In this document: one piece after another, positions 1 to 64,000 of the stretch
Position numbering within the stretch: the first letter of the stretch is position 1
Layout: the number at the start of each line of letters is the position of its first letter
Source of the DNA: Acidimicrobiales bacterium
GTDB lineage: Bacteria > Actinomycetota > Acidimicrobiia > Acidimicrobiales > SKKL01
Assembly: GCA_034521975.1 (NCBI GenBank)
Contig: JAXHLR010000003.1
Location: forward strand, 62,001 to 126,000
DNA: 64,000 bases
Direction of reading: 5' to 3'
Notes under the pieces: generated by a model
What the model was told of the DNA's origin: nothing
Seen by the model: only the letters and a program-made list of their open reading frames with translations
The model's database searches: none
Translations under genes and position numbers: made by a program

Positions 1-1
1 G

Positions 2-358
2 GCCCGAACCCACCCACTCCCGTCCCTACCCCGCGCGGTGCTGCGCCGAGCCGCCTACGAGTGGCGTGTCCGGACAGCGATGCGTCACGCCGGTCGTCGA
101 CCGGCCCGAACCGTGGCCGACTATCGAGCCAGCGCCCGGGTGCGCGCCAAGGCGTTGCGCCCGTACCAACCCGGTCCCGCACGCTTCCCAGTGACCATCA
201 TCCAACCCCACCACAGCCGTGCCGCCTCGCGCTGGCAGCCCCTCGCTCCGGACCTCACCGTGCACGAGGTCGGCGGTGACCACCGGTCGATGGTCGAACA
301 CCCCCACGCGACCGATGTCGCCCGCCACCTGGGTGCGGTCCTCTCGACCCCGCGGTGA
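2..358 (+). CDS. C-terminal end of a thioesterase-domain protein (5' partial)
   Basis: The reading frame is open at the left edge and ends at TGA 356-358, so only the last 118 residues are visible. Near the end, W-Q-P-L-A-P followed by V-G-G-D-H-R-S-M-V-E-H-P matches the catalytic-His region of alpha/beta-hydrolase thioesterases found at the end of nonribosomal peptide synthetases and related adenylation enzymes (typically GDH-x-x-M-x-x-P). I infer a thioesterase-terminated enzyme that begins upstream. It lies 13 nt before a glycosyltransferase on the same strand, so it may belong to the polysaccharide locus. The family call rests on this short motif only. Confidence 0.55.
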   Translation, partial: ARTHPLPSLPRAVLRRAAYEWRVRTAMRHAGRRPARTVADYRASARVRAKALRPYQPGPARFPVTIIQPHHSRAASRWQPLAPDLTVHEVGGDHRSMVEHPHATDVARHLGAVLSTPR

Positions 359-371
359 CGGAGCGCGCCGG

Positions 372-1478
372 GTGAGACCGAACCGCCCGACCGGTCGGAC
401 CTACATCGTGGTCACCAGGTGGACCGGACACCGGCTTCACTACGTGCGGCTGCTGGCATCGGCCAGCCTCGATCGTGGCCGACCGGTCACGGTCCTCCTG
501 CCCGACGCCGCGACCGCATCCCCCGAGTACCAGGTCCACCTCGGCGACCTCGACCCGCTCGACCGTGAGCTGCTGGCCGACAGCAACGTCGCCCACGCGG
601 TGCGGCGGGCGAGCGAGCTGGCGGGAACCGAAGACCTGGTGGTGTTCCCCGACGGCGACGCCGCCCTGGCCCCCCTCGCCCTCCACTCGCTCACCCGCCG
701 CCTGCGGACCCGAACCAGCGTGCTGCTCATGCGGACCCCGACGCGTGGCGTCCCGTGGCAGCTCCGCTCGCTGGCCGTCGCCATGGCCAAGGCGCTACTC
801 GTGCGCGTGGCCCGACCCCCGATCTCGATCCGACAGCTCACCGACTCGCTGCGCTTCGGCCAGCCGCACCCGCTCTTCGGATCGGTCTCCCCAGTCCCCG
901 ATCCCGTGGCGACCACGCACTGGCCGACCAGAGCAGAGGCACGGCGAACGCTCGGGCTCGACCCGGACGCCTTCATCGTCCTCGCTCCGGGGGTGATGCG
1001 GGCCAACAAGCACCCGACCCTCATCCTCGACGCCTGGCAGCGGTCACCGCTGCACCACCGGCGCGGCGTCCGTCCGCTCCTGGTGCTCGCAGGGAACCAG
1101 CACCCCCGCCAACGGGCGGGGATCGAGGATCGCGCCCGCCACGACCCAACGATCGAGACCCACGACCGGTACCTGCCGACCCCCGAGCTCGAGGCCTACA
1201 TCGCCGCCGCCGACGGCGTCGTCCTCGTCAGCGCCAGCGAGTCGCCGAGCGGCACGCTAGCCACCGCCATCGCCGCCCAACGGCCGATCCTGGTCAGCGC
1301 GAGCAACCGCTCGAAAGCCCTCGTCGACCACCACGGCATCGGCGTGACCTGTGACGCCAACCAGGAGGCGCTCGCCCGCGGGTTCGACCAGCTCCACCAG
1401 CTCGCCCCGATCGAGCAGTGGCCTCGGTCCGCCCCGGTCGAGGCCTTCACCACCCCGCTCCTGGAACCAGACGAGTAG
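372..1478 (+). CDS. Glycosyltransferase, GT4-like
   Basis: This 368-residue protein probably transfers a sugar from a nucleotide donor in the cytoplasm during polysaccharide assembly. The C-terminal half has the GT-B donor-binding pattern: a run L-A-P-G-V-M-R-A-N-K-H-P, then A-D-G-V-V-L-V-S-A-S-E-S-P-S-G-T near residue 290. The acceptor and donor sugars cannot be read from sequence. I chose GTG 372 because GGAG lies 8 nt upstream and the start falls just after the previous gene; longer upstream starts would overlap that gene by over 100 nt. The next gene begins 4 nt after its stop, indicating an operon. Confidence 0.75.
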   Translation: MRPNRPTGRTYIVVTRWTGHRLHYVRLLASASLDRGRPVTVLLPDAATASPEYQVHLGDLDPLDRELLADSNVAHAVRRASELAGTEDLVVFPDGDAALAPLALHSLTRRLRTRTSVLLMRTPTRGVPWQLRSLAVAMAKALLVRVARPPISIRQLTDSLRFGQPHPLFGSVSPVPDPVATTHWPTRAEARRTLGLDPDAFIVLAPGVMRANKHPTLILDAWQRSPLHHRRGVRPLLVLAGNQHPRQRAGIEDRARHDPTIETHDRYLPTPELEAYIAAADGVVLVSASESPSGTLATAIAAQRPILVSASNRSKALVDHHGIGVTCDANQEALARGFDQLHQLAPIEQWPRSAPVEAFTTPLLEPDE

Positions 1479-1482
1479 CGCG

Positions 1483-2244
1483 ATGAAGAACCGGCGTCTG
1501 GACCCGATCGAGATGGCCCTCAGCCGCTTGTCGCGCCTCGCCCCGTCCACCGCCGCCTGGCTCGACTGGCAGCGACGGGGATCGCTCTGGCGGTGGGGCG
1601 GCCCCATGAACGGACAACCGGTTCGACAGGCGCTCGTCCGCCGGCTCGTCGCCGCCACGACTCCCACGGCGATCATCGAGACCGGGACCTACCGAGGCGA
1701 CACCACCCTCTTCCTCGCCGACATCGCCGACTGCGAGATCCACTCCTGTGAGATCGACCCCAGGTTCCACGCCTTCGCGCAACGACGCCTCGGACGCCGC
1801 GACGACATCCACCTCGCGCTCACCGCGTCCCACCACTTCCTGAGGACCTACGCAGACACCCAGCCGACCCGCGACGACGTGCTCTTCTACCTCGACGCGC
1901 ACTGGCAGGGCGACATCCCCCTTCACGATGAGCTCGAGATCATCTCCACCCGCTTCACCCGCAGCGTGGTGCTCATCGACGACTTCCGGGTGCCCGACGA
2001 CCCCGGCTACCGCTTCGAGGACCGCGGCCCGGGTCGCTGCCTGTCCGAATCCGAGGTTCCCGTCGACCTCCGCGATCGTTGGAGGTGGCACTACCCGTCG
2101 GCACCCTCCGACACCGAAGGCGGCAAGCGGCAAGGATGTGCCCTGCTCCTCCAGCACTCCGACGACGGTCGGACCGACTGGATCGGCCCCACCTTGGCCT
2201 CAGAGCTGGCTCGGTCGTGGCGCACGGTCGACGACCGGACCTGA
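1483..2244 (+). CDS. Class I SAM-dependent methyltransferase-like protein
   Basis: The 253-residue protein has an I-I-E-T-G-T-Y-R-G-D-T segment near residue 66 that resembles the glycine-rich SAM-binding motif I. It also has Y-L-D-A-H-W-Q-G-D-I-P-L and V-L-I-D-D-F further on, as in small methyltransferases of polysaccharide clusters. A role in methylating a sugar or lipid precursor is inferred from its place behind a glycosyltransferase (4-nt gap). Its 3' end overlaps the convergent O-antigen ligase gene by 45 nt. No nucleotide-sugar or acceptor specificity can be deduced. Confidence 0.65.
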   Translation: MKNRRLDPIEMALSRLSRLAPSTAAWLDWQRRGSLWRWGGPMNGQPVRQALVRRLVAATTPTAIIETGTYRGDTTLFLADIADCEIHSCEIDPRFHAFAQRRLGRRDDIHLALTASHHFLRTYADTQPTRDDVLFYLDAHWQGDIPLHDELEIISTRFTRSVVLIDDFRVPDDPGYRFEDRGPGRCLSESEVPVDLRDRWRWHYPSAPSDTEGGKRQGCALLLQHSDDGRTDWIGPTLASELARSWRTVDDRT

Positions 2245-3471
2245 CGACATCGACAGCAACGCGCCCACCAGGAGCCAGAACGGCAGCGCGAACTCGTTGC
2301 CGAAGCCGAACAGGCTCGACTCGCCGAACTGGATGGTGAACCCAGCCGCGACCGAGCCGGCCAGACCGACCCCGATGGGATCACGGCGCGATCGCCACCC
2401 CGCCCGGGCCGCCGCACCGATCACGCCCACCACCAGCAGAGCCCCGGCCGCCCCCAACTCGGCCAGAACCTGCAGGTAGCCGTTGTGGGCGGTGCCGATG
2501 AAGTACTCGTGCGGATCGCCCCGCCGCTCCTCGAGGATCAGCTCGGCGCTCCGGTATCCGTGGCCCGCCACCGGCGCGTCCTCCCATGCATCGACCAGGG
2601 TCGCCCACGCCCCCTCGCGGCCGGTGAAGAGCTGGTCGGTGCTTCGCTCCCACATGCTCCCGAGCTGCCCCGACACCACCACCAACACGACGATCCCCAC
2701 ACACAGCCCGATCGGGACCGCGATGCGCCAGTTCCGCAGCCAGCCCCGCATCAGGACCATCACCACGCCGGCGACCACCAGCGCCACCAGGCTGGTCCGA
2801 GAACCCGACAGGACCAGGCTCGCGGCGAGCGCTGCGAGCAGGCCCAGATGCAACGACCGGCCGGGAAGCGACGGGATCCGGGGCACCAGCGCCACCCCGA
2901 CCGGAAGCACCAATGCCGCCACCATCCCCGACCCGTTGGGATGCACGTAGATGCCCGACACCCGACTGTTCGACGCCATGCCGGCCCACTCCGCACCGAC
3001 CAACCACGCCACGAGTCCCACAACCGCCGCCGCGCCGAACACCGCGACGACGACCCACAGGTCGATGGTGAGGCGTTCCCGGTTGGGCCAGCGCAGGTTG
3101 CCGAGCACCGCGACCACCACAATCACCACCGCGAACAACAGAGCATGACGCAGCGTTCGATCGGGATGGATCGACCAGGCCACGGACAGGAGGGCGAGCA
3201 GGACCAGCGAGGCGAGCAGCAACCACGGCCACCACGTCCTCCGCTCCCGAGCAGCCAGACCACCCGAGAGCGCCACCACGGGCACCAGCAAGGCGAGCGA
3301 CCCGTACCGGGCAAGCTCCACGAGGGTCCCCGACTGGTAGACCGACGCGTCGATGAGGTGGAACACGAGCGCGACCAGGAGAAGGATCGCCACCACCGCG
3401 ACACCAGCACGCTTGACCACCGACAGCACGGCGCCACCGTATCCCCGCCCCGATGACCGCTCTGCCACCAT
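2200..3471 (-). CDS. O-antigen ligase/polymerase family membrane protein (Wzy_C)
   Basis: This is a 423-residue polytopic membrane protein with about ten hydrophobic segments and a long extracytoplasmic loop that includes G-H-G-Y-R-S and T-A-H-N-G-Y-L-Q-V-L-A-E-L-G. The H-N-x-x-L-x-x-x-x-E-x-G pattern is typical of the Wzy_C/WaaL family, which ligates or polymerises lipid-linked glycans on the outer face of the membrane. The start codon (ATG 3471) is only 6 nt from the divergent GTG 3478. GTG 3429 is an in-frame alternative that would leave room for promoters. It is one of two such proteins in this locus (the other is at 9.1-10.4 kb), so one may polymerise and the other ligate. Confidence 0.8.
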   Translation of the reverse strand: MVAERSSGRGYGGAVLSVVKRAGVAVVAILLLVALVFHLIDASVYQSGTLVELARYGSLALLVPVVALSGGLAARERRTWWPWLLLASLVLLALLSVAWSIHPDRTLRHALLFAVVIVVVAVLGNLRWPNRERLTIDLWVVVAVFGAAAVVGLVAWLVGAEWAGMASNSRVSGIYVHPNGSGMVAALVLPVGVALVPRIPSLPGRSLHLGLLAALAASLVLSGSRTSLVALVVAGVVMVLMRGWLRNWRIAVPIGLCVGIVVLVVVSGQLGSMWERSTDQLFTGREGAWATLVDAWEDAPVAGHGYRSAELILEERRGDPHEYFIGTAHNGYLQVLAELGAAGALLVVGVIGAAARAGWRSRRDPIGVGLAGSVAAGFTIQFGESSLFGFGNEFALPFWLLVGALLSMSSGPVVDRAPRPSQL

Positions 3472-3477
3472 GACACC

Positions 3478-4698
3478 GTGACCGACCCCCCAACCATCGG
3501 TGACCGACAGCGCAAGCTCCTGCTGTGCAGCCTGGCGGTCCCATGGGACGGTGCCCCCACCACCGGCCTCTACAACATCGATCAGGCCAAGGCGCTGCAG
3601 CGACAGGGTTGGGAGGTCGAGATCCTCAAGCCGATCCCCCGAACCCCGCGGTGGTTGGGGCGTCTGTCCCCACGTGCCCGTCGTTGGCGCCGGCACCCCG
3701 AGCACTACGAGTTCGACGGGGTCCGGGTGCACTCGCCCCGGGTCTGGTTCAGCCATGCCCCGATCGTCCGCACCCGTCTCGCCCGACTGGCCCCCGGGCT
3801 CGCCACCCGGTGGTTCCGCGCCGCGGTCCAGGACCACTTCGATCGCCACCACCACTCATTCGCACCCCACGCGGTCGTCTTCCACGGGTCGATCCCCTGG
3901 GCTGCGATCCGGTGCAGCACCCCCCGTGTGTTCATCGAGCACTCGGGTTCGGATGTGCGGATGTGGGAGTCCTCGCCCCGGATGCGCCGAGTGATAGCTC
4001 GCTCCACCAAGGGGGCAACGGCGCGCTTCACGACCGGGACGGTGCTGCAACGCCGCCTCGATGACATGTTCCCGGGCACCACCACCCAGTACCTCCGCAA
4101 CGGAGCGGCTCAGCCCACTGCGGAACAGCTCGCCGCCACCCGGCCAGCGGAGTGGTCCGACCGGACCACGCTGCTGTGCGCGGGTACCTACCAACCCCAG
4201 AAGGGGCACCGCGTGCTGCTGCACGCTCTCGCCGACCTCCCCGACGACCTCCGGTGGCATCTGATGCTCGTCGGCGAGCCCCCGCGGAGCCTGAGCGACG
4301 AGATCGACGACCTCGGACTCACCGACCGGATCGAGGTCCTGCCACGCATGAGCCAGCAGGACCTGATCCAGTTGATGGTGTGGGCCGATCTCTTCGTCCT
4401 CCCCTCCTGGGACGAGGCGTTCGGAAGCGTCTACGCCGAGGCACTGGCCGCGGGCACACCTATCATCTGCACCTCCGACTGTGGAATGGCCGAGGAGATC
4501 GAGCACCGCGTCCACGGCTGGATCGTCCAACCCCGAGACGTCGCCTCGCTTCGCGCCGCGCTTCTCGAATCCCTCGAAACCGACCTACCAGCCATGGGAC
4601 AGGCCGGTCGACAGCTCGCCACCGAACGCTTCAGCTGGGACCAGAACGCCACGACCCTCGCCGAGGCCCTCATCCGCGGCACCACACCGAGTGCTTGA
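3478..4698 (+). CDS. Glycosyltransferase family 4 protein
   Basis: A 406-residue GT-B glycosyltransferase. The N-terminal half contains an A-P-T-T-G-L-Y-N-I-D-Q-A-K-A-L acceptor-domain helix of the GT4 type. The C-terminal half has L-L-C-A-G-T-Y-Q-P-Q-K-G-H and the E-x7-E donor-binding motif in W-D-E-A-F-G-S-V-Y-A-E-A-L-A-A-G-T-P. It probably adds one residue to the lipid-linked repeat unit in the cytoplasm. It is transcribed divergently from the O-antigen ligase with overlapping upstream regions and converges with the fusion gene at 4710. The donor sugar is unknown. Confidence 0.85.
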   Translation: MTDPPTIGDRQRKLLLCSLAVPWDGAPTTGLYNIDQAKALQRQGWEVEILKPIPRTPRWLGRLSPRARRWRRHPEHYEFDGVRVHSPRVWFSHAPIVRTRLARLAPGLATRWFRAAVQDHFDRHHHSFAPHAVVFHGSIPWAAIRCSTPRVFIEHSGSDVRMWESSPRMRRVIARSTKGATARFTTGTVLQRRLDDMFPGTTTQYLRNGAAQPTAEQLAATRPAEWSDRTTLLCAGTYQPQKGHRVLLHALADLPDDLRWHLMLVGEPPRSLSDEIDDLGLTDRIEVLPRMSQQDLIQLMVWADLFVLPSWDEAFGSVYAEALAAGTPIICTSDCGMAEEIEHRVHGWIVQPRDVASLRAALLESLETDLPAMGQAGRQLATERFSWDQNATTLAEALIRGTTPSA

Positions 4699-4709
4699 GG
4701 ACCCTGCGT

Positions 4710-7247
4710 TCACACCAGCTCGCTGACCACCAGCCGGACCTTTCCGCCCTTGGTCCTGGTCACCTCTGGTACCTCGGTGATCGTCAGGTCGAGACCTCCG
4801 TCAGCGTAGGACAGCACCCTCTGCCGCAGCCGCTCCCGGTCCGACTCGCCGAAGCCCGGTTCGGGGACGACGAGCAGCTCGGCGCTCCCCGGTGACCGCT
4901 GCACGAACTGTGCCATCCGGACACCGCCGAGCCCCTTGAACGGAAGGTCGAGGCGACCAAGACGACCACCATCGGCGAGCACCACGTAGTCGTCGAGACG
5001 ACCATCGAGACCCTCCAGGATCCGGCCGGGACGACCACACCGACACTCCGTCTCGCCGATCGCGGCACCATCACCCATGCGATAGCGGATCAGGGGAAAG
5101 GCAGGGTTCGCCAGCGCCGTGCCCACGACCTCGCCATCCACGACCTCGAGCGCGCCGAAATCCTCGTCGACGTGCAGAGCACCGAGGGGACACTGCGATG
5201 CATTGGCGACCTTCTCGGCCGCCCCGTAGTGCTCGATCGGGTCGACCTCGAACGCCTGCAGGATCAGCTCCCGCTGGTGAGCCTGGATGTTCTCGGCTCC
5301 GGTCGTGACCCAGCGAACACCGAGTCGACCGGTCAATCCGCGGTCGATGACCCTCGCGGCGACGAGGCTGATCACCGAGGGGAAGCCGTGCAGCCACGGA
5401 AGTCGCCGTCGGACGAGCACGTCGACCATCTCGTCGAGCTGGGCGGGATTGGTGTGAAAGGCACTGAACATGACCCGGCGCTGGGCGCGGTCGACCCGCC
5501 ACACCCGCTGGTCGCCCCTCGTGAGCCGGCGCGAACCGAAGTGGCCGCACCAGGTCCCACGCTCGATTCCGTGCCACCGGCGATAGCGCCACCACACCGC
5601 CCACTGCTCCTGCACCGCCGAGGGACAGATCGGAACCTCCAACGGCGACCCCATCGTGCCGCTGGTCAAGGCCACGGCGCGCCCGGGGATCGGTTCCGTC
5701 GGGTGAAGGCGGTCTCCGAGCGAGCGAACCTCGTCCCGACTCAGGACGGGAAAGTGTGACAGATCGTCCAGCCCCTCGATCTCGTCCAGCCCCCGATAGG
5801 CGCCAGTGGAGTAGTGCGGGACGTTCATGGCGGCATAGGCCGCCATCGAACGCAGGCGCGCATCGCGGTACTGCTCGAAGTCGTGCCGGCTCCAGCTCGC
5901 CCGGTCCTCGTAGGCACGCAGCCTCTCGGCAAAGGGCTTCCCGTAGCGCCGCCGGACGATCCTGGCCCCCTCGACGGTGATCGCCAGATCCTGGACCCAG
6001 GGTGGGAGACGGTGGTACCAGCGCTCGCCGAACGGGGCATCGCCGTCACCTTGCTCGGTGACTTCGGCCCCCGCCCCCTCAGCGCTCACATCCGCTCCTC
6101 GCAACATACGGCGGTGTGCCTCCTCGGCATCGCCCGAGAGTAGGCGCTCCTCGACCAGCGCTCGCGCCGCGACACGGTGGGCACGCCGATCCTCGGCGGG
6201 CGACGACGCGTAGCTGTCGAGCACCGCGGCGAATCCTCGGTGGTCATCCGGAGACCGGACCCAACCCGCGCCGGCCTCCTCCACATCGCTCCACGGAGTC
6301 CGGTCGCTGATCAGCACCGGGGTCCCCGCCATCAGCGACTCGGCCACGACGTGACCGAAGTTCTCCCCGTGGGTCGGCAGAAAGGTCACGTCGGCGCGCG
6401 AGAAGAAGTCGACGACCTCATCGGGAGCCACCTCGCCCACGTACTCGATGCTCACGTGCGACGGCGCATCGGCCAGAAGCTCGCGACATCGATGCCAGTA
6501 GGCCTCCTCACTCACCGGCCCGGCGATGGTCAACGTGACCCGCTCGGTGCAGTGAAGCACCGAGCGGATCGCGCCATCGAGGTTCTTCTTCGGCGAGATG
6601 CGCGAGAGGAACACCACCCGAAGGCCGCGCTCCGCGCTCGGCGGCACCTCGGTCGTCGCAACGCTCCCCTCCAGGTGCCCGGTGAGATCCTGCGCCTGGT
6701 GGATGACGCTCACCCCGGACCCGAAGACGGCCCGGATGTCGCGTTCCTCGTGTGGGTTCGATGCCTGGAACTCGACACGACGCGCCAGCAGCAACAGCCG
6801 GGCGACAACGACGCCCAGCTGCTTGCGTCGCCAGTGGATCCTGAGCGCGCCCGGCGAGAACTCGCCCCGCGGCGCCAGCACCACCCTGCGGGCGCGAATC
6901 CACCCCAACGACCGGAGCAGCAGCGCCCACCACGTGAAGCGCCGGTGGAAGAAGCTGTTCAAGTACAAGACGTCGTAGTGGGTTCCCCGGATGTCCTCGA
7001 ACACCGCCCGCAGCGCGCCACGCCGCTTCGACACGTAGACGACCCGGGCTCCGTGCCAGTCCATCCACTCGTCGGGGCGCGGACCCGGCCGGTCCGCGAA
7101 CGCGCCGGTCACGACGTGGAACTCGAACTCGTCCCCGAGGCGCTGCACCAACGCCGCCACCGATCGAGCCGGCCCGCTCGCCTCGTAGACGGGAGGGAAC
7201 ACCCCCACGAACACCAGGACCGACGGCTTCGCCCCCGGCTCAGCCAT
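4710..7247 (-). CDS. Fusion of a GT4 glycosyltransferase and a CapK-type adenylate-forming enzyme
   Basis: The 845-residue protein has two parts. Residues 1-380 form a GT4 glycosyltransferase, with F-L-S-R-I-S-P-K-K-N near 213-222 and the E-x7-E motif at E295/E303 in G-E-N-F-G-H-V-V-A-E-S-L. Residues 409-845 form a CapK/phenylacetate-CoA-ligase-like domain with the adenylation motif T-S-G-T-M-G-S-P near 528-535, H-Y-G-A-A-E and a Y-R-M-G-D motif. A ~25-residue linker rich in Gly, Glu and Ala joins them. CapK proteins occur in capsule clusters, but their acceptor is poorly defined. The gene overlaps the upstream ABC-transporter stop by 8 nt, so the two are probably co-translated. No stop or frameshift separates the halves. 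Confidence 0.8.
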   Translation of the reverse strand: MAEPGAKPSVLVFVGVFPPVYEASGPARSVAALVQRLGDEFEFHVVTGAFADRPGPRPDEWMDWHGARVVYVSKRRGALRAVFEDIRGTHYDVLYLNSFFHRRFTWWALLLRSLGWIRARRVVLAPRGEFSPGALRIHWRRKQLGVVVARLLLLARRVEFQASNPHEERDIRAVFGSGVSVIHQAQDLTGHLEGSVATTEVPPSAERGLRVVFLSRISPKKNLDGAIRSVLHCTERVTLTIAGPVSEEAYWHRCRELLADAPSHVSIEYVGEVAPDEVVDFFSRADVTFLPTHGENFGHVVAESLMAGTPVLISDRTPWSDVEEAGAGWVRSPDDHRGFAAVLDSYASSPAEDRRAHRVAARALVEERLLSGDAEEAHRRMLRGADVSAEGAGAEVTEQGDGDAPFGERWYHRLPPWVQDLAITVEGARIVRRRYGKPFAERLRAYEDRASWSRHDFEQYRDARLRSMAAYAAMNVPHYSTGAYRGLDEIEGLDDLSHFPVLSRDEVRSLGDRLHPTEPIPGRAVALTSGTMGSPLEVPICPSAVQEQWAVWWRYRRWHGIERGTWCGHFGSRRLTRGDQRVWRVDRAQRRVMFSAFHTNPAQLDEMVDVLVRRRLPWLHGFPSVISLVAARVIDRGLTGRLGVRWVTTGAENIQAHQRELILQAFEVDPIEHYGAAEKVANASQCPLGALHVDEDFGALEVVDGEVVGTALANPAFPLIRYRMGDGAAIGETECRCGRPGRILEGLDGRLDDYVVLADGGRLGRLDLPFKGLGGVRMAQFVQRSPGSAELLVVPEPGFGESDRERLRQRVLSYADGGLDLTITEVPEVTRTKGGKVRLVVSELV

Positions 7248-8997
7248 GGGGACCCGCCGGGGTGGGTTCGACCAGGTCGGTGTCGAAGCTGACCGCAGCC
7301 AGCGCCTCGTCCAGCGATCCGATGGTCACGACCCTCCCATCGGCCATGGCGACCACACGGTCACAGATCGTCAACGTCGAGACGCGGTGCGCCACGATCA
7401 CCAGCGTCACCCTCCCGTGGAGCGACGAGATCGTCTGCTGGAGCAGGCGCTCGGACCGCACGTCGAGGGCACTGGTCGGTTCGTCCAGCACCAGCAGCTG
7501 TGGGTCTCCCGCCAGCGCCCGGGCGATCGCGATGCGCTGCTTCTGACCACCGGACAGACCAACGCCCCGCGGGCCGAGCATGGTGTCGAACCCCTGGGGC
7601 AGTCGCTCGATGTCGTCGCCGACGTGGGCGTCGGCAGCCGCCCGTTCCACGCGCTCGCGGTCGATGCCTTCACGGAAGAAGCCGATGTTGTCGGCAACCG
7701 TGCCCTCGAACAGCTTCGGCTCCTGGGGAGCGAGCGCCACCAGGCGGCTCCACGACCCCGACGAGATCTCCCGGTAGTCGAGGCCGTCGACGGTGACCGA
7801 ACCTCGGACCGGTGGGCGCAGGCGGAGCAGGATCTGCACCAACGTCGACTTGCCTCCACCGGACGGGCCGATGATCCCCACCGCCTCACCGACCTCGAGG
7901 GTGAGCGAGACCCCCTCGACCGCCGGGCGATCGGGTTCGTAGGCATACACCACGTCGTTGAGCTCGATCCGCCCGAACGAGTCGCGAACGGTGTCGCCGA
8001 AGGCCACCGGAGACTGCTCCAACGACTGGATCCGATCGAGCAGGCGGTCGAGGTTCGGTGCCAGCTGTCCTGCAGCCTGCGCCGAGCCCTGCGCCCCCTG
8101 CGCGTAGGCGAGCGAACGCACGATCAGGATCACCACCGACCCCACCGCCGCCAGATCGATGTCGCCCCCGACGTGCAGGACCACCACCGCTCCCACCAGC
8201 ATCAGGACGGCGAGATCACGAAACAGGTGTGTACCCAGCCGGGTGACGAACCGGCTGTCGACGAACGCCTCGCGCACCCCACGGTTCGCCGACTCGAGTC
8301 CCTTCGCCTGCACCTCGTCGACGCCGAACACCCGATGCTCCATCGCGAGCGAGCCCCACTGGCTGATGCGCTCAGCCAGGGCGCTGTTGCGCTCGACGAA
8401 CCGCCGGCCCCTGCTGTGGGTCAGCCGGCGCAGCGGGGTCAGGATCGCGAGCAGCACCGCGCCGAACAACAGCACCGCCAGCGTGGCCAGGGGATCGACC
8501 ACCAGCGCCGCCGCCAGCAGGGCGCCAAGACCCAGCACCGCCGCCACGAACGACGCGATGTTCAGCACGAGCTGAGCGGTCTGGCCGGCCAGCGTCGTCG
8601 CCGCCTCCTGCAGCGCGCCCTCGCGCTCTTGATCCTGACGCTCCCAGGTGCTCTCGGCGAACGCCCGGATCAGTCGCCGCCGCGCCGCGGCCAGCACCGC
8701 GCCCGCCACCATGGCCGTGAGGCGCGAGACCACCACGTGCAACACCACCACGGCCAGTCCGGCCAGGGCGGCCGCCGCCAACGCCACACCCGTCGAGACC
8801 TCGACGGTGCCGAACACCGGCAGGCCGAACGATGTCACATCGTCGCCCTCGGCCACGGTCAGTGCCGAGGTCACCACCAGCACCAGCAGCAGCGCCTCGA
8901 GCAACCCCGCCGCCAGCGACAGCAGCGAGAGCGCCCCGGCACCGAGCCTGCCGCGGCGACCCAGGAACGGGCGCACCTTCAGCCACACCGACCACAT
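7240..8997 (-). CDS. ABC transporter with fused membrane and ATPase domains (exporter type)
   Basis: The 585-residue protein is of usual length for a half-size ABC exporter. The first ~310 residues carry six hydrophobic helices. The ATPase domain has Walker A G-P-S-G-G-G-K-S-T, Q-loop A-P-Q-E-P, signature L-S-G-G-Q, Walker B L-L-V-L-D-E-P-T-S and an H-loop A-H-R. It works as a dimer and in this setting may flip a lipid-linked oligosaccharide or export a polysaccharide precursor (PglK/MsbA-like role, inferred). I chose ATG 8997; GTG 9006 is an alternative. It is the first gene of a two-gene operon with the glycosyltransferase-CapK fusion. Confidence 0.85.
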   Translation of the reverse strand: MWSVWLKVRPFLGRRGRLGAGALSLLSLAAGLLEALLLVLVVTSALTVAEGDDVTSFGLPVFGTVEVSTGVALAAAALAGLAVVVLHVVVSRLTAMVAGAVLAAARRRLIRAFAESTWERQDQEREGALQEAATTLAGQTAQLVLNIASFVAAVLGLGALLAAALVVDPLATLAVLLFGAVLLAILTPLRRLTHSRGRRFVERNSALAERISQWGSLAMEHRVFGVDEVQAKGLESANRGVREAFVDSRFVTRLGTHLFRDLAVLMLVGAVVVLHVGGDIDLAAVGSVVILIVRSLAYAQGAQGSAQAAGQLAPNLDRLLDRIQSLEQSPVAFGDTVRDSFGRIELNDVVYAYEPDRPAVEGVSLTLEVGEAVGIIGPSGGGKSTLVQILLRLRPPVRGSVTVDGLDYREISSGSWSRLVALAPQEPKLFEGTVADNIGFFREGIDRERVERAAADAHVGDDIERLPQGFDTMLGPRGVGLSGGQKQRIAIARALAGDPQLLVLDEPTSALDVRSERLLQQTISSLHGRVTLVIVAHRVSTLTICDRVVAMADGRVVTIGSLDEALAAVSFDTDLVEPTPAGPHG

Positions 8998-9136
8998 CAG
9001 CGCCACCGTCCTGGCACCAGGCCCAGACGTGGTCGCCGTAGTGTGGGGGCTCCTGTGACTGCGACCTCCAGCACACGACCCACGTGGCTCAACGATCACC
9101 TCATCCCTCGGCCGGCCGAAGCACCCGAGCCTACCC

Positions 9137-10396
9137 GTGAAGCTCGGCACGGCCGGACTCCCGAACATGGGTGAAGTCCTCGGGGCACCGGACCCACGGG
9201 ACCACATCCGAACCATCGGGGTGATCGCGCTCGGAGCCGGACTCGTGGTCTTCCAGCTCCGCGCCGTGCTCGACCACGTGATCGGCCCACCGTCCGCACT
9301 CACCCCGCTGGTCCTCCCGCTGGCCGCCCTGTGCGCCGCCGTCCTCGTCATCGGCGACCGTGGTCAGCTCCCCTTGGGTGTCGTGCCCGTCGTCGTGCTG
9401 GCAGCCACCTTCCTCCCCGGCGTCGCGCTGGCCAGCCTCGAGGGCTACTCGGCCCAGAAGTCGGCCGAGCTGGTGTTCGTGACCTTCGGGCTGTGCCTCG
9501 CGGCGGTCGTCCTCGTCGACTCCACCGACCAGGTCGCCCGCCTGAACCGAACACTGCTGGTGCTCACCGGACTCGTCTGCACCCTCGCGCTCGTCCTGCC
9601 CGGCGCCCGCGACGTGCTGGACCACCGCGCCTGGGCCTTCGACCTCAACCCCCTGCTGATGGGAAGGGCCGCGAGCCTGCTCACGGTGCTCGCCGTGTTG
9701 GCGATGCTCCGAACGTCGTGGCTGAACCGAGCGGGACTCGCCGCACTGGCCGGCATCGGCGCCTACTGGGTGATCGCCACCGCGACCAGGGCCCCGGGGC
9801 TCGGACTGGTCGTCGGCCTCCTGGCGATCGGCGCCATCTGGTGGTCGGTCGAGCGACGCCCAGGTGGCCTGCAACAGCTCTGGTGGTGGGCGATCGGCGT
9901 GGTGGGCAGCGTGGGAATCGCCGTCGCCCTGGCCCCGAGCGACGCGGTGGAGCGGATGACGAGGATGCGACTCGACGATGCTCGACGTTCCTACTACGAG
10001 GCCACCATGGACTCGATCACCTCCGAGCCCTTCGGCGTCGGCCTCGGAGACTTCGTCTCCATCCTCGAACCCGGTGCACGATTCCAGAGCCGGTACCCGC
10101 ACAACCTGCTCCTCGAGACCGGTGCCGAAGCGGGGATCATCGCCTTGGCCGCCGTCCTCGCGCTGCTCGGCGCAGCAGCGATGTTCGCCTGGCAGGCCCG
10201 GGCGACCTGGGGTCGGCTGCTGCTCCCACCCTTCTGTGTCGTCCTCGCCAGCGCCATGTTCTCCTCGGACCTGAACGGCAACCGTGCGGTGTTCATCTTC
10301 GCCACGGTCTCGGTCGCTCTCGGCCTCAGGGACCGGGCCGGCGGTCGGGCCACCTTCGACCTGTTCCGCCCGCTGCACCGGTCAACACCCCCATGA
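9137..10396 (+). CDS. Second O-antigen ligase/polymerase-type membrane protein
   Basis: A 419-residue polytopic membrane protein with regularly spaced hydrophobic segments and a large loop containing D-S-I-T-S-E-P-F-G-V-G-L-G-D-F and Y-P-H-N-L-L-L-E-T-G-A-E-A-G. The P-H-N-x-x-L-E-x-x-x-E-x-G signature places it in the Wzy_C family. It is transcribed divergently from the ABC exporter. Start GTG 9137 gives 419 residues; ATG 9167 is in frame and equally possible. The last 71 nt overlap the convergent glycosyltransferase gene. With the homologue at 2.2-3.5 kb it makes two candidates for polymerase and ligase. Confidence 0.75.
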   Translation: MKLGTAGLPNMGEVLGAPDPRDHIRTIGVIALGAGLVVFQLRAVLDHVIGPPSALTPLVLPLAALCAAVLVIGDRGQLPLGVVPVVVLAATFLPGVALASLEGYSAQKSAELVFVTFGLCLAAVVLVDSTDQVARLNRTLLVLTGLVCTLALVLPGARDVLDHRAWAFDLNPLLMGRAASLLTVLAVLAMLRTSWLNRAGLAALAGIGAYWVIATATRAPGLGLVVGLLAIGAIWWSVERRPGGLQQLWWWAIGVVGSVGIAVALAPSDAVERMTRMRLDDARRSYYEATMDSITSEPFGVGLGDFVSILEPGARFQSRYPHNLLLETGAEAGIIALAAVLALLGAAAMFAWQARATWGRLLLPPFCVVLASAMFSSDLNGNRAVFIFATVSVALGLRDRAGGRATFDLFRPLHRSTPP

Positions 10397-11462
10397 ACCG
10401 TTCGACCGCCCGCTCGAGCGTCAGGCGATCCCGATAGAGCTCTCCTGCCCGCATCGACAGGCGCTCGATCAGATCCGGCTGCTCGTACGCCTCCTCGATG
10501 CAACGGGCGAGACCGTCGACCGACGCGGGCGAGTACACCAACCCGGTCTCGCCGTGGATCACGAACCCGGCCTCTGGAGGGTGATCGGACGTGTCGGCGG
10601 TGATGACCGGCCGGGCACAGCTCAGCGCGTCCACCACGGCCAGTCCGGCGTGCTCGGGGATGACCACGAAGTCCGCCTCGGCCACCATCGGCCGCAGGAC
10701 CCCCCAATCCGTGACCGTTCCCACCCACTCGATGCGACCACCCACGCCGCTGCGGTCGGCCCGTGCCACGAGCCGGGCACGTTCAGGACCGTTGCCGACG
10801 ACGGTCAACGAGAGCTCCAGCCCGCGCTCGCCGAGCAGCGCAAGAGCGTCGATCAAGCGGTCGACACGCTTGCGCCCCTGAAGACGACCGATGTACACCA
10901 GCCGGCGACCTGGCTCCGACCGGACGTCTCCCGGACCGGGGGGTGGCCTTCCCGTGGTGTTGTCGATCACGTGCACCTCACGGTCGACCCCGAGGGTCCG
11001 GACACGATCGGCCCCGCCACGGGAGTAGACGATCGCACCGGCGGACAGGGACAGCTGCATCCGGCGCAGCAGGCGAACGACCCGTGAACGCGACCGCCCC
11101 AATCCGTGCCCGTAGAGCAGCACCGGCACGCCCCGAGCCTTGGCGATCAGGAGGATGGGCAGGACCTCCAGATGCCGCGCATACCAGTGCAGGACCATCA
11201 CATCGCAACGACCGCGCACCGCGAACCACAACGACCGGGGAGTGAACCACACGCCGTCGAGGCGGAACCGGCGCGTGGGGACGAACGAAGCCTCGAGGTC
11301 ACCCGTGCCATCGACGTGATGGCTGTCAGTCGGGGGGCGCTCGGACACCACCGTGAGACCGCCGTCCAGCGCCTCGTTCAGGGCGTTGAAGAGCGGAACG
11401 CGATAGTGGGGGACCACGTCGTGGACGAACGCGACCACGAGACGCCGAGGGCTGGGATCCAT
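10326..11462 (-). CDS. Glycosyltransferase family 4 protein
   Basis: A 378-residue GT4 protein. The N-terminus reads F-V-H-D-V-V-P-H-Y-R-V-P-L-F-N-A-L, a common acceptor-domain start for transferases that act on lipid-linked intermediates. The donor domain has Y-I-G-R-L-Q-G-R-K-R-V-D-R-L and P-E-H-A-G-L-A-V-V-D-A-L-S-C-A-R-P, a GT4 donor motif variant in which the second glutamate is Asp. A TAGGAT hexamer lies 9 nt upstream of ATG 11462, consistent with a leaderless or near-leaderless message. Its 3' end overlaps the O-antigen polymerase-like gene. The sugar is not known. Confidence 0.8.
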   Translation of the reverse strand: MDPSPRRLVVAFVHDVVPHYRVPLFNALNEALDGGLTVVSERPPTDSHHVDGTGDLEASFVPTRRFRLDGVWFTPRSLWFAVRGRCDVMVLHWYARHLEVLPILLIAKARGVPVLLYGHGLGRSRSRVVRLLRRMQLSLSAGAIVYSRGGADRVRTLGVDREVHVIDNTTGRPPPGPGDVRSEPGRRLVYIGRLQGRKRVDRLIDALALLGERGLELSLTVVGNGPERARLVARADRSGVGGRIEWVGTVTDWGVLRPMVAEADFVVIPEHAGLAVVDALSCARPVITADTSDHPPEAGFVIHGETGLVYSPASVDGLARCIEEAYEQPDLIERLSMRAGELYRDRLTLERAVERFMGVLTGAAGGTGRRWPDRRPGP

Positions 11463-11525
11463 GGGGCGCCCATCCTATGGTTCCGGGGCCACGGCGATGA
11501 GCGGGCCCCGACGACACCCCGTTGG

Positions 11526-11531
11526 TAGCGT
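11526..11531 (+). promoter_or_regulatory. Probable -10 element of a leaderless wecB transcript
   Basis: TAGCGT ends exactly 7 nt before ATG 11539 and there is no Shine-Dalgarno sequence between them. This matches the TAnnnT plus 7-nt spacing seen at many other starts in the window, where transcription would begin at the start codon itself. Confidence 0.5.
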
Positions 11532-11538
11532 CACCGTG

Positions 11539-12642
11539 ATGGCCGATGTGCTCATCGTCGCCGGTGCCCGGCCCAACTTCATGAAGGTCAAGCCGGTGCT
11601 CGACGCGCTCGAGGACCTCGACCTCACCACCGCGCTCGTGCACACCGGACAGCACTACGACACCGCCATGAGCGACGTGTTCTTCGACGAGCTCGGCCTG
11701 CGGACCCCCGACCACTCGCTCGAGGTGGGCTCCGGAAGCCACGCCACCCAGACCGCGGCGGTGATGACCGGCATGGAAGCCCTCGTCGACGAGCTGGCCC
11801 CGGGCGCGCTCGTGGTCGCCGGTGACGTCAACTCGACGATGGCCGCCGCCCTCGTCGGAGCCAAGGCCGGCTGCGTCGTCGCCCACGTCGAGGCCGGGCT
11901 CCGCAGCCGCGACTGGTCGATGCCCGAGGAGGTCAACCGGGTCGTCACCGACCGGGTCAGCGACCTGCTGCTCGCCCCATCGCCCGACGCGGTCGACAAC
12001 CTCCGCCACGAGGGGTACCGCGACGACCAGATCGTGCTCGCCGGCAACACGATGATCGACACCCTGCTCGCCAACCTCGACCGGGCCCGTTCGAGCGATG
12101 TGTTGGCCAGGCTCGACCTGCGGGCGGGTGCCTACGTGGTCGTCACCCTGCACCGGCCGTCCAACGTCGACGATCCCGAGGTGCTGGGTGAGCTGACCGG
12201 CCTGCTGAACGACATCGCCCGCGACCTTCCCGTGGTGTTCCCCGCCCACCCCCGTACCCGCGCCCGGCTCGACGCGGCCGCCCTGGTCCCCGAGGTGCAG
12301 CTGATCGACCCCCAGGGCTACCTCGACTTCGTCGCCCTGCTGGCCGACGCCGCCTGCGTGCTCACCGACTCCGGCGGGATCCAGGAGGAGACAACGGTGC
12401 TGGGCGTTCCCTGCCTCACCCTTCGCGACAACACCGAGCGGCCCATCACCCTCACCGAGGGCACCAACCGGCTCGTCGGCCGCGACCCGGCCACGGTCCT
12501 CGCCGCGTACCACGAGGTGCGAGCCGACCCCCCGCCACCACGACGCCCCGCCCTGTGGGACGGCAAGGCCGGTCTCCGGTGCGCCGAGGCGATCGACGCC
12601 GTGCTCCACGACCCGGACTGGCGGCGACCTACCGTTGTCTGA
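11539..12642 (+). CDS. wecB: UDP-N-acetylglucosamine 2-epimerase (non-hydrolysing)
   Basis: This 367-residue cytoplasmic enzyme interconverts UDP-GlcNAc and UDP-ManNAc. The N-terminal G-A-R-P-N-F-M-K-V-K-P, the H-T-G-Q-H-Y-D segment, H-V-E-A-G-L-R-S near residue 115 and D-S-G-G-I-Q-E-E near 277 are hallmarks of the WecB/MnaA family. Its product is the substrate for the WecC-like dehydrogenase encoded 27 nt downstream, so together they make UDP-ManNAcA. Start ATG 11539 is favoured by a TAGCGT hexamer 7 nt upstream; an upstream ATG 78 nt earlier would overlap the promoter region. Confidence 0.93.
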   Translation: MADVLIVAGARPNFMKVKPVLDALEDLDLTTALVHTGQHYDTAMSDVFFDELGLRTPDHSLEVGSGSHATQTAAVMTGMEALVDELAPGALVVAGDVNSTMAAALVGAKAGCVVAHVEAGLRSRDWSMPEEVNRVVTDRVSDLLLAPSPDAVDNLRHEGYRDDQIVLAGNTMIDTLLANLDRARSSDVLARLDLRAGAYVVVTLHRPSNVDDPEVLGELTGLLNDIARDLPVVFPAHPRTRARLDAAALVPEVQLIDPQGYLDFVALLADAACVLTDSGGIQEETTVLGVPCLTLRDNTERPITLTEGTNRLVGRDPATVLAAYHEVRADPPPPRRPALWDGKAGLRCAEAIDAVLHDPDWRRPTVV

Positions 12643-12669
12643 CCCACACGACCACCGAGGAGGAACCCG

Positions 12670-13929
12670 ATGACCAAGCTGGTGGTGATCGGCCAGGGCT
12701 ATGTGGGGATCCCTCTCGCGGTGCGCGCCGCCGAGGTCGGCTTCGAGGTGGTCGGCTTCGACATCGACAAGGACCGCGTCGACCAGCTGCGCGGCGGTGA
12801 CAGCCCCGTCGAGGACGTCACCTCCGAGCGCCTCGCCGCGGTCCGCTCCGACCGCACCTACACGCCGAGCAGTGACCCCGACGACCTGGCCGACTTCCAC
12901 GTCGCCGTGATCTCGGTGCCCACCCCGCTGCGCGACCACCAGCCCGACCTCGGCCACATCGAGGAGGCCGGCCGCACCCTCGCCGCGCGCCTCACCCCCG
13001 GTGCGACCGTCATCCTCGAATCGACCACCTGGCCCGGCACCACCGACGAGCTGCTCCGACCCATCCTCGAGGCGGGCTCAGGCCTGGTCGCCGGCGCCGA
13101 CTTCCACCTCGGCTACTCGCCCGAACGGGTCGACCCCGGCAACACCACCTGGACCCTCGAGAACACCCCCAAGGTCGTCTCCGGCATCGACGCCGCATCG
13201 CTCGCCGCCATCGAGGCCGTCTTCTCCAGGATCGTCGAGACCACCGTCGCGGTCCCCACCACCCGCGAGGCCGAGCTGGCCAAGCTGCTCGAGAACACCT
13301 TCCGCCACGTCAACATCGCCCTGGTCAACGAACTGGCCATGTTCGCCGGCGACCTCGGCATCGACATCTGGGCCACCATCGACGCCGCATCGACCAAGCC
13401 GTTCGGCTTCATGCGGTTCACACCGGGCCCAGGGGTGGGTGGCCACTGCCTGCCGATCGACCCGTCCTACCTGTCCTGGCGGGTGAAGCAGAGCCTGGGT
13501 CAGGCCTTCCGGTTCGTCGAGCTGGCCAACGACATCAACGACCACATGCCCGACTACGTGGTGCGTCGACTCACCGCCGCCCTCAACGACCGGGAGCTGT
13601 CGGTCAAGGGCAGGCGGATCCTCGTGCTCGGCCTGTCCTACAAGCGCGACACCGGCGACGCCCGCGAGTCACCGTCACAACCCATCTGCCGCCGGCTCGT
13701 CGCCCTCGGCGCCGAGGTCCGGGCCGTCGACCCCCACGTCGCCGGCGACCAGACCCCACCCGGGGTCACCCGCGTCGAGCTCACCGCCGACGAGATCCGA
13801 ACCGCCGACTCGGTCCTGGTGCTGGTCGACCACAGCGACTTCGACCCCGAGCTCGTCGGCCGCGAAGCACAGCACGTGCTCGACACCCGCCACTGGCTGG
13901 CACCAGGCCCAGGGGTCGAGCACCTCTGA
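12670..13929 (+). CDS. wecC: UDP-N-acetyl-D-mannosamine dehydrogenase (UDP-glucose/GDP-mannose DH family)
   Basis: This 419-residue NAD-dependent enzyme oxidises C6 of the nucleotide sugar in two steps, here most likely UDP-ManNAc to UDP-ManNAcA because of the wecB neighbour. The Rossmann motif G-Q-G-Y-V-G-I-P-L is at residues 8-16. The catalytic cysteine is C260 within G-V-G-G-H-C-L-P-I-D-P, and a late L-G-L-S-Y-K-R-D-T-G-D-A-R-E-S-P motif closes the C-terminal domain. A strong ribosome-binding site (GAGGAGGAA) precedes ATG 12670. A UDP-glucose or GDP-mannose substrate cannot be excluded from sequence alone. Confidence 0.88.
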   Translation: MTKLVVIGQGYVGIPLAVRAAEVGFEVVGFDIDKDRVDQLRGGDSPVEDVTSERLAAVRSDRTYTPSSDPDDLADFHVAVISVPTPLRDHQPDLGHIEEAGRTLAARLTPGATVILESTTWPGTTDELLRPILEAGSGLVAGADFHLGYSPERVDPGNTTWTLENTPKVVSGIDAASLAAIEAVFSRIVETTVAVPTTREAELAKLLENTFRHVNIALVNELAMFAGDLGIDIWATIDAASTKPFGFMRFTPGPGVGGHCLPIDPSYLSWRVKQSLGQAFRFVELANDINDHMPDYVVRRLTAALNDRELSVKGRRILVLGLSYKRDTGDARESPSQPICRRLVALGAEVRAVDPHVAGDQTPPGVTRVELTADEIRTADSVLVLVDHSDFDPELVGREAQHVLDTRHWLAPGPGVEHL

Positions 13930-13942
13930 CCGCAGCGGGGAC

Positions 13943-15859
13943 TCAAGCCCAGGGCCCGGTACCGGGCTCGATGGTGGCGTCCGTCGAGTCCCACGGCGCC
14001 CGGTGACCCCGCCGCAGCACGGCATCGAGCTCATCGGCCGGGGTGGCCAACAGCTCGTTCACCAGTGCGGGGGCGATCGGTGCCACCTCGACGTGGCTGA
14101 TCAGCGGATGGAACGGGCGGTCGTCGACCTCGCCCTCGGCCCACAGATCCTCGTGCAGCTTCTCGCCCGGACGAAGGCCCGTGTAGACGATGCGCACCGG
14201 ACGATCCGAGGCCGCGATCAACCGGCGGGCCACCTCGTCGATCCGCACCGCTTCGCCCATGTCGAGCACCAGCACCTCGCCGTCGCGCCCGATCGCCCCC
14301 GCCTGGATGACCAGCTCGACCGCCTCGGCGGTGGTCATGAAGTAGCGAGCGACCTCGGGGTGAGTGACCGTGACCGGGCCGCCCGCCTCGATCTGGGCCT
14401 CGAAGGCTCCGAGCATGGACCCCCGCGACCCCAACACGTTGCCGAAGCGCACCGACACGAACACACCGTCGGATCGCCGCGACATCTCGGCGGTGAGCCG
14501 CTCGGCGATTCGCTTGGTGTAGCCCAACACGCTGGTGGGGTTGGCCGCCTTGTCGGTGGAGATGTTGACGAACCGCTCGACGCCGACCTCGGCGCTGAGC
14601 TCGAGCAGCAGCTGGGTGCCGCCCACGTTGGTCTTCACCGCCTCGGCCGGGTGCATCTCCAGCAACGACAGGTGCTTGAGGGCCGCGGCGTGGAACACCA
14701 CCTGGGGCCGGAACCGGGCGAACACCTCGACCATGCGGTCGCGGTCGCGGACATCGGCCACCACCAAGGTGGGATCGTCGAGCAGGGCCCGGCCCTCGAT
14801 CGACATCTGCACCCCGTGCAACCCCGACTCGTCGCGGTCGACCATCACCAGCTCGGCAGGGTCGAACCGCCGGAGCTGACGGCACAACTCGGACCCGATC
14901 GAACCACCCGCACCGGTGACCAGCACCCGCCTGCCGGTGAGGTAGTGGGCGATCGACTCCATGTCGGTGGTGATGCCGCCCCGGCCCAACAGGTCGGCGT
15001 TGGACACCTCACGAACCTGTGACAGCGCCACGCCGTCGATCAGCTCGCGCACCGACGGCAGGACCCGCACCGCCAAGCCCAGCCCGAGCGCCTCGTCGTA
15101 GAGATCGCGGACCAGCTCGCCGCCGACGCTGGGCACGGCGATGATGAGCATCTGGGCATCGAGATCGGTGACCACCCGCTGGAGGTCGTGGCGGGTCCCC
15201 CGCACCGGGACCTTGTTCACGACCAGGTTGGCCTTGGCCGGGTCGTCGTCGAGCAGGCCCACCGGCACGTAGGCGCTGGCAGGATCGTTCACCATCTGAG
15301 AGACAAGCTGGCGACCGGCCTCGCCCGCGCCGAAGACCAGCACCGGAGAGGCGTCGTGGCGGCTCGGCCGGCGACGGCGGGCATCGAACCCCCGCCATGC
15401 GAGTCGACCCGCCGCCATGAGCACCAGCGCGCCCACCCCCGCTCCCATCGACGACGACGTGGGGACAGCGGTGTCGAGAACCAGACGGTTGACCACGACC
15501 AACAGCACCCCGGCTGCCAGCACCGTCCACACCAGCGCCACGACCTCCTCGTAGCTCGCGTAGCGCCACCTGCGGCGGTAGATGCGGGTGAACTGGGCGA
15601 TGAGCAGATGCAGGGCGACCGCGGCGAACGCCGCGGCCACGATCCCCCGGGACCGGTCGGCGGGGATCGCGAACTCGTAGCGCAACCAGGTCGCCACCCA
15701 CACCGCCACCGCCCACGCCACCGAGTCGGCGACCGCCTGCATGGCAGGCCAGGCCCGCGCCAACAGGCCGACCGGCCCACGATTCGAGCCGGCACGCGCA
15801 CCACCGACCGTGGTGTCCGGGCCCGCTTCGCGGGGGTGTTCGATGGGATCATCCGCCAA
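13943..15859 (-). CDS. CapD/FlaA1-type nucleotide-sugar 4,6-dehydratase, membrane-anchored
   Basis: The 638-residue protein has four N-terminal membrane helices (about residues 35-165), then two Rossmann regions: V-L-V-F-G-A-G-E-A-G near 180, and V-L-V-T-G-A-G-G-S-I-G-S-E-L near 315. The motif S-T-D-K-A-A-N-P-T-S-V-L-G-Y-T-K carries the catalytic lysine; the usual tyrosine position is Leu, and this substitution class is typical of the PglF/FlaA1/CapD family. It would convert UDP-GlcNAc to a 4-keto-6-deoxy sugar, feeding the DegT and NeuD-like enzymes at 21-22.6 kb. TTG 15859 is preceded by GAGAGG at suitable spacing, and a TACTGT hexamer lies at 15889-15894 on this strand. Confidence 0.88.
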   Translation of the reverse strand: MADDPIEHPREAGPDTTVGGARAGSNRGPVGLLARAWPAMQAVADSVAWAVAVWVATWLRYEFAIPADRSRGIVAAAFAAVALHLLIAQFTRIYRRRWRYASYEEVVALVWTVLAAGVLLVVVNRLVLDTAVPTSSSMGAGVGALVLMAAGRLAWRGFDARRRRPSRHDASPVLVFGAGEAGRQLVSQMVNDPASAYVPVGLLDDDPAKANLVVNKVPVRGTRHDLQRVVTDLDAQMLIIAVPSVGGELVRDLYDEALGLGLAVRVLPSVRELIDGVALSQVREVSNADLLGRGGITTDMESIAHYLTGRRVLVTGAGGSIGSELCRQLRRFDPAELVMVDRDESGLHGVQMSIEGRALLDDPTLVVADVRDRDRMVEVFARFRPQVVFHAAALKHLSLLEMHPAEAVKTNVGGTQLLLELSAEVGVERFVNISTDKAANPTSVLGYTKRIAERLTAEMSRRSDGVFVSVRFGNVLGSRGSMLGAFEAQIEAGGPVTVTHPEVARYFMTTAEAVELVIQAGAIGRDGEVLVLDMGEAVRIDEVARRLIAASDRPVRIVYTGLRPGEKLHEDLWAEGEVDDRPFHPLISHVEVAPIAPALVNELLATPADELDAVLRRGHRAPWDSTDATIEPGTGPWA

Positions 15860-16051
15860 CGCTGTCGCCTCTCGTCAGGTCGTCACCGACAGTATGGCGG
15901 CCCACCATCCACTGCGACAGTCTCGGCCGAAACCTCAACTCCACCGCGATCTGTGCCGAAAGAGTGACAAGTGACCTGCATGTCGGTTAGTGTCACGCCC
16001 AGGCGGGAGCTCGTACCCGCAGGCCCGAAGGCAAGAGACAAGGAAACCTAA

Positions 16052-16402
16052 ATGCGCAAAGCACTCGCCCTTCTCGCAACTGTCGGTGCGTTCATGATGC
16101 TGTCGTTCGGCATCGCCGGCGCCCAGGTCGACTACGACGGTGACGAGACCACCACCACGACCGAGGCGACCACCACCACCACCGAAGACGTGGTCACCAC
16201 CACGACCGAGGCCCCCACCACCACCACCGAGGACCCCAGTGGTATTGAAGGCGAGGGCGACGCGACCGATCCCGGCACCCTGCCGGCCACCGGCAACGAC
16301 AGCCTCCCGCTGGCCCAGATGGCCATCGTGTTGGTCGCCGCCGGCGGCATCGCCCTCCTCGCCGTGCGCCGCACCCCGGCCAAGGTGAGCACTGGCAGCT
16401 GA
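16052..16402 (+). CDS. Threonine-rich LPxTG cell-wall-anchored protein
   Basis: This 116-residue surface protein has a signal peptide (M-R-K-A-L-A-L-L-A-T then a hydrophobic stretch, cleavage near A-G-A-Q at 22-25). A Thr/Glu-rich spacer follows (residues 31-60, runs of four or five Thr split by Glu, Ala and Pro). The sorting signal is complete: L-P-A-T-G at 77-81, a hydrophobic helix 86-105 and Arg-Arg at 106-107. A class of sortase would link it to the wall, but no sortase is visible in the window. The Thr-rich stalk could be glycosylated. AAGGAAA provides the ribosome-binding site, and a strong hairpin follows the gene. Confidence 0.85.
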   Translation: MRKALALLATVGAFMMLSFGIAGAQVDYDGDETTTTTEATTTTTEDVVTTTTEAPTTTTEDPSGIEGEGDATDPGTLPATGNDSLPLAQMAIVLVAAGGIALLAVRRTPAKVSTGS

Positions 16403-16438
16403 TCCCAGCACATCGTTGACGCCCCACGAGGGCGAGTC

Positions 16439-16467
16439 CCACACCGGCCTCGACGAGGCCGGTGTGG
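16439..16467 (+). terminator. Perfect hairpin after the LPxTG gene, probable terminator
   Basis: CCACACCGGCCTCG and its exact complement are separated by a single A, giving a 14-bp nominal stem 37 nt after the LPxTG stop. There is no T-rich tail, which is common for terminators of high-GC actinobacteria. It sits inside the longest possible reading of the next gene, so it argues for a later start there. Confidence 0.55.
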
Positions 16468-16508
16468 CGCGTTCGAGCCCAGTCCGACCCGGTGCCCGCA
16501 CCACACCG

Positions 16509-18707
16509 ATGGTGGTCGCCTGCCTGGGGGCAGTCGCCGCGGTGCTAGCACCGGTCGAGCCCACCGCCACATCCATCGGCGATGCGTTCTGGCTCGCCGC
16601 CATCGCCGCCATCGTCACCCTGGCCGCGACCCGGGCCCATCCCATCGCGCTGGTGACGCTGTGCGGCGCGGCGGGAGCGACCACCACCGGCTGGGCCCAG
16701 GTGCTGGCCGCGGTCGCGCTGGTCATCGCCTTCGGGGCAGCCTTCGTCGACCTGCCGCGACCCCAGATCGGAAGCGCGATCGCGGGTGCACTCGCGATCA
16801 ACGCCGCGCTCCGGGCCGAGCCGGTGCTCATCGGCAACCTCGCCACCGCGCTGGTGGTGACCGCAGGGGTGGGCGCTGTGCTGGTCACCGCTTACCTCGC
16901 GTCCGGGCATGCGACACGTCGCCTCGTCCACCGGACCGGACTGATCGCCATCGCCGTCGGTGCGCTGTTCGGTGGCATCACCGCGCTCACCGTGCTGGTC
17001 GTCCGCGGCGACCTCGAGCGCGGGGTCGAGCTCGCCCAGGCGGGGGTCCGGCTTGCGGCCGACGCCGACCCCGACGGGGCCGCCGACCAGTTCGGTCAGG
17101 CCCAGGACACGCTCTCGGGCGGCCACCGTTGGTTGAACCAGCCGTGGCTGTGGCCCGCCCTGGCGCTTCCGGTCGTCGGACCGAACCTCGACGCCACCAC
17201 CCAGATGGCCCGCGCCGGAACCGACCTGGCCGACAGTGCACTGCGGGTCAGCGACGTCACCGACCCCACCCAGCTCGCCATCAGCGGTTCGCAGATCGAC
17301 ATCGAGGCACTCGCCGACGCCCATCCCCACCTCGTCGACGCCCGCGAGCAGATCGCCGCCGCGCTCGCCACCATCGAACAGGTCCGTTCACCCTGGTTGC
17401 TGCCGCCACTGGCCTCACGCATCGATGGCTTCGAGTCGACACTCGCCGACGCGCTCCCCACCGCCGACACGCTCCTCCAGGTCGCCGAGATCACACCTCC
17501 CATGCTCGGAATCGACGGCCCCCGGACCTACGCGCTCTTGCTCAGCACACCGGCCGAGACCCGGGGCCTCGGGGGATTCGTCGGGAACTGGGGGCTGCTG
17601 GTGGCCGACGGTGGCCGGATCACGCTCGAGCGCAACGCCAGGATCCGGGTGCTGTCCAACCACCCCGATCGCGACGACCGCACGCTGTCGGGACCAGCGG
17701 ACTTCCTCGAACGCTACGACCGCTACCACCCGACCCGCTTCTTCCAGAACCTCACCGCCTCACCCGACTTCCCCACCGTCGCCGGCGCCGTCGCCGAGCT
17801 GTTCCCACAAGCCGGAACCCCAGAGATCGACGGTGTCATCCTCGCCGACCCGGCAGCGATCGCGGCACTGGTCGCCGTCGTCGGCCCGGTCGAGGTGCCG
17901 GAGCTGGACCAGCCGCTCACCGGGGAGAACACCGAGGAGTTCCTCCTCCACGGTCAGTACCTGGTCGACGAACGCGTCGACGCGCTCACCGCGCTCTTCG
18001 ACGGCCTGTTCGACCAGCTCGACCGCGTCGAGCTCGACCCCCAGCGGATCACCTCGGCGTTCGCCCCGGTCGTGGACACCGACCGGTTGATGATCTGGAG
18101 CGCCCACCCCGACGAGGCTGCGGTGCTCGCCGAGCTCGGCATCGATGGAGCGTTCCCCCGCGTCGAACCCGGCCAGGACCTGCTCAGCGTCCGCACCGCC
18201 AACGCCAACCCCAACAAGATCGACGTCTTCCTCCAGCGCGACATCGACTACGAGGCGACGATCGACGCCTCGACCGGCGAGCTGACCGCCACCGTCGGCA
18301 TCGAGCTGACCAACGACGCCGTCGACGACCCCGAGCTTCCCGGCATCATCCTCGGCAACGACGACGAGAACCCACGGGGCACGAACCGGCAGTGGGTATC
18401 GGTGTACACCCCGCACGACCTGGTGGAGATGCGCGTCGACGGTCAGACGGTGGAGGCCGAGACCCTCCCCGAGCTGGGGGTCGACGCGCACGCGACGTTC
18501 GTGAACGTCCCGCCTCAGGGGAGGGTCGAGATCGAGATGACGCTGCGCGGCGAGGTCGATCCGGACCGCTACCGGCTCACCTGGGCCGGCCAGCCGACGG
18601 TCAACCCCGACCGGGTGCGGTTCGAGGTCGACCTCGGCGACCGGACGCTCACGCTCGACGAGACGACCTCCAGTGATCTCGAGCTGGCCGCGAGGCCCCA
18701 GCGATGA
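16509..18707 (+). CDS. DUF4012-family membrane protein of a polysaccharide locus
   Basis: The protein (732 residues from ATG 16509) starts with several membrane helices (first ~160 residues), followed by a large extracytoplasmic domain. The segment Y-A-L-L-L-S-T-P-A-E-T-R-G-L-G-G-F-V-G-N-W-G is characteristic of DUF4012 proteins, which are recurrent but uncharacterised members of actinobacterial exopolysaccharide clusters. In-frame starts at TTG 16416 and GTG 16464 would place a strong hairpin inside the gene, so I prefer ATG 16509. The stop overlaps the next start as ATGA, so it is translationally coupled to the initiating sugar transferase. A role in assembly or attachment is inferred from context only. 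Confidence 0.75.
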   Translation: MVVACLGAVAAVLAPVEPTATSIGDAFWLAAIAAIVTLAATRAHPIALVTLCGAAGATTTGWAQVLAAVALVIAFGAAFVDLPRPQIGSAIAGALAINAALRAEPVLIGNLATALVVTAGVGAVLVTAYLASGHATRRLVHRTGLIAIAVGALFGGITALTVLVVRGDLERGVELAQAGVRLAADADPDGAADQFGQAQDTLSGGHRWLNQPWLWPALALPVVGPNLDATTQMARAGTDLADSALRVSDVTDPTQLAISGSQIDIEALADAHPHLVDAREQIAAALATIEQVRSPWLLPPLASRIDGFESTLADALPTADTLLQVAEITPPMLGIDGPRTYALLLSTPAETRGLGGFVGNWGLLVADGGRITLERNARIRVLSNHPDRDDRTLSGPADFLERYDRYHPTRFFQNLTASPDFPTVAGAVAELFPQAGTPEIDGVILADPAAIAALVAVVGPVEVPELDQPLTGENTEEFLLHGQYLVDERVDALTALFDGLFDQLDRVELDPQRITSAFAPVVDTDRLMIWSAHPDEAAVLAELGIDGAFPRVEPGQDLLSVRTANANPNKIDVFLQRDIDYEATIDASTGELTATVGIELTNDAVDDPELPGIILGNDDENPRGTNRQWVSVYTPHDLVEMRVDGQTVEAETLPELGVDAHATFVNVPPQGRVEIEMTLRGEVDPDRYRLTWAGQPTVNPDRVRFEVDLGDRTLTLDETTSSDLELAARPQR

Positions 18708-19300
18708 CCAAGCGAGCAGTCGACGTCGTCGGCGCGGTCATCGGCCTGGTCCTGCTGTGGCCGGTCATGGTCATCGTGGCCATCGCCATCCGGGTCACCA
18801 TGGGTCGCCCCGTCCTGTTCCGACAGGAGAGGGCGGGACGTAGCGGCGCTCCCTTCGAGCTGCTCAAGTTCCGCACCATGCGCGAAGGCGCCGGTACCGA
18901 CGCCGAACGGCTCACGCGAGTCGGCCGGCTCCTCCGCAGCACCAGCCTCGACGAGCTCCCCCAGCTGTGGAACGTGCTGCGCGGCGACATGAGCCTGGTC
19001 GGGCCCCGACCCCTGTACGTCCGCTACATCCCGCTGTACAGCGATCGACAGCGTCGACGCCTCGAGGTGCGCCCCGGCATCACCGGGCTCGCCCAGATCG
19101 AGGGCCGCAACAGTCTCGACTGGCCGCAGCGCCTGGAGCTCGACGTGCGCTACGTCGAGAGCCGTGGCCTCCTGCTCGACCTGCGGATCATGTGGCGGAC
19201 CGTCGCCGCTGTGGTCCACCGGGACGGGATCAGTGGCGCGGGAACCGTGACCATGACCCCGTTCACCGGCACTCGTCCCACCGACCGGAGCGACGAGTGA
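18704..19300 (+). CDS. Initiating sugar phosphotransferase (PglC/WbaP C-terminal type)
   Basis: The 198-residue monotopic membrane protein has one N-terminal hydrophobic segment (about 8-32). The conserved core has L-L-K-F-R-T-M-R, D-E-L-P-Q-L-W-N-V-L-R-G-D-M-S and L-V-G-P-R-P. It has the short PglC-like size rather than the long WbaP size. Such enzymes transfer a sugar-1-phosphate from UDP-sugar to undecaprenyl phosphate, the first step of repeat-unit assembly. The nearby dehydratase, aminotransferase and acyltransferase genes suggest a bacillosamine-like UDP-sugar as donor (inference). It is coupled at both ends, ATGA upstream and GTGA downstream. Confidence 0.9.
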   Translation: MTKRAVDVVGAVIGLVLLWPVMVIVAIAIRVTMGRPVLFRQERAGRSGAPFELLKFRTMREGAGTDAERLTRVGRLLRSTSLDELPQLWNVLRGDMSLVGPRPLYVRYIPLYSDRQRRRLEVRPGITGLAQIEGRNSLDWPQRLELDVRYVESRGLLLDLRIMWRTVAAVVHRDGISGAGTVTMTPFTGTRPTDRSDE

Positions 19301-20832
19301 CCCTCACCCTCGAGGTCGAGACCGACCCCACCCTCCCCCGCTTGGCGTGGGTGGCACACCTCGACCGCTCCCGCGGCGTCGTGACCGCGCTGGTCGGCCC
19401 CTGGGTCGAGACCGCCCCCGACCACCTGTTCGAAGGCGCGTGGGCCGGCGACTTCGGCGCCATGGACTTCCGGAGGTCGTACTCGTTCACCGGCACCGGG
19501 CTCATCGTCGACGGCAACGACGCGGTGGTCGTCGCCCCCGCCCACACCACCGAGTGCGCCTTCAGCCGCCAGATCGGCGACCACTGGTGGTTCTCCAACT
19601 CGCTGCCCCTGCTCCTGCACGCCTCCGGAGGCCGACTCGACCTGGGCTACCTCGACTACGAGCCCGAGGCCCACAGCGTGTGGCGCGGCCTGAACCGGTA
19701 CCGCCACGAGATCCCGCTCGCGCAGGGTCCACCGGCACGACGGCACTACTACCGGAACCTGGTCGTCGACCCCACCGGATCGTGGCGCGAGGAGGACAAG
19801 GACCATCCACCGCACCTGCCCACCTACGAGGCCTACCGGCGGTTCCTCACCGAGACCACGCTCGAGGTGACCGCCAACGCCGACTCGACCGAGCGCACCA
19901 CGACCTACCGCCCCATCACGTTCTGCTCGGCCGGCTACGACTCCTCGCTGTGCTCGCTGCTCGCCCGAGATGCCGGCGCCCTCGAGGCGATCACCTTCGA
20001 GACCAGCCGGTCGCATCGCGGCGACACCGGCCACGAGATCCTTCGCCATCTCGGCTACGACACGGTCCACACCGTCACCGACACCGAGTACCGCGCCTAC
20101 CGCGACACCGAGCTCTTCCTCGCCAGCGGAGAGCTGGGAGCAGGCATCTTCCTCAACGGCATCTCCCACCATCTGCGCGGCACGCTCGCCTTCGCGGGGT
20201 ACAACGGCGACAACGTGTGGAGCCGCGACGCATCCCCCACTCGCGAGCTTCGTCGCGCACCGCTTCCGATCACCAACCAGAACGAGTTCCGTATCCACAC
20301 CGGCTTTCTCAGCTTTTGCCCCAGCTTCCTCACCGCCGCGGTCCAGCCAGACATCGTCGAGATCTCCAACTCAACGGAGATGGAGCCATGGTCGCTCGGC
20401 GGTGACTACGACCGGCCCATCCCCAGACGGATGCTCGAGGAGCGCGGCCTCCCTCGGGACAGCTTCGGCATGCACAAGCCAGGAGGCGCCGGGAACACCC
20501 TGCGGTTCGGCACGCTCCGATACCTGTCCAAGGTGATGAACCCCCAGGACCACGCCGAGTTCTCCGCCTGGGTCCGCGGACGCGTTCGCCGTCACGCCTC
20601 CGCCCGTTGGGTGGTGCGGTCCGCCGGATATCTCACCTATGTGACCCTCGTGCTGCTCGCCAAGCGCGGGATCACCGCTCCCAAGCGCGCCTTCGAGCGG
20701 CATCTCGACCCCGCATGGACCTGCAGCCCCTTCGCTCCCAGGTTCCTGTTCCCGTGGGCGGTCGAGAAGCTCCAGGAGACCGCGTATCGCGACATCGACC
20801 TGGACTTCCTGAACGGGACCGGCGAAGGCTAG
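19297..20832 (+). CDS. Asparagine-synthetase-like PP-loop protein of unknown function
   Basis: The 511-residue protein has a PP-loop-like motif F-C-S-A-G-Y-D-S-S at residues 209-217 (consensus S-G-G-x-D-S), as in ATP pyrophosphatases of the asparagine synthetase and argininosuccinate synthase type. The first ~200 residues loosely resemble the glutaminase-like half of asparagine synthetase, but the N-terminal catalytic cysteine is absent (starts V-T-L-T-L-E-V). It may adenylate a carboxyl group of a sugar acid such as ManNAcA for amidation (speculative). GTG 19297 overlaps the sugar-transferase stop (GTGA). Its stop overlaps the convergent NeuD-like stop in a CTAG. Confidence 0.6.
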   Translation: MTLTLEVETDPTLPRLAWVAHLDRSRGVVTALVGPWVETAPDHLFEGAWAGDFGAMDFRRSYSFTGTGLIVDGNDAVVVAPAHTTECAFSRQIGDHWWFSNSLPLLLHASGGRLDLGYLDYEPEAHSVWRGLNRYRHEIPLAQGPPARRHYYRNLVVDPTGSWREEDKDHPPHLPTYEAYRRFLTETTLEVTANADSTERTTTYRPITFCSAGYDSSLCSLLARDAGALEAITFETSRSHRGDTGHEILRHLGYDTVHTVTDTEYRAYRDTELFLASGELGAGIFLNGISHHLRGTLAFAGYNGDNVWSRDASPTRELRRAPLPITNQNEFRIHTGFLSFCPSFLTAAVQPDIVEISNSTEMEPWSLGGDYDRPIPRRMLEERGLPRDSFGMHKPGGAGNTLRFGTLRYLSKVMNPQDHAEFSAWVRGRVRRHASARWVVRSAGYLTYVTLVLLAKRGITAPKRAFERHLDPAWTCSPFAPRFLFPWAVEKLQETAYRDIDLDFLNGTGEG

Positions 20833-21452
20833 AACCTCGCGGGCACCCCCACCGCGGTCGCTCCGGCGGGGACGTCGCCGACGACCACGGCCCCGGCGCC
20901 GATCACCGCACCGTCGCCGATCGTGACGCCTTCGACCACCGTCGCCCCCGCCCCGATCATCACCCCGAGGCCGACGACGCTGTCGCCGCTCACCGTCGCC
21001 GCCGGCATGAGCGAGCTGAACGCACCGATCCGGGTGTCGTGGCTCACCACCGCCTGGTGGGCCAGGAACACGTGGTCGCCGAGCGTCGCCAGCGGGCCCA
21101 CCCTGGCCCCCGCGCCCAGGAACGATCCGGCCCCGACGTCGGCACCGGTGGCCACCGTGGTGTCGGGGTGGACGACGGTGATCGGCTCCCGCCCCAGCCC
21201 CGCCACGCGCTCGACCAGCGCCCGACGTGCCTCGGGCCAGCCCACCGCCGCGATCCACGCGACATCGGGGTCGAGGTCGGCGAGGCGGTCGATCGGGCCG
21301 AGCACCGGCGCGCGACCATCGAATCGGTGGCGGTGGGTCTCGGAATCGTCGAGCACCCCGAGCACTTCGCGGCCGCGGGGATCGGCTTCGATCGCGGCGA
21401 GCACGGTGCTGGCATGACCTCCGCCGCCGAGCAGCACCAGTCGCTGGTCCAT
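20829..21452 (-). CDS. NeuD/PglD-type sugar O- or N-acyltransferase
   Basis: The 207-residue protein has an N-terminal nucleotide-sugar-binding half beginning L-V-L-L-G-G-G-G-H-A-S, and a C-terminal left-handed beta-helix (about residues 95-205) of hexapeptide repeats ending in the usual G-V-P-A-R-F. In the PglD family the catalytic histidine lies in a segment like H-Q-A-V-V-S-H-D-T, which is present here. With the DegT aminotransferase 9 nt away and the CapD-type dehydratase it would complete a UDP-N,N'-diacetylbacillosamine-like pathway using acetyl-CoA. A TAGCTT hexamer lies 6 nt before ATG 21452, so it may also be expressed independently of degT. Confidence 0.85.
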   Translation of the reverse strand: MDQRLVLLGGGGHASTVLAAIEADPRGREVLGVLDDSETHRHRFDGRAPVLGPIDRLADLDPDVAWIAAVGWPEARRALVERVAGLGREPITVVHPDTTVATGADVGAGSFLGAGARVGPLATLGDHVFLAHQAVVSHDTRIGAFSSLMPAATVSGDSVVGLGVMIGAGATVVEGVTIGDGAVIGAGAVVVGDVPAGATAVGVPARF

Positions 21453-21461
21453 CAGCCGAAG

Positions 21462-22610
21462 CTATCCGAGCGCCGCGGTGAGCGCATCGATCACCCGATC
21501 GACCTCGGCGGTGCTCAGCGCGTGGCTGCTCGGCAGGCACAGGCCACGATCGAACACCTGGTCGGCGACCCCCGACAGCCGCGTGGCCGCCTCCGCGTAC
21601 AGGGGCTGTCGATGCATCGGCTTCCACGCCCGTCGCGCCTCGATGCCGGTGGCGTCAAGCTCCGAGCGAACCGACTCGGGGTCGGGCAGGCCAGCCCGGG
21701 GGTCGAGCAGCAGACACGTGAGCCACCCGTTCCAACCGGGATCGGTGGCAGGAAAGCTCACGCCGTCGAGCGGACCGAGCGACTCCTCGTACCGCATGGC
21801 CACCTTCCGCCGCCCCGCCACCCGCTCATCGAGAGAGGAGAGCTGGGCTCGACCCAGCGCAGCGAGCAGGTTGGACAGCCGGTAGTTGTATCCGAGGTCG
21901 CGGTGCTCGTAGTGGGCGGCAGGCTCCCGCGCCTGGGTCGCCAGGTGCCGCACCCGGTCCGAGAGCGCCTCGTCGTCGGTGACGACCGCGCCACCGCCGC
22001 TGGTGGTGATGATCTTGTTCCCGTTGAACGACAGCACCGCCGCCACCCCTGCCTGGCCCGCCGGCCGCACCACACCGTCGGGCCCCTCGTGGTTCGCGCC
22101 GAGGCTCTCGGCCGCGTCGACCACCAGCGGCACCTCGTGCTCCGCGCAGACCGCCTCCAGGGCCGAGTAGTCGCAGCACCGCCCGTAGAGGTCGACCGCC
22201 ACGACCGCGGCAGGCGGCCTGCCACGGCGACCACGGTCGGCCAGCTCGTCGGCGACGAGTGACGGATCGATGTTCCACCGGTCCGGCTCGGCGTCGATCA
22301 ACACCGGCTCGGCTCCCACGTAGCGGATCGGGTTCACGCTGGCCACGAAGGTCAGCGTCGACACCAGCACCGTGTCTCCCGGCCCCACCCCCAGAGCCAG
22401 CAGGATCAGGTGGAGCGCGGCGGTACCCGACGACAGCGCCACCGCATGATCACGACCGCACCGAGCGGCAAGCTCGCGCTCGAACGCGTCGAGCTCGGGG
22501 CCGGCGGGAGCGATCCAACCCGACCGCAGGGCGCGCAGCACCGCCTCCTCCTCCGCCTCGCCCACCTCGGGAGGCGACAGGAGGATTCGCCCATGTCGGT
22601 CGCCGCTCAC
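21462..22610 (-). CDS. DegT/DnrJ/EryC1/StrS-family PLP aminotransferase
   Basis: This 382-residue enzyme aminates a 4-keto sugar nucleotide with glutamate as donor. PLP would be bound by K199 in S-F-N-G-N-K-I-I-T-T. The family motifs S-S-G-T-A-A-L at 60-66, D-A-A-E-S-L-G at 165-171 and a late H-R-Q-P-L-Y substrate motif are visible. In the bacillosamine pathway (PglE) the substrate is the product of the CapD/PglF dehydratase. It starts at GTG 22610 with a TAGCCT hexamer 6 nt upstream and lies just before neuD on the same strand, so the two probably form an operon. Confidence 0.9.
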   Translation of the reverse strand: MSGDRHGRILLSPPEVGEAEEEAVLRALRSGWIAPAGPELDAFERELAARCGRDHAVALSSGTAALHLILLALGVGPGDTVLVSTLTFVASVNPIRYVGAEPVLIDAEPDRWNIDPSLVADELADRGRRGRPPAAVVAVDLYGRCCDYSALEAVCAEHEVPLVVDAAESLGANHEGPDGVVRPAGQAGVAAVLSFNGNKIITTSGGGAVVTDDEALSDRVRHLATQAREPAAHYEHRDLGYNYRLSNLLAALGRAQLSSLDERVAGRRKVAMRYEESLGPLDGVSFPATDPGWNGWLTCLLLDPRAGLPDPESVRSELDATGIEARRAWKPMHRQPLYAEAATRLSGVADQVFDRGLCLPSSHALSTAEVDRVIDALTAALG

Positions 22611-22703
22611 GCCAGCAGGCTACCGGCCGGGCGCGAGGCGCGACCCGCCAACGACCGACCCCCTACGATGGCCATCTGGATCGTCGAGCGGCTGGGAGCG
22701 ACC

Positions 22704-24827
22704 GTGCCACGTGTAGTCCTGCAGGATCTCGGTCACGGCACGACCTGGATCGAGGAGGTGGCCAAACCCAACCCGGGTCCAGCCGACGTGCTCGTCGCCA
22801 CCGGTGCCTCGGTCATCTCCCCCGGCACCGAGCGGATGCTGGCCGACTTCGGACGGGCGAGCCTGCTCGGCAAGGCCAGGAGCCAACCCCATCGGGTCGC
22901 CGAGGTGATCGACAAGGCCCGCAGCGACGGTGTGGCGCCGACGCTGCAAGCGGTGAGATCGAAGCTCGCCCGCCCCGTCTCGCTCGGCTACTCCAGCGCC
23001 GGGACCGTGGTCGAGGTCGGCACCGACGTGCAGGGGATCCACGTGGGCGACCGGGTGGCCGGCGCCGGACCCCACGCCGAGCTGGCCTTGGTCCCGGCCA
23101 ACCTGACCACACCGCTTCCCGACGGGCTCGAGGTCGACCACGCCGCCTTCGCCACGCTCGCCTCGGTCGCCATGCAGGGCCTGCGTCTCGCCGAACCCTC
23201 GGCAGGCGAACGGTTCGCGGTCAGCGGCCTCGGTCTCGTCGGTCTGCTCGCGGTGCAGCTGCTCACGGCTCAGGGCTGCACCGTGCTGGGCATCGACCCC
23301 GATCCGTCCCGGCGGGCCATCGCCGAGCGGTTCGGCATCCGCGCCGTCGACCCGGGCCACGACGTGGTGGGCATCGCCACCGACCTGACCCGAGGCATGG
23401 GAGTCGACGGAGTGCTCATCTGCGCCACCACCAGCTCCAGTGAACCGGTCCACCAGGCCGCCCAGATGTGTCGCCAACGGGGCCGCATCGTGCTCGTGGG
23501 GGTGACCGGCCTCGAGCTGCAGCGCAGCGACTTCTACGAGAAGGAGCTGACCTTCCAGGTGTCGGCCAGCTACGGGCCGGGCCGCTACGACCCCCTCTAC
23601 GAAGAGGACGGCATCGACTACCCGCCCGGCCTCGTGCGGTGGACCGCGGGCCGCAACCTCGAAGCGGTCATCGACCTCATGGCTGCCGGGCGGCTCGACG
23701 TGGGTCCCCTGATCACCCACACGCACCCCTTCGACCAGGCACCCGCCGCGTACGACGCCCTGGTGTCGGACCCGTCCGCCCTCGGGATCGTGCTGCGATA
23801 CCCCGAACCCGACCTGGAACCCGAGAGCCCGCTGCTGCGCTCGCGGATCGAGATCTCGTCGCCCACGGTCGGGCCCGGAGCTGGCAACATCGGGGTGCTC
23901 GGGGCAGGCAACTTCGCCTCCCAGGTGCTGCTCCCCGCGATCGTCGACGCCGGTGGCCACCTCAGAACGATCGTGTCCGCTCGGGGGACCTCGGCCAGCC
24001 TCGCCGCCGAACGTCACGGGGCCGAGCAGGCCGGCAGCGAACCCGACGACGTCTTCGACGACCCCCGGATCGACACGGTCGTCATCGCCACCCGCCACGA
24101 CTCGCACGCCCGCTACGTCGAACGGGCCCTGCGCGCCGGCAAGCACACCTTCGTCGAGAAGCCGCTCGCCATCTCCTCCGTCGAGCTCGACTCGCTCCGT
24201 CGCTGCATCGCCGAGCTCGACGCCCAGGGTCGCCTGCCACTCCTCGGCATGGGGTTCAATCGGAGGTTCGCCCCCATCCCCACCAAGATGAAGGCGCTCC
24301 TGTCCAGCCAGCAGGCACCCAAGGCCCTCGTGCTCACCATGAACGCCGGCCGGCTCCCACCCGACCACTGGACCCACGACCCGAAGGTGGGCGGTGGACG
24401 GATCATCGGCGAGGCGTGCCACCTCATCGACCTGGCCCGGTTCCTCGTCGGGGCACCCATCACCGACGTGCGGACCACCTTCCTCGACACCTCCGGACCG
24501 CCCGACACCGCCACCATCTCACTCGGCTTCGCCGACGGATCGATCGCGACGGTCAACTACTTCGCCAACGGCTCCAAGCGCTACCCCAAGGAACGGGTCG
24601 AGGTGTTCAGCGGCGGCCGGGTGATGGTCGACGACAACCACCGCTCGCTGAAGACCTACGGATGGCCCCGGACCCTCCCCACACGGCTGCTGCGCCCCGA
24701 CAAGGGACACCGGGCCGGCATCGGTGCCTTCCTCGCCGCCGTCCGCTCCGGCGGGCCCGCACCGATCCCCCTCGACGAGATCCTCGAGGTCGCCGAGGTC
24801 GCGCTCCGCGCCGCCGACACCGGCTGA
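22704..24827 (+). CDS. Two-domain oxidoreductase: zinc-type MDR dehydrogenase fused to Gfo/Idh/MocA domain
   Basis: The 707-residue protein joins an MDR alcohol-dehydrogenase-like half (about 1-375, with V-S-G-L-G-L-V-G-L-L-A cofactor motif near 177) to a Gfo/Idh/MocA half (about 395-707, with I-G-V-L-G-A-G-N-F-A-S and the catalytic-type E-K-P-L-A motif). This same fusion is known in polysaccharide clusters, usually next to heparinase-like proteins, but its substrate is not established. GTG 22704 is preceded by GGGAG at 6-nt spacing; ATG 22668 is an alternative. The heparinase-like gene starts 6 nt after its stop. Confidence 0.85.
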   Translation: MPRVVLQDLGHGTTWIEEVAKPNPGPADVLVATGASVISPGTERMLADFGRASLLGKARSQPHRVAEVIDKARSDGVAPTLQAVRSKLARPVSLGYSSAGTVVEVGTDVQGIHVGDRVAGAGPHAELALVPANLTTPLPDGLEVDHAAFATLASVAMQGLRLAEPSAGERFAVSGLGLVGLLAVQLLTAQGCTVLGIDPDPSRRAIAERFGIRAVDPGHDVVGIATDLTRGMGVDGVLICATTSSSEPVHQAAQMCRQRGRIVLVGVTGLELQRSDFYEKELTFQVSASYGPGRYDPLYEEDGIDYPPGLVRWTAGRNLEAVIDLMAAGRLDVGPLITHTHPFDQAPAAYDALVSDPSALGIVLRYPEPDLEPESPLLRSRIEISSPTVGPGAGNIGVLGAGNFASQVLLPAIVDAGGHLRTIVSARGTSASLAAERHGAEQAGSEPDDVFDDPRIDTVVIATRHDSHARYVERALRAGKHTFVEKPLAISSVELDSLRRCIAELDAQGRLPLLGMGFNRRFAPIPTKMKALLSSQQAPKALVLTMNAGRLPPDHWTHDPKVGGGRIIGEACHLIDLARFLVGAPITDVRTTFLDTSGPPDTATISLGFADGSIATVNYFANGSKRYPKERVEVFSGGRVMVDDNHRSLKTYGWPRTLPTRLLRPDKGHRAGIGAFLAAVRSGGPAPIPLDEILEVAEVALRAADTG

Positions 24828-24833
24828 GTCGAC

Positions 24834-26783
24834 ATGGGCCGAGCGATCGACACCCGCGACCTCGCCATCGCCGCCTGGAAGACCTGGGGAGCCCAAGGCC
24901 TGGTCCGCCGCGCCGCCTACGAGGGCAGGAAGCGGACCATCGGACTGCAGCGCACCGAACAACGCTGGCTCAGCCTCCTGGCCGGTGCACCACCACCGCT
25001 GACCCGGCTCCCCATCGAACCTGGCGCCGAGGTCAGCCCCCCACCGCCCGGCGGCCTCACCGTCGAGGTGTACGGAGGCCCGCGGCTCGACACCACGATC
25101 CCGCCCGACTGGCATCGCCAGCCGGTCACCGGGCGCCGATACCCGCGCGGGCACTGGTCGACCATCAGCGATGCCGACGCCACGCTCGGCGACATCAAGG
25201 ACGTGTGGGAGCTGAGCCGCCTCGGTTGGCTCCACCCCGCGCTCCGTCGCTGGTGCGCCACCGGCGACGAGTCCTGCGCCGAGCTGATCTGGCAGGTCGT
25301 CGAGGACTTCGTCACCGCCAACCCTCCCTACCGGGGGCCCCACTGGATGTGTGGCCAGGAGACCTCCCTGCGCGCCATCTCGACCATGTTCCTCACCTTC
25401 GCGATCGACCCCAGCGAGCACACCACGCCCGAACGTCGATCGACGGTGGACGAGTTGGTCGCCACCTCGGTCGGGCGGGTGCACCCGACGCTTCGCTACG
25501 CGATGTCCCAGCGCAACAACCACGCGATCTCCGAAGCGGGGTTCCTGTGGACCGCGACCGTCCTCGCCCCACAGATCCCACGAGCCGACAAGATCAGGAG
25601 CGATGCCGCCCGTGCCCTCACCGAGGCGGTCACCGACCAGTTCCGGCCCGACGGCAGCTACATCCAGCAGTCACCCACCTACCAGCGGCTGGCACTTCAG
25701 GTGCTCCTCTGGTGCCTCTTCGTGTCCCGGTCCACCAGCGAGCACCCGCCCGAAGGAGTGCCCGAGGCCGTGAGCGACAGCGTCGGGTTCCTTCGGGCGC
25801 TGATCGCGCCGGCGAGCGACGGGCGGGTCCCCAACCTCGGCGGCAACGACGGCGCCCAGCTGTTTCCCCTCACGCCTGTCGACATCGGCGACCTCCGTCC
25901 GGTCGTCGCCCACGCGGCCGCGGCCACCGGTCAACCGAGCGGGTTCGGGCCCGGGCCGTGGGACGAGGAGCCGGCCTGGTTCGGCCTCGAACCTGTCCCT
26001 GGGACCACCCCCCATCAGATGGCGCCGACCGTGTCCACCCACCCGCTCACCCGGGGCACGACCCACGCCGTCGTCCGCGCCGGACCGATCCCCAAGCGAC
26101 CAGCGCACGCCGACCAGCTGCACACCGACATCTGGCTCGACGGCACACCCGTCGCGGTCGACCCCGGGTCGTACCGCTACACCGCCCCGCCACCATGGGA
26201 CAACGCCCTCGCCTCTGAGCAGGTCCACAACCTCCCCACCCGGTCCTCGGCGCCTCAGGCCACCCGCCGAGGCCGCTTCTTCTGGCAACGCTGGTCCGAG
26301 GCCCGGGTGCTGCTTCGCATCAGCGACGGCGACCTGGCCGCGATCGTCGCCCGGCTCGACCTGGCCGACCGGACCCAGCTCCACCGCCTCGTCGCGGTCC
26401 GGGCGGGGACCGTCGTCGTGGTCGACCAGTCGAGCCGCCCGACGACGGTGCGTTGGAACCTGCCGGACCCGACACGGGTCTCCCTCGGCGACGACCGGTC
26501 GGAAGCTGAGGTGCCCGGATGGTCGGCGAGCTTCGCCCACGGGCTCGGGGCCGAGACGCTCATCCCCACCGAGGACGATCCGGCATCGGGCTGGCACGCA
26601 CCGACCTACGCGGTCCGACTCCCACTCACGCCCGTCCTGCTCCCATCCGATGGGTCAGGCCGGGTGTGCTCGTCGTTCGTCACCGATGCCACCGGGGCTC
26701 CGCTCGCGCTGCCCCGCCTCGACGACCTCGACCCCGCCGCGCCTTCCGCCGCCGCGATCAGGCAGGTGATGCGAGCCCGGTGA
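24834..26783 (+). CDS. Heparinase II/III-family protein
   Basis: The 649-residue protein has an N-terminal alpha-helical toroid (about 100-330, including Q-R-N-N-H-A-I-S-E-A with the Asn-His pair typical of the family) and a C-terminal beta-rich half with H-T-D-I-W-L-D-G-T-P-V-A-V-D-P-G, as in heparinase II/III lyases. Such proteins cleave uronic-acid-containing polysaccharides; ManNAcA from wecBC would be a fitting target (inference). No signal peptide or membrane segment is visible, so export is unexplained. It is coupled to the two-domain oxidoreductase and overlaps the convergent glycosyltransferase by 26 nt. Confidence 0.8.
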   Translation: MGRAIDTRDLAIAAWKTWGAQGLVRRAAYEGRKRTIGLQRTEQRWLSLLAGAPPPLTRLPIEPGAEVSPPPPGGLTVEVYGGPRLDTTIPPDWHRQPVTGRRYPRGHWSTISDADATLGDIKDVWELSRLGWLHPALRRWCATGDESCAELIWQVVEDFVTANPPYRGPHWMCGQETSLRAISTMFLTFAIDPSEHTTPERRSTVDELVATSVGRVHPTLRYAMSQRNNHAISEAGFLWTATVLAPQIPRADKIRSDAARALTEAVTDQFRPDGSYIQQSPTYQRLALQVLLWCLFVSRSTSEHPPEGVPEAVSDSVGFLRALIAPASDGRVPNLGGNDGAQLFPLTPVDIGDLRPVVAHAAAATGQPSGFGPGPWDEEPAWFGLEPVPGTTPHQMAPTVSTHPLTRGTTHAVVRAGPIPKRPAHADQLHTDIWLDGTPVAVDPGSYRYTAPPPWDNALASEQVHNLPTRSSAPQATRRGRFFWQRWSEARVLLRISDGDLAAIVARLDLADRTQLHRLVAVRAGTVVVVDQSSRPTTVRWNLPDPTRVSLGDDRSEAEVPGWSASFAHGLGAETLIPTEDDPASGWHAPTYAVRLPLTPVLLPSDGSGRVCSSFVTDATGAPLALPRLDDLDPAAPSAAAIRQVMRAR

Positions 26784-28020
26784 GCAGCTCCTCGACCCGG
26801 TCGGCCAGCACCCGCCGGTCGTAGCGCTCCCGGACGAAGGCAGGCCCGCGTGTCGCGGCGTGGGCCGGGAGGTCGTCGGCGAGCATCTCCATCCCGTCGG
26901 CCAGGGCCGCGGGATCACCGCCACCGACGCTGATGCCAACCCCCGCCTCGGCCACCACGTCGCTGACGAACCCCGCCACGTTGGTGAGCACCGGTAGCCC
27001 CGCCGCCAGGTAGTCGAAGAGCTTGTTGGGGCTCACCCCCGACGCGAACAGCTCCACCGGGGCCAGCACCATCAGGCCCGCGTCCGCGGTGGCGATCGTC
27101 GGCCCGACAGCCGACTTCGGGATGGGATCGATGAAGCGGAGATTGTCGACCTGCAGCGACGCCGCGAGCCGGAGGAGGGACTCCTTCGCCACCCCGTCGC
27201 CGATCAGCACCACCCGGATGTCGCCCCTCCCGCGTCGTTCCAGCAGGGCGCAGGAGCGCACGACGGTGGCCAGGTCGTTCGCCGGCCCATGAGCACCCGC
27301 GTAGACGAAGGTGACCACGCCCTCCTCGGCCAGATCGACCGCAGGCTCGCCGTCGAGGAACCCCTCGACGTCGACCCCGTTGGGCACGTGCACCACGGCG
27401 TCCGCCGCCGCTCCCCGTTCCACGACGTGGTCGGCGTTGGCCGCGGCGAGCACGATCAGCGCATCCGACCGCCGGTAGAGGAGATCGGCGATCCGAGCCA
27501 TCACCCACACCTCCGGGCCTCGGGTTCGCCCCGACACCGCCACGTAGGACTCGGGCCACAGGTCGCGCACCTCGAACACGAACGGCACCCGTCGCAGCCT
27601 CGCCGCGCACCAGGTCGCGAGGGCGGCGAGCAGTTGCGGGGACGAGCCCACGAACACGGTCGAACCCCGGCTGCGCGGCGCCCGCAGCAGTGCGACCAGC
27701 GCGTTGAGGCCGAACACGACCATGCCGATGCCCCGCCGCCACCCGTCGGCCCGGCCGGTGCCGACCGTGAGCCAGGTGAAGGGGACGCCGTCGACGTGCT
27801 CGTCGATCATCCGCAGGTCCCGAGCACCGGCGCGGCGGGAGTAGCGGCCCGTCTTGTAGCTGAGATCGCTGGCCAGGATCCGCACCCGGTGCCCCCGGCG
27901 GCGCAGCTCGCGGGCGAACTCGAAGTGGCGGGATCCTCCCGGCTGATCGGGCGGCGCCGCGAACTGGTTCACCCAGTAGACGTCAAGCCGCTGTGAGTCC
28001 TGATCCTCGACCGTCTGCAC
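26758..28020 (-). CDS. Glycosyltransferase family 4 protein (WbuB-like)
   Basis: A 420-residue GT4 transferase. Its N-terminus, Y-W-V-N-Q-F-A-A-P-P-D-Q-P-G-G-S-R-H-F-E, and the segment V-F-E-V-R-D-L-W-P-E-S resemble WbuB-type enzymes that transfer amino sugars such as N-acetyl-fucosamine. The donor domain has Y-A-G-A-H-G-P-A-N and a late S-P-N-K-L-F-D-Y-L-A-A-G-L-P. The start codon GTG 28020 has TACCGT exactly 7 nt upstream, supporting a leaderless message. It ends the polysaccharide locus on the right. The actual donor is unverified. Confidence 0.85.
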   Translation of the reverse strand: MQTVEDQDSQRLDVYWVNQFAAPPDQPGGSRHFEFARELRRRGHRVRILASDLSYKTGRYSRRAGARDLRMIDEHVDGVPFTWLTVGTGRADGWRRGIGMVVFGLNALVALLRAPRSRGSTVFVGSSPQLLAALATWCAARLRRVPFVFEVRDLWPESYVAVSGRTRGPEVWVMARIADLLYRRSDALIVLAAANADHVVERGAAADAVVHVPNGVDVEGFLDGEPAVDLAEEGVVTFVYAGAHGPANDLATVVRSCALLERRGRGDIRVVLIGDGVAKESLLRLAASLQVDNLRFIDPIPKSAVGPTIATADAGLMVLAPVELFASGVSPNKLFDYLAAGLPVLTNVAGFVSDVVAEAGVGISVGGGDPAALADGMEMLADDLPAHAATRGPAFVRERYDRRVLADRVEELLTGLASPA

Positions 28021-28027
28021 GGGGAGG

Positions 28028-28033
28028 ACGGTA
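28028..28033 (-). promoter_or_regulatory. Probable -10 element of the WbuB-like gene
   Basis: On the minus strand TACCGT lies 7 nt before GTG 28020 with no ribosome-binding site in between, matching the leaderless pattern seen elsewhere in the window. Confidence 0.5.
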
Positions 28034-28041
28034 CCAACCGG

Positions 28042-28965
28042 TCAGACCGCGGTCTTCTGCTCGGAGTCGGCGTCGGCCTGACGCTTGGCGGCGAGGCGGG
28101 CCGCCACCCGGCCCGACTTCTCGATGTAGGCCAGCAGCTTGTCGCGGGCCGCCTCGGCCTCGGCGTCGAGCCCCTCGACGTGCTCGATGTCCCAGTGGCG
28201 CAGCACGACCGGGACGAGGATCTGCTCGTGGTGCGACACCAGGTCGTAGATGCCCTCCTTGGCGATGGCCTTGGAGTGCTCGGCGAAGCCGGGGATGCCG
28301 GTGCCGGGCATGGCGAAGTTGGTGACCTCGTGGGCGAGCGCCTTCATCACCGTGCTCGGGTCGAGCTCGAACGCGGCGCTGGTGATGTCGCGGTAGAACA
28401 GGAAGTGGAAGTTCTCGTCGGAGGCGACCTTGGCCATGATGTCGTAGCCGGCCTTGTCGGTCATGACCTTGCCGGTGTTGCGGTGCGAGATGCGGGTGGC
28501 CAGCTCCTGGAGCGTGACGTAGGTGAAGCCGTGGGCCGCGGTGGGAGGATGGGGCACCTGACCGGTCGACATCTGGGCCATGCGGCCGTCCTCGAGCCAC
28601 ACCGGGTCGATGGCCCTGGTGACGTGGAGGTAGTCGCGGATGACCATGGCGTGGCGACCCTCTTCGGCGGTCCAGCGCCGGGTCCACTCGCCCCACGCAC
28701 CACCACCGTGGCCGTACATCCGGTCGATGTCGCGGAAGTAGTAGGGCAGGTTGTCCTCGGTGAGCAGGTTCACATAGAGCGCGGCGCGGATCGTCGGGGG
28801 GATCTCGGCGTCGTTCGGGTCCCACTCGTAGTCGGGCTCGAAGTCCCGTCCACGGCTCCACGGGACCAGGGTGTGGGGGTACCACATCTTGGTGGAGCTG
28901 AGGTGGCGCTCGAGCAACCGCTCGGCCACGGGTTCGAGCTCGGCCAGCAGGGCGGTGTCATCCAT
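28042..28965 (-). CDS. Acyl-[acyl-carrier-protein] desaturase (DesA type)
   Basis: This 307-residue soluble di-iron enzyme introduces a double bond into ACP-bound fatty acids using O2 and reduced ferredoxin. The iron-ligand motifs of the ferritin-like fold are visible: E70 in L-T-E-D-N-L-P-Y-Y, E102 and H105 in E-E-G-R-H-A, E154 with H161 in L-Q-E-L-A-T-R-I-S-H, and D-E-N-F-H at 183-187. Mycobacterial DesA1/DesA2 are close family examples. ATG 28965 was chosen because a much longer reading would run through the SDR gene. A perfect 26-bp palindrome sits 6 nt upstream, implying tight transcriptional control. Confidence 0.9.
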   Translation of the reverse strand: MDDTALLAELEPVAERLLERHLSSTKMWYPHTLVPWSRGRDFEPDYEWDPNDAEIPPTIRAALYVNLLTEDNLPYYFRDIDRMYGHGGGAWGEWTRRWTAEEGRHAMVIRDYLHVTRAIDPVWLEDGRMAQMSTGQVPHPPTAAHGFTYVTLQELATRISHRNTGKVMTDKAGYDIMAKVASDENFHFLFYRDITSAAFELDPSTVMKALAHEVTNFAMPGTGIPGFAEHSKAIAKEGIYDLVSHHEQILVPVVLRHWDIEHVEGLDAEAEAARDKLLAYIEKSGRVAARLAAKRQADADSEQKTAV

Positions 28966-28971
28966 GCCCAC

Positions 28972-28997
28972 CACCCTACCTACCGGTAGGTAGGGTG
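28972..28997 (-). promoter_or_regulatory. Perfect 26-bp palindromic operator overlapping the desaturase promoter
   Basis: CACCCTACCTACC is followed directly by its exact reverse complement, with no spacer, centred between 28984 and 28985. On the minus strand the arm nearest the gene contains TAGGGT, which ends 7 nt before ATG 28965 and fits a leaderless -10. A dimeric regulator bound here would block RNA polymerase. The symmetry is typical of TetR-family operators, but the cognate regulator is not in the immediate neighbourhood. Confidence 0.75.
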
Positions 28998-29039
28998 AAA
29001 AGCCTCCGGCCCACGAATCGACCCGACGATGGCGCGCGA

Positions 29040-29885
29040 CTACGGATCCACCCGACCATCGACCGCGTCGTCGCCGTGCAGCAGGCGACCGATCGGGTCC
29101 CAGTCGGGTCCGGCCCGCAGGTGATGGCCGCCGTCGACCGGCAGCGACACGCCGGTCACCCAGGTCGCCTCGGGGCCACAGAGGTAGCGGACCGCGGCGG
29201 CGACATCGTCGACCACACCGGTGCGACTGATCGGCATCTGCGCCAGATAGTCCTGGTGCACCTCGTCGACGCCGAACAGGCCCGCCGCCAGGTCGGTGTC
29301 GACCAGGCCGGGGCAGACCGAGTTGACCCGCACGTTGGCCCGACCGAGCTCGTCGGCCGCGGTGCGCACCAGCATGTCCACGCCCGCCTTCGACACGTTG
29401 TAGGGCGCGCCCATGCGGTGCGTCCGCAACCCGGCGATCGACGAGATGGCACACATCGACCCGCCGCCGCTGCGGGCGATGGCCGCCCCCGCGTGCTTGA
29501 ACGTGAGGAACGTGCCGGTGAGGTTGGTGTCGAGGATGCGCTGCCAGTCGGCCAGCGGGGTGGCGATCACCGGAGCAACACCGCCGATGCCCGCAGCGGC
29601 AACCGCCAGGTGCAGCCCATCCTCGGCCTCGGCCGCGGCGGCGACCGAGTCGCGCACGGCATCCTCGTCGGCCACGTCGGCCACCACGTGCTGGACCTGG
29701 GCGCCCTCGGGTGCGTCGGCGCGCAACGACTCGACCGCATCGACCAGCTTCGCCTCGGTACGTCCCACGAGGGTCACCGACGCGCCATCGCGCAGCAGCG
29801 CCCTGGCACACGCCAACCCGATGCCGCTCCCCCCGCCGGTGACGTAGGCGCCCGTCCCCGACAGGGCCAGACCGTTGCTCGACAT
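29040..29885 (-). CDS. Short-chain dehydrogenase/reductase
   Basis: This 281-residue NAD(P)-dependent oxidoreductase has the cofactor motif T-G-G-G-S-G-I-G-L at 16-24, A-A-A-G-I-G in place of N-A-G, and the active-site Y-N-V-S-K with upstream Ser in A-I-S-S-I-A-G. The late C-P-G-L-V-D-T-D segment is usual for the family. The substrate is unknown. ATG 29885 fits the N-terminus of the family; longer versions run into a repeat region. The first 19 codons and the upstream 96 nt are duplicated at 41.56-41.71 kb. The desaturase gene follows on the same strand behind its own operator. Confidence 0.85.
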   Translation of the reverse strand: MSSNGLALSGTGAYVTGGGSGIGLACARALLRDGASVTLVGRTEAKLVDAVESLRADAPEGAQVQHVVADVADEDAVRDSVAAAAEAEDGLHLAVAAAGIGGVAPVIATPLADWQRILDTNLTGTFLTFKHAGAAIARSGGGSMCAISSIAGLRTHRMGAPYNVSKAGVDMLVRTAADELGRANVRVNSVCPGLVDTDLAAGLFGVDEVHQDYLAQMPISRTGVVDDVAAAVRYLCGPEATWVTGVSLPVDGGHHLRAGPDWDPIGRLLHGDDAVDGRVDP

Positions 29886-29981
29886 GACCGCATCCTGCCA
29901 GAGCCGGGAACAAACCTGCCCGAACGGCTTGACACTCGAACTGGTGTTCGCTCTCGTGGTGGGACTTCCCCATCGGAGCTG
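29830..29981 (+). repeat. Left copy of a ~152-bp direct repeat
   Basis: This stretch covers the first 56 nt of the SDR gene (antisense) and its upstream region, and matches 41561-41712 in the same orientation with about seven mismatches. The mismatches cluster where the right copy has a -10 hexamer (TATGGT there, TCTCGT here) and in one base of the SOS-box-like palindrome. The two copies bracket 11.73 kb. Confidence 0.9.
29936..29951 (+). promoter_or_regulatory. Degenerate SOS (LexA) box
   Basis: TCGAAC-TGGT-GTTCGC differs by one base from the actinobacterial consensus TCGAAC-N4-GTTCGA and aligns with the perfect box at 41667-41682. The neighbouring -10 is also lost, so this copy of the HNH promoter looks dead on the plus strand. 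It may still affect the SDR gene on the other strand. Confidence 0.55.
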
Positions 29982-30040
29982 CAGCATCTGCGAATCCAAC
30001 GGCAGTGAGCGGGTGGTGTCGGCGAACGCGCACGCCGAGC
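29982..30040 (+). pseudogene. Decayed 5' remnant of a DUF222/HNH gene
   Basis: From 29982 to about 30030 the sequence matches 41794-41842 of the intact DUF222/HNH gene with few changes, for example ATCTGCGAATCCAAC and GAGCGGGTGGTGTCGGCGAA. An 81-nt stretch of the intact locus, including its start codon, is missing between the direct repeat and this piece, and homology fades after 30030. It is too short to code for anything and marks a former copy of the element. Confidence 0.7.
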
Positions 30041-30107
30041 CAGCGCTCACGGGGTCGTCGTGAGCATGATGGCCGCCCCCGATGGACCCGATGATTGCGC
30101 CCAGCGG

Positions 30108-30113
30108 TATCAT
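30108..30113 (+). promoter_or_regulatory. Probable -10 element of the GntR regulator gene
   Basis: TATCAT lies 8 nt before GTG 30122 without a ribosome-binding site. The following CATCGG is shared with the two divergent promoters of the island (GCATCGGC near 31360 and ACATCGGC near 38055), so it could be part of an operator for this regulator. The start codon itself lies in the palindrome GTGACGTCAC. Confidence 0.4.
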
Positions 30114-30121
30114 CGGACACA

Positions 30122-30805
30122 GTGACGTCACCTACGCAAGACACGGAGACTGCGAGTTGCGCCCACCTGGTGAGTGGCGAACTCCGGCGCATGATCGTCA
30201 CGGGAGAGATCGAACCGGGTCAGCGCATCCTCGCCAAAGACGTCGCGTCCCGCTTCGGCGTCTCGCACATCCCCGTGCGTGAAGCCATGCGCCGTCTCGA
30301 AGGTGAGGGATTGCTGCGCTACCACTCCCAGCGGGGCGCCGTGGCGACCGACATCTCGCTCGCCGAGCTTGCCGAGATCTACGACCTGCGCCGGTTCCTC
30401 GAGTGCCGCGCCGCCGCCGCCGCAGTCAGCAGTTTCGACGACGAGTACGTCGGGCGGGTCCGAGATGCGCTCGCCGAGCTGGAGCGGACGCGGGCGGAGG
30501 ACCCACACGGCGAAGCGTTCTTTGATGCGCACCACAGCTTCCACTGGCTGCTGATCGCACCGGGCTGCTCAGCACTCGTCGAGCGGATGCTGCGTCACCT
30601 CTGGAGCGCAGCCGATCGATACGTCCACCTCGGGCTGGAACAGGCACCGACCCCCGGTGCCGGGCGCCACCACCGAGAGCTGTACAGGGCCGCCAGCGAC
30701 CGCGACGCCGACCGCCTGGTGCAGTTGGTCGACGATCACCTCCACAGAACCGAGGCGTCCGTGCTGGCACACCTCCAGCACCTCGCCCCGCCGGCCGAGG
30801 CGTGA
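30122..30805 (+). CDS. GntR-family transcriptional regulator with FCD ligand domain
   Basis: This 227-residue regulator has an N-terminal winged helix (about 15-80, with I-P-V-R-E-A-M-R-R-L-E-G-E-G-L-L as recognition region) and a helical FCD domain (about 90-220) whose metal-binding His/Asp residues appear in D-A-H-H-S-F-H and H-H-R-E-L-Y. FCD regulators usually sense small carboxylic acids and repress catabolic genes next to them. It is the first gene of the island and therefore the best candidate for its control. I chose GTG 30122 over TTG 30095 because the probable -10 hexamer ends 8 nt before it. It converges with the VOC gene 3 nt away. Confidence 0.85.
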   Translation: MTSPTQDTETASCAHLVSGELRRMIVTGEIEPGQRILAKDVASRFGVSHIPVREAMRRLEGEGLLRYHSQRGAVATDISLAELAEIYDLRRFLECRAAAAAVSSFDDEYVGRVRDALAELERTRAEDPHGEAFFDAHHSFHWLLIAPGCSALVERMLRHLWSAADRYVHLGLEQAPTPGAGRHHRELYRAASDRDADRLVQLVDDHLHRTEASVLAHLQHLAPPAEA

Positions 30806-30808
30806 TCA

Positions 30809-31336
30809 CTACGACGATGTGGTCGTCGATGCCAGCCAGTCCTCCAGCGCAGCCTCGGCCTCGGCGGCGTCCTCGTCGCCCAGCGCTCGCCGCTGGTGCG
30901 TGAGTTCGAGCCTTACGCCGTTCGGATCGAAGAAGTAGATCGACGTCCAGATGCCGTCGTGGTCGACCGGCTCCGAAACCGCCACGCCGTGGTCGACGAG
31001 ATGCTGGCGCCACTCGACGAGCTCGTCCGCATCATGCACGCCGAGTGCGAGGTGACGGGTGAAGACGGGAAGCCCGTCATCTCGGCGTTCCCACTCGCCC
31101 TCGAGCGCGAAGAACGCCAAGCAGTCTCCGCGCTCGGTCTCGTAGAAGACGTGGAGAAATGCTGGTGATCGCTCGCCGCTGGTGAGGGTTCCCCCATCGC
31201 TCCTGATCGCCCCGGCGAACCGGCAACGGAGGACCTCGGTGTAGAAGCGATGGGTCGCCTCCACGTCCATCGTTTGGTAGGCGACGTGGTTCACCCCGAT
31301 GGGTGCGCCTGTGCCACCGCTGTCCGATGCGTTCAT
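30809..31336 (-). CDS. VOC-family protein (glyoxalase/extradiol dioxygenase-like)
   Basis: The 175-residue protein has the paired beta-alpha-beta-beta-beta modules of the vicinal oxygen chelate fold. Possible metal ligands are His in G-V-N-H-V-A-Y, His in T-R-H-L-A-L-G-V, and Glu in D-P-N-G-V-R-L-E-L. Relatives include ring-cleaving dioxygenases, glyoxalases and isomerases, so the exact reaction is open. In this catabolic island a dioxygenase or isomerase step is plausible. AGGAG precedes ATG 31336. It shares a compact bidirectional promoter with the deacetylase-fold gene. Confidence 0.75.
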   Translation of the reverse strand: MNASDSGGTGAPIGVNHVAYQTMDVEATHRFYTEVLRCRFAGAIRSDGGTLTSGERSPAFLHVFYETERGDCLAFFALEGEWERRDDGLPVFTRHLALGVHDADELVEWRQHLVDHGVAVSEPVDHDGIWTSIYFFDPNGVRLELTHQRRALGDEDAAEAEAALEDWLASTTTSS

Positions 31337-31363
31337 ACGGGATCTCCTCTCGTATCGTGCCGA

Positions 31364-31374
31364 TGCTATAACAT
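31364..31374. promoter_or_regulatory. Bidirectional promoter between the VOC and deacetylase-fold genes
   Basis: The near-palindrome GCTATAAC gives TATAAC/TAACAT on the plus strand, ending 7-9 nt before GTG 31382 (leaderless), and TATAGC on the minus strand, about 28 nt before ATG 31336 with a ribosome-binding site in the leader. The minus strand reads GTTATAGCATCGGC, nearly identical to the plus-strand GTTATAACATCGGC at 38047. Confidence 0.5.
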
Positions 31375-31381
31375 ATTGGAC

Positions 31382-32128
31382 GTGCCCGTCCCCGTGTGCC
31401 TCAGCTTCGACAACATGGGTCTCGCCGCCGACGTCGGTCGGGGTACCGCTTCGGCTCCTGATGCCAACGAGCCGGGCCTTCGGGTGGGTTATCCCGCCAT
31501 CCTCGATCTCTTGAACCGGCACGGCGTCACGTCGACCTTCTTCGTTGAGGGTTGGAACGGTGTCCACCATCCCGACCGCGTCGCCGAGTTGCTGGGCGCA
31601 GGCCACGAGGTCGCGGTGCACGGTTGGGTCCACGAGCGGTGGCAGGACCTCGATGCTGATACCGAGCGAGAACTGTTGACCCGGGCCATCGATGCGCTGA
31701 CCGGCTGCGGAGCCGATATCCAGGGATTCCGCGCCCCCGGCGGCCACCGCAGCGCGGCGACCATGCAGGTGCTCGCCGACCTCGGCCTCCGCTATGACTC
31801 GAGCCTCGATCCGGCAGGCGCTCACCTCGATGACACGGGCATCGCAGTCCTGCCGTTCGAATGGCCCCACGTGGACTGGCACTGGTTCGGTGCCCAAGAC
31901 CCTCCAGCGGCGCCCGAGGACTTCGCTGCTGCCCTCCGACGCGGTCTCGCTGCGGCAGCAGCGTCGGCGGAGCCGCTGGTGGCCATCGTCCACGCCCGGA
32001 CCTCGGCGCTGGCGGCTGATCGCCTGGAGGTGGTCGAGTCGTTCGTCTCCGCGGTCCTCGACGATGACCGCTTCGAGCTCCTCCCGCTCCGGGCCTTGGC
32101 CACACGCCTGATCGGCGACACCCCGTAG
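31382..32128 (+). CDS. Polysaccharide-deacetylase-fold (NodB-like) metal hydrolase
   Basis: This 248-residue NodB-fold protein starts directly with the catalytic strand: V-C-L-S-F-D-N-M-G carries the first Asp, but the second Asp of the usual D-D pair is Asn. The zinc-binding motif is H-G-W-V-H-E with the two His four residues apart, as in the PuuE/HpPgdA branch, and F-R-A-P-G-G-H is motif 3. The branch includes allantoinases and cyclic imidases as well as deacetylases. Without a signal peptide and within a catabolic island, a cytoplasmic hydrolase of a small cyclic amide is as likely as a glycan deacetylase. Start GTG 31382 follows the probable -10 closely. Confidence 0.7.
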   Translation: MPVPVCLSFDNMGLAADVGRGTASAPDANEPGLRVGYPAILDLLNRHGVTSTFFVEGWNGVHHPDRVAELLGAGHEVAVHGWVHERWQDLDADTERELLTRAIDALTGCGADIQGFRAPGGHRSAATMQVLADLGLRYDSSLDPAGAHLDDTGIAVLPFEWPHVDWHWFGAQDPPAAPEDFAAALRRGLAAAAASAEPLVAIVHARTSALAADRLEVVESFVSAVLDDDRFELLPLRALATRLIGDTP

Positions 32129-32142
32129 CGACCCAACGAGGG

Positions 32143-32991
32143 TCAGCTGCCGGGCGCGGCCTGGCAGCTGTTGCGCATCCACCCGAGTCCCTCGATGCTG
32201 CTAGTGATCACGTCCCCCGGCACGAGGTAGCGAGGCGGACGCCGGGCCGACCCCACGCCCTCCGGCGTGCCCGTGAAGATCAAGTCTCCCGGGTACAGCG
32301 GCATGCACTCGCTGAGGAAGGCGATGAGCGCCCGTACGCCGAAGATGAGGTCCGACGTCTTGGAAGCCTGCACCTCCTCCCCGTTGACCTCACAACGGAT
32401 GACCAGATCCTCCGGATCGTCGAGCTCGTCGAGGGTCGTGATCGCCGGCCCACATGGCCCAAAGGTCCGGTAGGACTTGCCCAACGTCAGCTGCGGCCCG
32501 GGCGACGAGCGCTGCACCCGACGTTCGGAGATGTCCTGGCCGATGCTGTACCCGGCGATGAAGTCGAGCGCCGTCTCCTCCCCGACGTGCTCGGCCAGCC
32601 GACCGATGACCAGCACCAACTCCACCTCCCAGTCGCAAGCGTCGCTGGGCAAGAGCACATCGTCGTACGGACCGACGAGGCTGCCCGGCAGCTTCGAGAA
32701 CAGCAGCGGAATCTCAGGAATTGCCCAACCCGACTCAGCAGCGTGAGCCCGATAGTTGAGCCCGATGCCGAGCGACTGTCGCGGGCGCGGCACCGGCGGG
32801 CCCAGCGCCGTCTCATCGAACGGCGCCCACTCCTGCACGTCGAGGTCTGCGACCAACTCGCGAGTCTCGTCCCAGCGTTCGAGCACAGCTACGGGGTCGG
32901 AAGGCAGCTTCCCGTTGCTCGCCCGCTCGAGATCGGCGGCGCCGTCGGAACCGAGGAGCACAGCTCGGCCGGCCAGGTTGGCGATTTTCAT
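32143..32991 (-). CDS. Fumarylacetoacetate hydrolase (FAH) family protein
   Basis: The 282-residue protein has a small N-terminal domain and the FAH catalytic domain from about residue 75. It shows I-G-L-N-Y-R-A-H-A, the metal-binding glutamates in D-W-E-V-E-L-V-L, then D-I-S-E-R and T-G-T-P-E-G-V-G near the end. The family hydrolyses or decarboxylates beta-diketo acids and hydrates 2-oxopent-4-enoates at the end of aromatic catabolism. It is the last gene of a seven-gene operon behind an ABC importer, joined by ATGA to livF, so it probably acts on an intermediate of the imported compound. Confidence 0.88.
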   Translation of the reverse strand: MKIANLAGRAVLLGSDGAADLERASNGKLPSDPVAVLERWDETRELVADLDVQEWAPFDETALGPPVPRPRQSLGIGLNYRAHAAESGWAIPEIPLLFSKLPGSLVGPYDDVLLPSDACDWEVELVLVIGRLAEHVGEETALDFIAGYSIGQDISERRVQRSSPGPQLTLGKSYRTFGPCGPAITTLDELDDPEDLVIRCEVNGEEVQASKTSDLIFGVRALIAFLSECMPLYPGDLIFTGTPEGVGSARRPPRYLVPGDVITSSIEGLGWMRNSCQAAPGS

Positions 32992-33713
32992 GGTCCGTCT
33001 CCGTCGTTCACATCCGGCAGTTCGCCGGTGAGATATGCAGCAGCTAGGACCGCGGGGTCCGAGAACTGGTCCGGCTGACCATGGGCGACGATGCGACCAC
33101 CGCGGAGCACGATTACCTGGTCTGCGAGCTGCAGCGCCCGGGCGGTCTTCTGCTCGACCAGGACGAGCGTGACCCCTGCCTCCCGGATGGCGGACACCCG
33201 ATCGAACACATCGTCGCAGAGCGACGGCGCCAGACCGAGGGTCGGTTCATCCAGGAGCAGCAGGCGGGGTTCGGCGACGAGCGCCCTCCCGATCGCGAGC
33301 ATCTGCTGCTCGCCGCCCGACAACGTCCCGGCAACCTGGCGGCGACGCTCGGCGAGTCGGGGAAGGAGATCGAAAATGGGCGACAGGTTCCTGGCTCGCA
33401 ATCCGAAGCCACCAAGGCGGAGGTTCTCGGCGACGGTCAGGTTCGCGAAGACATGACGCCCCTCAGGCACGTGGGCCATCCCGGCGCGCCGGCACTGCCA
33501 GGCGCGCAGCGGCGCAGGTTTCCCGGCGAACGTGACCTCGCCGCGTCGTCGGAGTGCGCCAGCGATGGCCCGGACAGTCGACGTCTTGCCGGCGCCGTTG
33601 GCTCCGAGCACCGCCAACACCGTCCCTTCGTCCACGGAGAAGTCGATGCCCCTGACGGCCTGCACCTGCCCGTAGCGGACGTCGAGGCCCCGGACCTCGA
33701 GAAGTGCACTCAC
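32988..33713 (-). CDS. livF: Branched-chain amino-acid-type ABC transporter ATP-binding protein LivF
   Basis: This 241-residue ATPase has Walker A G-A-N-G-A-G-K-T near residues 35-42, the LivF-typical H-V-P-E-G-R-H-V-F after the Q-loop region, signature L-S-G-G-E-Q-Q and Walker B L-L-L-L-D-E-P-T-L-G-L-A-P. With LivG it powers the LivHM permease at the inner face of the membrane. Starts and stops overlap those of its neighbours (GTGA with livG, ATGA with the FAH gene). In this context the substrate is more likely an organic acid or aromatic compound than an amino acid (inference). Confidence 0.92.
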   Translation of the reverse strand: MSALLEVRGLDVRYGQVQAVRGIDFSVDEGTVLAVLGANGAGKTSTVRAIAGALRRRGEVTFAGKPAPLRAWQCRRAGMAHVPEGRHVFANLTVAENLRLGGFGLRARNLSPIFDLLPRLAERRRQVAGTLSGGEQQMLAIGRALVAEPRLLLLDEPTLGLAPSLCDDVFDRVSAIREAGVTLVLVEQKTARALQLADQVIVLRGGRIVAHGQPDQFSDPAVLAAAYLTGELPDVNDGDGP

Positions 33714-34462
33714 GTCTGGGCTCCCAGGTAGGCCTCGACGACGCGAGGGTGGTCCCGGACCGCAGCCGGCGGTCCCGAGGCGATGACAGCACCGAAGTCG
33801 AGCACGACGACGTTGGCGCTGAGCGACAGGACGAGCTCGATGGCGTGCTCGACCAGGACCACAGCAACGCTGGACGCGACCTCGGCCACCACGGCGCCAA
33901 GCTCGTCCCGTTCGTGGTCGTCGAGACCAGCCGCCGGTTCGTCGAGGAGCAGCAACTCGGGCTCGGCCATCAGAGCCCGGGCCAACTCCACCTTCTTTCG
34001 CGTGCCGTAGGGGAGCGCGCCCGCCTCGGTGCCGAGCACCGCGGTGATACCGAGCCGCCCGGCCACGTTCTCGACTGCGGTCGCCACCAGCTCACGCTCG
34101 TCCCTCGATCGGCGTGAGCCCACGAGCGCGCCCGGCAGCCCAGTGCGTCCCAGGCGCCAACTCCCGATGGCGAGATTCTCCTCGACAGTGAGGGCATCGA
34201 AGAGCTGCAGGTTCTGGAACGACCTGATCACGCCGGCGCGTGCCACTTCCTGGGGGGATGCACCCACGAGTTCCATGCCATCAAAGCGGACGCTCCCGCT
34301 GTCGGGCCGCAGCCAGCCGCTCAGGCACGACAACAGCGTCGACTTGCCCGCCCCGTTGGGACCGATGAGGCCGGTGACCTGCCCGCGGTCCGCCCGGAAC
34401 GAGACATCGACCAACGCCCGCACGCCTCCGAAGGATTTCGTGACGCCGTCAACGTAGAGCAC
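33710..34462 (-). CDS. livG: Branched-chain amino-acid-type ABC transporter ATP-binding protein LivG
   Basis: The 250-residue ATPase has Walker A G-P-N-G-A-G-K-S-T, F-Q-N-L-Q-L-F around the Q-loop, a slightly unusual signature L-P-Y-G-T-R-K (L-S-Y-G in most LivG), Walker B L-L-L-L-D-E-P-A-A-G-L and the switch His in V-E-H. GTG 34462 is preferred because longer versions would overlap livM by over 100 nt; the chosen start overlaps livM by 14 nt. It pairs with LivF. Confidence 0.9.
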   Translation of the reverse strand: MLYVDGVTKSFGGVRALVDVSFRADRGQVTGLIGPNGAGKSTLLSCLSGWLRPDSGSVRFDGMELVGASPQEVARAGVIRSFQNLQLFDALTVEENLAIGSWRLGRTGLPGALVGSRRSRDERELVATAVENVAGRLGITAVLGTEAGALPYGTRKKVELARALMAEPELLLLDEPAAGLDDHERDELGAVVAEVASSVAVVLVEHAIELVLSLSANVVVLDFGAVIASGPPAAVRDHPRVVEAYLGAQT

Positions 34463-35468
34463 GGCCGCTCCCTGCCTCGCGTAGGCCGGGGCGGCCCTTC
34501 GTCCAGCGAGCACCCCACGCCGCGATCCGATCCGACAGCCACGTTGCACCCCCGGCGATCCCGTCGCGGGTGAGGACCACAGCTACCAGCAGCACGACTC
34601 CGTACCAGAGCTGGAGGTTTGAGGTGCGACCGGTGAGTCCCTCCTGAAGCAGGACGACCGCCGCTGCTCCCGCCAGTGCGCCCACCGGCGAGGTGATTCC
34701 TCCGAGAACAACCGCGGTGAGAAAGGTCAGCGACATCGTCAATGAGAACGTCCCCGGGCCGAGCACGCCGAGCAGGTGCGCCAAGAGACCTCCGGCGACG
34801 CCGGCATAGACACCAGCAACACCGAAGGCGACAATCCGCACCCGGCGCGTGTCGATGCCGAAGGCCGCCGCCGCCACGGGCGAATCACGGTGCGCGCGCA
34901 GGGCGCTGCCCCAGCGCGATCGCAGGATCCGGTGGGCGGCGAATAGCCCGATCAGCAGGACGCCGAGTACGACGTACCAGAACCGCAGCGAGGAGTCGAA
35001 GGCGAAGCTACCGAGCGCTGGTGTCGGCGCGCTCAACCCAAAGGCACCGCCGAAAAGATCCGGATCACCGATCTCGAACGCCGACCACTTGCCCACGACC
35101 TCTGGGACGACGATCGAGAACCCGAACGTGGCGACGGCGAGGTACGGACCGGCGAGTCGCAGCATGGGCCAACCGAGCAGCAGCCCGGCGATCCCGCCGA
35201 CGACGCCACTCGCCGGGAGGGCAATCCAGAACGACACGTCGGCGCGGATCATCAACAGAGCGGCGGTGTACGCGCCGACGGCGGCGAAGCCGGCATGCCC
35301 CAGTGAGATCATGCCGCCGTGGCCGATGAGAACGGTCAGTCCGACGGCGCCGAGGGCGTACACCCCGATGAGGCACAGGACGAAGTTTCGGTACTCACCC
35401 ATCCCGGTCGGGACGAGCGCCGCCGCGACGAGCACCACGGCGAGGATCAACCCGTTCGACCACCTCAT
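34449..35468 (-). CDS. livM: Branched-chain amino-acid-type ABC transporter permease LivM
   Basis: This 339-residue permease has about ten membrane helices. G-H-G-G-M-I-S-L-G-H-A-G-F near residue 50 and the A-H-R-D-S-P-V-A-A-A-A-F-G coupling segment that contacts the ATPases are family signatures. ATG 35468 shares one base with the livH stop (TGATG), indicating translational coupling. It forms the heteromeric channel with LivH. Confidence 0.9.
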   Translation of the reverse strand: MRWSNGLILAVVLVAAALVPTGMGEYRNFVLCLIGVYALGAVGLTVLIGHGGMISLGHAGFAAVGAYTAALLMIRADVSFWIALPASGVVGGIAGLLLGWPMLRLAGPYLAVATFGFSIVVPEVVGKWSAFEIGDPDLFGGAFGLSAPTPALGSFAFDSSLRFWYVVLGVLLIGLFAAHRILRSRWGSALRAHRDSPVAAAAFGIDTRRVRIVAFGVAGVYAGVAGGLLAHLLGVLGPGTFSLTMSLTFLTAVVLGGITSPVGALAGAAAVVLLQEGLTGRTSNLQLWYGVVLLVAVVLTRDGIAGGATWLSDRIAAWGARWTKGRPGLREAGSGRALR

Positions 35469-36331
35469 CAGAGCTTCACCTCCGCCGCCCGGCCGAACAG
35501 ACCATGGGGCCGGACGACGAGTGCCACGACGAGGACGAAGAAGGTGAACGGTGTTGACAGTTGCGACGACACGTAGCCGGAGATGAGGCTTTCGCCGATG
35601 CCGAGCGCGACGGCACCGACGAGCGCTCCGAAGATGGAGGTGAGGCCCCCGAGGACAGCGCCGGCGAATGCCTTGATGAGCAGCCCGATCATCATGTCGA
35701 CGTTGAGGAACACGATGGGGGCGACAAGCACACCGCTGATCGTTCCCAACACCGCGGCCGCCAGCCATGCACCCCGCACGATCCACGGGACGGGGAGGCC
35801 GACAAGCTCGGCGGACTCCCGGTTCTCCGAGATCGCCCGCATCGCTATGCCAACGGACGTACGCCGAAAGAAGATGGCGAACGCAGCGGCGAGAACCGTC
35901 GTGAAAACGATCGCCAGCAGCGCCTGCCGCGTGATCACCGTATCGAACACCTCGATCGGGGCCCCGTGAACCAGGGGGGGGAACCTGCGTTGGTCGTGAC
36001 CGAAGAGCTCCAAGGTCAACCCGTTGAGGGCGAGGAACAGCGCCACCGTGGCCATGATCTCGTTGATGTGGCTCTTGTTACGCAGCCGGGAGATGACGAG
36101 ACCCTCGACGCCGGGGCCGATGGCACCGGCCAGCACCAGGCCCACGGCGATGGCTGCCCCTAGCGGCACACCGGCGTCCCACACCGCCCAGACGGTGAAC
36201 GTGCAAATGGTGGCGATCTCGCCGTGGGCGAAGTTGATCACCCCGGACGCCCGGTAGATCAACACGATTCCCACGGCGATGACGCCGTAGAGCGCCCCGG
36301 TGGCTGCACCGGAGACCAGATACTGCAGCAT
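35468..36331 (-). CDS. livH: Branched-chain amino-acid-type ABC transporter permease LivH
   Basis: This 287-residue permease has eight or so membrane helices. G-V-I-N-F-A-H-G-E near residue 38 and A-I-S-E-N-R-E-S-A-E-L-V-G (cytoplasmic coupling loop) identify LivH. ATG 36331 overlaps the stop of the preceding small membrane-protein gene by one base (TGATG), so the permease is translated in series with it. Confidence 0.9.
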   Translation of the reverse strand: MLQYLVSGAATGALYGVIAVGIVLIYRASGVINFAHGEIATICTFTVWAVWDAGVPLGAAIAVGLVLAGAIGPGVEGLVISRLRNKSHINEIMATVALFLALNGLTLELFGHDQRRFPPLVHGAPIEVFDTVITRQALLAIVFTTVLAAAFAIFFRRTSVGIAMRAISENRESAELVGLPVPWIVRGAWLAAAVLGTISGVLVAPIVFLNVDMMIGLLIKAFAGAVLGGLTSIFGALVGAVALGIGESLISGYVSSQLSTPFTFFVLVVALVVRPHGLFGRAAEVKL

Positions 36332-36765
36332 CAGCGAGCGATAGTACCGACGAGGGCGCCGAACACCAGGTGCACCAGGAGGTTGCCCGCCAGCGGCGTG
36401 CGGTTGTCGAGCTTCGAGCCGAACCACCCTCGGCCCGTCCCCGGCAGAACCATGCTCATCGCGACGACCGCCCACACCACGACACCGAAGGCCACGCCCA
36501 TCACCGTTCCCACTGGGAGGGACAACGGCTCGCCGCCCTCCCTCCACGAGATGACGGCTGCGGCGTACAGCGCACCGAGGAGCGTAGAGTTGACAAGGTG
36601 GTGGACCAAGCCGAACAGCCAACCGGCGACCGGAGCGTCCAGGTACCTGCGACCCATCGCTGCGAGGTCGAGCACCGGCAGGCGCAGCAGCACCAGCCAA
36701 TGGCCGGTGACGAAGCACGCCCAGCCGGCGATCAGGCCGGCCACTGCCCCCTCCGCCACCGTCAT
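36331..36765 (-). CDS. Small four-helix membrane protein within the liv operon
   Basis: I do not recognise this 144-residue protein. It has four hydrophobic segments (about 4-28, 45-70, 80-105 and 122-143) and a charged loop with R-G-W-F-G-S-K-L-D-N-R-T. Gly/Ala-rich helices and a His pair (L-V-H-H-L-V-N) resemble small uncharacterised membrane families. It lies between livK and livH and overlaps both (ATGA upstream, TGATG downstream). Standard liv operons do not have it, so it may be an accessory subunit of this importer. Confidence 0.65.
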   Translation of the reverse strand: MTVAEGAVAGLIAGWACFVTGHWLVLLRLPVLDLAAMGRRYLDAPVAGWLFGLVHHLVNSTLLGALYAAAVISWREGGEPLSLPVGTVMGVAFGVVVWAVVAMSMVLPGTGRGWFGSKLDNRTPLAGNLLVHLVFGALVGTIAR

Positions 36766-38012
36766 GAGAGGGGCGACCCGGACGGGTCGAGAAGCTCGGT
36801 GATCGGCTCGAACCCCCCAGCCTGGACCTCGAAGAAGCGCTGCGCATCGATGGCTTGATGGTCGTCGGCGTCGAACGACACCGGCGGCGCCAGGCCGTTG
36901 TCGAAGCCGGTCATGGACTCCATGGCGGCGAGAAACGACCCACACGACAGGTCCTCACCTGCTTGGTCAAGGCCCTCGACGATGGTGGAGGCTGCGGACC
37001 ATCCGAGCATGGTGAAGTCGTCGACAGGAGTGCTGCCGAGCGCCTGCTCATGCTCGTTCAGCGCGTCGCTCGCCTCGTCGGGCTGCGGAAAGTACCCGGC
37101 AACCTGGGTGCCCTCGGCCAGCGCCGGGTCGACGAGGTCGAACAGCTGCCGGCTGAACCCGATGTTCGACACGATGAAGGTCGGGTCGTACCCGCGGTTG
37201 CTCGCCTCTGTCAGCGCCTTGGCCAGGATGTCGACCCGCGAGAAAGTGGCGATCACCTCCGCACCGGCGTTCTGCAGGTTGGAGATGTTGGCCGATACAT
37301 CCTGGGCCGTGGTGTCGAACCGCTCGATCGCCACCAGCTCCGCGCCAGCACCCTCGAGCTCGTCCTCGAAAGGATCCACCCACTCGTCGCCGGCGTCGTC
37401 GGCCTGCGCCAACACGCCGACAGCCTGGCCCTCGAACTCCGACGCGATGTGGTTGGCGAAGAGCCTCGCCTCGTCGGGGTAGATGGGCTGATAGCCGAAT
37501 ACCAGCGGTTTCAGCGGATCCGACCACACGCTCGACCCGGAGACGGGGAACAGGAACGGGACTCTGGCACCCTCGACGTAGTCGACCACCCCGAGTCCGT
37601 GGACCGTCCCGACGGTCCCCGTCAGCAGGAACACCCGGTCCTCCTCGACAAGCCGCCGGGTGTTGGCGAGCGTGCGGTCGGGCGCACCCTGGTCGTCGTA
37701 GGCCTTCCACTCGATGGTACGACCGTTGACGCCGCCCGCTTCGTTCACCATGTCGAAGTAGGCCTCACGCCCGGCGTTGATCGGCTCGGTCACGGCGAGA
37801 GGGCCCGACTGCGGGATCGATCCGCCCAGCAGCACGCTGTCGTCGGTGACTCCTTGAGTCACACACTCCGTGGATGCCTCGTCGTCCGACGACGCCGTTG
37901 TCTGGTCTGTGTCAGGTGCGGCCGCGCCGTCGTCGTCGTCGGCGGCGTTGCCGCAGCCGACGACGGACACAACAACAGTCAACGCCAACAGAATCCTTCG
38001 CGCTGCTCGCAT
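36762..38012 (-). CDS. ABC transporter substrate-binding lipoprotein (LivK/AmiC-type)
   Basis: The 416-residue lipoprotein has a signal peptide with lipobox V-V-G-C (lipidated C20), an acidic Thr/Ser-rich linker (22-48) and then a type-I periplasmic binding fold starting at L-L-G-G-S-I-P-Q-S-G-P-L. It would capture the substrate outside the membrane and deliver it to LivHM. It is the first gene of the seven-gene operon; GGGAG precedes ATG 38012 and a -10 (TATAAC) lies in the palindrome at 38047-38054. The ligand cannot be told from sequence; aromatic acids and amides are known ligands of related proteins. Confidence 0.88.
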   Translation of the reverse strand: MRAARRILLALTVVVSVVGCGNAADDDDGAAAPDTDQTTASSDDEASTECVTQGVTDDSVLLGGSIPQSGPLAVTEPINAGREAYFDMVNEAGGVNGRTIEWKAYDDQGAPDRTLANTRRLVEEDRVFLLTGTVGTVHGLGVVDYVEGARVPFLFPVSGSSVWSDPLKPLVFGYQPIYPDEARLFANHIASEFEGQAVGVLAQADDAGDEWVDPFEDELEGAGAELVAIERFDTTAQDVSANISNLQNAGAEVIATFSRVDILAKALTEASNRGYDPTFIVSNIGFSRQLFDLVDPALAEGTQVAGYFPQPDEASDALNEHEQALGSTPVDDFTMLGWSAASTIVEGLDQAGEDLSCGSFLAAMESMTGFDNGLAPPVSFDADDHQAIDAQRFFEVQAGGFEPITELLDPSGSPLS

Positions 38013-38046
38013 GTCATCTCCCTGGTCCTTGTGGTCCGTGGCAGAA

Positions 38047-38056
38047 GTTATAACAT
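38047..38056. promoter_or_regulatory. Bidirectional promoter between livK-like and CMD operons
   Basis: The perfect palindrome GTTATAAC supplies TATAAC on both strands. On the plus strand TATAAC/TAACAT ends 6-8 nt before ATG 38063 (leaderless). On the minus strand it lies about 34 nt before ATG 38012, whose leader has a Shine-Dalgarno site. The surrounding GTTATAACATCGGC recurs with one change, inverted, at the VOC/deacetylase promoter. Confidence 0.5.
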
Positions 38057-38062
38057 CGGCGT

Positions 38063-38638
38063 ATGGACTTGAAAAGGACCCGGCGCATCGAACCGGTCAC
38101 GCGCCCCCACGACGACGACGTCGCGGAGCTGCTCCGCGGCGGCATCGAGCGATCCGGGCTCGCGGTGGTGCCTGACTTCCACGCCGTGCTGGCAAACCAC
38201 CCCGAAGTGCTCCGCCGGATCCTCGGTCTCAGCTTGGGACGGATGCCCGACAGCGAGCTCACCGTACGCCAGCGGGAAGTGCTCGTCCTCCGGACCGCGC
38301 GTCGATGCAGCGCGACCTATGAATGGGCCCACCACCGACGGCGAGCCCGCGAGCGCGGCCTCACGATGAAGGACATTCGGCTCGCATGGGAGGGACCGAC
38401 CTCGGCGGAGACCCCCGAGGACCTTGTCCTGTTGCAGGTGGCCGACGAGCTCCACGACGCCTCCACGGTCGCGGCCGGCACCTGGGACCGACTGTGCGAG
38501 GCGGTGAGCCCGCCAGGGGCGATCGAAGCCGTCGTTGTGGTCGGCTGGTTCCACCTGATCGCCTACCTCGGCAACGCGCTCGGCCTGGAGGTCGAAGCCG
38601 GCGTGGATGCCACGTTCGGTCCTCCGGAGGGACCGTGA
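38063..38638 (+). CDS. Carboxymuconolactone decarboxylase (CMD/AhpD-like) family protein
   Basis: The 191-residue all-helical protein has the CMD motif region R-T-A-R-R-C-S-A-T-Y-E-W-A-H-H near residues 79-93, with one Cys and the His pair. The second Cys of the AhpD C-x-x-C is absent, so a peroxidase role is unlikely. PcaC-type decarboxylases act on gamma-carboxymuconolactone, but most family members are uncharacterised. It starts a three-gene operon with a thiolase and a CoA ligase (GTGA overlap) and is probably leaderless, with TATAAC ending 8 nt upstream. Confidence 0.8.
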   Translation: MDLKRTRRIEPVTRPHDDDVAELLRGGIERSGLAVVPDFHAVLANHPEVLRRILGLSLGRMPDSELTVRQREVLVLRTARRCSATYEWAHHRRRARERGLTMKDIRLAWEGPTSAETPEDLVLLQVADELHDASTVAAGTWDRLCEAVSPPGAIEAVVVVGWFHLIAYLGNALGLEVEAGVDATFGPPEGP

Positions 38639-39825
38639 TCGTGGCTGGGAGCTGGATCGTCGACGCCGTACGCACACCGATCGGCCGACACGGTGGGCAG
38701 CTCGCCGACGTCAGGCCGGACGACCTCGCCGCCGCACCGCTCGCGGCGCTCGCTGCCCGCAACCCGGGCCTCGATCCAAGCACCGTCGACGACGTCATAC
38801 TCGGCGACGCCAACGGTGCGGGCGAGGACAACCGCAACGTGGCTCGTATGGCATCCCTCCTCGCCGGCTTCCCCACGACGGTTCCCGGGACAACCGTCAA
38901 CCGCCTCTGCGGATCTGGGCTCGAGGCGGTCGTTCAGGCCCACCGGGCGATCGCCATCGGGGACGCCAACGTCTGCATCGGTGGTGGCGTCGAGTCGATG
39001 ACGCGGGCGCCGTGGGTGCTGCTGCGACCGGACCATGGTCACGGTCGCGCCGACGCCACCCTGCACTCGACGACACTCGGCTGGCGCATGGTCAACCCCC
39101 GCCATCCCGAGCAGTGGACCGTCTCCCTCGGCGAAGGCGCCGAGATCGTCGCCGAACGCAAGGGCCTGAGCCGAGAGTCCCAGGACGAGTGGGCGCTGAG
39201 GAGTCACCAACGAGCATCGGCCGCCTGGACCGGTGGCCGCTTCGACGACGAGGTGATCGCGGTCCCCGGCTTCTCCTGCGGTGGCGACGAATCGGTCCGA
39301 GAGGACGCCGCGTTGAGTCGCCTCTCGGCCCTGCCACCGGCCTTCCGTCCCGGTGGCACCGTCACCGCAGGAAACGCATGCCCTCTCAGCGATGGTGCCG
39401 CTGCCCTGCTCCTGGCCAGCGACGAAGGCGTGCGACGTTCGGCGGCCCGACCGATGGCAAGGATCGCGGCCACCGCCGTCATCGGAACAGACCCACACCT
39501 GTTCGCCACCGGACCGGTCGGCGCCGCGACAGCGGCGCTCGCCCGCGCCGGGCTCACCTGGAAGGACATCGATCTGGTGGAGCTCAACGAAGCCTTCGCT
39601 GCGCAGGTGCTGGCGTGCCTCGACGAATGGCCTGACCTCGACCCCGAGCGCGTCAACGTGAACGGTGCGGCCATCGCACTCGGGCATCCGCTGGGCTGCT
39701 CGGGCGCTCGCATCCTCACAACGCTGGTGCACGAGCTGCGCCGCCGCAAGGGCCGGTACGGGCTCGCCGCGCTGTGCATCGGGGTCGGCCAGGGCATCGC
39801 GATGGTCGTGGAGTCAGCGACATGA
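38635..39825 (+). CDS. Thiolase (acetyl-CoA acyltransferase family)
   Basis: This 396-residue thiolase has nucleophile C92 in N-R-L-C-G-S-G, the N-E-A-F-A-A-Q active-site loop, His in G-H-P-L-G-C-S-G, and the second catalytic Cys in L-C-I-G-V-G-Q-G. It would cleave a 3-ketoacyl-CoA, giving acetyl-CoA and a shortened acyl-CoA, as PcaF does with 3-oxoadipyl-CoA. It overlaps the CMD stop (GTGA) and the ligase start (ATGA), so the three form a coupled operon and presumably one pathway. Confidence 0.9.
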   Translation: MIVAGSWIVDAVRTPIGRHGGQLADVRPDDLAAAPLAALAARNPGLDPSTVDDVILGDANGAGEDNRNVARMASLLAGFPTTVPGTTVNRLCGSGLEAVVQAHRAIAIGDANVCIGGGVESMTRAPWVLLRPDHGHGRADATLHSTTLGWRMVNPRHPEQWTVSLGEGAEIVAERKGLSRESQDEWALRSHQRASAAWTGGRFDDEVIAVPGFSCGGDESVREDAALSRLSALPPAFRPGGTVTAGNACPLSDGAAALLLASDEGVRRSAARPMARIAATAVIGTDPHLFATGPVGAATAALARAGLTWKDIDLVELNEAFAAQVLACLDEWPDLDPERVNVNGAAIALGHPLGCSGARILTTLVHELRRRKGRYGLAALCIGVGQGIAMVVESAT

Positions 39826-41375
39826 CCGCGGCGGGCCATGCCGATGTCGGCTTCCAGCGTCTTGCCGCGACCGCGCTGCAGCGGAACCCAGAACGGCTCG
39901 CGGTGGTGGACGGCGACCTTCGCTGGACCGGGCGCTCTCTAGCTCGCCGGGTCGGGGCCGCGGCCGATCTTTACCGTGACCTCGGTCTCGGCCCAGGCAG
40001 CCGTATCGCACTACTCAGCCCCAACAGCGCTCACTACGTCGCGGCCCAGCTCGGCGCGGTCATGGCGGGTTGCACCTTCACCGGATTGCACCCACTCGGA
40101 TCGGCGGACGACCACCGCGTGGCACTCGAGCGTCTTGGAGCGGATGCCTTGGTCGTCGACCCGCAGCGATTCGGGGATCGGGCCGCCGAGCTTGTCGCCT
40201 CTGGGGCCGTGCATCGCGTCGTCGACCTCGGCCCCGGCGGCACGGGTGACGACCTAACCGCACTCCCCGATGCCGAGCTGAGCGTGACCGAAGTCGGCGT
40301 GGATGCCGAGGCGTCGATCTCCTTCAGCGGCGGCACGACCGGCCGCCCGAAGGGCGTCGTTCGGTCCCACCGAGCGCTCGCTTGGTCGGCGATGCTCATG
40401 GTCGGTGAATGGGACTGGCCGCGGGTGGTGCGATTCCTCGCCATCGCACCCCTCACCCACGCCACCGGGGCCATGGTCGTCCCGGTGCTCCTACGCGGCG
40501 GCCAAGTGCACATCCACGACGGGTTCGATGCCCGAGCGGTCCTCGCAGCCGTGGAGGAGAACGACATCACTGCGACGTTCGTGGTACCGACCATGCTCTA
40601 CGCATTGCTCGACCACCCGGACATCGACCGGAGGGACCTGTCGAGCCTCCAGCACATCATCTACGGAGCAGCGCCAGCGGCACCGGCCCGGCTGGCCGAG
40701 GCGATGGCTCGCTTCGGACCCGTATTGATGCAACTGTACGGACAGGTCGAGGCGCCCAACACCATCACCGCTCTGCGTACCACCGAGCATCGCGCCGACG
40801 ATCCCGCCCGGCTGGCATCGTGCGGGAAGCCGCTCGCCGGCCTCGACGTGGTGCTGCTCGACCCGGCCGGAAACGAGGTCGCGCGGGGAACGCCAGGCGA
40901 GATCTGCGTGCGGGGCCCGCTCGTCATGGACGGTTACCTCGACAACGAGGAGGCCACGGCCGAGGCGCTACAAGGCGGGTGGCTCCACACGGGAGACATC
41001 GCCGTCGCCGACGAGGACGGGTATCTGACGATCGTCGACCGGGCGAAGGACATGATCGTGACCGGCGGCTTCAACGTCTACCCGCGCGAGGTGGAGGACG
41101 TCCTGGCCACCCATGCCTCGGTGGCCACAGCGGCGGTGATCGGCGTGCCCGACGATCACTGGGGCGAGGCAGTCGTCGCCTACGTCACCTCACGACCGGG
41201 TGAAACCATCGACGTCGAGGCGCTACGGGCCCTGGTCCGGGAACGCAAAGGACCGGTCCATGCGCCGAAGGCGATCCATGTTGTCGACACCATCGCGGTC
41301 ACCGCCTTGGGCAAACCTGACAAAAAGGCGCTACGCAACCGGCACTGGACCGGCGAGGACCGAGGCGTCCACTAG
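39822..41375 (+). CDS. Acyl-CoA synthetase (AMP-forming)
   Basis: This 517-residue ligase adenylates a carboxylic acid and transfers it to CoA. S-F-S-G-G-T-T-G-R-P-K-G is the P-loop near residue 167; later come G-W-L-H-T-G-D-I-A, the hinge D-R-A-K-D-M-I and the C-terminal catalytic lysine in L-G-K-P-D-K-K. It is the last gene of the CMD-thiolase operon. Activation of the imported acid or of a ring-cleavage product is inferred. After it, 41376-41560 holds no recognisable gene. Confidence 0.9.
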   Translation: MTAAGHADVGFQRLAATALQRNPERLAVVDGDLRWTGRSLARRVGAAADLYRDLGLGPGSRIALLSPNSAHYVAAQLGAVMAGCTFTGLHPLGSADDHRVALERLGADALVVDPQRFGDRAAELVASGAVHRVVDLGPGGTGDDLTALPDAELSVTEVGVDAEASISFSGGTTGRPKGVVRSHRALAWSAMLMVGEWDWPRVVRFLAIAPLTHATGAMVVPVLLRGGQVHIHDGFDARAVLAAVEENDITATFVVPTMLYALLDHPDIDRRDLSSLQHIIYGAAPAAPARLAEAMARFGPVLMQLYGQVEAPNTITALRTTEHRADDPARLASCGKPLAGLDVVLLDPAGNEVARGTPGEICVRGPLVMDGYLDNEEATAEALQGGWLHTGDIAVADEDGYLTIVDRAKDMIVTGGFNVYPREVEDVLATHASVATAAVIGVPDDHWGEAVVAYVTSRPGETIDVEALRALVRERKGPVHAPKAIHVVDTIAVTALGKPDKKALRNRHWTGEDRGVH

Positions 41376-41560
41376 CCCATGCGTTCCAGGAGTCCAAGGG
41401 TCGTCGGGTGGGCGCGTTTGCGGAAGTGGTCGTGATGCGAATCTGAAGGTGGCCCGGTGGGGATAGGGGTCTGACAGGCAATGTGGGGGGCGCGGATGTG
41501 GCCGGTGACGCAGGGATGACCGCAGCGCCGTCGGCGGCCCTGGCGGCCGCAAAGCAACTG

Positions 41561-41616
41561 CCCCCGCCGGTGACGTAGGCGCCCGTCCCCGACAGGGCCA
41601 GACCGTTGCTCGACAT
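41561..41616 (-). pseudogene. Truncated 5' end of the SDR gene
   Basis: On the minus strand ATG 41616 begins M-S-S-N-G-L-A-L-S-G-T-G-A-Y-V-T-G-G-G, identical to the start of the SDR at 29885. Homology stops after codon 19 at the edge of the repeat, and the frame then runs into unrelated sequence. It is a by-product of the duplication, not a gene. Confidence 0.85.
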
Positions 41617-41659
41617 GACCGCATCCTGCCAGAGCCGCGAAACAACCTGCCCGATCGGC

Positions 41660-41688
41660 TTGACACTCGAACTGGTGTTCGATATGGT
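41660..41688 (+). promoter_or_regulatory. SOS-regulated promoter with embedded LexA box
   Basis: TTGACA (41660-41665) and TATGGT (41683-41688) are separated by exactly 17 nt. The spacer contains TCGAAC-TGGT-GTTCGA at 41667-41682, a perfect match to the actinobacterial LexA consensus TCGAAC-N4-GTTCGA. LexA bound here would cover the promoter, so the DUF222/HNH gene should be induced by DNA damage. Confidence 0.8.
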
Positions 41689-41782
41689 GGTGGGACTTCC
41701 CCATCGGAGCTGACCCGTCCGGCCATGTGGGCCGGGTGGTGGCGAGGCTCCCTCTTGTCCGGTCGAGCGCGGAGTCGTCCCG

Positions 41783-43000
41783 ATGGGTGATCCCAGGATC
41801 TGCGAATCCAACGAGGGTGAGCGGGTGGTGTCGGCGAACGCCGCCGCGTATCTGGAGCAGTCGCCGGCTGGTCGGGCCGAGACGATCTCGCAGCTGTCCG
41901 CCCTGTTGGCCGCGACCCACGCCGAGCTGCTCGACGTGGTCTGCGCTGCCGATGTCGCCGGCGACTGGGTCGACGACGGCGCGACCGGAGTCGTGCCGTG
42001 GCTGATCGGCCAGGTCGGGGTGGCGAACCCCACCGCACGCGAGTGGGTGCGGGTCGCCGACGCGCTCCAGGACCTCCCGGCGCTGCGGGCCACCTACGCC
42101 GCGGGTGCGCTGTCGTGGGACCAGGTGCGCCACGCCACCAAGTTCGCCTCCAGCGTCGACGACGACGAGCTCGCCGCGTCCCTCCCCGGCTTGTCGGCGA
42201 ACCAGATCGCGCTCATGGCCCGCCAGCGGCGCCCCATCCCCGACGCCGAGGCCAACGAGGCGCACGCCAACCGCGAGCTGTCGTGGCGACGCGACCACCG
42301 TCGCGGCGGGTTCACCTACCGGGGGTTCCTGCCGTTCGACCAGGGCGCCGCCATCAACGCCGCCATCGACCGCCACGCCGAGCGAGCCGGACCCAACCCG
42401 ACGACGGGGGAGTGGGACCGGATCGGTCGACGCCGCGCCGACGCCCTGCACGACCTCGCCACCCGCGCCATCAGCGCCGATCCCGACCCCGACCGCGCCA
42501 CGGTCGTGATCCACGCCGACGCCAAGGTCGTCGACGGCGAGGTCGCAGGCAACGGGTTCCTCGCCGACGTCGCCATCTGCCAGACCAGCCTGTTGCGGTC
42601 GTTGTGCCACGCCCGGGTCGAGGTCGCGTTGCACGGCCCCGACGGCGACACCGTCGGCATCGCCCGTGCCAGCCAGCAGATCCCCGCCTGGTTGGCCCGC
42701 CACATCGGCGCCCGCGACCTCACCTGCCGGTTCCCCGGCTGCGAACGCAAGATCCGCCAGATCCACCACATCGTCCACTGGACCAACGACGGCGAGACCA
42801 ACGCCGACAACCTCTGCGGCCTGTGCTGGTACCACCACCGCCTGGTCCACGAAGGCGGCTGGAACGTCGAGGGCGACCCCGACGGCGAGCTCACCTTCGT
42901 CAGCCCCGGCGGGCGGCGCCGCCTCACCAGCCGACCCCAACCACTCGACGACCACGTCCGCCAAACAGCCACCCGGGCCCGTCGAAGTCGTTCGCCATGA
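41783..43000 (+). CDS. DUF222 protein with C-terminal HNH endonuclease (13E12-like)
   Basis: The 405-residue protein has a DUF222 region (about 30-300) and a C-terminal HNH nuclease. Zinc ligands start at C315 and C320 (C-R-F-P-G-C), the HH of the motif is H328-H329 in I-H-H-I-V-H-W, and C-G-L-C-W-Y-H-H closes it. This is the architecture of the mycobacterial 13E12 repeat family, which is multicopy and partly LexA-controlled. Here the gene has its own SOS box, and a decayed second copy lies 11.7 kb away. The DNA target is unknown. Its stop overlaps the next start (ATGA). Confidence 0.9.
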   Translation: MGDPRICESNEGERVVSANAAAYLEQSPAGRAETISQLSALLAATHAELLDVVCAADVAGDWVDDGATGVVPWLIGQVGVANPTAREWVRVADALQDLPALRATYAAGALSWDQVRHATKFASSVDDDELAASLPGLSANQIALMARQRRPIPDAEANEAHANRELSWRRDHRRGGFTYRGFLPFDQGAAINAAIDRHAERAGPNPTTGEWDRIGRRRADALHDLATRAISADPDPDRATVVIHADAKVVDGEVAGNGFLADVAICQTSLLRSLCHARVEVALHGPDGDTVGIARASQQIPAWLARHIGARDLTCRFPGCERKIRQIHHIVHWTNDGETNADNLCGLCWYHHRLVHEGGWNVEGDPDGELTFVSPGGRRRLTSRPQPLDDHVRQTATRARRSRSP

Positions 43001-43242
43001 AGACCACCGAGGGTACGGTGAATGACATGGGCAAGAAGACCACCGTCTACCTCCCGGACGACCTCAAAGCCGCGGTCGAACGCGAGGCGACGCGTCGCGG
43101 CGTGTCCGAGGCCGAGGTGATCCGCCACGCGATCGCCGCGCTGGTGACCCGGCCGGCACCTCGATTCGGCCTCATCGACGGTGAACCGATCGCCGAGCGC
43201 GCCGACGAGCTCCTGTCCAGCGTCAGGCCAGCTGGTCGATGA
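42997..43242 (+). CDS. Ribbon-helix-helix (CopG-like) protein, possible orphan antitoxin
   Basis: From ATG 42997 the protein has 81 residues; GTG 43018 (with GAGGG close by) or ATG 43027 would give 74 or 71. K-K-T-T-V-Y-L-P-D-D-L-K is a ribbon-helix-helix DNA-binding strand, and the tail P-I-A-E-R-A-D-E-L-L resembles VapB-type antitoxins. No PIN-domain or other toxin follows; the next gene is convergent and overlaps by 20 nt. It is coupled to the HNH gene through ATGA, so it could also be a regulator of that element. Confidence 0.7.
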   Translation: MKTTEGTVNDMGKKTTVYLPDDLKAAVEREATRRGVSEAEVIRHAIAALVTRPAPRFGLIDGEPIAERADELLSSVRPAGR

Positions 43243-45322
43243 GGAACGCCAGCACCAGCGCCTCGTCGCGCCAGGCGTCGTAGCGGCCGGACGGGCCGCC
43301 GTGGCCGGCCCCCATCTCGGTCTTGAGCAGGATGGGCCGGTCGCCCGTGGTGACCTCGCGCAGGCGGGCGACCCACTTGGCCGGCTCCCAGTACGACACC
43401 CGGGGATCGTTCAGCCCCGCGGTGGCGAGCACGGCGGGATAGGCCACCGGGGCCACGTTCTCGTAGGGGGCGTACGACTTCATGTACTCGTACACGTCGG
43501 GGTCGTGGAGCGGGTCGCCCCACTCCTCCCACTCGGTGACGGTCAGCGGCAGCGTCGGGTCGAGGATCGTGTTGAGCGTGTCGACGAAAGGCACCTCGGC
43601 CACCGCCGCCCCGCACAGGTCGGGCGCCAGGTTCAGCACCGCGCCAACGAGCAGGCCGCCGGCCGACCCGCCCCGGATGCCGAGCTGGCCGGGCGTGGTC
43701 AGGCCCACCTCGACGAGGTGACGGGCCGCGGCGACGAAGTCACCGAAGGTGTTGCGCTTGGCCAGCTCCTTGCCGTCGAGGTACCAGCGCCGGCCCATCT
43801 CACCGCCCCCACGTACGTGGGCGATGGCGAACACGAACCCACGGTCGAGCAGGCTCAACCGCGCCGACGAGAACCACGGGTCCATGCTCATCTCATAGGA
43901 GCCGTAGCCGTAGAGCACCGCCGGACCCGGGCGGTCGGTGGCACGGTCGCGGCGATGGACGAGCGAGATCGGCACCTCCACGCCGTCGGCGGCGGTCGCC
44001 CACAGTCGCTCGGTCGCGTAGTCGGCGGGGTCGTAGCCACCCAGCACCGGCTGTTGCTTGCGCAGCACCCGCTCGCCGGTCACCAGATCGACATCGAAGA
44101 TCGACGACGGCGTCACCAGCGACGTGTAGCCGTAGCGCAGCACCGTGGTGTCGAACTCGGCGTTGGCCGCCCCCGACACGGTGCCCACCGCCTCGGGCTG
44201 GTCGATGACGTGCTCGGTCCCGTCGGAGAAGCGCCGCACCCGGATCCGGGTCAACCCACCGGCACGCTCGTGCAGCACCAGGTGGTCGGCGAAGGTGTCG
44301 AGGCCCTCGAGCTTCACGTCGGGGTCGTGGGGGACCAGCACCTCCCAGCTGTCCCTCCCGACCCCGTCGTCGGGCGCGGTCACCACACAGAAGTTCTCGG
44401 CATCGCCGGCGTTGGTGAGGATCACGAACCGGTCGCCGTGGTGGTCGACCGAGTACTCCACGCGGTGCTCGCGGGGCGCCACCACCCGGAGCTCGCCGTG
44501 GGGATCGTCGCCGGCCAGCACCCAGGCCTCGTCGGTCACCTTCGAACCCAGGTGCACCACGATGAACCGGTCGTCCTTGGTGCGTCCGAGCGAGACGAAG
44601 AAGTGTTCGTCGGGCTCGTCGAGCACCAGCACGTCGTCGCTCGCCGGGGTTCCGATCACGTGACGCCACACCTGGTGGGGTCGCATCGCCGCGTCGGGCT
44701 TCACATAGAACAGCACGGTGGCGTCGTCGGACCACGCCGTGCCATAGGTGACCTCGGGGACCTCGTCGGGCAGGTCGTCGCCGGTGGTGAGGTCGCGCAC
44801 CCGCAGCGTGTACTTCTCCGACCCGTCGTGGTCGGTCGCGTAGGCGAGCCACCGGTGGTCCAGGCTCAGGTCGAAGGCACCGAGGGCGAAGTAGTCGCTG
44901 TCGCCCGCCAGCTCGTTCTCGTCCAACAGGACCTGCTCGCCCGGCCAGGCCACACCGGGCTCGATCGCCGGCGGCGGATCGTCGAGGGTCAACCGCTCGC
45001 TCGCCGCCGGAACCCGGCAGTGCCGGCCGTACTGGCTGCCTTCGGTCGTGCGCCCGAAGTACCACCACCCCTTCGAGTGGACCGGCACCGACAGATCGGT
45101 CTCCTGCACCCGCGACCGGATCTCGTCGAACAGCCGCTGCTGCAGCTCGCCCGTGTGGGCCATCGCCGCCTCGGTGTGGGCGTTCTCGGCCTCGAGGTGG
45201 GCGACCACCGCCGGATCGTCGCGGTCGCGCAGCCAGGCATACGGATCGACGACCTCGTCGCCGTGATGGGCGCGGGCAACCGGGCGGGAGTCCGGGATCG
45301 GTGCGTTCATCCTCTGAGCCAC
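43223..45322 (-). CDS. ptrB: Oligopeptidase B (S9A prolyl oligopeptidase family)
   Basis: This 699-residue cytoplasmic serine peptidase cleaves short peptides after basic residues. It has an N-terminal beta-propeller (about 75-420) and a C-terminal alpha/beta-hydrolase. The nucleophile is in G-G-S-A-G-G, Asp in L-N-D-P-R-V and His in G-A-G-H-G-G. G-G-G-E-M-G-R-R-W-Y is typical of the family. A TACCGT hexamer ends 8 nt before GTG 45322, favouring that start over ATG 45310, which has AGAGG directly abutting it. Confidence 0.92.
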   Translation of the reverse strand: MAQRMNAPIPDSRPVARAHHGDEVVDPYAWLRDRDDPAVVAHLEAENAHTEAAMAHTGELQQRLFDEIRSRVQETDLSVPVHSKGWWYFGRTTEGSQYGRHCRVPAASERLTLDDPPPAIEPGVAWPGEQVLLDENELAGDSDYFALGAFDLSLDHRWLAYATDHDGSEKYTLRVRDLTTGDDLPDEVPEVTYGTAWSDDATVLFYVKPDAAMRPHQVWRHVIGTPASDDVLVLDEPDEHFFVSLGRTKDDRFIVVHLGSKVTDEAWVLAGDDPHGELRVVAPREHRVEYSVDHHGDRFVILTNAGDAENFCVVTAPDDGVGRDSWEVLVPHDPDVKLEGLDTFADHLVLHERAGGLTRIRVRRFSDGTEHVIDQPEAVGTVSGAANAEFDTTVLRYGYTSLVTPSSIFDVDLVTGERVLRKQQPVLGGYDPADYATERLWATAADGVEVPISLVHRRDRATDRPGPAVLYGYGSYEMSMDPWFSSARLSLLDRGFVFAIAHVRGGGEMGRRWYLDGKELAKRNTFGDFVAAARHLVEVGLTTPGQLGIRGGSAGGLLVGAVLNLAPDLCGAAVAEVPFVDTLNTILDPTLPLTVTEWEEWGDPLHDPDVYEYMKSYAPYENVAPVAYPAVLATAGLNDPRVSYWEPAKWVARLREVTTGDRPILLKTEMGAGHGGPSGRYDAWRDEALVLAFLIDQLA

Positions 45323-45330
45323 AGAACCAC

Positions 45331-45336
45331 ACGGTA
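45331..45336 (-). promoter_or_regulatory. Probable -10 element of the oligopeptidase B gene
   Basis: On the minus strand TACCGT ends 8 nt before GTG 45322 with no ribosome-binding site between, as at other probable leaderless genes of the window. Confidence 0.45.
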
Positions 45337-45378
45337 GGGCCCGGCACCTCCCTCGCCCTCAACTACGGTGACCCCGCC

Positions 45379-46218
45379 ATGACGAGCTACGTCTACCTCA
45401 ACCTTCCCGAGCGGACCGGTCGGCGGCGATCGATCGAGCTGCAAGCACGATTGCACCGGCTCGATGTCCGCCGGATCGAGGCGCTCGGACCTGAGCAAGG
45501 CCGCAAGGTGCTCCCCGGCTCCGAACTGGAGCTCGGCGAGCTCGGCCTCAACGCCACCTGGGTCTCGATGTTGCGTGACCTGATCGAAGGAGGACCCGGC
45601 AGCGAGCACGAGTGGCTGGTGCTCCTCGAAGACGACACGCTGCTCGCGCCACGGTTCCGCCGGCGCGTCGACCGGGTGCTCGATCAGGTGCCCGACGAGT
45701 GCATGCTGGTGCAGCTCGGACGCGTCACTCCCTTCCAACCCACCCCCGGCGACCTCGTGATGGCGATCGTGGGCGCGGCGGTCCGGTACACGATCAAGCA
45801 CGGTGGCGCGGCCTGGCGACGCCGTCGCGAGCCACGCCAGGAGTTCACGACCGAGCTCGCCTGGGGATCCCATGTGGTGGCGGTCCGCGTGTCGAGCATC
45901 CCCGAACTGCTCGCTGCGTTCCTCGAGGTCGACCTCGTCACCGATGAGTTGTTCAAGCTACAGGCTCGGGAACACCCGGGAACCATGCTCCGGTACCACC
46001 GACAGCTCGGGTGGCAGCTCCCCTTCCGATCCGACATCTTCCTCACGAGACAGCTGAAGAACGCCCGCAAGCCCGGCATCCCCCGGACCAACCGAGCACT
46101 GATCGCCCGCTGGTTGCGCAAGGCCAGTCGCTACCTGCGCAACCGGATCGGGACCCACCCGCGCATCGCTACCGCTGTTGGTCGCGGTCGCGGCGGACCT
46201 GGACCCGGCGGCCCCTGA
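45379..46218 (+). CDS. Glycosyltransferase family 25-like protein
   Basis: The 279-residue protein begins Y-V-Y-L-N-L-P-E-R-T-G-R-R, and near residue 76 has W-L-V-L-L-E-D-D-T-L-L, the acidic D-D donor site of GT25 (LgtB/LpsA-like) transferases. It would add a hexose to a surface glycan, although it lies 17 kb from the polysaccharide locus. ATG 45379 was chosen because the N-terminal strand starts there and a TACGGT hexamer lies 9 nt upstream. The last 16 codons lie in a 78-bp block copied from the helicase 3' end, so the natural C-terminus may have been altered. Confidence 0.8.
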   Translation: MTSYVYLNLPERTGRRRSIELQARLHRLDVRRIEALGPEQGRKVLPGSELELGELGLNATWVSMLRDLIEGGPGSEHEWLVLLEDDTLLAPRFRRRVDRVLDQVPDECMLVQLGRVTPFQPTPGDLVMAIVGAAVRYTIKHGGAAWRRRREPRQEFTTELAWGSHVVAVRVSSIPELLAAFLEVDLVTDELFKLQAREHPGTMLRYHRQLGWQLPFRSDIFLTRQLKNARKPGIPRTNRALIARWLRKASRYLRNRIGTHPRIATAVGRGRGGPGPGGP

Positions 46219-46242
46219 TCGTGGTTCGGCCCAGCGCGGCGA
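46165..46242 (+). repeat. 78-bp direct repeat, left copy
   Basis: Matches 47198-47275 with three mismatches in the same orientation. The right copy is the native 3' end of the DEAD-box helicase gene (last 24 codons and stop). The left copy is the same sequence in antisense at the 3' end of the GT25-like gene. Confidence 0.9.
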
Positions 46243-46250
46243 GAGCGGAT

Positions 46251-47141
46251 TCAGGGTGCCTGGAAGGTGTCGGCCCACTGCCGGGCGAGGGGTGGTAGCT
46301 CCCCCGACACGATCAGGTCGAACAGGGCCTCCGCTTCAGCAACGGTGAAGTATCCCCGAACCACACCCGGCCAGGCTCGCGCGTCGGACCGACGCACGAT
46401 ACCGCGAACCCGCACCGGCACATGCTCCGCTCCCAGCGCCGCGACAGCAGCCGCCCGATGCTGCCCAACGCCGATGCACCAGGTCCAGTCACGGCCGGAG
46501 GTCGTGAGCCACCACGCCTCGATGTCCCCATCGTCGGCATCGGTGTTCACGTAGCCGCTTGTCTGGAGACTCTCAACAATGGAAGCCAACCTGTCCAACT
46601 CGATCTGTATGCCCTGTTCCGACAGAGGACCAGCCAGCGGATAGAACTCGCTGATCGGCAACGCCTGCCCGGCAAGTGAGGCCTCGCGCCAATAGACGCC
46701 GGCCATGACGTACTGCTGCTCAGCTACGGAGCGGTCCATCACCCAGGGCATGGCAATGCCCCACGCTGGTGTCTGCGCCAGAGTCGGATTCGATTCACCA
46801 ACTCCCGTCCACTCAGCGAAGGACGCCGGCTGGCTCATGGCGTAGAACGTGTCCAGGCATCGTCGTGGCTGACCCTCGAAATTCCTGCCAACTGCGAGCT
46901 CGAGCGCTGTAGCCACGAACGGGTGCTTTTCGGCCGTGAGTGGATGGAACCAGAGGCCCCGCCCGTCGACTATCGGTGCATCGATCCGGGCTGGGTCACA
47001 AAGGTACTGCGCGGTGATCGGATCGTTCCCGAGATCGCTGAGGTCTCGGACCGGTTGCAGCTGCGAGCGGCGAACCTCGTAGCCCAGTGTTCGGATCGAT
47101 CGTTTCACCGAACCCTTGATCCACCTCCTGACGCTGCTCAC
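46251..47141 (-). CDS. Unknown protein with a ParB-like GQHR segment
   Basis: I do not recognise this 296-residue protein. It starts with a basic helix (R-R-W-I-K-G-S-V-K-R-S-I-R-T-L-G-Y-E-V). Near its C-terminus W-C-I-G-V-G-Q-H-R-A-A-A-V-A-A-L-G is followed by a V-P-V-R-V strand, which resembles the G-x-H-R segment of ParB-like NTPase/nuclease folds. Similar N-terminal helices occur in polysaccharide-locus proteins. GTG 47141 is preferred because it overlaps the stop of an upstream reading-frame remnant (GTGA). It lies between 78-bp direct repeats and looks inserted. Confidence 0.6.
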   Translation of the reverse strand: MSSVRRWIKGSVKRSIRTLGYEVRRSQLQPVRDLSDLGNDPITAQYLCDPARIDAPIVDGRGLWFHPLTAEKHPFVATALELAVGRNFEGQPRRCLDTFYAMSQPASFAEWTGVGESNPTLAQTPAWGIAMPWVMDRSVAEQQYVMAGVYWREASLAGQALPISEFYPLAGPLSEQGIQIELDRLASIVESLQTSGYVNTDADDGDIEAWWLTTSGRDWTWCIGVGQHRAAAVAALGAEHVPVRVRGIVRRSDARAWPGVVRGYFTVAEAEALFDLIVSGELPPLARQWADTFQAP

Positions 47142-47194
47142 AGCCGGCCGAGCTCGTCGGTCTTGGCGATCTGGTGGCAGCTCAGGCACAGCGC
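47138..47194 (-). pseudogene. C-terminal stub of an HNH-like reading frame
   Basis: The minus-strand frame reads A-L-C-L-S-C-H-Q-I-A-K-T-D-E-L-G-R-L then TGA. The L-C-x-x-C-H-x-x-K pattern is what the end of many HNH nucleases looks like. The frame is cut off at the edge of the 78-bp repeat, and its stop overlaps the start of the next gene as GTGA, as real operon genes do. At 18 residues the identification is tentative. Confidence 0.35.
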
Positions 47195-47197
47195 TCA

Positions 47198-47275
47198 ATC
47201 CCTACCGCTGCTGGTCGCGGTCGCGGCGGACCTGGGCCCGGCGGCCCCTGATCGTGGTTCGGCCCAGCGCGGCGA
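47198..47275 (+). repeat. 78-bp direct repeat, right copy (helicase 3' end)
   Basis: Native end of the helicase gene, matching 46165-46242 with three mismatches. Between the copies lie ~955 bp with a gene stub and one complete gene. Confidence 0.9.
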
Positions 47276-48872
47276 TGACCTCGTCGGCCGCGGCCTCGGG
47301 CACCTCGACGATGGCGAAGCGTTCGGTGATGCGGATGTTGCCGATGTCGCGGCCACCCAGGCTGGTCTCGTTGGCGATCGCCCCGACCAGGTCGCCCGGA
47401 CGTACCCCGGAGCTGCGCCCCAGCCCGATGTAGAGGCCGACCGTGCCCGGCGACGGACCACGCTGGGGCTGGGCACGCTTGCCCGGCCGAGGAGGGGCGG
47501 CGTGGGCTTCGGGGATCTCGACCTCGTCGTCGACGGCGCCCGACGTCTCGTGGATCAGCTTCACCGCCGCCAGCGCCACGTCCATCACATCGTGGTCGTC
47601 GGTCAGGGTCTCGACCACGACCCGGAACCGGTCGAGGTCGTCGTCGGGCAGCCGATCCTGCAGCATCTCGATCGTCCGCTCCATCTGCCGGGCCCGCAGC
47701 GCGGCGACCGTCGGCACCTTCTCGTGGTGGATGGTCTGTCTGGTGCGGTGCTCGATGGTCTGGAGCTGGCGACGCTCGCGGGGCTCGGCCAGGGTGATGG
47801 CCACCCCCTCACGGCCCGCGCGGCCGACCCGGCCGATGCGGTGCACGTAGGCATCGACCGACGCGGGGACGTCGTAGTTCACCACGTGGGTGAGCTGATC
47901 GATGTCGAGGCCCCGGGCCGCCACATCGGTGGCCACGATGAGATCGGCGGTGCCGGTCCGCAACCGGTTCATCACCCGGTCGCGCTGGGCCTGGTCCATC
48001 CCGCCGTGCAGCGCCTCGGCCCGATATCCCCGCCCGTTGAGGGTCTCGGTCAGCTCGTCGACCTCGGTGCGGGTCCGGCAGAACACGATGGCCGCGGTGG
48101 GCGACTCGACGTCGAGGATCCGCCCCAGCGCCGCCGCCTTGTGGTCACGGGTCACCACGAACGCCCGCTGGGTGACCAGGGGGGCGTCGTCACCGTCGCT
48201 CGGCGTGGAGTCGATCTGGATGCGCTCCGGGTCGCGCAGGTGCCGCCTGGCGATCGACGCGATCCGAGGCGGCAGGGTGGCCGAGAACAGCACCGTCTGC
48301 CGCTCGGTGGGCGTCGCCGCGAGGATGGCGTCGAGCTCGTCGGCAAAACCCATGTCGAGCATCTCGTCGGCCTCGTCGAGCACCAGCACCTTCAGCGTGT
48401 CCAGCGAGAGGCTCCCCCGCTGGAGGTGATCGAGCACCCGGCCCGGGGTGGCCACCACCACGTGCATGCCCCGGTTGAGCGCCGCCATCTGGCGCCCGAT
48501 GGGCTGGCCCCCGTACACCGGCATGACCTGGGCGCCGAGCTGGCGGCCGTACTTGTAGATCGCCTCCGACACCTGCACCGCCAGCTCGCGGGTCGGCACC
48601 AGCACCATCGCCACCAGCTCGACCGGTCCGCCCGTCGGGGGCAGCTGCTCGAGGATCGGCAGGGCGAAGGCCGCGGTCTTGCCGGTGCCGGTGGCCGCGC
48701 CACCGAGGAGGTCGCGGCCCGACAGCAGGACCGGGATGGCCTCACGCTGGATCGGCGTCGGCTCCTCGTAGCCGAGCCCCGCGAGCGCGTCGAGGATCTC
48801 GGGCCGCAACCCGAGCTCGGCGAAGCCGGGGGCCGGATCGGACGGGCCGGTCGTGAGAGGACCGGTCGTCAC
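47202..48872 (-). CDS. DEAD-box RNA helicase with DbpA-type RNA-binding domain
   Basis: This 556-residue helicase has the Q motif and Walker A A-T-G-T-G-K-T near residue 48, D-E-A-D, S-A-T, and the helicase C motifs I-V-A-T-D-V-A-A-R-G-L-D and H-R-I-G-R-V-G-R-A-G. The C-terminal ~75 residues (G-L-Y-I-G-L-G-R-S-S-G-V-R-P-G-D-L-V-G) form a DbpA RNA-binding domain, as in CsdA/DeaD, which remodels ribosomal and messenger RNA. GTG 48872 overlaps the upstream cyclase stop (GTGA). Its 3' end was copied in the insertion at 46.2-47.2 kb but remains intact. Confidence 0.92.
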   Translation of the reverse strand: MTTGPLTTGPSDPAPGFAELGLRPEILDALAGLGYEEPTPIQREAIPVLLSGRDLLGGAATGTGKTAAFALPILEQLPPTGGPVELVAMVLVPTRELAVQVSEAIYKYGRQLGAQVMPVYGGQPIGRQMAALNRGMHVVVATPGRVLDHLQRGSLSLDTLKVLVLDEADEMLDMGFADELDAILAATPTERQTVLFSATLPPRIASIARRHLRDPERIQIDSTPSDGDDAPLVTQRAFVVTRDHKAAALGRILDVESPTAAIVFCRTRTEVDELTETLNGRGYRAEALHGGMDQAQRDRVMNRLRTGTADLIVATDVAARGLDIDQLTHVVNYDVPASVDAYVHRIGRVGRAGREGVAITLAEPRERRQLQTIEHRTRQTIHHEKVPTVAALRARQMERTIEMLQDRLPDDDLDRFRVVVETLTDDHDVMDVALAAVKLIHETSGAVDDEVEIPEAHAAPPRPGKRAQPQRGPSPGTVGLYIGLGRSSGVRPGDLVGAIANETSLGGRDIGNIRITERFAIVEVPEAAADEVIAALGRTTIRGRRAQVRRDRDQQR

Positions 48873-49900
48873 CGGATCACCACCGCGTTGGGAGGGCTGG
48901 CCACGCCGAGACGCAGGTTGAGTGGGGCGGAGGTGAAGAACCCCTCCCAGCTGCGCTCGGCGACGCAGTCGTCGGCCAGCGGATCGAGCACGAACAGCTC
49001 GCCGATGGGGATGCCGAGCAACGGCAGCAGACGCTGGTGCACGAAGATCTCGGGCCGGCGGGCGGGGTCGTCGCGGATGGCCGCCAGCTCGTCGGCCGGG
49101 TGCACCGAGCCCGGCGGCCACACCTCCAGCGCCGGGTTGTCGGCCGCCACCGCCGCCACGTGCAGGTCCCACAGGCACTCGGCCGTGCGCTCCTCGGGGG
49201 ACAGCCCGGGGTTGCGGTGCCCCTGGGCGAGCTCGTCGCGTCGAGCCTGATCGAGGCCCTCGTACCACCCCAGCCAGCCGGTGCGAACCAGCAGCACGTC
49301 GCCCACCTCGGGCACCGTCCCCTGGGCATCGAGGGTCGCCATCAGCTCGTCGGCGCTGATGGGCTCGGACTCGTCCATCGCCAACGGGCGTCCCTGATCC
49401 TCACGCCAGCGGGCCACGTCGGCCAGGATCGCCCGACCGACCAGGCCCCGTTCGGCCCACGCATCGACACCGAGGAACCCCTCGGGAGCGCCGCCGTACC
49501 AGCCGTGCACGGGGTGACGCACATGGCGGAACCCGTCCCACTGCGACGACCCCTGGGTGTTCCAGCCGTGCAGCACGTCGTCGTGGCCGGGACCGTCGTC
49601 GACCCCGGTGACCTCGTGGCGGAACGCCGCCCGGCCGAACAGCGGAGGACCAGGGGTCGCCAGATCGGCGTTGAGGGCGAACACCTCACCCCGCTCCACC
49701 AGCGACGACGCCGCCACCGTGCGCTCGTGGGTCAACAGGTTGAGGCACCCCAGCCGGTCACCGTCGCCCCACATCCCCCACGACGAACCGTCGGGCGCGC
49801 CGTCCACCGCGGGCAGATCGGCATAGTTGGGCAGCGCGCTGTCGGCGGCGCGACGAGGTTCGCGCTGGCCCGTCCACGGCATATCGATCCGGTCACCCAT
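48869..49900 (-). CDS. Cyclase-family metal hydrolase (kynurenine formamidase-like)
   Basis: The 343-residue protein of the cyclase family has L-H-G-W-N-T-Q-G-S-S-Q-W-D-G-F-R-H near residues 109-125, a variant of the metal-binding H-x-G-T-H-x-D-x-x-x-H motif in which the first His of the pair is Gln. Such long (300+) members are often annotated as putative cyclases, and their substrates are unknown. It is transcribed divergently from a tiny ORF and an anti-sigma-like gene. TAGAGT ends 6 nt before ATG 49900, suggesting a leaderless start. The helicase follows through a GTGA overlap. Confidence 0.75.
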   Translation of the reverse strand: MGDRIDMPWTGQREPRRAADSALPNYADLPAVDGAPDGSSWGMWGDGDRLGCLNLLTHERTVAASSLVERGEVFALNADLATPGPPLFGRAAFRHEVTGVDDGPGHDDVLHGWNTQGSSQWDGFRHVRHPVHGWYGGAPEGFLGVDAWAERGLVGRAILADVARWREDQGRPLAMDESEPISADELMATLDAQGTVPEVGDVLLVRTGWLGWYEGLDQARRDELAQGHRNPGLSPEERTAECLWDLHVAAVAADNPALEVWPPGSVHPADELAAIRDDPARRPEIFVHQRLLPLLGIPIGELFVLDPLADDCVAERSWEGFFTSAPLNLRLGVASPPNAVVIR

Positions 49901-49906
49901 GCGGCG

Positions 49907-49916
49907 ACTCTACGCT
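49907..49916. promoter_or_regulatory. Overlapping divergent -10 elements
   Basis: ACTCTACGCT contains TACGCT on the plus strand (49911-49916, 7 nt before ATG 49924) and TAGAGT on the minus strand (49912-49907, 6 nt before ATG 49900). The two hexamers share two base pairs, so polymerase could use only one direction at a time. Confidence 0.5.
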
Positions 49917-49923
49917 GGGAGAA

Positions 49924-49947
49924 ATGGCCGTGGACCACCAGCAGTGA
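49924..49947 (+). CDS. Seven-codon leaderless ORF coupled to the anti-sigma-like gene
   Basis: ATG 49924 opens M-A-V-D-H-Q-Q and stops at TGA 49945-49947, overlapping GTG 49944 of the next gene as GTGA. TACGCT ends exactly 7 nt before the ATG, so ribosomes would load on this ORF at the 5' end of the message and re-initiate on the downstream GTG. Its short length and position point to a translational leader, not a functional peptide. Confidence 0.45.
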   Translation: MAVDHQQ

Positions 49948-50348
49948 GCGACAGCACACCAACAGCCCCACCACGCGACGATCACGTGCGCCTGTCACTT
50001 CCGGCGCGCCACGAGTACGCCCGCATCGCCCGCATCGGTGTTGCGGCGCTGGCGCTGCGGCTCGGCTTCACCTACCGCGAGATCGAAGACCTCCGCCTCG
50101 CGGTCGACGAGGTCCTCATCTTCCTCCTCGGATCGGACCGACCCGACGGCCGGATCACCATCCGCTACGGCACCGAACCCGGATTGCTGGCCCTGACCGC
50201 CACCGCGAGCTTCCCCACGACCCCCGACAACCCCGAGCGCGAACGGTTCGAGACCCTCATCGCCGAGCTGGTCGACACCTGGGACACCGACGAGGCGGCC
50301 GGACAGGTCACCTTCACCAAGAAGCACCGCACCGCCACCGACGACTAG
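49944..50348 (+). CDS. Anti-sigma-factor-like ATPase (HATPase_c_2, RsbW type)
   Basis: The 134-residue protein matches a minimal RsbW-type histidine-kinase-like ATPase. F-T-Y-R-E-I-E-D-L-R-L-A-V-D-E-V is the N box helix that coordinates Mg-ATP; the later G-box glycine motif is poorly conserved, so kinase activity is doubtful. Such proteins bind alternative sigma factors or anti-anti-sigma partners; none is encoded nearby. GTG 49944 is coupled to the seven-codon ORF. The protein converges with dut. Confidence 0.7.
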   Translation: MSDSTPTAPPRDDHVRLSLPARHEYARIARIGVAALALRLGFTYREIEDLRLAVDEVLIFLLGSDRPDGRITIRYGTEPGLLALTATASFPTTPDNPERERFETLIAELVDTWDTDEAAGQVTFTKKHRTATDD

Positions 50349-50370
50349 CCCGACCGCCGGACCGGCACCG

Positions 50371-50811
50371 TCAGCGGCCGGAGTGGCCGAACCCGCCTTC
50401 GCCGCGGACCGAGTCGGTGGGCAGCTCGGCCACCGGCACCCAGCCCACCTCCTCGACCGCCTGCACCACCAGCTGGGCGATGCGGTGGCCACGCACCACG
50501 TGGAAGTCGGTGGCCGGGTCGGTGTTGAGCAGCACCACCTGGAGCTCGCCCCGGTAGCCGCAGTCGATGAGGCCCGGCGCGTTGGCCACAGTGATCCCGT
50601 GTCGCAACGCCAGCCCGCTGCGGGGGAGCACGAACCCCGCATAGCCCTGCGGCAAGGCGATGGCCACCCCCGTCGGCATCAACGTCCGGCCACCACCGGC
50701 GGCCACCACCGCGTCTTCGCGGGCGTAGAGGTCGAGCCCGGCGTCGCCGTCGTGGGCGTAGGCCGGGAGGGTGAGCTCGGGGTCGAGACGTACGACCGGA
50801 ACCTGAATCAT
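50371..50811 (-). CDS. dut: Deoxyuridine triphosphatase
   Basis: This 146-residue trimeric enzyme hydrolyses dUTP to dUMP and PPi, keeping uracil out of DNA and feeding thymidylate synthesis. The five motifs are visible: D-A-G-L-D-L near 26, P-R-S-G-L-A near 64, G-L-I-D-C-G-Y-R-G-E near 79, R-G-H-R-I-A-Q-L-V and the C-terminal G-E-G-G-F-G-H-S-G-R arm. ATG 50811 has TAGCGT exactly 7 nt upstream, so the message is probably leaderless. It shares a 20-bp divergent promoter region with orn. Confidence 0.95.
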   Translation of the reverse strand: MIQVPVVRLDPELTLPAYAHDGDAGLDLYAREDAVVAAGGGRTLMPTGVAIALPQGYAGFVLPRSGLALRHGITVANAPGLIDCGYRGELQVVLLNTDPATDFHVVRGHRIAQLVVQAVEEVGWVPVAELPTDSVRGEGGFGHSGR

Positions 50812-50818
50812 CGACGCA

Positions 50819-50838
50819 ACGCTACCGGCCACTACCCT
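50819..50838. promoter_or_regulatory. Divergent leaderless promoters of dut and orn
   Basis: TAGCGT on the minus strand (50824-50819) ends 7 nt before dut ATG 50811, and TACCCT on the plus strand (50833-50838) ends 7 nt before orn ATG 50846. Only 8 nt separate the hexamers and neither gene has a Shine-Dalgarno sequence. Confidence 0.55.
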
Positions 50839-50845
50839 CGCGGTG

Positions 50846-51433
50846 ATGCTCGCCTGGATGGACCTCGAGATGACCGGACTCGACCCCGCACGCCACGTCA
50901 TCGTCGAGATCGCCACCCTCCTCACCGACGACGACCTCAACATCGTCGCCGAAGGCCCCGACCTCGTCGTCCACGCCACCGACGACGAGCTCGCCCGCAT
51001 GGACGACTACGTGCGCAACATGCACCAGCGCAGTGGGCTGCTCGAACAGATCAAGGCCTCGACCATCTCCCTCGCCGACGCCGGCGCCGCCACCCTCGAC
51101 TTCCTCAAGGCCAACATCGACGAGCCCCGCAGCGTGCCCCTCTGCGGCAACTCCATCGGCACCGACCGCCGCTTCCTCGCCATCTACCTCCCCGAGATCG
51201 AGGAGTTCCTCCACTACCGCTCGGTCGACGTCTCCACCGTCAAGGAGCTGGCCCGCCGGTGGAACCCCAGCATCCACCGCAAGGCCCCCGACAAGGCCAC
51301 CAGCCACCGGGCGCTCGACGATATCCGCGAGAGCATCGGCGAACTCGTGCACTACCGCGAGCACCTCTTCGTCGCACCCGAACAGGGCGAACCGGCCGCC
51401 ACCGATGAGGGAACCAGCCCCCCTCCCGCCTAG
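50846..51433 (+). CDS. orn: Oligoribonuclease
   Basis: This 195-residue DEDD 3'-5' exonuclease degrades 2-5-nt RNA oligomers, including pGpG from c-di-GMP turnover. Motifs: M-D-L-E-M-T-G-L-D near 5-13, C-G-N-S-I-G-T-D near 98, and H-R-A-L-D-D-I-R-E-S near 157. It has a slightly long, Glu/Pro-rich tail. GTG 50843 is adjacent, but ATG 50846 fits the 7-nt spacing from TACCCT. The MBL-fold gene follows 11 nt later. Confidence 0.95.
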   Translation: MLAWMDLEMTGLDPARHVIVEIATLLTDDDLNIVAEGPDLVVHATDDELARMDDYVRNMHQRSGLLEQIKASTISLADAGAATLDFLKANIDEPRSVPLCGNSIGTDRRFLAIYLPEIEEFLHYRSVDVSTVKELARRWNPSIHRKAPDKATSHRALDDIRESIGELVHYREHLFVAPEQGEPAATDEGTSPPPA

Positions 51434-51436
51434 CAT
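51431..51436 (+). promoter_or_regulatory. Probable -10 element of the MBL-fold gene
   Basis: TAGCAT begins inside the orn stop region and ends 8 nt before ATG 51445, with no ribosome-binding site between, so the gene may have its own leaderless message. Confidence 0.4.
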
Positions 51437-51444
51437 CGGCATTC

Positions 51445-52650
51445 ATGGGGGCACCTCACCATCACGCACACGGGCACCGCCACGGCAGCGATGAGCGCTA
51501 CGCGGGACCGCCCTCGCCGACGTCGGTGCGCGAGGAACGCCAGCCGGCCCAGGACGAGCCGGTCGAGATGGCACCCGGCATCATCCGGGTGCAGCTGCCC
51601 ATCAGCCTCCCGGGTCTCGGACACGTCAACTGCTACGTGCTACCCGACGAACGGGGCGTGACCGTCGTCGATCCGGGTCTGCCCGGTCCCCAGTCGTGGA
51701 AGCAGCTCAAGGCCCGCCTCGCCCGCGCCGACGTCCCGATCAAGCGGATCCACACCGTGGTCGTCACCCACTCGCATCCCGACCACTTCGGACAGGCCGG
51801 CCGTCTGCTCGACCGCAACGAGGCCCGGGTCATCACCCACCGCAACTTCCGCACCTTCTTCGACCCCGACGAGGAACCCGACGGGATCAGCCTCGACGAC
51901 GCCGAACCCAAGAACGCCGAGACCGGCACCTACACCGAGTCGGTGGGAGGATCCGGCCCCGCCCGAGGACCGTGGGGCGGCCCCATGCCGTGGGGCACCA
52001 TCTCGGGCGCGCAGACCTCCGGACGTCTGCGTGGCGGGCCCCGTGGCCCCGGCCGTCCACCGCTGCGGCGTCGCCTCCAGTACCGGATGATGCGCTTCGC
52101 GGGCGGTCGCATGGGTGCGGTTCCGCGCCCCACCCACCGGGTCGAAGACGCCGACCGGCTCGAGCTCGGCGGCAGGTCGTGGGTGTCGTTGCACACCCCC
52201 GGCCACACCAACGACCACCTGTGCCTCTACGACCCCGAAGCCGGCATCCTCATCTCGGGCGACCACGTGCTGCCCACCATCACCCCCCACATCTCCGGGG
52301 TCGGGCCCATCGTCGACCCCCTCCACGAGTTCTTCCGCTCCCTCGAGCGCGTCGCCGAGCTCGACGGCACGGCAACGGTCCTGCCCGCCCACGGCCTCGA
52401 GTTCGCCAACCTCGCCGAGCGGACCACCGCCATCCGCCAGCACCACGAGGAACGGCTCCAGAAGCTTCGCGACGCCTCCGCCGAGCACGGGTGGGCCACG
52501 GTCCCCCAGTACTCCGACCACCTGTTCCCGCCCCGATCGCAGGGTCAGATGGCCGACAGCGAGACCTACGCCCACCTCGAGCACCTCCGGCTCACCGGCG
52601 AGGCCAAGGTGCGCGACGACGGGGCCGACCTGCTCTACCTCATCGACTGA
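51445..52650 (+). CDS. Metallo-beta-lactamase-fold hydrolase
   Basis: The 401-residue protein has a His-rich N-terminus (H-H-H-A-H-G-H-R-H-G) that may bind metal. The MBL core has T-H-S-H-P-D-H-F-G-Q-A near residue 108, L-H-T-P-G-H-T-N-D-H near 248, and S-G-D-H-V-L-P. The C-terminal helix with A-H-G-L-E-F resembles Zn-dependent hydrolases/glyoxylases. A Gly/Arg/Pro-rich insert (about 170-215) separates the metal motifs. The substrate is unknown. Confidence 0.82.
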   Translation: MGAPHHHAHGHRHGSDERYAGPPSPTSVREERQPAQDEPVEMAPGIIRVQLPISLPGLGHVNCYVLPDERGVTVVDPGLPGPQSWKQLKARLARADVPIKRIHTVVVTHSHPDHFGQAGRLLDRNEARVITHRNFRTFFDPDEEPDGISLDDAEPKNAETGTYTESVGGSGPARGPWGGPMPWGTISGAQTSGRLRGGPRGPGRPPLRRRLQYRMMRFAGGRMGAVPRPTHRVEDADRLELGGRSWVSLHTPGHTNDHLCLYDPEAGILISGDHVLPTITPHISGVGPIVDPLHEFFRSLERVAELDGTATVLPAHGLEFANLAERTTAIRQHHEERLQKLRDASAEHGWATVPQYSDHLFPPRSQGQMADSETYAHLEHLRLTGEAKVRDDGADLLYLID

Positions 52651-52667
52651 GCTCCCGAGGAGCCGAC

Positions 52668-53388
52668 GTGAGCCCCCAACGGCGAGACAAGGACACCACC
52701 CGCCAGATCCTCCTCGAGGCCGCGTTCGAGATGATGCTCGAACAGGGCCTCGACGTGGGCTGGGGGGTGCGGGTCGCCGATGTGACCAAGCGGGTGGAGC
52801 TCACCACCGGAGCCGCCTACCAGATCTGGAACGGCTCGCGCACCAAGGACGGCATGGGTGGCCAGGACCGCTTCCACCACGACCTCGCGCTCTACGCCAT
52901 GGAACGGCTGATCTCCGAACCCGGCGCTGGCCCACACCGCAGCGGCCAGCGCCCTCGCCACCGACGGCGGGAGCCTCGAGCGGATGATCCAGACCGCCAC
53001 CGCAGCCGATTTCGAGTTGCTCTCCGATCCCGCCGAGTTCGCGCTCTACCTCGGCCTGCTCGCGGCCACCACCTCCATGCCCGAGCTCATCGACGTCGGT
53101 CGCGAGAGCTACCAGCGGATCACCGACGACCACGTCGAGCTCTACACCAAGCTGTTCGACCACTTCGGCGTCGAGATGGTGCCACCGCACACGATCAAGG
53201 ACCTCGTCGTGTCGGCGATCGCCCTCGGCGAGGGGCTCTGCCTGCGGGGCCTGGTCGACCCGAACGCGGTGCCCGACGACCACGACAGCCCCGACGGCGT
53301 CCCCGACGACGCCACGGGCCCCTGGCACCTCTTCTCGATCGGGGTGCTGGCCCTCATCCGCGGCATGACCCGCACCAGCGCCGGCTGA
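52668..53388 (+). pseudogene. TetR-family regulator gene with a frameshift
   Basis: GTG 52668 with GAGGAG upstream opens a TetR N-terminus (helix-turn-helix around residues 10-55 with V-A-D-V-T-K-R-V and G-A-A-Y-Q-I-W). The frame is lost near 52920. Reading one base over restores N-P-A-L-A-H-T-A-A-A-S-A-L and a continuous ligand-binding domain to TGA 53388. Removing one C from the CCC at 52920-52922 would give an intact ~240-residue protein. It is either a recent pseudogene or a base-call error. The convergent thioesterase gene lies 10 nt away. Confidence 0.8.
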
Positions 53389-53398
53389 ACCCCCCGGA

Positions 53399-54196
53399 TC
53401 ATCCGGCCAGGGTGAGCACCCGTCCGCTGGTGAACACCCGGCCATGGTCGGAGGCGTCGACCAACCACGTCGACAGGCCACCGCCGTCGTGGTCCTGGGC
53501 CAACAGCTCCACCGCGTCGTCGCGCTCGATGGCGTCGCGGTACTCGACCTCGGCCCGCACCGGGGCCCGCAGGTGTCGCCGGCCGGCCCGCACCTCCTCC
53601 AGCGCCGCCCACGCCACCGCATTGTTGACGTGGTCCATCACATCGAAGTCGACGAAGCGCAGCGGCCACGGCACACGGGTGACGCCGGGGTGACCGGGCG
53701 GGGGCGAGCCGTGCCGCAGCTTGGCCCGCACCCGGCGACCGGCCGCCGCCTCGGCATACAGCTCGTGGAACTGCTCGGGCAGCACCACCGGGCGACCGGT
53801 GGCCATGTCGAGGTGCACCCACACCGTGGCCGTCTCGATGTGGGCCCCCTGGTCTCCACGCACCGACACCCGGCGCTCGGCCCACCGGCCACCGATGCCG
53901 CCACAGAACGTCGCCAGCTCCAGATCCTCACGCAACCGGGCCTCGGCGTGGACCTCGACCACCGTGCGCCGCACCACCCACGCCATGTCGTCGGCCAGAC
54001 CGGCGTCGACGGTGTCGTCGTTGGACACGTCCTGGACGAAGCGGGCCAGCGCATCGAGACGGAGCCGGCCGTTGGGTGAGACATCTCCCAGGCGGACCCT
54101 GCGATCGTGGCCGAAGATGCGGCCACTGGCCGGCAGCGGCACCACCTGATCGTCGGCGTCGGGAGGACCGATCGGAGGGGCCAAGGGGGTCTCCAT
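53399..54196 (-). CDS. Acyl-ACP thioesterase (double hotdog)
   Basis: The 265-residue protein has two hotdog repeats. The first begins with R-V-R-L-G-D-V-S-P-N-G-R-L-R-L-D-A-L; the second contains R-F-V-D-F-D-V-M-D-H-V-N-N-A-V-A-W, the D-x-N/H-x-H-V-N-N substrate and catalytic region of FatA/bacterial acyl-ACP thioesterases. It would release fatty acids from ACP. ATG 54196 has TAGCGT ending 8 nt upstream, which excludes longer starts. Confidence 0.88.
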   Translation of the reverse strand: METPLAPPIGPPDADDQVVPLPASGRIFGHDRRVRLGDVSPNGRLRLDALARFVQDVSNDDTVDAGLADDMAWVVRRTVVEVHAEARLREDLELATFCGGIGGRWAERRVSVRGDQGAHIETATVWVHLDMATGRPVVLPEQFHELYAEAAAGRRVRAKLRHGSPPPGHPGVTRVPWPLRFVDFDVMDHVNNAVAWAALEEVRAGRRHLRAPVRAEVEYRDAIERDDAVELLAQDHDGGGLSTWLVDASDHGRVFTSGRVLTLAG

Positions 54197-54333
54197 CGCC
54201 CGGCACGCTACCGGCCTCGTCCACCGATCGGAAATAATCGATTGACGCTCACGCCGCGACGTGGTTTCGTGAACCTTCGGCGCACAGAGCTGCGCGACTG
54301 GTCTCGACCAGGATCGAACACCGAGGACCGACG

Positions 54334-54552
54334 ATGAAGCAGATGCTCGACGCACACACGGCAGGCCGCATGGCTCCCGTCGGCGTCGCGCGTCGCCGCG
54401 CCGGTGCCGCTGCCGGTGCCAACGGTGGCCTCGACCTCGGTATGTACCCGTGCGGGTGGCGTGCCGGCAACCGCGTGTCGATCATTCACGACTCGATCTT
54501 TGCCACCGTCACCGCGCACAAGGCCTGGCGGCCGAAGGAGTCCTCGCCCTGA
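54334..54552 (+). CDS. Small protein of unknown function, followed by a terminator
   Basis: The 72-residue protein begins M-K-Q-M-L-D-A-H-T-A-G-R-M and has an Arg/Ala-rich middle (R-R-R-A-G-A-A-A-G-A) and no membrane segment. GAGGA lies 7 nt before ATG 54334, and a perfect rho-independent terminator begins 30 nt after the stop, which together support a real transcription unit. I do not recognise the product. It could be a small basic protein, or the ORF may be incidental to a non-coding RNA. Confidence 0.5.
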   Translation: MKQMLDAHTAGRMAPVGVARRRAGAAAGANGGLDLGMYPCGWRAGNRVSIIHDSIFATVTAHKAWRPKESSP

Positions 54553-54581
54553 GTCACCACTCACACGAGGAGCAGCACTCC

Positions 54582-54620
54582 GAACGGCCGCCGGGTTCAC
54601 CCGGCGGCCGTTCTGCTTTT
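54582..54620 (+). terminator. Rho-independent terminator
   Basis: GAACGGCCGCCGGG pairs perfectly with CCCGGCGGCCGTTC around a TTCA loop (14-bp stem, 54582-54613), followed by TGCTTTT. This is the clearest intrinsic terminator in the window and separates the small gene from whiB. Confidence 0.85.
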
Positions 54621-54688
54621 CCACCGCCGCCGACGTGACCACCCCAGCAGCATCGCCCACGACCACCACGCATCCCCCGGGGACCGAC

Positions 54689-55045
54689 ATGACCACCGAA
54701 CCCACCCTCGACGACTTACAACCCGGCCTTCCCGACGAGTCCGCCGCCTGGTGGGCCGACGCCCGGTGCCGCTTCGGTGACGGATCGCTCGGCCACCTGT
54801 TCTTCTCCGAGGAGCTGCAGGACATCGCCCGGGCCAAGACCATCTGCTCGGAGTGCCCGGTCATCGCCCAGTGCCTCGAGGGCGCCCTGGACCGGCGCGA
54901 ACCATGGGGCGTCTGGGGCGGCCAGCTGTTCCTGAACGGTCGCATCCTGGCCACCAAGCGGCGCCGGGGACGTCCACCGAAGGTCCCACGCCCCGAGGAC
55001 CAGCTCCCCGTGGTGCCGATCCCCGAGCACCTCCAGAGCGCCTGA
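54689..55045 (+). CDS. WhiB-family iron-sulfur transcriptional regulator
   Basis: The 118-residue protein has the four [4Fe-4S] cysteines C27, C53, C56 and C62 in the C-x25-C-x2-C-x5-C spacing, the G-V-W-G-G turn at 74-78, and a basic K-R-R-R-G-R-P-P tail. WhiB proteins are confined to actinobacteria and bind the housekeeping sigma factor to adjust transcription. ATG 54689 was chosen because GGGGA lies at good spacing; a reading frame extending upstream runs through the terminator. Which WhiB paralogue it is cannot be decided. Confidence 0.92.
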   Translation: MTTEPTLDDLQPGLPDESAAWWADARCRFGDGSLGHLFFSEELQDIARAKTICSECPVIAQCLEGALDRREPWGVWGGQLFLNGRILATKRRRGRPPKVPRPEDQLPVVPIPEHLQSA

Positions 55046-55095
55046 ACGAACCCCGACGGGACCCGCCAACGGCGCCCCGGTACCGTGGAGCCTCG

Positions 55096-55764
55096 GTGAA
55101 CGACCCTGCCGACAGCCCCGACCCTGACACCGCACCTGGCGACGAGGCCCACCGGCCCCGCGTCATCGCCGGCATCCCGGTCCGACACCTCATGGCGGCC
55201 ACCCTCGTCGCCCTCGTCGTCGCGGCCACCGCGGGGGTCCTGGTGCTGCTCGGCACCGACGACGAGCCCGACACGATCGGCCAGGACGCCTCGAACCCCC
55301 CGATCGAGCTGACCCCCGCCGACGGCGACCCCGCCGAAGAGGTCATCGGCGCACCGGTCGCGGTCGACTACGAGACCTTCGACGGCGACGAGGCCAACAC
55401 CGGCAGCTACGTGGGCCGGCCGCTGGTGGTCAACTTCTTCGCCGCCTGGTGCCCGCCGTGCGTCGCCGAGATGCCCGACTTCGAAGACGTGCACCAACAG
55501 GTCGGCACCGACGTGGCGTTCCTCGGCATCAGCACCGACCACCGCAGCGAGGACGGGCTCGACCTCATCGAGCGCACCGGCATCACCTACGACACCGGGC
55601 GCGACCCCGACGGATCGGTCTTCGCCGCCTTCGGCGCCGTCGCCATGCCCACCACGGTCTTCATCGACGCCGCGGGCACCGTCGTCGACGTGCACGGCGG
55701 CGCCCTCACCGCCGACGAGCTCCGCGACCGGCTCGAGTCCCTGTTCGGGGTGGTCGCGCCGTGA
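55096..55764 (+). CDS. TlpA-like membrane-anchored thioredoxin
   Basis: This 222-residue protein has one N-terminal membrane helix (about 32-54) and an extracytoplasmic thioredoxin domain with the redox motif F-F-A-A-W-C-P-P-C near residue 118 and the cis-proline loop M-P-T-T-V near 180. It would reduce or oxidise exported proteins or apocytochromes, taking electrons from the CcdA-like partner whose gene overlaps its stop (GTGA). TACCGT lies 9 nt before GTG 55096. Confidence 0.88.
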   Translation: MNDPADSPDPDTAPGDEAHRPRVIAGIPVRHLMAATLVALVVAATAGVLVLLGTDDEPDTIGQDASNPPIELTPADGDPAEEVIGAPVAVDYETFDGDEANTGSYVGRPLVVNFFAAWCPPCVAEMPDFEDVHQQVGTDVAFLGISTDHRSEDGLDLIERTGITYDTGRDPDGSVFAAFGAVAMPTTVFIDAAGTVVDVHGGALTADELRDRLESLFGVVAP

Positions 55765-56663
55765 TCGAGGCCGACTTCGCCTACGCCTTCACCGTCGGCA
55801 TGGTCGCCGCGGTCAACCCTTGCGGCTTCGCCCTGCTCCCCGCCTACCTCTCCTACTTCCTCGGCCTCGAGGGCGCGCCGACCGACAGCCGGGCCAGCAT
55901 GGTGCGGGCCCTCGGGGTCGCCCTGGCGGTCACCACCGGGTTCGTCGCCGTGTTCGGGATCATCGGCCTGGCCATCACCCAGCTGTCGCTGTCGATCAAC
56001 CGCCAGCTCCCGTGGGTCACCATGGCCATCGGCGTCGCCATCGTCGTGCTCGGCATCGCCATGCTCCGCGGCTTCCAGCTCTCGCTGCGGCTGCCCCGGC
56101 TGTCGGTCGGAGGCTCCAGCCGCGAGCTGCCGTCGATGTTCCTGTTCGGCGTGTCCTACGCGGTGGCCTCGCTGTCGTGCACGCTGCCGATCTTCCTGCC
56201 GATCATGACCCGCACCTTCGGCTCCAACAGCCTCACCTCCGGGGTGGCGGTGTTCCTCACCTACGCCGCCGGCATGGGACTGCTGCTCGGCGCGATCACC
56301 ATGGCCCTGGCCGGGGCGCGGGGCGCGCTGGTCACCCGGCTCCGGCGGGCCCAGCCCCACATCAACCGGGTCTCGGGCGGCCTGCTCGTCCTGGCCGGCG
56401 TCTACCTCGCCTACTACGGCTACTGGGAGCACCGGGTGTACACCGACCCCCGCAACCTCCCACCGTCGGGTCCGGTCGACGTGGTCACCAGCGCCAGCGC
56501 CAGCGTCACCAACTGGGTGAGCTCGATCGGCGCCACCCGCATCGGCGTGGTGCTCGCGGCCGCGGTCGTCATCGTGCTCATCCTCGTGTTCACCAGCCGC
56601 GACAGCAGCGAGACACCAACCGAGACACCGAGCGAGCCGGCGCCGACGCGCCCGGTGAGGTAG
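55761..56663 (+). CDS. ccdA: CcdA/DsbD-type transmembrane thiol transporter
   Basis: The 300-residue membrane protein has six or more helices. The redox cysteines lie in the first helix (V-N-P-C-G-F-A-L-L-P-A-Y, near residue 16-27) and in the fourth (L-S-C-T-L-P-I-F-L-P). It moves reducing equivalents from cytoplasmic thioredoxin to the TlpA partner outside. A seventh hydrophobic segment near 255-275 and a Thr/Pro/Glu-rich tail are extensions to the minimal family. Confidence 0.9.
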   Translation: MIEADFAYAFTVGMVAAVNPCGFALLPAYLSYFLGLEGAPTDSRASMVRALGVALAVTTGFVAVFGIIGLAITQLSLSINRQLPWVTMAIGVAIVVLGIAMLRGFQLSLRLPRLSVGGSSRELPSMFLFGVSYAVASLSCTLPIFLPIMTRTFGSNSLTSGVAVFLTYAAGMGLLLGAITMALAGARGALVTRLRRAQPHINRVSGGLLVLAGVYLAYYGYWEHRVYTDPRNLPPSGPVDVVTSASASVTNWVSSIGATRIGVVLAAAVVIVLILVFTSRDSSETPTETPSEPAPTRPVR

Positions 56664-56667
56664 GCCC

Positions 56668-57942
56668 GTGCCGGCGCTGATGGCGGCGCTCATCGCCGCC
56701 ATGGGCGCGGTCCTGCTCTGGCAGTCGTTCTCCGACCAGCGGATGCGGCGCCTCATCACCGACACCCCCACCTCGAAGGCACGGGGCGTGTTCATCGGGT
56801 TCAACGAGGTGGTGGGCACCGCCACCGCCGACCGGCCCCTGCTCACCCGGTTCAGCCGGGAGCCGTGCGTGTTCCACGACTACGTCGAGCTCCAGGAGAT
56901 CCGCCGCCGACGCAACGACTCGCAACGCAGCCGGCGCTCGTGGATCCGGGCCGGCTCCGACCGGCGAGCCGTGCTCTTCGAGGTCGCCGACGACACCGGA
57001 GCGGTGGGGGTCGACCCCAGCAGCGCCGAGATCATCGGCACCCGCATCGTCGACACCGTCTTCGAGGACACCCGCCGCATGATCGGCTACAGCGGACGCA
57101 GCCTCGGGGGCGAGGGCGCCACCGGCCGGTTCAAGCGGCGTGAGGACGCCATCCGCGTCGGCGACGAGGTCTACGTGCTCGGCCACGCCCACCTGGTCGA
57201 CGACGGCACCCGGGCCGAGATCCGTGCCGAGCCGGGCTTCCCGCTCTACATCACCACCATGGGCGAGGCGGCACTGACCCGCCGGTTCGCCTGGCGCGGC
57301 GCCGCCATGGCCGTGCTGGCCGCGATCGCCGTCGGTTCCGGCGCGGTCGTGCTGGCCACCCCCGACCGGGTCGCCGACGCGATCCTTCCCGCCATCGCCG
57401 GGGTCGCCCTGGTGGGGGTGGCCAACACCGCCAACACCCTGCTGCTCGTCTACAACGGTCTCGTCCGGCTGCGCGAGCGCGAGTCGCGAGCCTGGAGCCT
57501 CATCGAGGTCCAGCTCAACCGCCGGGCCGAGCTCATCCCCCAGCTCGTCACCTGTGTGTCCACCTACGCCTCGCTCGAAGCCGACACCCAGCAGCGAATC
57601 GCCGGACTGCGCTCGGGCACCTGGACCGACACCGGCCACGAGCTCCCCGACGAGGCCGACATCGAACACGCCACCGAGACCGCCGCCCGCCAGACCGACA
57701 CGGCACGATCACTGATCGGCCTCGCCGAGTCCTACCCCGACCTGAAGGCCGACGAGCTGTTCGCCCAGCTGTCCGACCAGCTCGTCGACAGCGAGAACCG
57801 CATCGCCCTCGCTCGGGGGTACTTCAACGACAGCGTGACCGCCCTGGCGGACCGGGCCCGCACCTTCCCCGCATCGATCGTCGCCAACCGGATGAACCTC
57901 GGCACCCGCCGCCACCTCACCTTCGGCGGTGACGAGCAGTAG
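56668..57942 (+). CDS. LemA-family protein with N-terminal GIDE-like domain
   Basis: The 424-residue protein has an N-terminal helix, a GIDE-like beta domain (about 35-200, with R-P-L-L-T-R-F-S-R-E-P-C and R-R-E-D-A-I-R-V-G-D-E-V-Y-V-L-G) and two membrane helices (about 210-260). Its C-terminal part is of LemA type (N-G-L-V-R-L-R-E-R, W-S-L-I-E-V-Q-L-N-R-R-A-E-L-I-P-Q-L). GIDE is best known from mitochondrial E3 ligases without their RING. Bacterial GIDE-LemA fusions exist, but their function is unknown. It lies 4 nt after ccdA and may be co-transcribed. Confidence 0.8.
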   Translation: MPALMAALIAAMGAVLLWQSFSDQRMRRLITDTPTSKARGVFIGFNEVVGTATADRPLLTRFSREPCVFHDYVELQEIRRRRNDSQRSRRSWIRAGSDRRAVLFEVADDTGAVGVDPSSAEIIGTRIVDTVFEDTRRMIGYSGRSLGGEGATGRFKRREDAIRVGDEVYVLGHAHLVDDGTRAEIRAEPGFPLYITTMGEAALTRRFAWRGAAMAVLAAIAVGSGAVVLATPDRVADAILPAIAGVALVGVANTANTLLLVYNGLVRLRERESRAWSLIEVQLNRRAELIPQLVTCVSTYASLEADTQQRIAGLRSGTWTDTGHELPDEADIEHATETAARQTDTARSLIGLAESYPDLKADELFAQLSDQLVDSENRIALARGYFNDSVTALADRARTFPASIVANRMNLGTRRHLTFGGDEQ

Positions 57943-57951
57943 GCCCGCCGG

Positions 57952-57957
57952 TACGCT
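57952..57957 (+). promoter_or_regulatory. Probable -10 element of the luciferase-like gene
   Basis: TACGCT ends exactly 7 nt before ATG 57965 with no ribosome-binding site in between, matching the leaderless pattern at dut, orn and wecB. Confidence 0.5.
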
Positions 57958-57964
57958 CCCGGCC

Positions 57965-58903
57965 ATGGACCTGCGCATCTTCACCGAACCACAGCAAGGC
58001 GCCACCTACGACCAGCTGCTGGCCGTCGCCAAAGCCACCGAGGACCACGGCTTCGACGCCTTCTTCCGATCCGACCACTACGTGAAGATGGGCAACGTGT
58101 CCGGACTGCCCGGTCCGACCGACGCCTGGGTGACCCTCGGCGGCCTCGCCCGCGAGACCAGCCGCATCCGCCTCGGCACCCTCGTCAGCGCCATGACGTT
58201 CCGCCTGCCGGGCCCCCTCGCCATCTCGGTCGCCCAGGTCGACCAGATGAGCGGTGGCCGGGTCGAGTTGGGTCTGGGCACCGGTTGGTACGACGCCGAG
58301 CACACCGCCTACGGCATCCCCTTCCCACCGTTGGGCGAGCGCTTCGAACGCCTCGACGAGCAGCTGGCGGCCATCACCGGCATGTGGGCCACCCCCGAGG
58401 GCGAGACCTTCACGATGGACGGCCGGCACTACACCTTCACCGACTCGCCCGCGCTGCCCAAGCCGGTGCAGTCGCCCCGCCCACCGGTCATCGTCGGCGG
58501 CGGCGGCCCGACCAGGACCCCCCGCCTGGCCGCCCGCTACGCCGACGAGTTCAACCTCCCGTTCTCACCCGTCGAGCGCTTCGCCGCCCAGCGCGACCGC
58601 GTCACCGCCGCCTGCGAGGCCATCGACCGCGACCCCGCCACCATGAGATGGTCGGTCGCCCAGGTCCTGTGCTGCGGCCAGACCGAGGCCGAGATCGAGC
58701 GCAGGGCGGCCCGGATCGGCCGCGAGGTCGGCGAGCTGCGCGAGAACGGCGCCGCCGGCACCCCCGACGAGGTGCTCGAGCGACTCCGCGTCTACGCCGA
58801 CGCCGGTGCCGAACGGGTCTACCTGCAGGTGCTCGACCTCGACGACCTCGACCACCTGGCCCTCGTCGGTCGCGACGTGCTGCCCCAGGTCGCCGACTGG
58901 TAG
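57965..58903 (+). CDS. F420-dependent luciferase-like (LLM-class) oxidoreductase
   Basis: The 312-residue TIM-barrel protein has D-L-R-I-F-T-E-P-Q at its first strand, D-A-F-F-R-S-D-H-Y near residue 33, and G-G-R-V-E-L-G-L-G-T-G-W near 98. P-V-I-V-G-G-G-G-P-T-R-T matches the phosphate-binding loop of the TIGR03560-like subfamily, which usually uses F420 in actinobacteria. The substrate is unknown. ATG 57965 rather than the upstream in-frame ATG 57929 is supported by the TACGCT hexamer 7 nt before it. Confidence 0.88.
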   Translation: MDLRIFTEPQQGATYDQLLAVAKATEDHGFDAFFRSDHYVKMGNVSGLPGPTDAWVTLGGLARETSRIRLGTLVSAMTFRLPGPLAISVAQVDQMSGGRVELGLGTGWYDAEHTAYGIPFPPLGERFERLDEQLAAITGMWATPEGETFTMDGRHYTFTDSPALPKPVQSPRPPVIVGGGGPTRTPRLAARYADEFNLPFSPVERFAAQRDRVTAACEAIDRDPATMRWSVAQVLCCGQTEAEIERRAARIGREVGELRENGAAGTPDEVLERLRVYADAGAERVYLQVLDLDDLDHLALVGRDVLPQVADW

Positions 58904-58925
58904 CCCGCCCGCCGCCCGCCCCGGT

Positions 58926-59600
58926 TCAGGGCGAGCGGCGGATCAGGTCCCAGCGCTCGATCCGGGTCGCCAGCCCGGGTTCGAGCGGCGGCTCGCCCTC
59001 GACGGGCACATAGACCAACCGATCGTGGAGCCGGTCGAGGCGGCCCTGCCACAGCTCGACCTCGTGGGGCACCACCCGAAGCCCGCCCCACTGCGGCGGG
59101 CGGGGAACATCGAGCCCCGCGTACCGTTCGTGGACCTCGGCCAGCTGGTGCTCGAGCTGGGCCCGGTCGGCGATGGGCTGGCTCTGGGCCGATGCCCACG
59201 CCCCCAGCTGGGCGCCGCGGGGACGGGTGGCGAAGTAGGCGTCGGACTCGGCCGGGTCGACCTGTTCGACCAGTCCCTCGATGCGGACCTGGCGGGACAG
59301 CTCGACCCAGGTGATGGTGAGCGCCGCCCACGGGTTGGTCAGCGCCTCCCGTCCCTTTCGGCTGTCGTAGTTGGTGTAGATCACGAACCCACCGCCGGTG
59401 AGCCCCTTCAACAGCACCGTCCGCGCCGACGGTTGCCCGTGGGTGCTGGCGGTGGCGAACACCGCGGCGGTGGGTTCGGCGGTGCCCGACGCATACGCGT
59501 CCTCGAGCCAGCGGTCGACCTGCACCAGCGGATCGGGGTCGAGGTCGTCGACGTCGATGCCTTCGGTCTCGTACTCGCGGCGTTGAGTGGTCAGATCCAT
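58926..59600 (-). CDS. pdxH: Pyridoxamine 5'-phosphate oxidase
   Basis: This 224-residue FMN enzyme makes pyridoxal 5'-phosphate. R-T-V-L-L-K-G near residue 60, Y-T-N-Y-D-S-R-K-G, W-V-E-L-S-R-Q-V-R-I-E-G, and the C-terminal W-Q-G-R-L-D-R-L-H-D-R with L-A-T-R-I-E-R-W are family motifs (the usual last residues are R-L-x-P). It lies 3 nt after the substrate-binding protein gene of the OpuC-type operon on the same strand, so it may be co-transcribed. Confidence 0.92.
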   Translation of the reverse strand: MDLTTQRREYETEGIDVDDLDPDPLVQVDRWLEDAYASGTAEPTAAVFATASTHGQPSARTVLLKGLTGGGFVIYTNYDSRKGREALTNPWAALTITWVELSRQVRIEGLVEQVDPAESDAYFATRPRGAQLGAWASAQSQPIADRAQLEHQLAEVHERYAGLDVPRPPQWGGLRVVPHEVELWQGRLDRLHDRLVYVPVEGEPPLEPGLATRIERWDLIRRSP

Positions 59601-59603
59601 GGC

Positions 59604-60545
59604 CTACAGGTAGCCGTTCTCCTCGAGCCACTCGGCGGCCACCTCGTCGGCGTCGCGCAGCTCGATCTCGAACTGGCGGTTCAGCTCGGTGAGCTGCGCG
59701 GTGTCGAGGTCGGCCGACACCGAGTTCACCAGCGTGGCCATGTCGTCGCCGTAGGTGTCGACCAGCTCCTCGGTCAGCACCGGGATGATGTTGTCGGCGT
59801 TGATCAGACCCTCGTCGTCCTCGAGGACGACCCAGCCCTCCTCGGCGATCTGGGGGTTGGTCGAGAACAGGATGGCCACGTCGATCTCGCCGCCCGCGAG
59901 TGCCTCCACGGTGAGCGGACCGCCACCGTCGAGGGACACGAACCCGTCCTCGAGGTCGACGCCGTAGACGTCGCGCAGACCGGGGATGCAGAACGGGTTC
60001 TCGGGGCAGTCCGGGGGACCGCCGAGGACCAGATCCTCGGTGAGGTCGCTGACCGACGACAGATCGTGCTCCTCCGCGGTCTCCTGGGTGACCACGAACG
60101 AGTTGGAGTCGACCGCCGGTGACGCCTCGAGCGCGACGAGGCCCTCATCCTCGAGGTAGCCGCGCAACAGCTCTGCGGTCTCCTCGACGTCGCTGGTCGC
60201 CTCGCCCGCCCCCTCGTTGAGGAACTCGAGCGCCGACGCCGCGTACTCGGCGGTGAAGTTGATGTCACCGCTCTCGAACGATGCGAACACGATCTCGCGG
60301 AAGCCACCCAACGCCTGGTAGTCGACGGGGTAGCCCGCCGCATCCAGGGCCTGGCCGTAGACCTGGGCGAGGACCTCGCTCTCGGCGAAGTCCTGGGCGC
60401 CGAGCACGATCGTGGGCCCGTCGGGTACCTCGACGTCGTCGGCCGGACCCGCGTCGCCGTCGTCGTTGCCGCAGGCCGCCGCCACCAGGGCGAGCAGCCC
60501 GAGGAGCGCGATCAGCAGCCTCCAGGTTCTGTGGGTGGTGCGCAT
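59604..60545 (-). CDS. OpuCC-type substrate-binding lipoprotein (glycine betaine/choline family)
   Basis: The 313-residue lipoprotein has a signal peptide with lipobox V-A-A-A-C (C25), followed by the type-II binding fold: V-L-G-A-Q-D-F-A-E-S-E-V-L near residue 46 and D-I-N-F-T-A-E-Y. The family binds glycine betaine, choline or carnitine for osmoprotection. AAGGAAGG stands 6 nt before ATG 60545. It is the last component of a four-gene importer; the permease genes are upstream on the same strand. Confidence 0.88.
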   Translation of the reverse strand: MRTTHRTWRLLIALLGLLALVAAACGNDDGDAGPADDVEVPDGPTIVLGAQDFAESEVLAQVYGQALDAAGYPVDYQALGGFREIVFASFESGDINFTAEYAASALEFLNEGAGEATSDVEETAELLRGYLEDEGLVALEASPAVDSNSFVVTQETAEEHDLSSVSDLTEDLVLGGPPDCPENPFCIPGLRDVYGVDLEDGFVSLDGGGPLTVEALAGGEIDVAILFSTNPQIAEEGWVVLEDDEGLINADNIIPVLTEELVDTYGDDMATLVNSVSADLDTAQLTELNRQFEIELRDADEVAAEWLEENGYL

Positions 60546-60595
60546 GTGTTGCCTTCCTTTCCGGCACCTCTGGCGCCGTGGGTGGATGTGGAGAT

Positions 60596-61360
60596 CTACA
60601 GGGGCCCGAAGTTGGGCACCTCGTCGACCGGGATGGGTTCGGGATCGCCTCGACGCAGGCGTTGGCGGCGGGATCGGCCGCCACCCGACACCCGCACCCA
60701 GGGGGTGAGCACGCGTTCGGTGACGCTGAAGGCCACCTCGGTGGTGATGGCCAGCAGGGCCACCAGGAGCCCACCGGTGAGCATCCGGCCGTTGTCGAAC
60801 CGGGCGAGGCCTTCGGTGATGAACGATCCCAACGACGAGAGACCCACCAGCGCCCCGAGGGTGGCGGTGGCGATGATCTGCACCGCCGAGACCCGCAGCC
60901 CGGTGATGATCAGCGGCGTCGCCAGGGGCAGCTCGACCTGGGCGAGGACCTGGCGACGGGCCAGCCCCATGCCCCGGGCGGCCTCGACCACTCCCGGGTC
61001 GGCCGAGCGGATGCCGGTGAAGGTGTTGGCGAAGATCGGGGGGATGCCCAGCAGCACCAGCGGTACCACGGTGGGCCAGAACCCCAGACCGAACCCGAAC
61101 TGGATCGACAGCGGCAGGACCAGGGCGAGGATCCCGAAGCTGGGAAGCGCCCGGCCGAGGTTGACGATGCCGACCACCGCGCTGCCACCGCGCCGGAGGT
61201 GTCCGAACGCGACCGCCGGCGGACCCGCGACCAGCGCCGCCACCAGCAGCGACAGCGCCGAGATCTTCACGTGCACCCAGGTGCGGTTGGCGATGCCGTG
61301 CTCGCCCCACCAGTTGTCGTCGGTCGTGAGGAACGACCACAGCTCGCCGAGGGCCTCCAT
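60596..61360 (-). CDS. OpuC-type ABC transporter permease
   Basis: The 254-residue permease has six membrane helices with the BPD coupling loop E-A-A-R-G-M-G-L-A-R-R-Q near residue 139 and a long Arg-rich tail. ATG 61360 shares one base with the stop of the second permease (TGATG), so they form a heteromeric channel translated in series. Confidence 0.88.
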   Translation of the reverse strand: MEALGELWSFLTTDDNWWGEHGIANRTWVHVKISALSLLVAALVAGPPAVAFGHLRRGGSAVVGIVNLGRALPSFGILALVLPLSIQFGFGLGFWPTVVPLVLLGIPPIFANTFTGIRSADPGVVEAARGMGLARRQVLAQVELPLATPLIITGLRVSAVQIIATATLGALVGLSSLGSFITEGLARFDNGRMLTGGLLVALLAITTEVAFSVTERVLTPWVRVSGGGRSRRQRLRRGDPEPIPVDEVPNFGPL

Positions 61361-62043
61361 CAGCGGACCCCCCGCCGCGCCCACGGGGTCAGCATCCGCT
61401 CGACGAGGATCAACACCAGGTCGATGCTGACGGCCAGGACCACCGACAGGGTGATGCCCAGCATGACCGGGGTGGGGAACGTGCGGCGCAGACCATCGAG
61501 GATGAACACGCCGTAGCCCCCCTCGCCGATGAGCGCGGTGATGGTGACGAGCCCGACCACGGTGACCATCGCGATGCGGACCCCGGCGATGATCGTCGGC
61601 GTGGCCAGCCGCAGGTCGACCGCGAAGAACCGACGCAGCGCGCCATAGCCCATGCCGTCGGCCGCCTCCTTCACCGCCGCGGGCACCCCATCGACCCCCG
61701 CCACGATGTTGCGGATGAGGATGAGCAGCGTGTAGCTCACCAGCGCCACCTGGGCGGGGACGAACCCGAGCCCGAACAGCGGCACCAGGAAGGCGAACAG
61801 CGCCAGGCTGGGGATCGTGTAGAGGAACCCGGTGACCCACGCGATCGGCGCGTAGGTGCGACGCCAGCGCAACGCCACCGCCGACAGCACCACCGAGATC
61901 AGGAACCCGACCCCCACCGCGAACACCGTCAACCACAGGTGCGACACCGTGGCATCCCAGATCTCGTCGTAGCGCCGGCTGATCCAGTCCCACGACACGA
62001 GCTGGTCGCGGAGCTCGGCCTGGGCCACCACCGCGGCGGTCAC
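61360..62043 (-). CDS. OpuC-type ABC transporter permease (second subunit)
   Basis: The 227-residue permease has K-E-A-A-D-G-M-G-Y-G-A-L-R-R near residue 130 as the coupling loop and G-E-G-G-Y-G-V-F near the end of its substrate channel. It pairs with the permease at 60.6-61.4 kb. GTG 62043 overlaps the ATPase stop (GTGA), indicating a single transcript from the ATPase onward. Confidence 0.88.
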   Translation of the reverse strand: MTAAVVAQAELRDQLVSWDWISRRYDEIWDATVSHLWLTVFAVGVGFLISVVLSAVALRWRRTYAPIAWVTGFLYTIPSLALFAFLVPLFGLGFVPAQVALVSYTLLILIRNIVAGVDGVPAAVKEAADGMGYGALRRFFAVDLRLATPTIIAGVRIAMVTVVGLVTITALIGEGGYGVFILDGLRRTFPTPVMLGITLSVVLAVSIDLVLILVERMLTPWARRGVR

Positions 62044-63170
62044 CGGACTCCCTCGCTGAGCTGGTCGATGGTGATCATGCCCAGATAGCGATCGGTGTCG
62101 TCGACCACCACCGCCACCCGCGTCCGGGAGGTCACGATCCCCTCCAGCACCTGGCGCAACGGCGTCGACGGCCCCACCTGGGCGTTGAAGCTCTGCAACG
62201 GGGCATCGCCGACGGTGCCCACGTGATCGAGATCGTGGCTCCACACCCACCCGAGCAGGTGGTCGCCGCTGGTCACCCCCACCCAATCGACCGCGCCGGC
62301 GGACATGACCGCCAGCGCCTGCGACGGCGGGGCAGCGGCATCGACCATCAGACCAGGAGCGACGTCGATGTCGGCCACCGTCATCAGCGCCAGGCGCTTG
62401 AGACCCCGCTCGTTGCCGAGGAACGACTCGACGAACGCCGACGCCGGCTTGGCCAGCAGCTCGTCGGGAGCACCGGCCTGGGCCACGACCCCGCCAGTTT
62501 CGAAGATGACGACCTCGTCGCCCAGCTTGATGGCCTCGTCGATGTCGTGGGTGACCAACACGATCGTCTTGTGCACCCGCTGTTGCAGCAACAGCAGCTC
62601 GTCCTGCAACCGGGCCCGCACGATGGGATCGACCGCGCTGTAGGGCTCGTCCATCAACAGGATCGGTGGGTCGGCCGCCAGGGCCCTGGCCACCCCGACC
62701 CGCTGCTGCTGGCCGCCCGACAGCTCGGCCGGGTACCGGCGCAGCATCTCCGGGTCGAGGCCCACCAGATCGACCAGCTCGTCGACCCGGTCGCTGACCC
62801 GCTGGCGGTCCCATCTCAGCAGGCGGGGAACGGTGGCGATGTTGTCGGCGACGGTCTTGTGGGGGAACAGGCCGATCTGTTGAATGACGTAGCCGATCTG
62901 GCGCCGCAACTGTGGCCGCTTCATCGAACCGATCTCGGTGCCGAGCACGTGGATCTCACCGGCGCTGGGCTCGATCAGCCGGTTGATCATCTTCAACGTC
63001 GTGGTCTTGCCGCACCCCGACGGGCCGACGAACACACAGAGCTGGCCCTCGGCGATGTCGAGGTCGAGGTCGGTGACCGCGGGCGCGGCCGCGTTGGGGA
63101 ACCGCTTCTCGACCCCCACCAGACGGATCGCCGACGTCCTGTCGTTCCCTGCGACAGGTCTGGTCGTCAC
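62040..63170 (-). CDS. OpuCA-type ABC transporter ATPase with CBS domains
   Basis: The 376-residue ATPase has Walker A G-P-S-G-C-G-K-T-T near residue 49, signature L-S-G-G-Q-Q-Q, Walker B I-L-L-M-D-E-P-Y-S-A-V-D and the switch His in T-H-D-I-D-E-A. Residues ~255-375 form a tandem CBS pair (G-V-T-S-G-D-H-L-L-G-W and V-V-D-D-T-D-R-Y-L-G-M-I), which in OpuA senses ionic strength or c-di-AMP. It starts with GTG 63170 and leads the operon. Confidence 0.92.
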   Translation of the reverse strand: MTTRPVAGNDRTSAIRLVGVEKRFPNAAAPAVTDLDLDIAEGQLCVFVGPSGCGKTTTLKMINRLIEPSAGEIHVLGTEIGSMKRPQLRRQIGYVIQQIGLFPHKTVADNIATVPRLLRWDRQRVSDRVDELVDLVGLDPEMLRRYPAELSGGQQQRVGVARALAADPPILLMDEPYSAVDPIVRARLQDELLLLQQRVHKTIVLVTHDIDEAIKLGDEVVIFETGGVVAQAGAPDELLAKPASAFVESFLGNERGLKRLALMTVADIDVAPGLMVDAAAPPSQALAVMSAGAVDWVGVTSGDHLLGWVWSHDLDHVGTVGDAPLQSFNAQVGPSTPLRQVLEGIVTSRTRVAVVVDDTDRYLGMITIDQLSEGVR

Positions 63171-63320
63171 CTCAACGACCCGAAGACGCTCGTGTCGGTC
63201 GGTCGACTCGCCTGGCCTGTGAGCTCACGATGCCTCCCCACGTCCTCGACGTGGCCCCGGTGGCGTGACGCGCCTCGTGGCGCTGGGTAACGACACCCGA
63301 GGGTAGCCACCGGGGCGGCA

Positions 63321-63342
63321 ATAACAAACCGCGGGCCGGTTT
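63321..63342 (-). terminator. Probable serS terminator
   Basis: On the minus strand AAACCG and CGGTTT pair around a GCCCG loop and are followed by GTTATT. It lies just after the serS stop and before the importer operon. The stem is short (6 bp), so it is a moderate prediction. Confidence 0.5.
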
Positions 63343-63347
63343 CGGCC

Positions 63348-64000
63348 TCAGCGGGCCCCGATGACCTCGGCGCCCCCCATGTAGGGCCGCAGCACCTCGG
63401 GAACGGCGATGCTGGCGTCGGGACGGCGGTGGGTCTCGACCAGCGCGGCCCAGGTGCGGGGCCACCCCATGGCCGAGCCGTTGACCGTGTGGGCCACCAA
63501 GGGCGCTCCGCCGTCGGTTGGCCGGTAGCGGGTGTTCGCCCGGCGCGCCTGGTAGTCGGCGAACCACGACACCGACGACACCTCGAGCCACAGGTCGCAG
63601 CCGGGAGCGTAGGCCTCGAGGTCCCAGGTGCGCGCCGCCGAGCCTCCGAGGTCGCCGGCGCACAGGTCGACGACCCGGTAAGCCAGGCCCAGGTCGGTCA
63701 GGATCGACTCGCTGCGGGCCAGCACATCCTCCTGGCAGGCCTTGCCCTGCTCCTCGCCCGCGGCGTAGGCCAACAACTCGACCTTGTCGAACTCGTGCGA
63801 GCGCAGCAGGCCCCGCGTGTCGCGACCAGCCGAGCCGGCCTCACGGCGGAAGCAGGAGGTGTAGGCCATGAACCGCATCGGAAGCTCGGCCTCGTCGAGG
63901 ATCTCGTCGCGACCGAGACTGGTGAGGGGCACCTCGGCGGTGGGAATGGCCCACAGGTCGTCACGTTCGATGTGGTAGGCGTCGTCGGCGAACTTGGGCA
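63348..64000 (-). CDS. serS: Seryl-tRNA synthetase, C-terminal part (5' end beyond the window)
   Basis: The visible 217 residues form the class II catalytic core. The edge reads D-D-L-W-A-I-P-T-A-E-V-P-L-T, motif 2 is F-M-A-Y-T-S-C-F-R-R-E-A-G-S-A-G-R-D with S-H-E-F-D-K-V-E, and motif 3 lies in the last 70 residues with E-V-S-S-V-S-W-F-A-D-Y-Q-A-R-R. It charges tRNA-Ser in the cytoplasm. The start and the N-terminal coiled coil lie to the right of the window. Confidence 0.95.
   Translation of the reverse strand, partial: PKFADDAYHIERDDLWAIPTAEVPLTSLGRDEILDEAELPMRFMAYTSCFRREAGSAGRDTRGLLRSHEFDKVELLAYAAGEEQGKACQEDVLARSESILTDLGLAYRVVDLCAGDLGGSAARTWDLEAYAPGCDLWLEVSSVSWFADYQARRANTRYRPTDGGAPLVAHTVNGSAMGWPRTWAALVETHRRPDASIAVPEVLRPYMGGAEVIGAR

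Follow-up and report, generated by a model that had tools for sequence, protein, structure and literature searches.

The window analysed here, i.e., the whole 64-kb stretch of DNA, carries on the minus strand at 28042–28965 a gene for a soluble acyl-ACP desaturase, desA (307 aa; PF03405, E 3e-64), whose MDD start is common to the relatives L008 and L009. The gene upstream of desA (29040–29885, minus strand) is co-directional and encodes an SDR-family dehydrogenase, and between the two lies a perfect 26-bp palindrome with zero spacer, CACCCTACCTACCGGTAGGTAGGGTG, at 28972–28997 (no strand assigned). The order SDR gene, operator and desA is retained in the same-genus genome L008. The palindrome is the longest perfect zero-spacer one in the window, where the runner-up measures 18 bp. 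About 0.006 palindromes of at least 26 bp are expected by chance per 64 kb from the base composition (70% GC), and none arose in 100 windows simulated with a second-order Markov model; this is in agreement with the preliminary description, which had reported a perfect spacer-free palindrome at this position and had considered a chance origin improbable. A perfect 18-bp palindrome, GTCGTCCTCGAGGACGAC, is found at 59814–59831, and about 0.8 palindromes of such length are expected per window by chance. In relatives, an ECF-sigma-factor-like gene is located near desA (L008:1–531 and L009:974–1447), where the window has a GntR/FCD regulator.

The palindrome overlaps a putative -10 element, TAGGGT (28973–28978, minus strand), of the inferred desA promoter, and the desA ATG (28965) follows 7 nt past the end of this hexamer, read from 28978 to 28973. 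The desA transcript is probably leaderless. A weak -35-like hexamer, TTTTCA (28996–29001, minus strand), lies 17 nt upstream of the -10 element and is assigned from T/A enrichment at that distance in aligned promoters. Scanning the desA upstream region with the standard sigma-70 consensus gave no promoter, and the -10 call is consequently based on conservation across relatives. Of the earlier proposal that the palindrome lies over a leaderless -10 element of the desaturase gene, the overlap with TAGGGT and the 7-nt distance to the ATG hold, whereas the sigma-70 scan lends no support and the -10 element itself is taken from conservation.

Alignment of 29 promoters defines the conserved palindrome as CCTACCKACCGGTMGGTAGG. 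The flanking C/G pair at positions -1/+16 is present in 29/29 promoters and positions -2/+17 are kept in 25/29 and 27/29, respectively; symmetry further out is not conserved. By these comparative data, the conserved portion is shorter than 26 bp and comprises either a 16-bp core at 28977–28992 (TACCTACCGGTAGGTA, written TACCKACCGGTMGGTA) or 20 bp at 28975–28994 (CCTACCTACCGGTAGGTAGG, no strand assigned), the latter reading CCTACC...GGTAGG. The preliminary description, which took all 26 bp as the operator, thus over-read its extent, 16–20 bp being conserved across relatives; the outer bases are symmetric in the window copy because the -10 element is TAGGGT, the mirror of CCCTA. In the alignment, the -10 element begins at the last two core bases, reads TAGGCT or TAGGGT in 23/29 promoters and has its final T in 26/29; a weak T-rich -35 element is seen at 17-nt spacing, and the first ATG or GTG stands 10–13 nt past the core in most of the promoters. 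A palindromic site that overlaps the target promoter in this manner has the size (~14–30 bp) and position of a TetR-type operator.

The preliminary description had expected the operator to recur in the genome, and a search of the window's own genome with the 16-mer, allowing three mismatches or fewer, returned two exact sites, one with one mismatch and two with three mismatches. With the degenerate form, TACCKACNNGTMGGTA, three exact sites and none with one mismatch were found. At two mismatches, the degenerate form gave 17 sites against 13 in a reversed control, i.e., near noise, and these were not accepted as operators, since their count is close to the control and most are without the promoter layout. 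The three strong sites are each located 11–12 nt ahead of an ATG. One is the site before desA (28972–28997; PF03405); the other two, which bear out the expectation of further matches before lipid-type genes, precede a membrane fatty-acid desaturase unrelated to DesA (C9:125145; PF00487) and an NMO/FabK-like flavoprotein (C5:171646; PF03060). At all three sites, TAGG(C/G)T is followed after 7–8 nt by ATG, a layout that is expected of a leaderless promoter. The NMO site is seen only in the window's genome and is absent before NMO in G001 and G002, and NMO was accordingly rejected as a conserved target.

Two other genomes of the family keep the desA site, G003 of the same genus and G002 of a sister genus, so that its presence in close relatives, on which the earlier operator assignment hinged, was found. 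The membrane-desaturase site is kept in G001, G002 and G003. Searched across the class (296 genomes), the core gave 38 sites compared with one for the reversed control. Among the sites whose surroundings were fetched, 24 are located before desA, 8 before the membrane desaturase and 9 adjoin a TetR gene. Further genes behind the site encode another PF00487 desaturase type, an acyl-CoA synthetase, a 3-hydroxyacyl-CoA dehydrogenase, PlsC-like acyltransferases and HlyIII proteins. The third desaturase type (GYHRYFxHRS, PF00487) has the site in 11/17 cases in genomes that carry the TetR orthologue described below. A scan of 84,980 species for the core followed by the -10 element and ATG gave 28 matches, ~26 of which are Acidimicrobiia or unplaced Actinomycetota metagenome-assembled genomes (MAGs).

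Genes for HlyIII/PAQR-family membrane proteins stand directly behind the operator at L100:1645–2316, at L116:6132–6809 and in L247, and genes for PlsC-like acyltransferases at L095:2894–3718 and L108:6935–7741. HlyIII was rejected as a core target, since only 1/30 HlyIII genes in the sampled genomes with the TetR orthologue has the site, and its association is sporadic.

In nine genomes found by the motif alone, the site lies 23–39 nt upstream of the start codon of a TetR gene. The nine encoded proteins form one orthologue group with 52–97% mutual identity, and ten more orthologues, found by a TetR search made without the motif, have an upstream site at three mismatches or fewer. A profile of the nine proteins detects one strong copy in each of the four family genomes, including that of the window, where the single orthologue is encoded on another contig (G000:C9:46376–46969; 313 bits, with the next paralogue at 129). 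This C9 protein contains PF00440 (E 3e-15) and PF17938 (E 1e-9) domains with a TetR_N helix-turn-helix, and its predicted structure (pLDDT 88.5) has ten helices and the typical TetR fold with an all-helical C-terminal domain. The closest fold to the model is that of RutR; PfmR, EthR, KstR2 and FasR appear lower in the list. By eye, the genes downstream of the C9 TetR gene look like an NDP-forming acyl-CoA synthetase.

An orthologue of this TetR is present in 76/296 genomes of the class, and it co-occurs with the site: 30/33 genomes with the site have the orthologue, compared with 46/263 genomes without the site (Fisher p 4e-17, related genomes counted). In the remaining three site genomes (G152, G155 and G228) no orthologue was detected; in G152, the site precedes a membrane desaturase. 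In a set of 60 desA upstream regions taken irrespective of the motif, with a site defined by three mismatches or fewer, a site was present in 27/36 genomes with the orthologue and 0/24 without it (p 1e-9, related genomes counted). The same pattern is seen within families. Among the f19 genomes, G223 and G274 combine the TetR gene with perfect sites, and G266, which is without the TetR gene, has a decayed site with four mismatches; in f10, G113 has both TetR gene and site, and G117 neither. A desA site is missing from some genomes that have the TetR gene, among them several small ones of family f2.

The site hence co-occurs with, and is present upstream of, one TetR gene, as is typical of TetR-type operators, but the window's own family is without this autoregulatory site: no operator was found upstream of the C9 TetR gene or of its counterparts in the family, and the regulator link in the window's genome is for this reason built on orthology and co-occurrence. 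Judged from sequence, the preliminary suggestion of TetR as the likely class agrees with a single orthologue group whose occurrence goes with that of the site and whose genes follow it in many relatives. The statement that no TetR is encoded nearby was also correct, none being found within the 64-kb window, and the further idea of an operator unlinked to its regulator and belonging to a genome-wide unsaturation regulon gains support from the additional sites, the desA sites in relatives and the location of the TetR gene on C9. The palindrome followed by the -10 element is also found directly before TetR genes of different sequence at L094:1046 and L096:6403, one of the two being in an Oleiphilaceae MAG. 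More than one TetR clade is thus associated with the palindrome, and other TetR proteins may use this type of site.

Of the operators with measured binding, the closest belongs to PfmR (TTHB023; structure 3vpr), a TetR regulator of fatty-acid genes in Thermus thermophilus, which binds the native sites CCTACCGACCGGTCGG and ACTACCGACCGTTCGG with KD values of 0.3–0.6 nM and whose sites are located 7–14 nt before fatty-acid gene starts and before its own gene (PMC7022988). The native sites CCTACCGACCGGTCGG and ACTACCGACCGTTCGGTAAG, the latter pieced together from two overlapping entries, match TACCKACCGGTMGGTA over the shared bases at 0–1 mismatch, and the core conforms to the TACCGACCG.TCGGTA type of PfmR operator. 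Both proteins have the TetR fold, however, the candidate regulator is not a PfmR orthologue: PfmR is 24% identical to the C9 TetR, with TM scores of 0.61–0.74, and is outscored by RutR in profile and fold searches. Furthermore, PfmR targets are acyl-CoA and fatty-acid degradation and synthesis genes, not desaturases. Given the match between the operator and that of such a distant TetR protein, lipid control appears to make recurrent use of the TACCNACCGGTNGGTA site type. The site of TTHA0973 (PaaR), AACnAACGTTnGTT, differs from the operator and was set aside, and beyond PfmR, a literature search with the core sequences yielded no regulator recognised as relevant.

By fold, the closest solved structure is E. 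coli RutR, which gave the best matches (TM 0.81–0.86 by target length, 21–24% identity). The targets here are lipid genes rather than pyrimidine genes, and RutR identity was rejected on NCBIfam scores of 61–72 bits against a cut-off of 368 and 47–65 against 230 (orthologues L048 and L060). In function, a parallel is found in MadR (Rv0472c), a mycobacterial TetR-family repressor of desA1 and desA2 that leaves the genes adjoining madR unregulated (PMC8872791); it represses DesA-type desaturases and is encoded away from its targets. Its motif, TCTGTGxxxxxxxGT (PMC8872791), is unrelated to the palindrome and was not seen in the desA promoter, and on this comparison of binding motifs MadR was rejected as the regulator. 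The gammaproteobacterial DesT and FabR are also TetR regulators of desaturation, sensing saturated versus unsaturated acyl-CoA (PMC8872791); no close kinship in sequence with the candidate regulator was seen, neither being among its best 60 solved-structure or best 50 fold matches.

With the site, its conservation, promoter position and targets, as well as the co-occurrence and upstream presence of the TetR gene, computed here, we consider it quite probable that the C9 TetR is a repressor acting at the palindrome operator, with a small desaturase regulon transcribed from leaderless promoters. A dimer of the protein encoded at G000:C9:46376–46969 would bind TACCTACCGGTAGGTA and sit between the -35 and -10 elements of the desA promoter, overlapping the latter. 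RNA polymerase would then be blocked and desA repressed; occlusion is suggested by the location of the site inside the promoter. In the window's genome, the same regulator would also hold the membrane desaturase (C9:125145) and the NMO/FabK-like flavoenzyme (C5:171646), and could in this way set membrane-lipid unsaturation. By analogy with MadR, DesT and PfmR, the ligand is likely an acyl-CoA or acyl-ACP, and release would most likely be triggered by such a compound, probably with saturated chains.

Among the alternatives, a TetR-type operator that is bound in the window's genome by another of its 23 TetR-domain proteins fares best, although we regard it as improbable. The missing site upstream of the C9 TetR gene, the unrelated TetR genes of L094 and L096 that adjoin this palindrome and the three site genomes without the orthologue all fit such a binder, but desA sites occur only alongside the C9 orthologue (27/36 against 0/24), which is itself present in 30/33 site genomes, and no site at three mismatches or fewer adjoins any of the TetR loci of the window's genome. 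Somewhat less plausible still is activation of desA by the C9 TetR in the manner of FasR. Some TetR-family lipid regulators do activate, the mycobacterial FasR being so named (NCBIfam NF053731), but a site within a normal 17-nt spacer that overlaps the -10 element occupies a repressor position, and the site upstream of the regulator's own gene in relatives suggests negative feedback. It is very unlikely that the palindrome is bound by the neighbouring GntR/FCD regulator (30098–30802, plus strand): its gene is the nearest regulator gene, but L008 and L009 keep the desA site with an SDR and/or ECF-sigma-like gene upstream in place of GntR, and the site is also present at two unlinked loci and accompanies a TetR across genomes. 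Finally, a palindrome arisen by chance, or one folding in RNA, for example as a terminator of the SDR gene upstream, would suit a position between two co-directional genes, but is disfavoured to the point of being negligible by the conservation of the site, its fixed distance to the start codon in unrelated genes, the 0.006 expected occurrences per window, the zero loop, the missing T-tract and a terminator search that found none.

The site and its co-occurrence with one TetR group point to a switch for membrane-lipid unsaturation, not named before, in the Acidimicrobiia, an abundant, mostly uncultured class for which no description of such regulation was found in the literature searched. More tentatively, there might be a class-wide module in which a single unnamed TetR clade governs desaturases of three structurally distinct families, all from leaderless promoters, with a PAQR/HlyIII membrane protein and a PlsC-like acyltransferase added in some lineages. 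A link between PAQR proteins and desaturases is known in animals, and the module, if real, would amount to a membrane-fluidity regulon in bacteria in which a PAQR homologue is tied to desaturases. The analysis supplies a defined operator, the gene of a candidate regulator and a list of targets, and the operator motif can serve as a marker for tracing the regulon in metagenome-assembled genomes.

Two arrangements of repeated elements were also observed. At G113:C1:4499703–4499741, two operator copies lie 23 bp apart upstream of a single desA gene, and the window's own genome contains a short tandem repeat of AACCGACAAGTCSGG at L213 ~1485–1531 (G000:C4:279011).

Follow-up and report, generated by a model that had tools for sequence, protein, structure and literature searches.

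The window, the whole stretch of 64,000 nucleotides analysed from an Acidimicrobiales bacterium, contains an 11.5 kb island of 12 assigned genes and one unassigned open reading frame (ORF). It lies between an intact SDR oxidoreductase gene and an intact DUF222/HNH gene, with a copy of the SDR-HNH junction at each of its ends (Table 1). From the family names alone it may be guessed that the island serves an aromatic or sugar-acid route; the nearest NCBIfam models to the FAH-family hydrolase are 2,4-didehydro-3-deoxy-L-rhamnonate hydrolase and HpaG, both of which fall below their cut-offs. A Pfam search of the main island ORFs found no integrase, transposase or insertion sequence (IS), in agreement with the first-pass annotation, which had seen no integrase. 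On the right flank, the PIN partner of the RHH antitoxin-like gene is missing; it is kept directly downstream of the corresponding gene in the sister species (L040 7810-8220).

Table 1. Features of the island, its terminal repeats and its flanking genes (positions in the window)
Feature	Position	Strand	Basis or remark
SDR oxidoreductase gene, intact, left flank	29040-29885	-	Pfam adh_short_C2, 2.6e-55; orthologues 80/74/71% identical in G001/G002/G003
Left copy of the SDR-HNH duplication, main block	29827-29981	+	94.8% identical to 41558-41712
Dead HNH promoter copy: TTGACA kept, -10 TCTCGT, LexA-like box minus its last base	29929-29957 (within a few bases)	+	Alignment with 8 other copies
Left copy, second block: HNH remnant to codon 20, joined after 81-bp leader loss	29982-30029	+	Block alignment; leader present in G001 and paralogues
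GntR/FCD regulator	30122-30805	+	Family assignment
VOC/glyoxalase family protein (start approximate)	30809-31336	-	Family assignment
Polysaccharide deacetylase-family protein (start approximate)	31250-32128	+	Family assignment
Fumarylacetoacetate-hydrolase (FAH) family protein	32143-32991	-	Nearest NCBIfam models below cut-offs
LivF and LivG ABC ATPases	32988-34549	-	Family assignment
LivM and LivH permeases (starts approximate)	34449-36331	-	Family assignment
Uncharacterised ORF	36331-36864	-	No Pfam match
LivK substrate-binding protein	36762-38012	-	Pfam Peripla_BP_6, 7.6e-58
Carboxymuconolactone decarboxylase (CMD) family protein	38063-38638	+	Family assignment
Thiolase, closest to 3-oxoadipyl-CoA thiolases	38623-39825	+	Family comparison
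AMP-forming acyl-CoA ligase, FadD8-like	39822-41375	+	Family comparison
Non-coding filler between island and right copy	41376-41557		Possible 24-nt SDR-start mosaic at 41501-41524
Right copy, main block, with 19-codon SDR stub (antisense)	41558-41712	+	Repeat alignment
Intact HNH promoter TTGACA-N17-TATGGT, LexA-like box TCGAACTGGTGTTCGA in spacer	41660-41688 (within a few bases)	+	Alignment of copies
HNH-leader 15-mer CTTCCCCATCGGAGC	41696-41710	+	7 in this genome, 2 in G001, 0 in 77 other genomes
DUF222/HNH gene, intact, right flank	41783-43000	+	Pfam DUF222 (PF02720), 2.2e-11; 82% identical orthologue in G001
Right copy, second block, inside HNH	41794-41841	+	Repeat alignment
RHH antitoxin-like gene	43027-43242	+	PIN partner of G001 missing here
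S9 prolyl oligopeptidase, conserved right-flank anchor	43223-45322	-	Synteny

The main block of the direct repeat is 155 nt long, with both copies in the same orientation, 11,731 bp apart and differing by 8 mismatches; the longest identical run is 77 nt, and a match of this length at 95% identity is far beyond chance. The first-pass annotation had reported this repeat as about 152 bp with about seven mismatches, overlooking a second, co-linear block of 48 nt with 4 mismatches. Between its two blocks the left copy lacks 81 bp that are present in the right copy, and as both the HNH paralogues and the sister species keep this leader segment, it was lost from the left copy. The duplicated unit is therefore at least 284 bp in length (41558-41841), taking in the first 19 codons of SDR, the intergenic region and the first 20 codons of HNH. 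Over both blocks, 12 of 203 aligned positions differ (5.9%), with changes on both copies when polarised by eye against the sister species and the HNH paralogues. The mismatches in the main block are unevenly spread, with one in the 80 nt of the SDR part and seven in the following 75 nt. In a search of the whole genome the SDR part turned up only in these two copies. At five other loci the match is confined to the promoter (53-66 nt), and each of them lies upstream of another DUF222/HNH gene.

The SDR gene is complete on the left side and the HNH gene on the right. The description of the right copy as a 19-codon SDR stub followed by an intact promoter and a full DUF222/HNH gene is confirmed, the homology to SDR ceasing at 41558. 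The decayed 5' remnant of HNH described in the left copy is also present, but it amounts to only about 17 codons; beyond 30029, the residual similarity is equalled by 93 of 300 shuffled sequences. The filler preceding the right copy has no other copy in the genome. Within it, three blocks at 41501-41524 (10, 5 and 9 nt) match the SDR start perfectly and keep its order; only 6 of 1000 shuffled sequences scored as high, and this mosaic is perhaps a template-switch scar beside the right repeat.

Eight intact promoter copies from this genome and the sister species were aligned, and every one of them keeps the motif GAAC-N4-GTTCG. This suggests that the HNH gene is probably DNA-damage-inducible through LexA and the SOS response; in Mycobacterium tuberculosis, genes of the 13E12 family are members of the LexA regulon and have been described with mobile-element features (PMC5005354). 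In the left copy the -10 hexamer has changed from TATGGT to TCTCGT, and a promoter scan there found none, in keeping with the earlier reading of this copy as a whole SDR gene beside a dead HNH promoter. The seven genomic occurrences of CTTCCCCATCGGAGC correspond to six DUF222/HNH genes and the orphan left copy, which is the only extra leader. This 15-mer is perfectly conserved in the six HNH leaders and in two of the sister species, the proteins being only about 63% identical, and in most copies it is followed by a matching GGCTCC arm. The HNH leader was also examined for conserved RNA structure, and no covarying pairs were found. A role for HNH in defence was considered and rejected, its sole support being a weak and implausible match to Cas7.

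Two further DUF222/HNH units of this genome, L109 (C10) and L110 (C4), are 98.6% identical over approximately 1325 nt, a stretch that begins about 13 nt upstream of TTGACA and runs almost to the end of the ORF. No obvious target duplication accompanies them, and the C-terminus of the unit runs into flanking DNA. Because two units of such similarity sit in unrelated flanks, the HNH unit does duplicate, and judging from these sequences it seems to move or be copied together with its SOS-like promoter. At another, syntenic HNH locus (L107, C2, in this genome; L106, C8, in the sister species), the sister species' copy lacks the promoter and the middle of the gene, and no HNH match was found at the corresponding place in G002.

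Composition separates the island from its surroundings. Third-position GC content (GC3) ranges from 0.774 to 0.856 (mean 0.824) in the 12 island genes and from 0.886 to 0.952 (mean 0.919) in 12 flanking genes, two ranges that do not overlap (Mann-Whitney p = 3.7e-5), so that the composition check proposed in the first-pass annotation gave a clear result; the comparison covered the genes of the window and seven further stretches of the genome. The CoA ligase has no match at E<=1e-90 in the three nearest relatives, and in a search limited to relatives it found matches of 48-56% identity in seven scattered genomes of the order, the best being 56%. For LivK, none of 297 other genomes of the order gave a match at 1e-60, and the phylum sample gave matches of only 32-37% identity; the best matches of the thiolase (61-65%) lie outside the order. 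Queries with LivK, the CoA ligase and the joined FAH and thiolase sequences found no syntenic island in the order and phylum samples; Liv or thiolase clusters of a similar kind occur in three genomes (G231, G339 and G419), none of them syntenic with the island. A tblastn search of plasmids with LivK found none carrying the island, all matches being below 60% identity.

The relatives compared were G001, the only other genome of the genus in the comparison and here termed the sister species, and G002 and G003 from the sister genus. In the sister species (contig 28, L040) the gene order is S9 peptidase, PIN, RHH, HNH, a sigma-like gene, SDR and desaturase; the same anchor genes flank the site in the window, where the island sits precisely between SDR and HNH. 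In both genomes of the sister genus S9 adjoins SDR, and HNH and the island are absent there. An empty site, with SDR and HNH divergent around a single short intergenic region, had been suggested as a check, and the sister species does have the divergent pair without the island; the junction, however, is not bare, but holds the sigma-like gene of 1.7 kb, so named from a reading of its N-terminus, as Pfam gave no match. As a result the bare junction of 150-170 bp remains a reconstruction, found in no genome examined. A scan of GTDB contigs with the SDR protein returned distant SDRs only (28-39% identity) and no new neighbourhood. A similar sigma-like gene sits between SDR and the desaturase in G002, which implies that the SDR neighbourhood is generally unstable. 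In the sister species the sigma-like gene lies between the arms of a perfect inverted repeat of 10 bp, GGGATTCTGG and CCAGAATCCC (L040 9892-9901 and 11633-11642).

A foreign catabolic block has, with little doubt, been gained in the control region shared by SDR and DUF222/HNH. The first-pass proposal of a foreign island inserted at a pre-existing SDR-HNH junction is thus upheld by the sister species lacking the island, by the difference in GC3 and by the island genes tested being missing or distant in relatives. This horizontal gain is placed in the lineage of this species, after its split from the sister species. The repeat copies differ by 5.9%, against an identity of 82% to the sister species in the SDR region, which dates the insertion after the species split, though not to recent times. 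Recombination between the repeats could have deleted the island and yet has not, which suggests that it is useful to the host.

How the block entered can be stated only tentatively. The explanation ranked first, although held at somewhat less than even confidence, is that the 11.5 kb were inserted illegitimately with duplication of the target, through offset breaks, fill-in and end joining. Two breaks, offset between the opposite strands, would have opened the junction, or a fork would have stalled and been mended by template switching; filling in of the ends would have left each flank with the whole junction, and a foreign fragment would then have been joined between the flanks by Ku-type end joining. 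The left copy would later have lost its -10 and 81 bp of leader, so that the GntR gene would no longer be read from an SOS promoter there; on the right, the HNH gene would have stayed functional beside an idle SDR stub. The anatomy of the repeat is that of a target duplication, the left flank being complete through HNH codon 20 and the right from SDR codon 19, and the repeat ends fall at arbitrary coding positions. This route is ranked first because it needs no donor already carrying this piece of chromosome, because the genome has a Ku gene with an adjacent gene read as a LigD-type polymerase, and because in mouse cells the Ku-dependent joining of breaks with long overhangs produces tandem duplications of the overhang (PMC5730883). 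Against it, a 284-nt overhang is long for such a mechanism, and the uneven divergence between the copies also fits an incoming copy that was already different.

That same unevenness is one of the points in favour of a Campbell-type integration, ranked second and possible but less probable, in which a circle that bore the island together with a junction copy underwent one RecA crossover with the chromosomal junction to give junction-island-junction. This would yield exactly the observed anatomy; the target is directly repeated on either side of the island, neither flank lacks anything on its own side, as expected of a Campbell insertion, and the 77-nt identical run remains in the repeat. Circularised incoming DNA is also documented to undergo RecA-dependent single crossovers (PMC3240628). 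However, the circle must already have held 284 bp from this chromosome, bounded by arbitrary points within SDR and HNH, which shifts the problem of origin to a donor; there is no other copy of the junction in the genome, and the plasmid search with LivK returned no candidate. The insertion at the SDR-HNH junction that was suggested earlier is supported; for the route through a circle, no donor or circle with the 284-bp junction piece was found.

It is unlikely that the junction was first tandemly duplicated, by slippage or unequal crossing-over, and that the island entered between the copies later, perhaps stepwise. The end product would be the same, and the filler may hold a third, degenerate SDR-start mosaic, but no tandem junction was found in the three nearest relatives and two independent events at one place would be needed. 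Placement or flanking of the island by mobile HNH units, in the style of a composite transposon, is scarcely plausible: the near-identity of L109 and L110 and the orphan HNH leader in the left copy would suit it, but the repeat includes SDR sequence carried by no other HNH unit, and the HNH gene is in its ancestral place beside the S9 gene. A composite transposon proper was rejected, the ends being the SDR-HNH junction with no IS pair and no transposase. An artefact of assembly or binning, joining foreign contigs at the repeat, has the least credibility, for although the GC3 of the island is distinct, the copies are non-identical and each lies in unique flanks within a 470-kb contig, in a genome 98.7% complete and 0.7% contaminated.

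Known systems offer partial parallels. Insertion-duplication (single-crossover, additive) integration likewise yields an insert with the target directly repeated on either side and involves no recombinase or transposase, but here no circle or donor with the junction was found, the repeat ends are arbitrary coding positions and the event is not recent, given the 5.9% divergence. Integrase-mediated islands and ICEs share the foreign metabolic cargo, the direct repeats and, in principle, the possibility of excision; by contrast, this island lacks an integrase, a tRNA target and mobility genes, and its repeat is 155-284 bp made of the starts of two protein genes. In homology-facilitated illegitimate recombination foreign DNA likewise needs little or no homology at one end to integrate, but that process is characterised by a linear donor with one homologous and one illegitimate end (PMC3240628), and no donor was found for the island. 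The DUF222-HNH repeats of mycobacteria (REP13E12, or 13E12) are similarly multicopy DUF222 genes with LexA control and features of mobile elements (PMC5005354), and the prophage phiRv1 sits within a REP13E12 repeat (PMC9317374); phiRv1, however, has a serine recombinase, whereas the island has none, and SOS control of the present HNH gene is deduced from sequence.

The event itself, the gain of a catabolic island, is of an ordinary kind, but its scar is unusually readable and its location suggestive. It provides a clear example of a whole catabolic gene set gained without an integrase or transposon, with a legible scar and a sister species that lacks the insert. One specific extension, a long shot, is that the SOS-induced DUF222/HNH nuclease itself made nicks in the two DNA strands around the promoter and start codon of its own gene, with fill-in and Ku joining then capturing foreign DNA. 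If true, HNH loci would be damage-triggered sites of DNA capture, and each capture would leave the leader of the nuclease itself duplicated over a long stretch. As the scar lies at a probably SOS-inducible gene of an actinobacterial DUF222/HNH family, a possible link between this family and DNA capture becomes testable.
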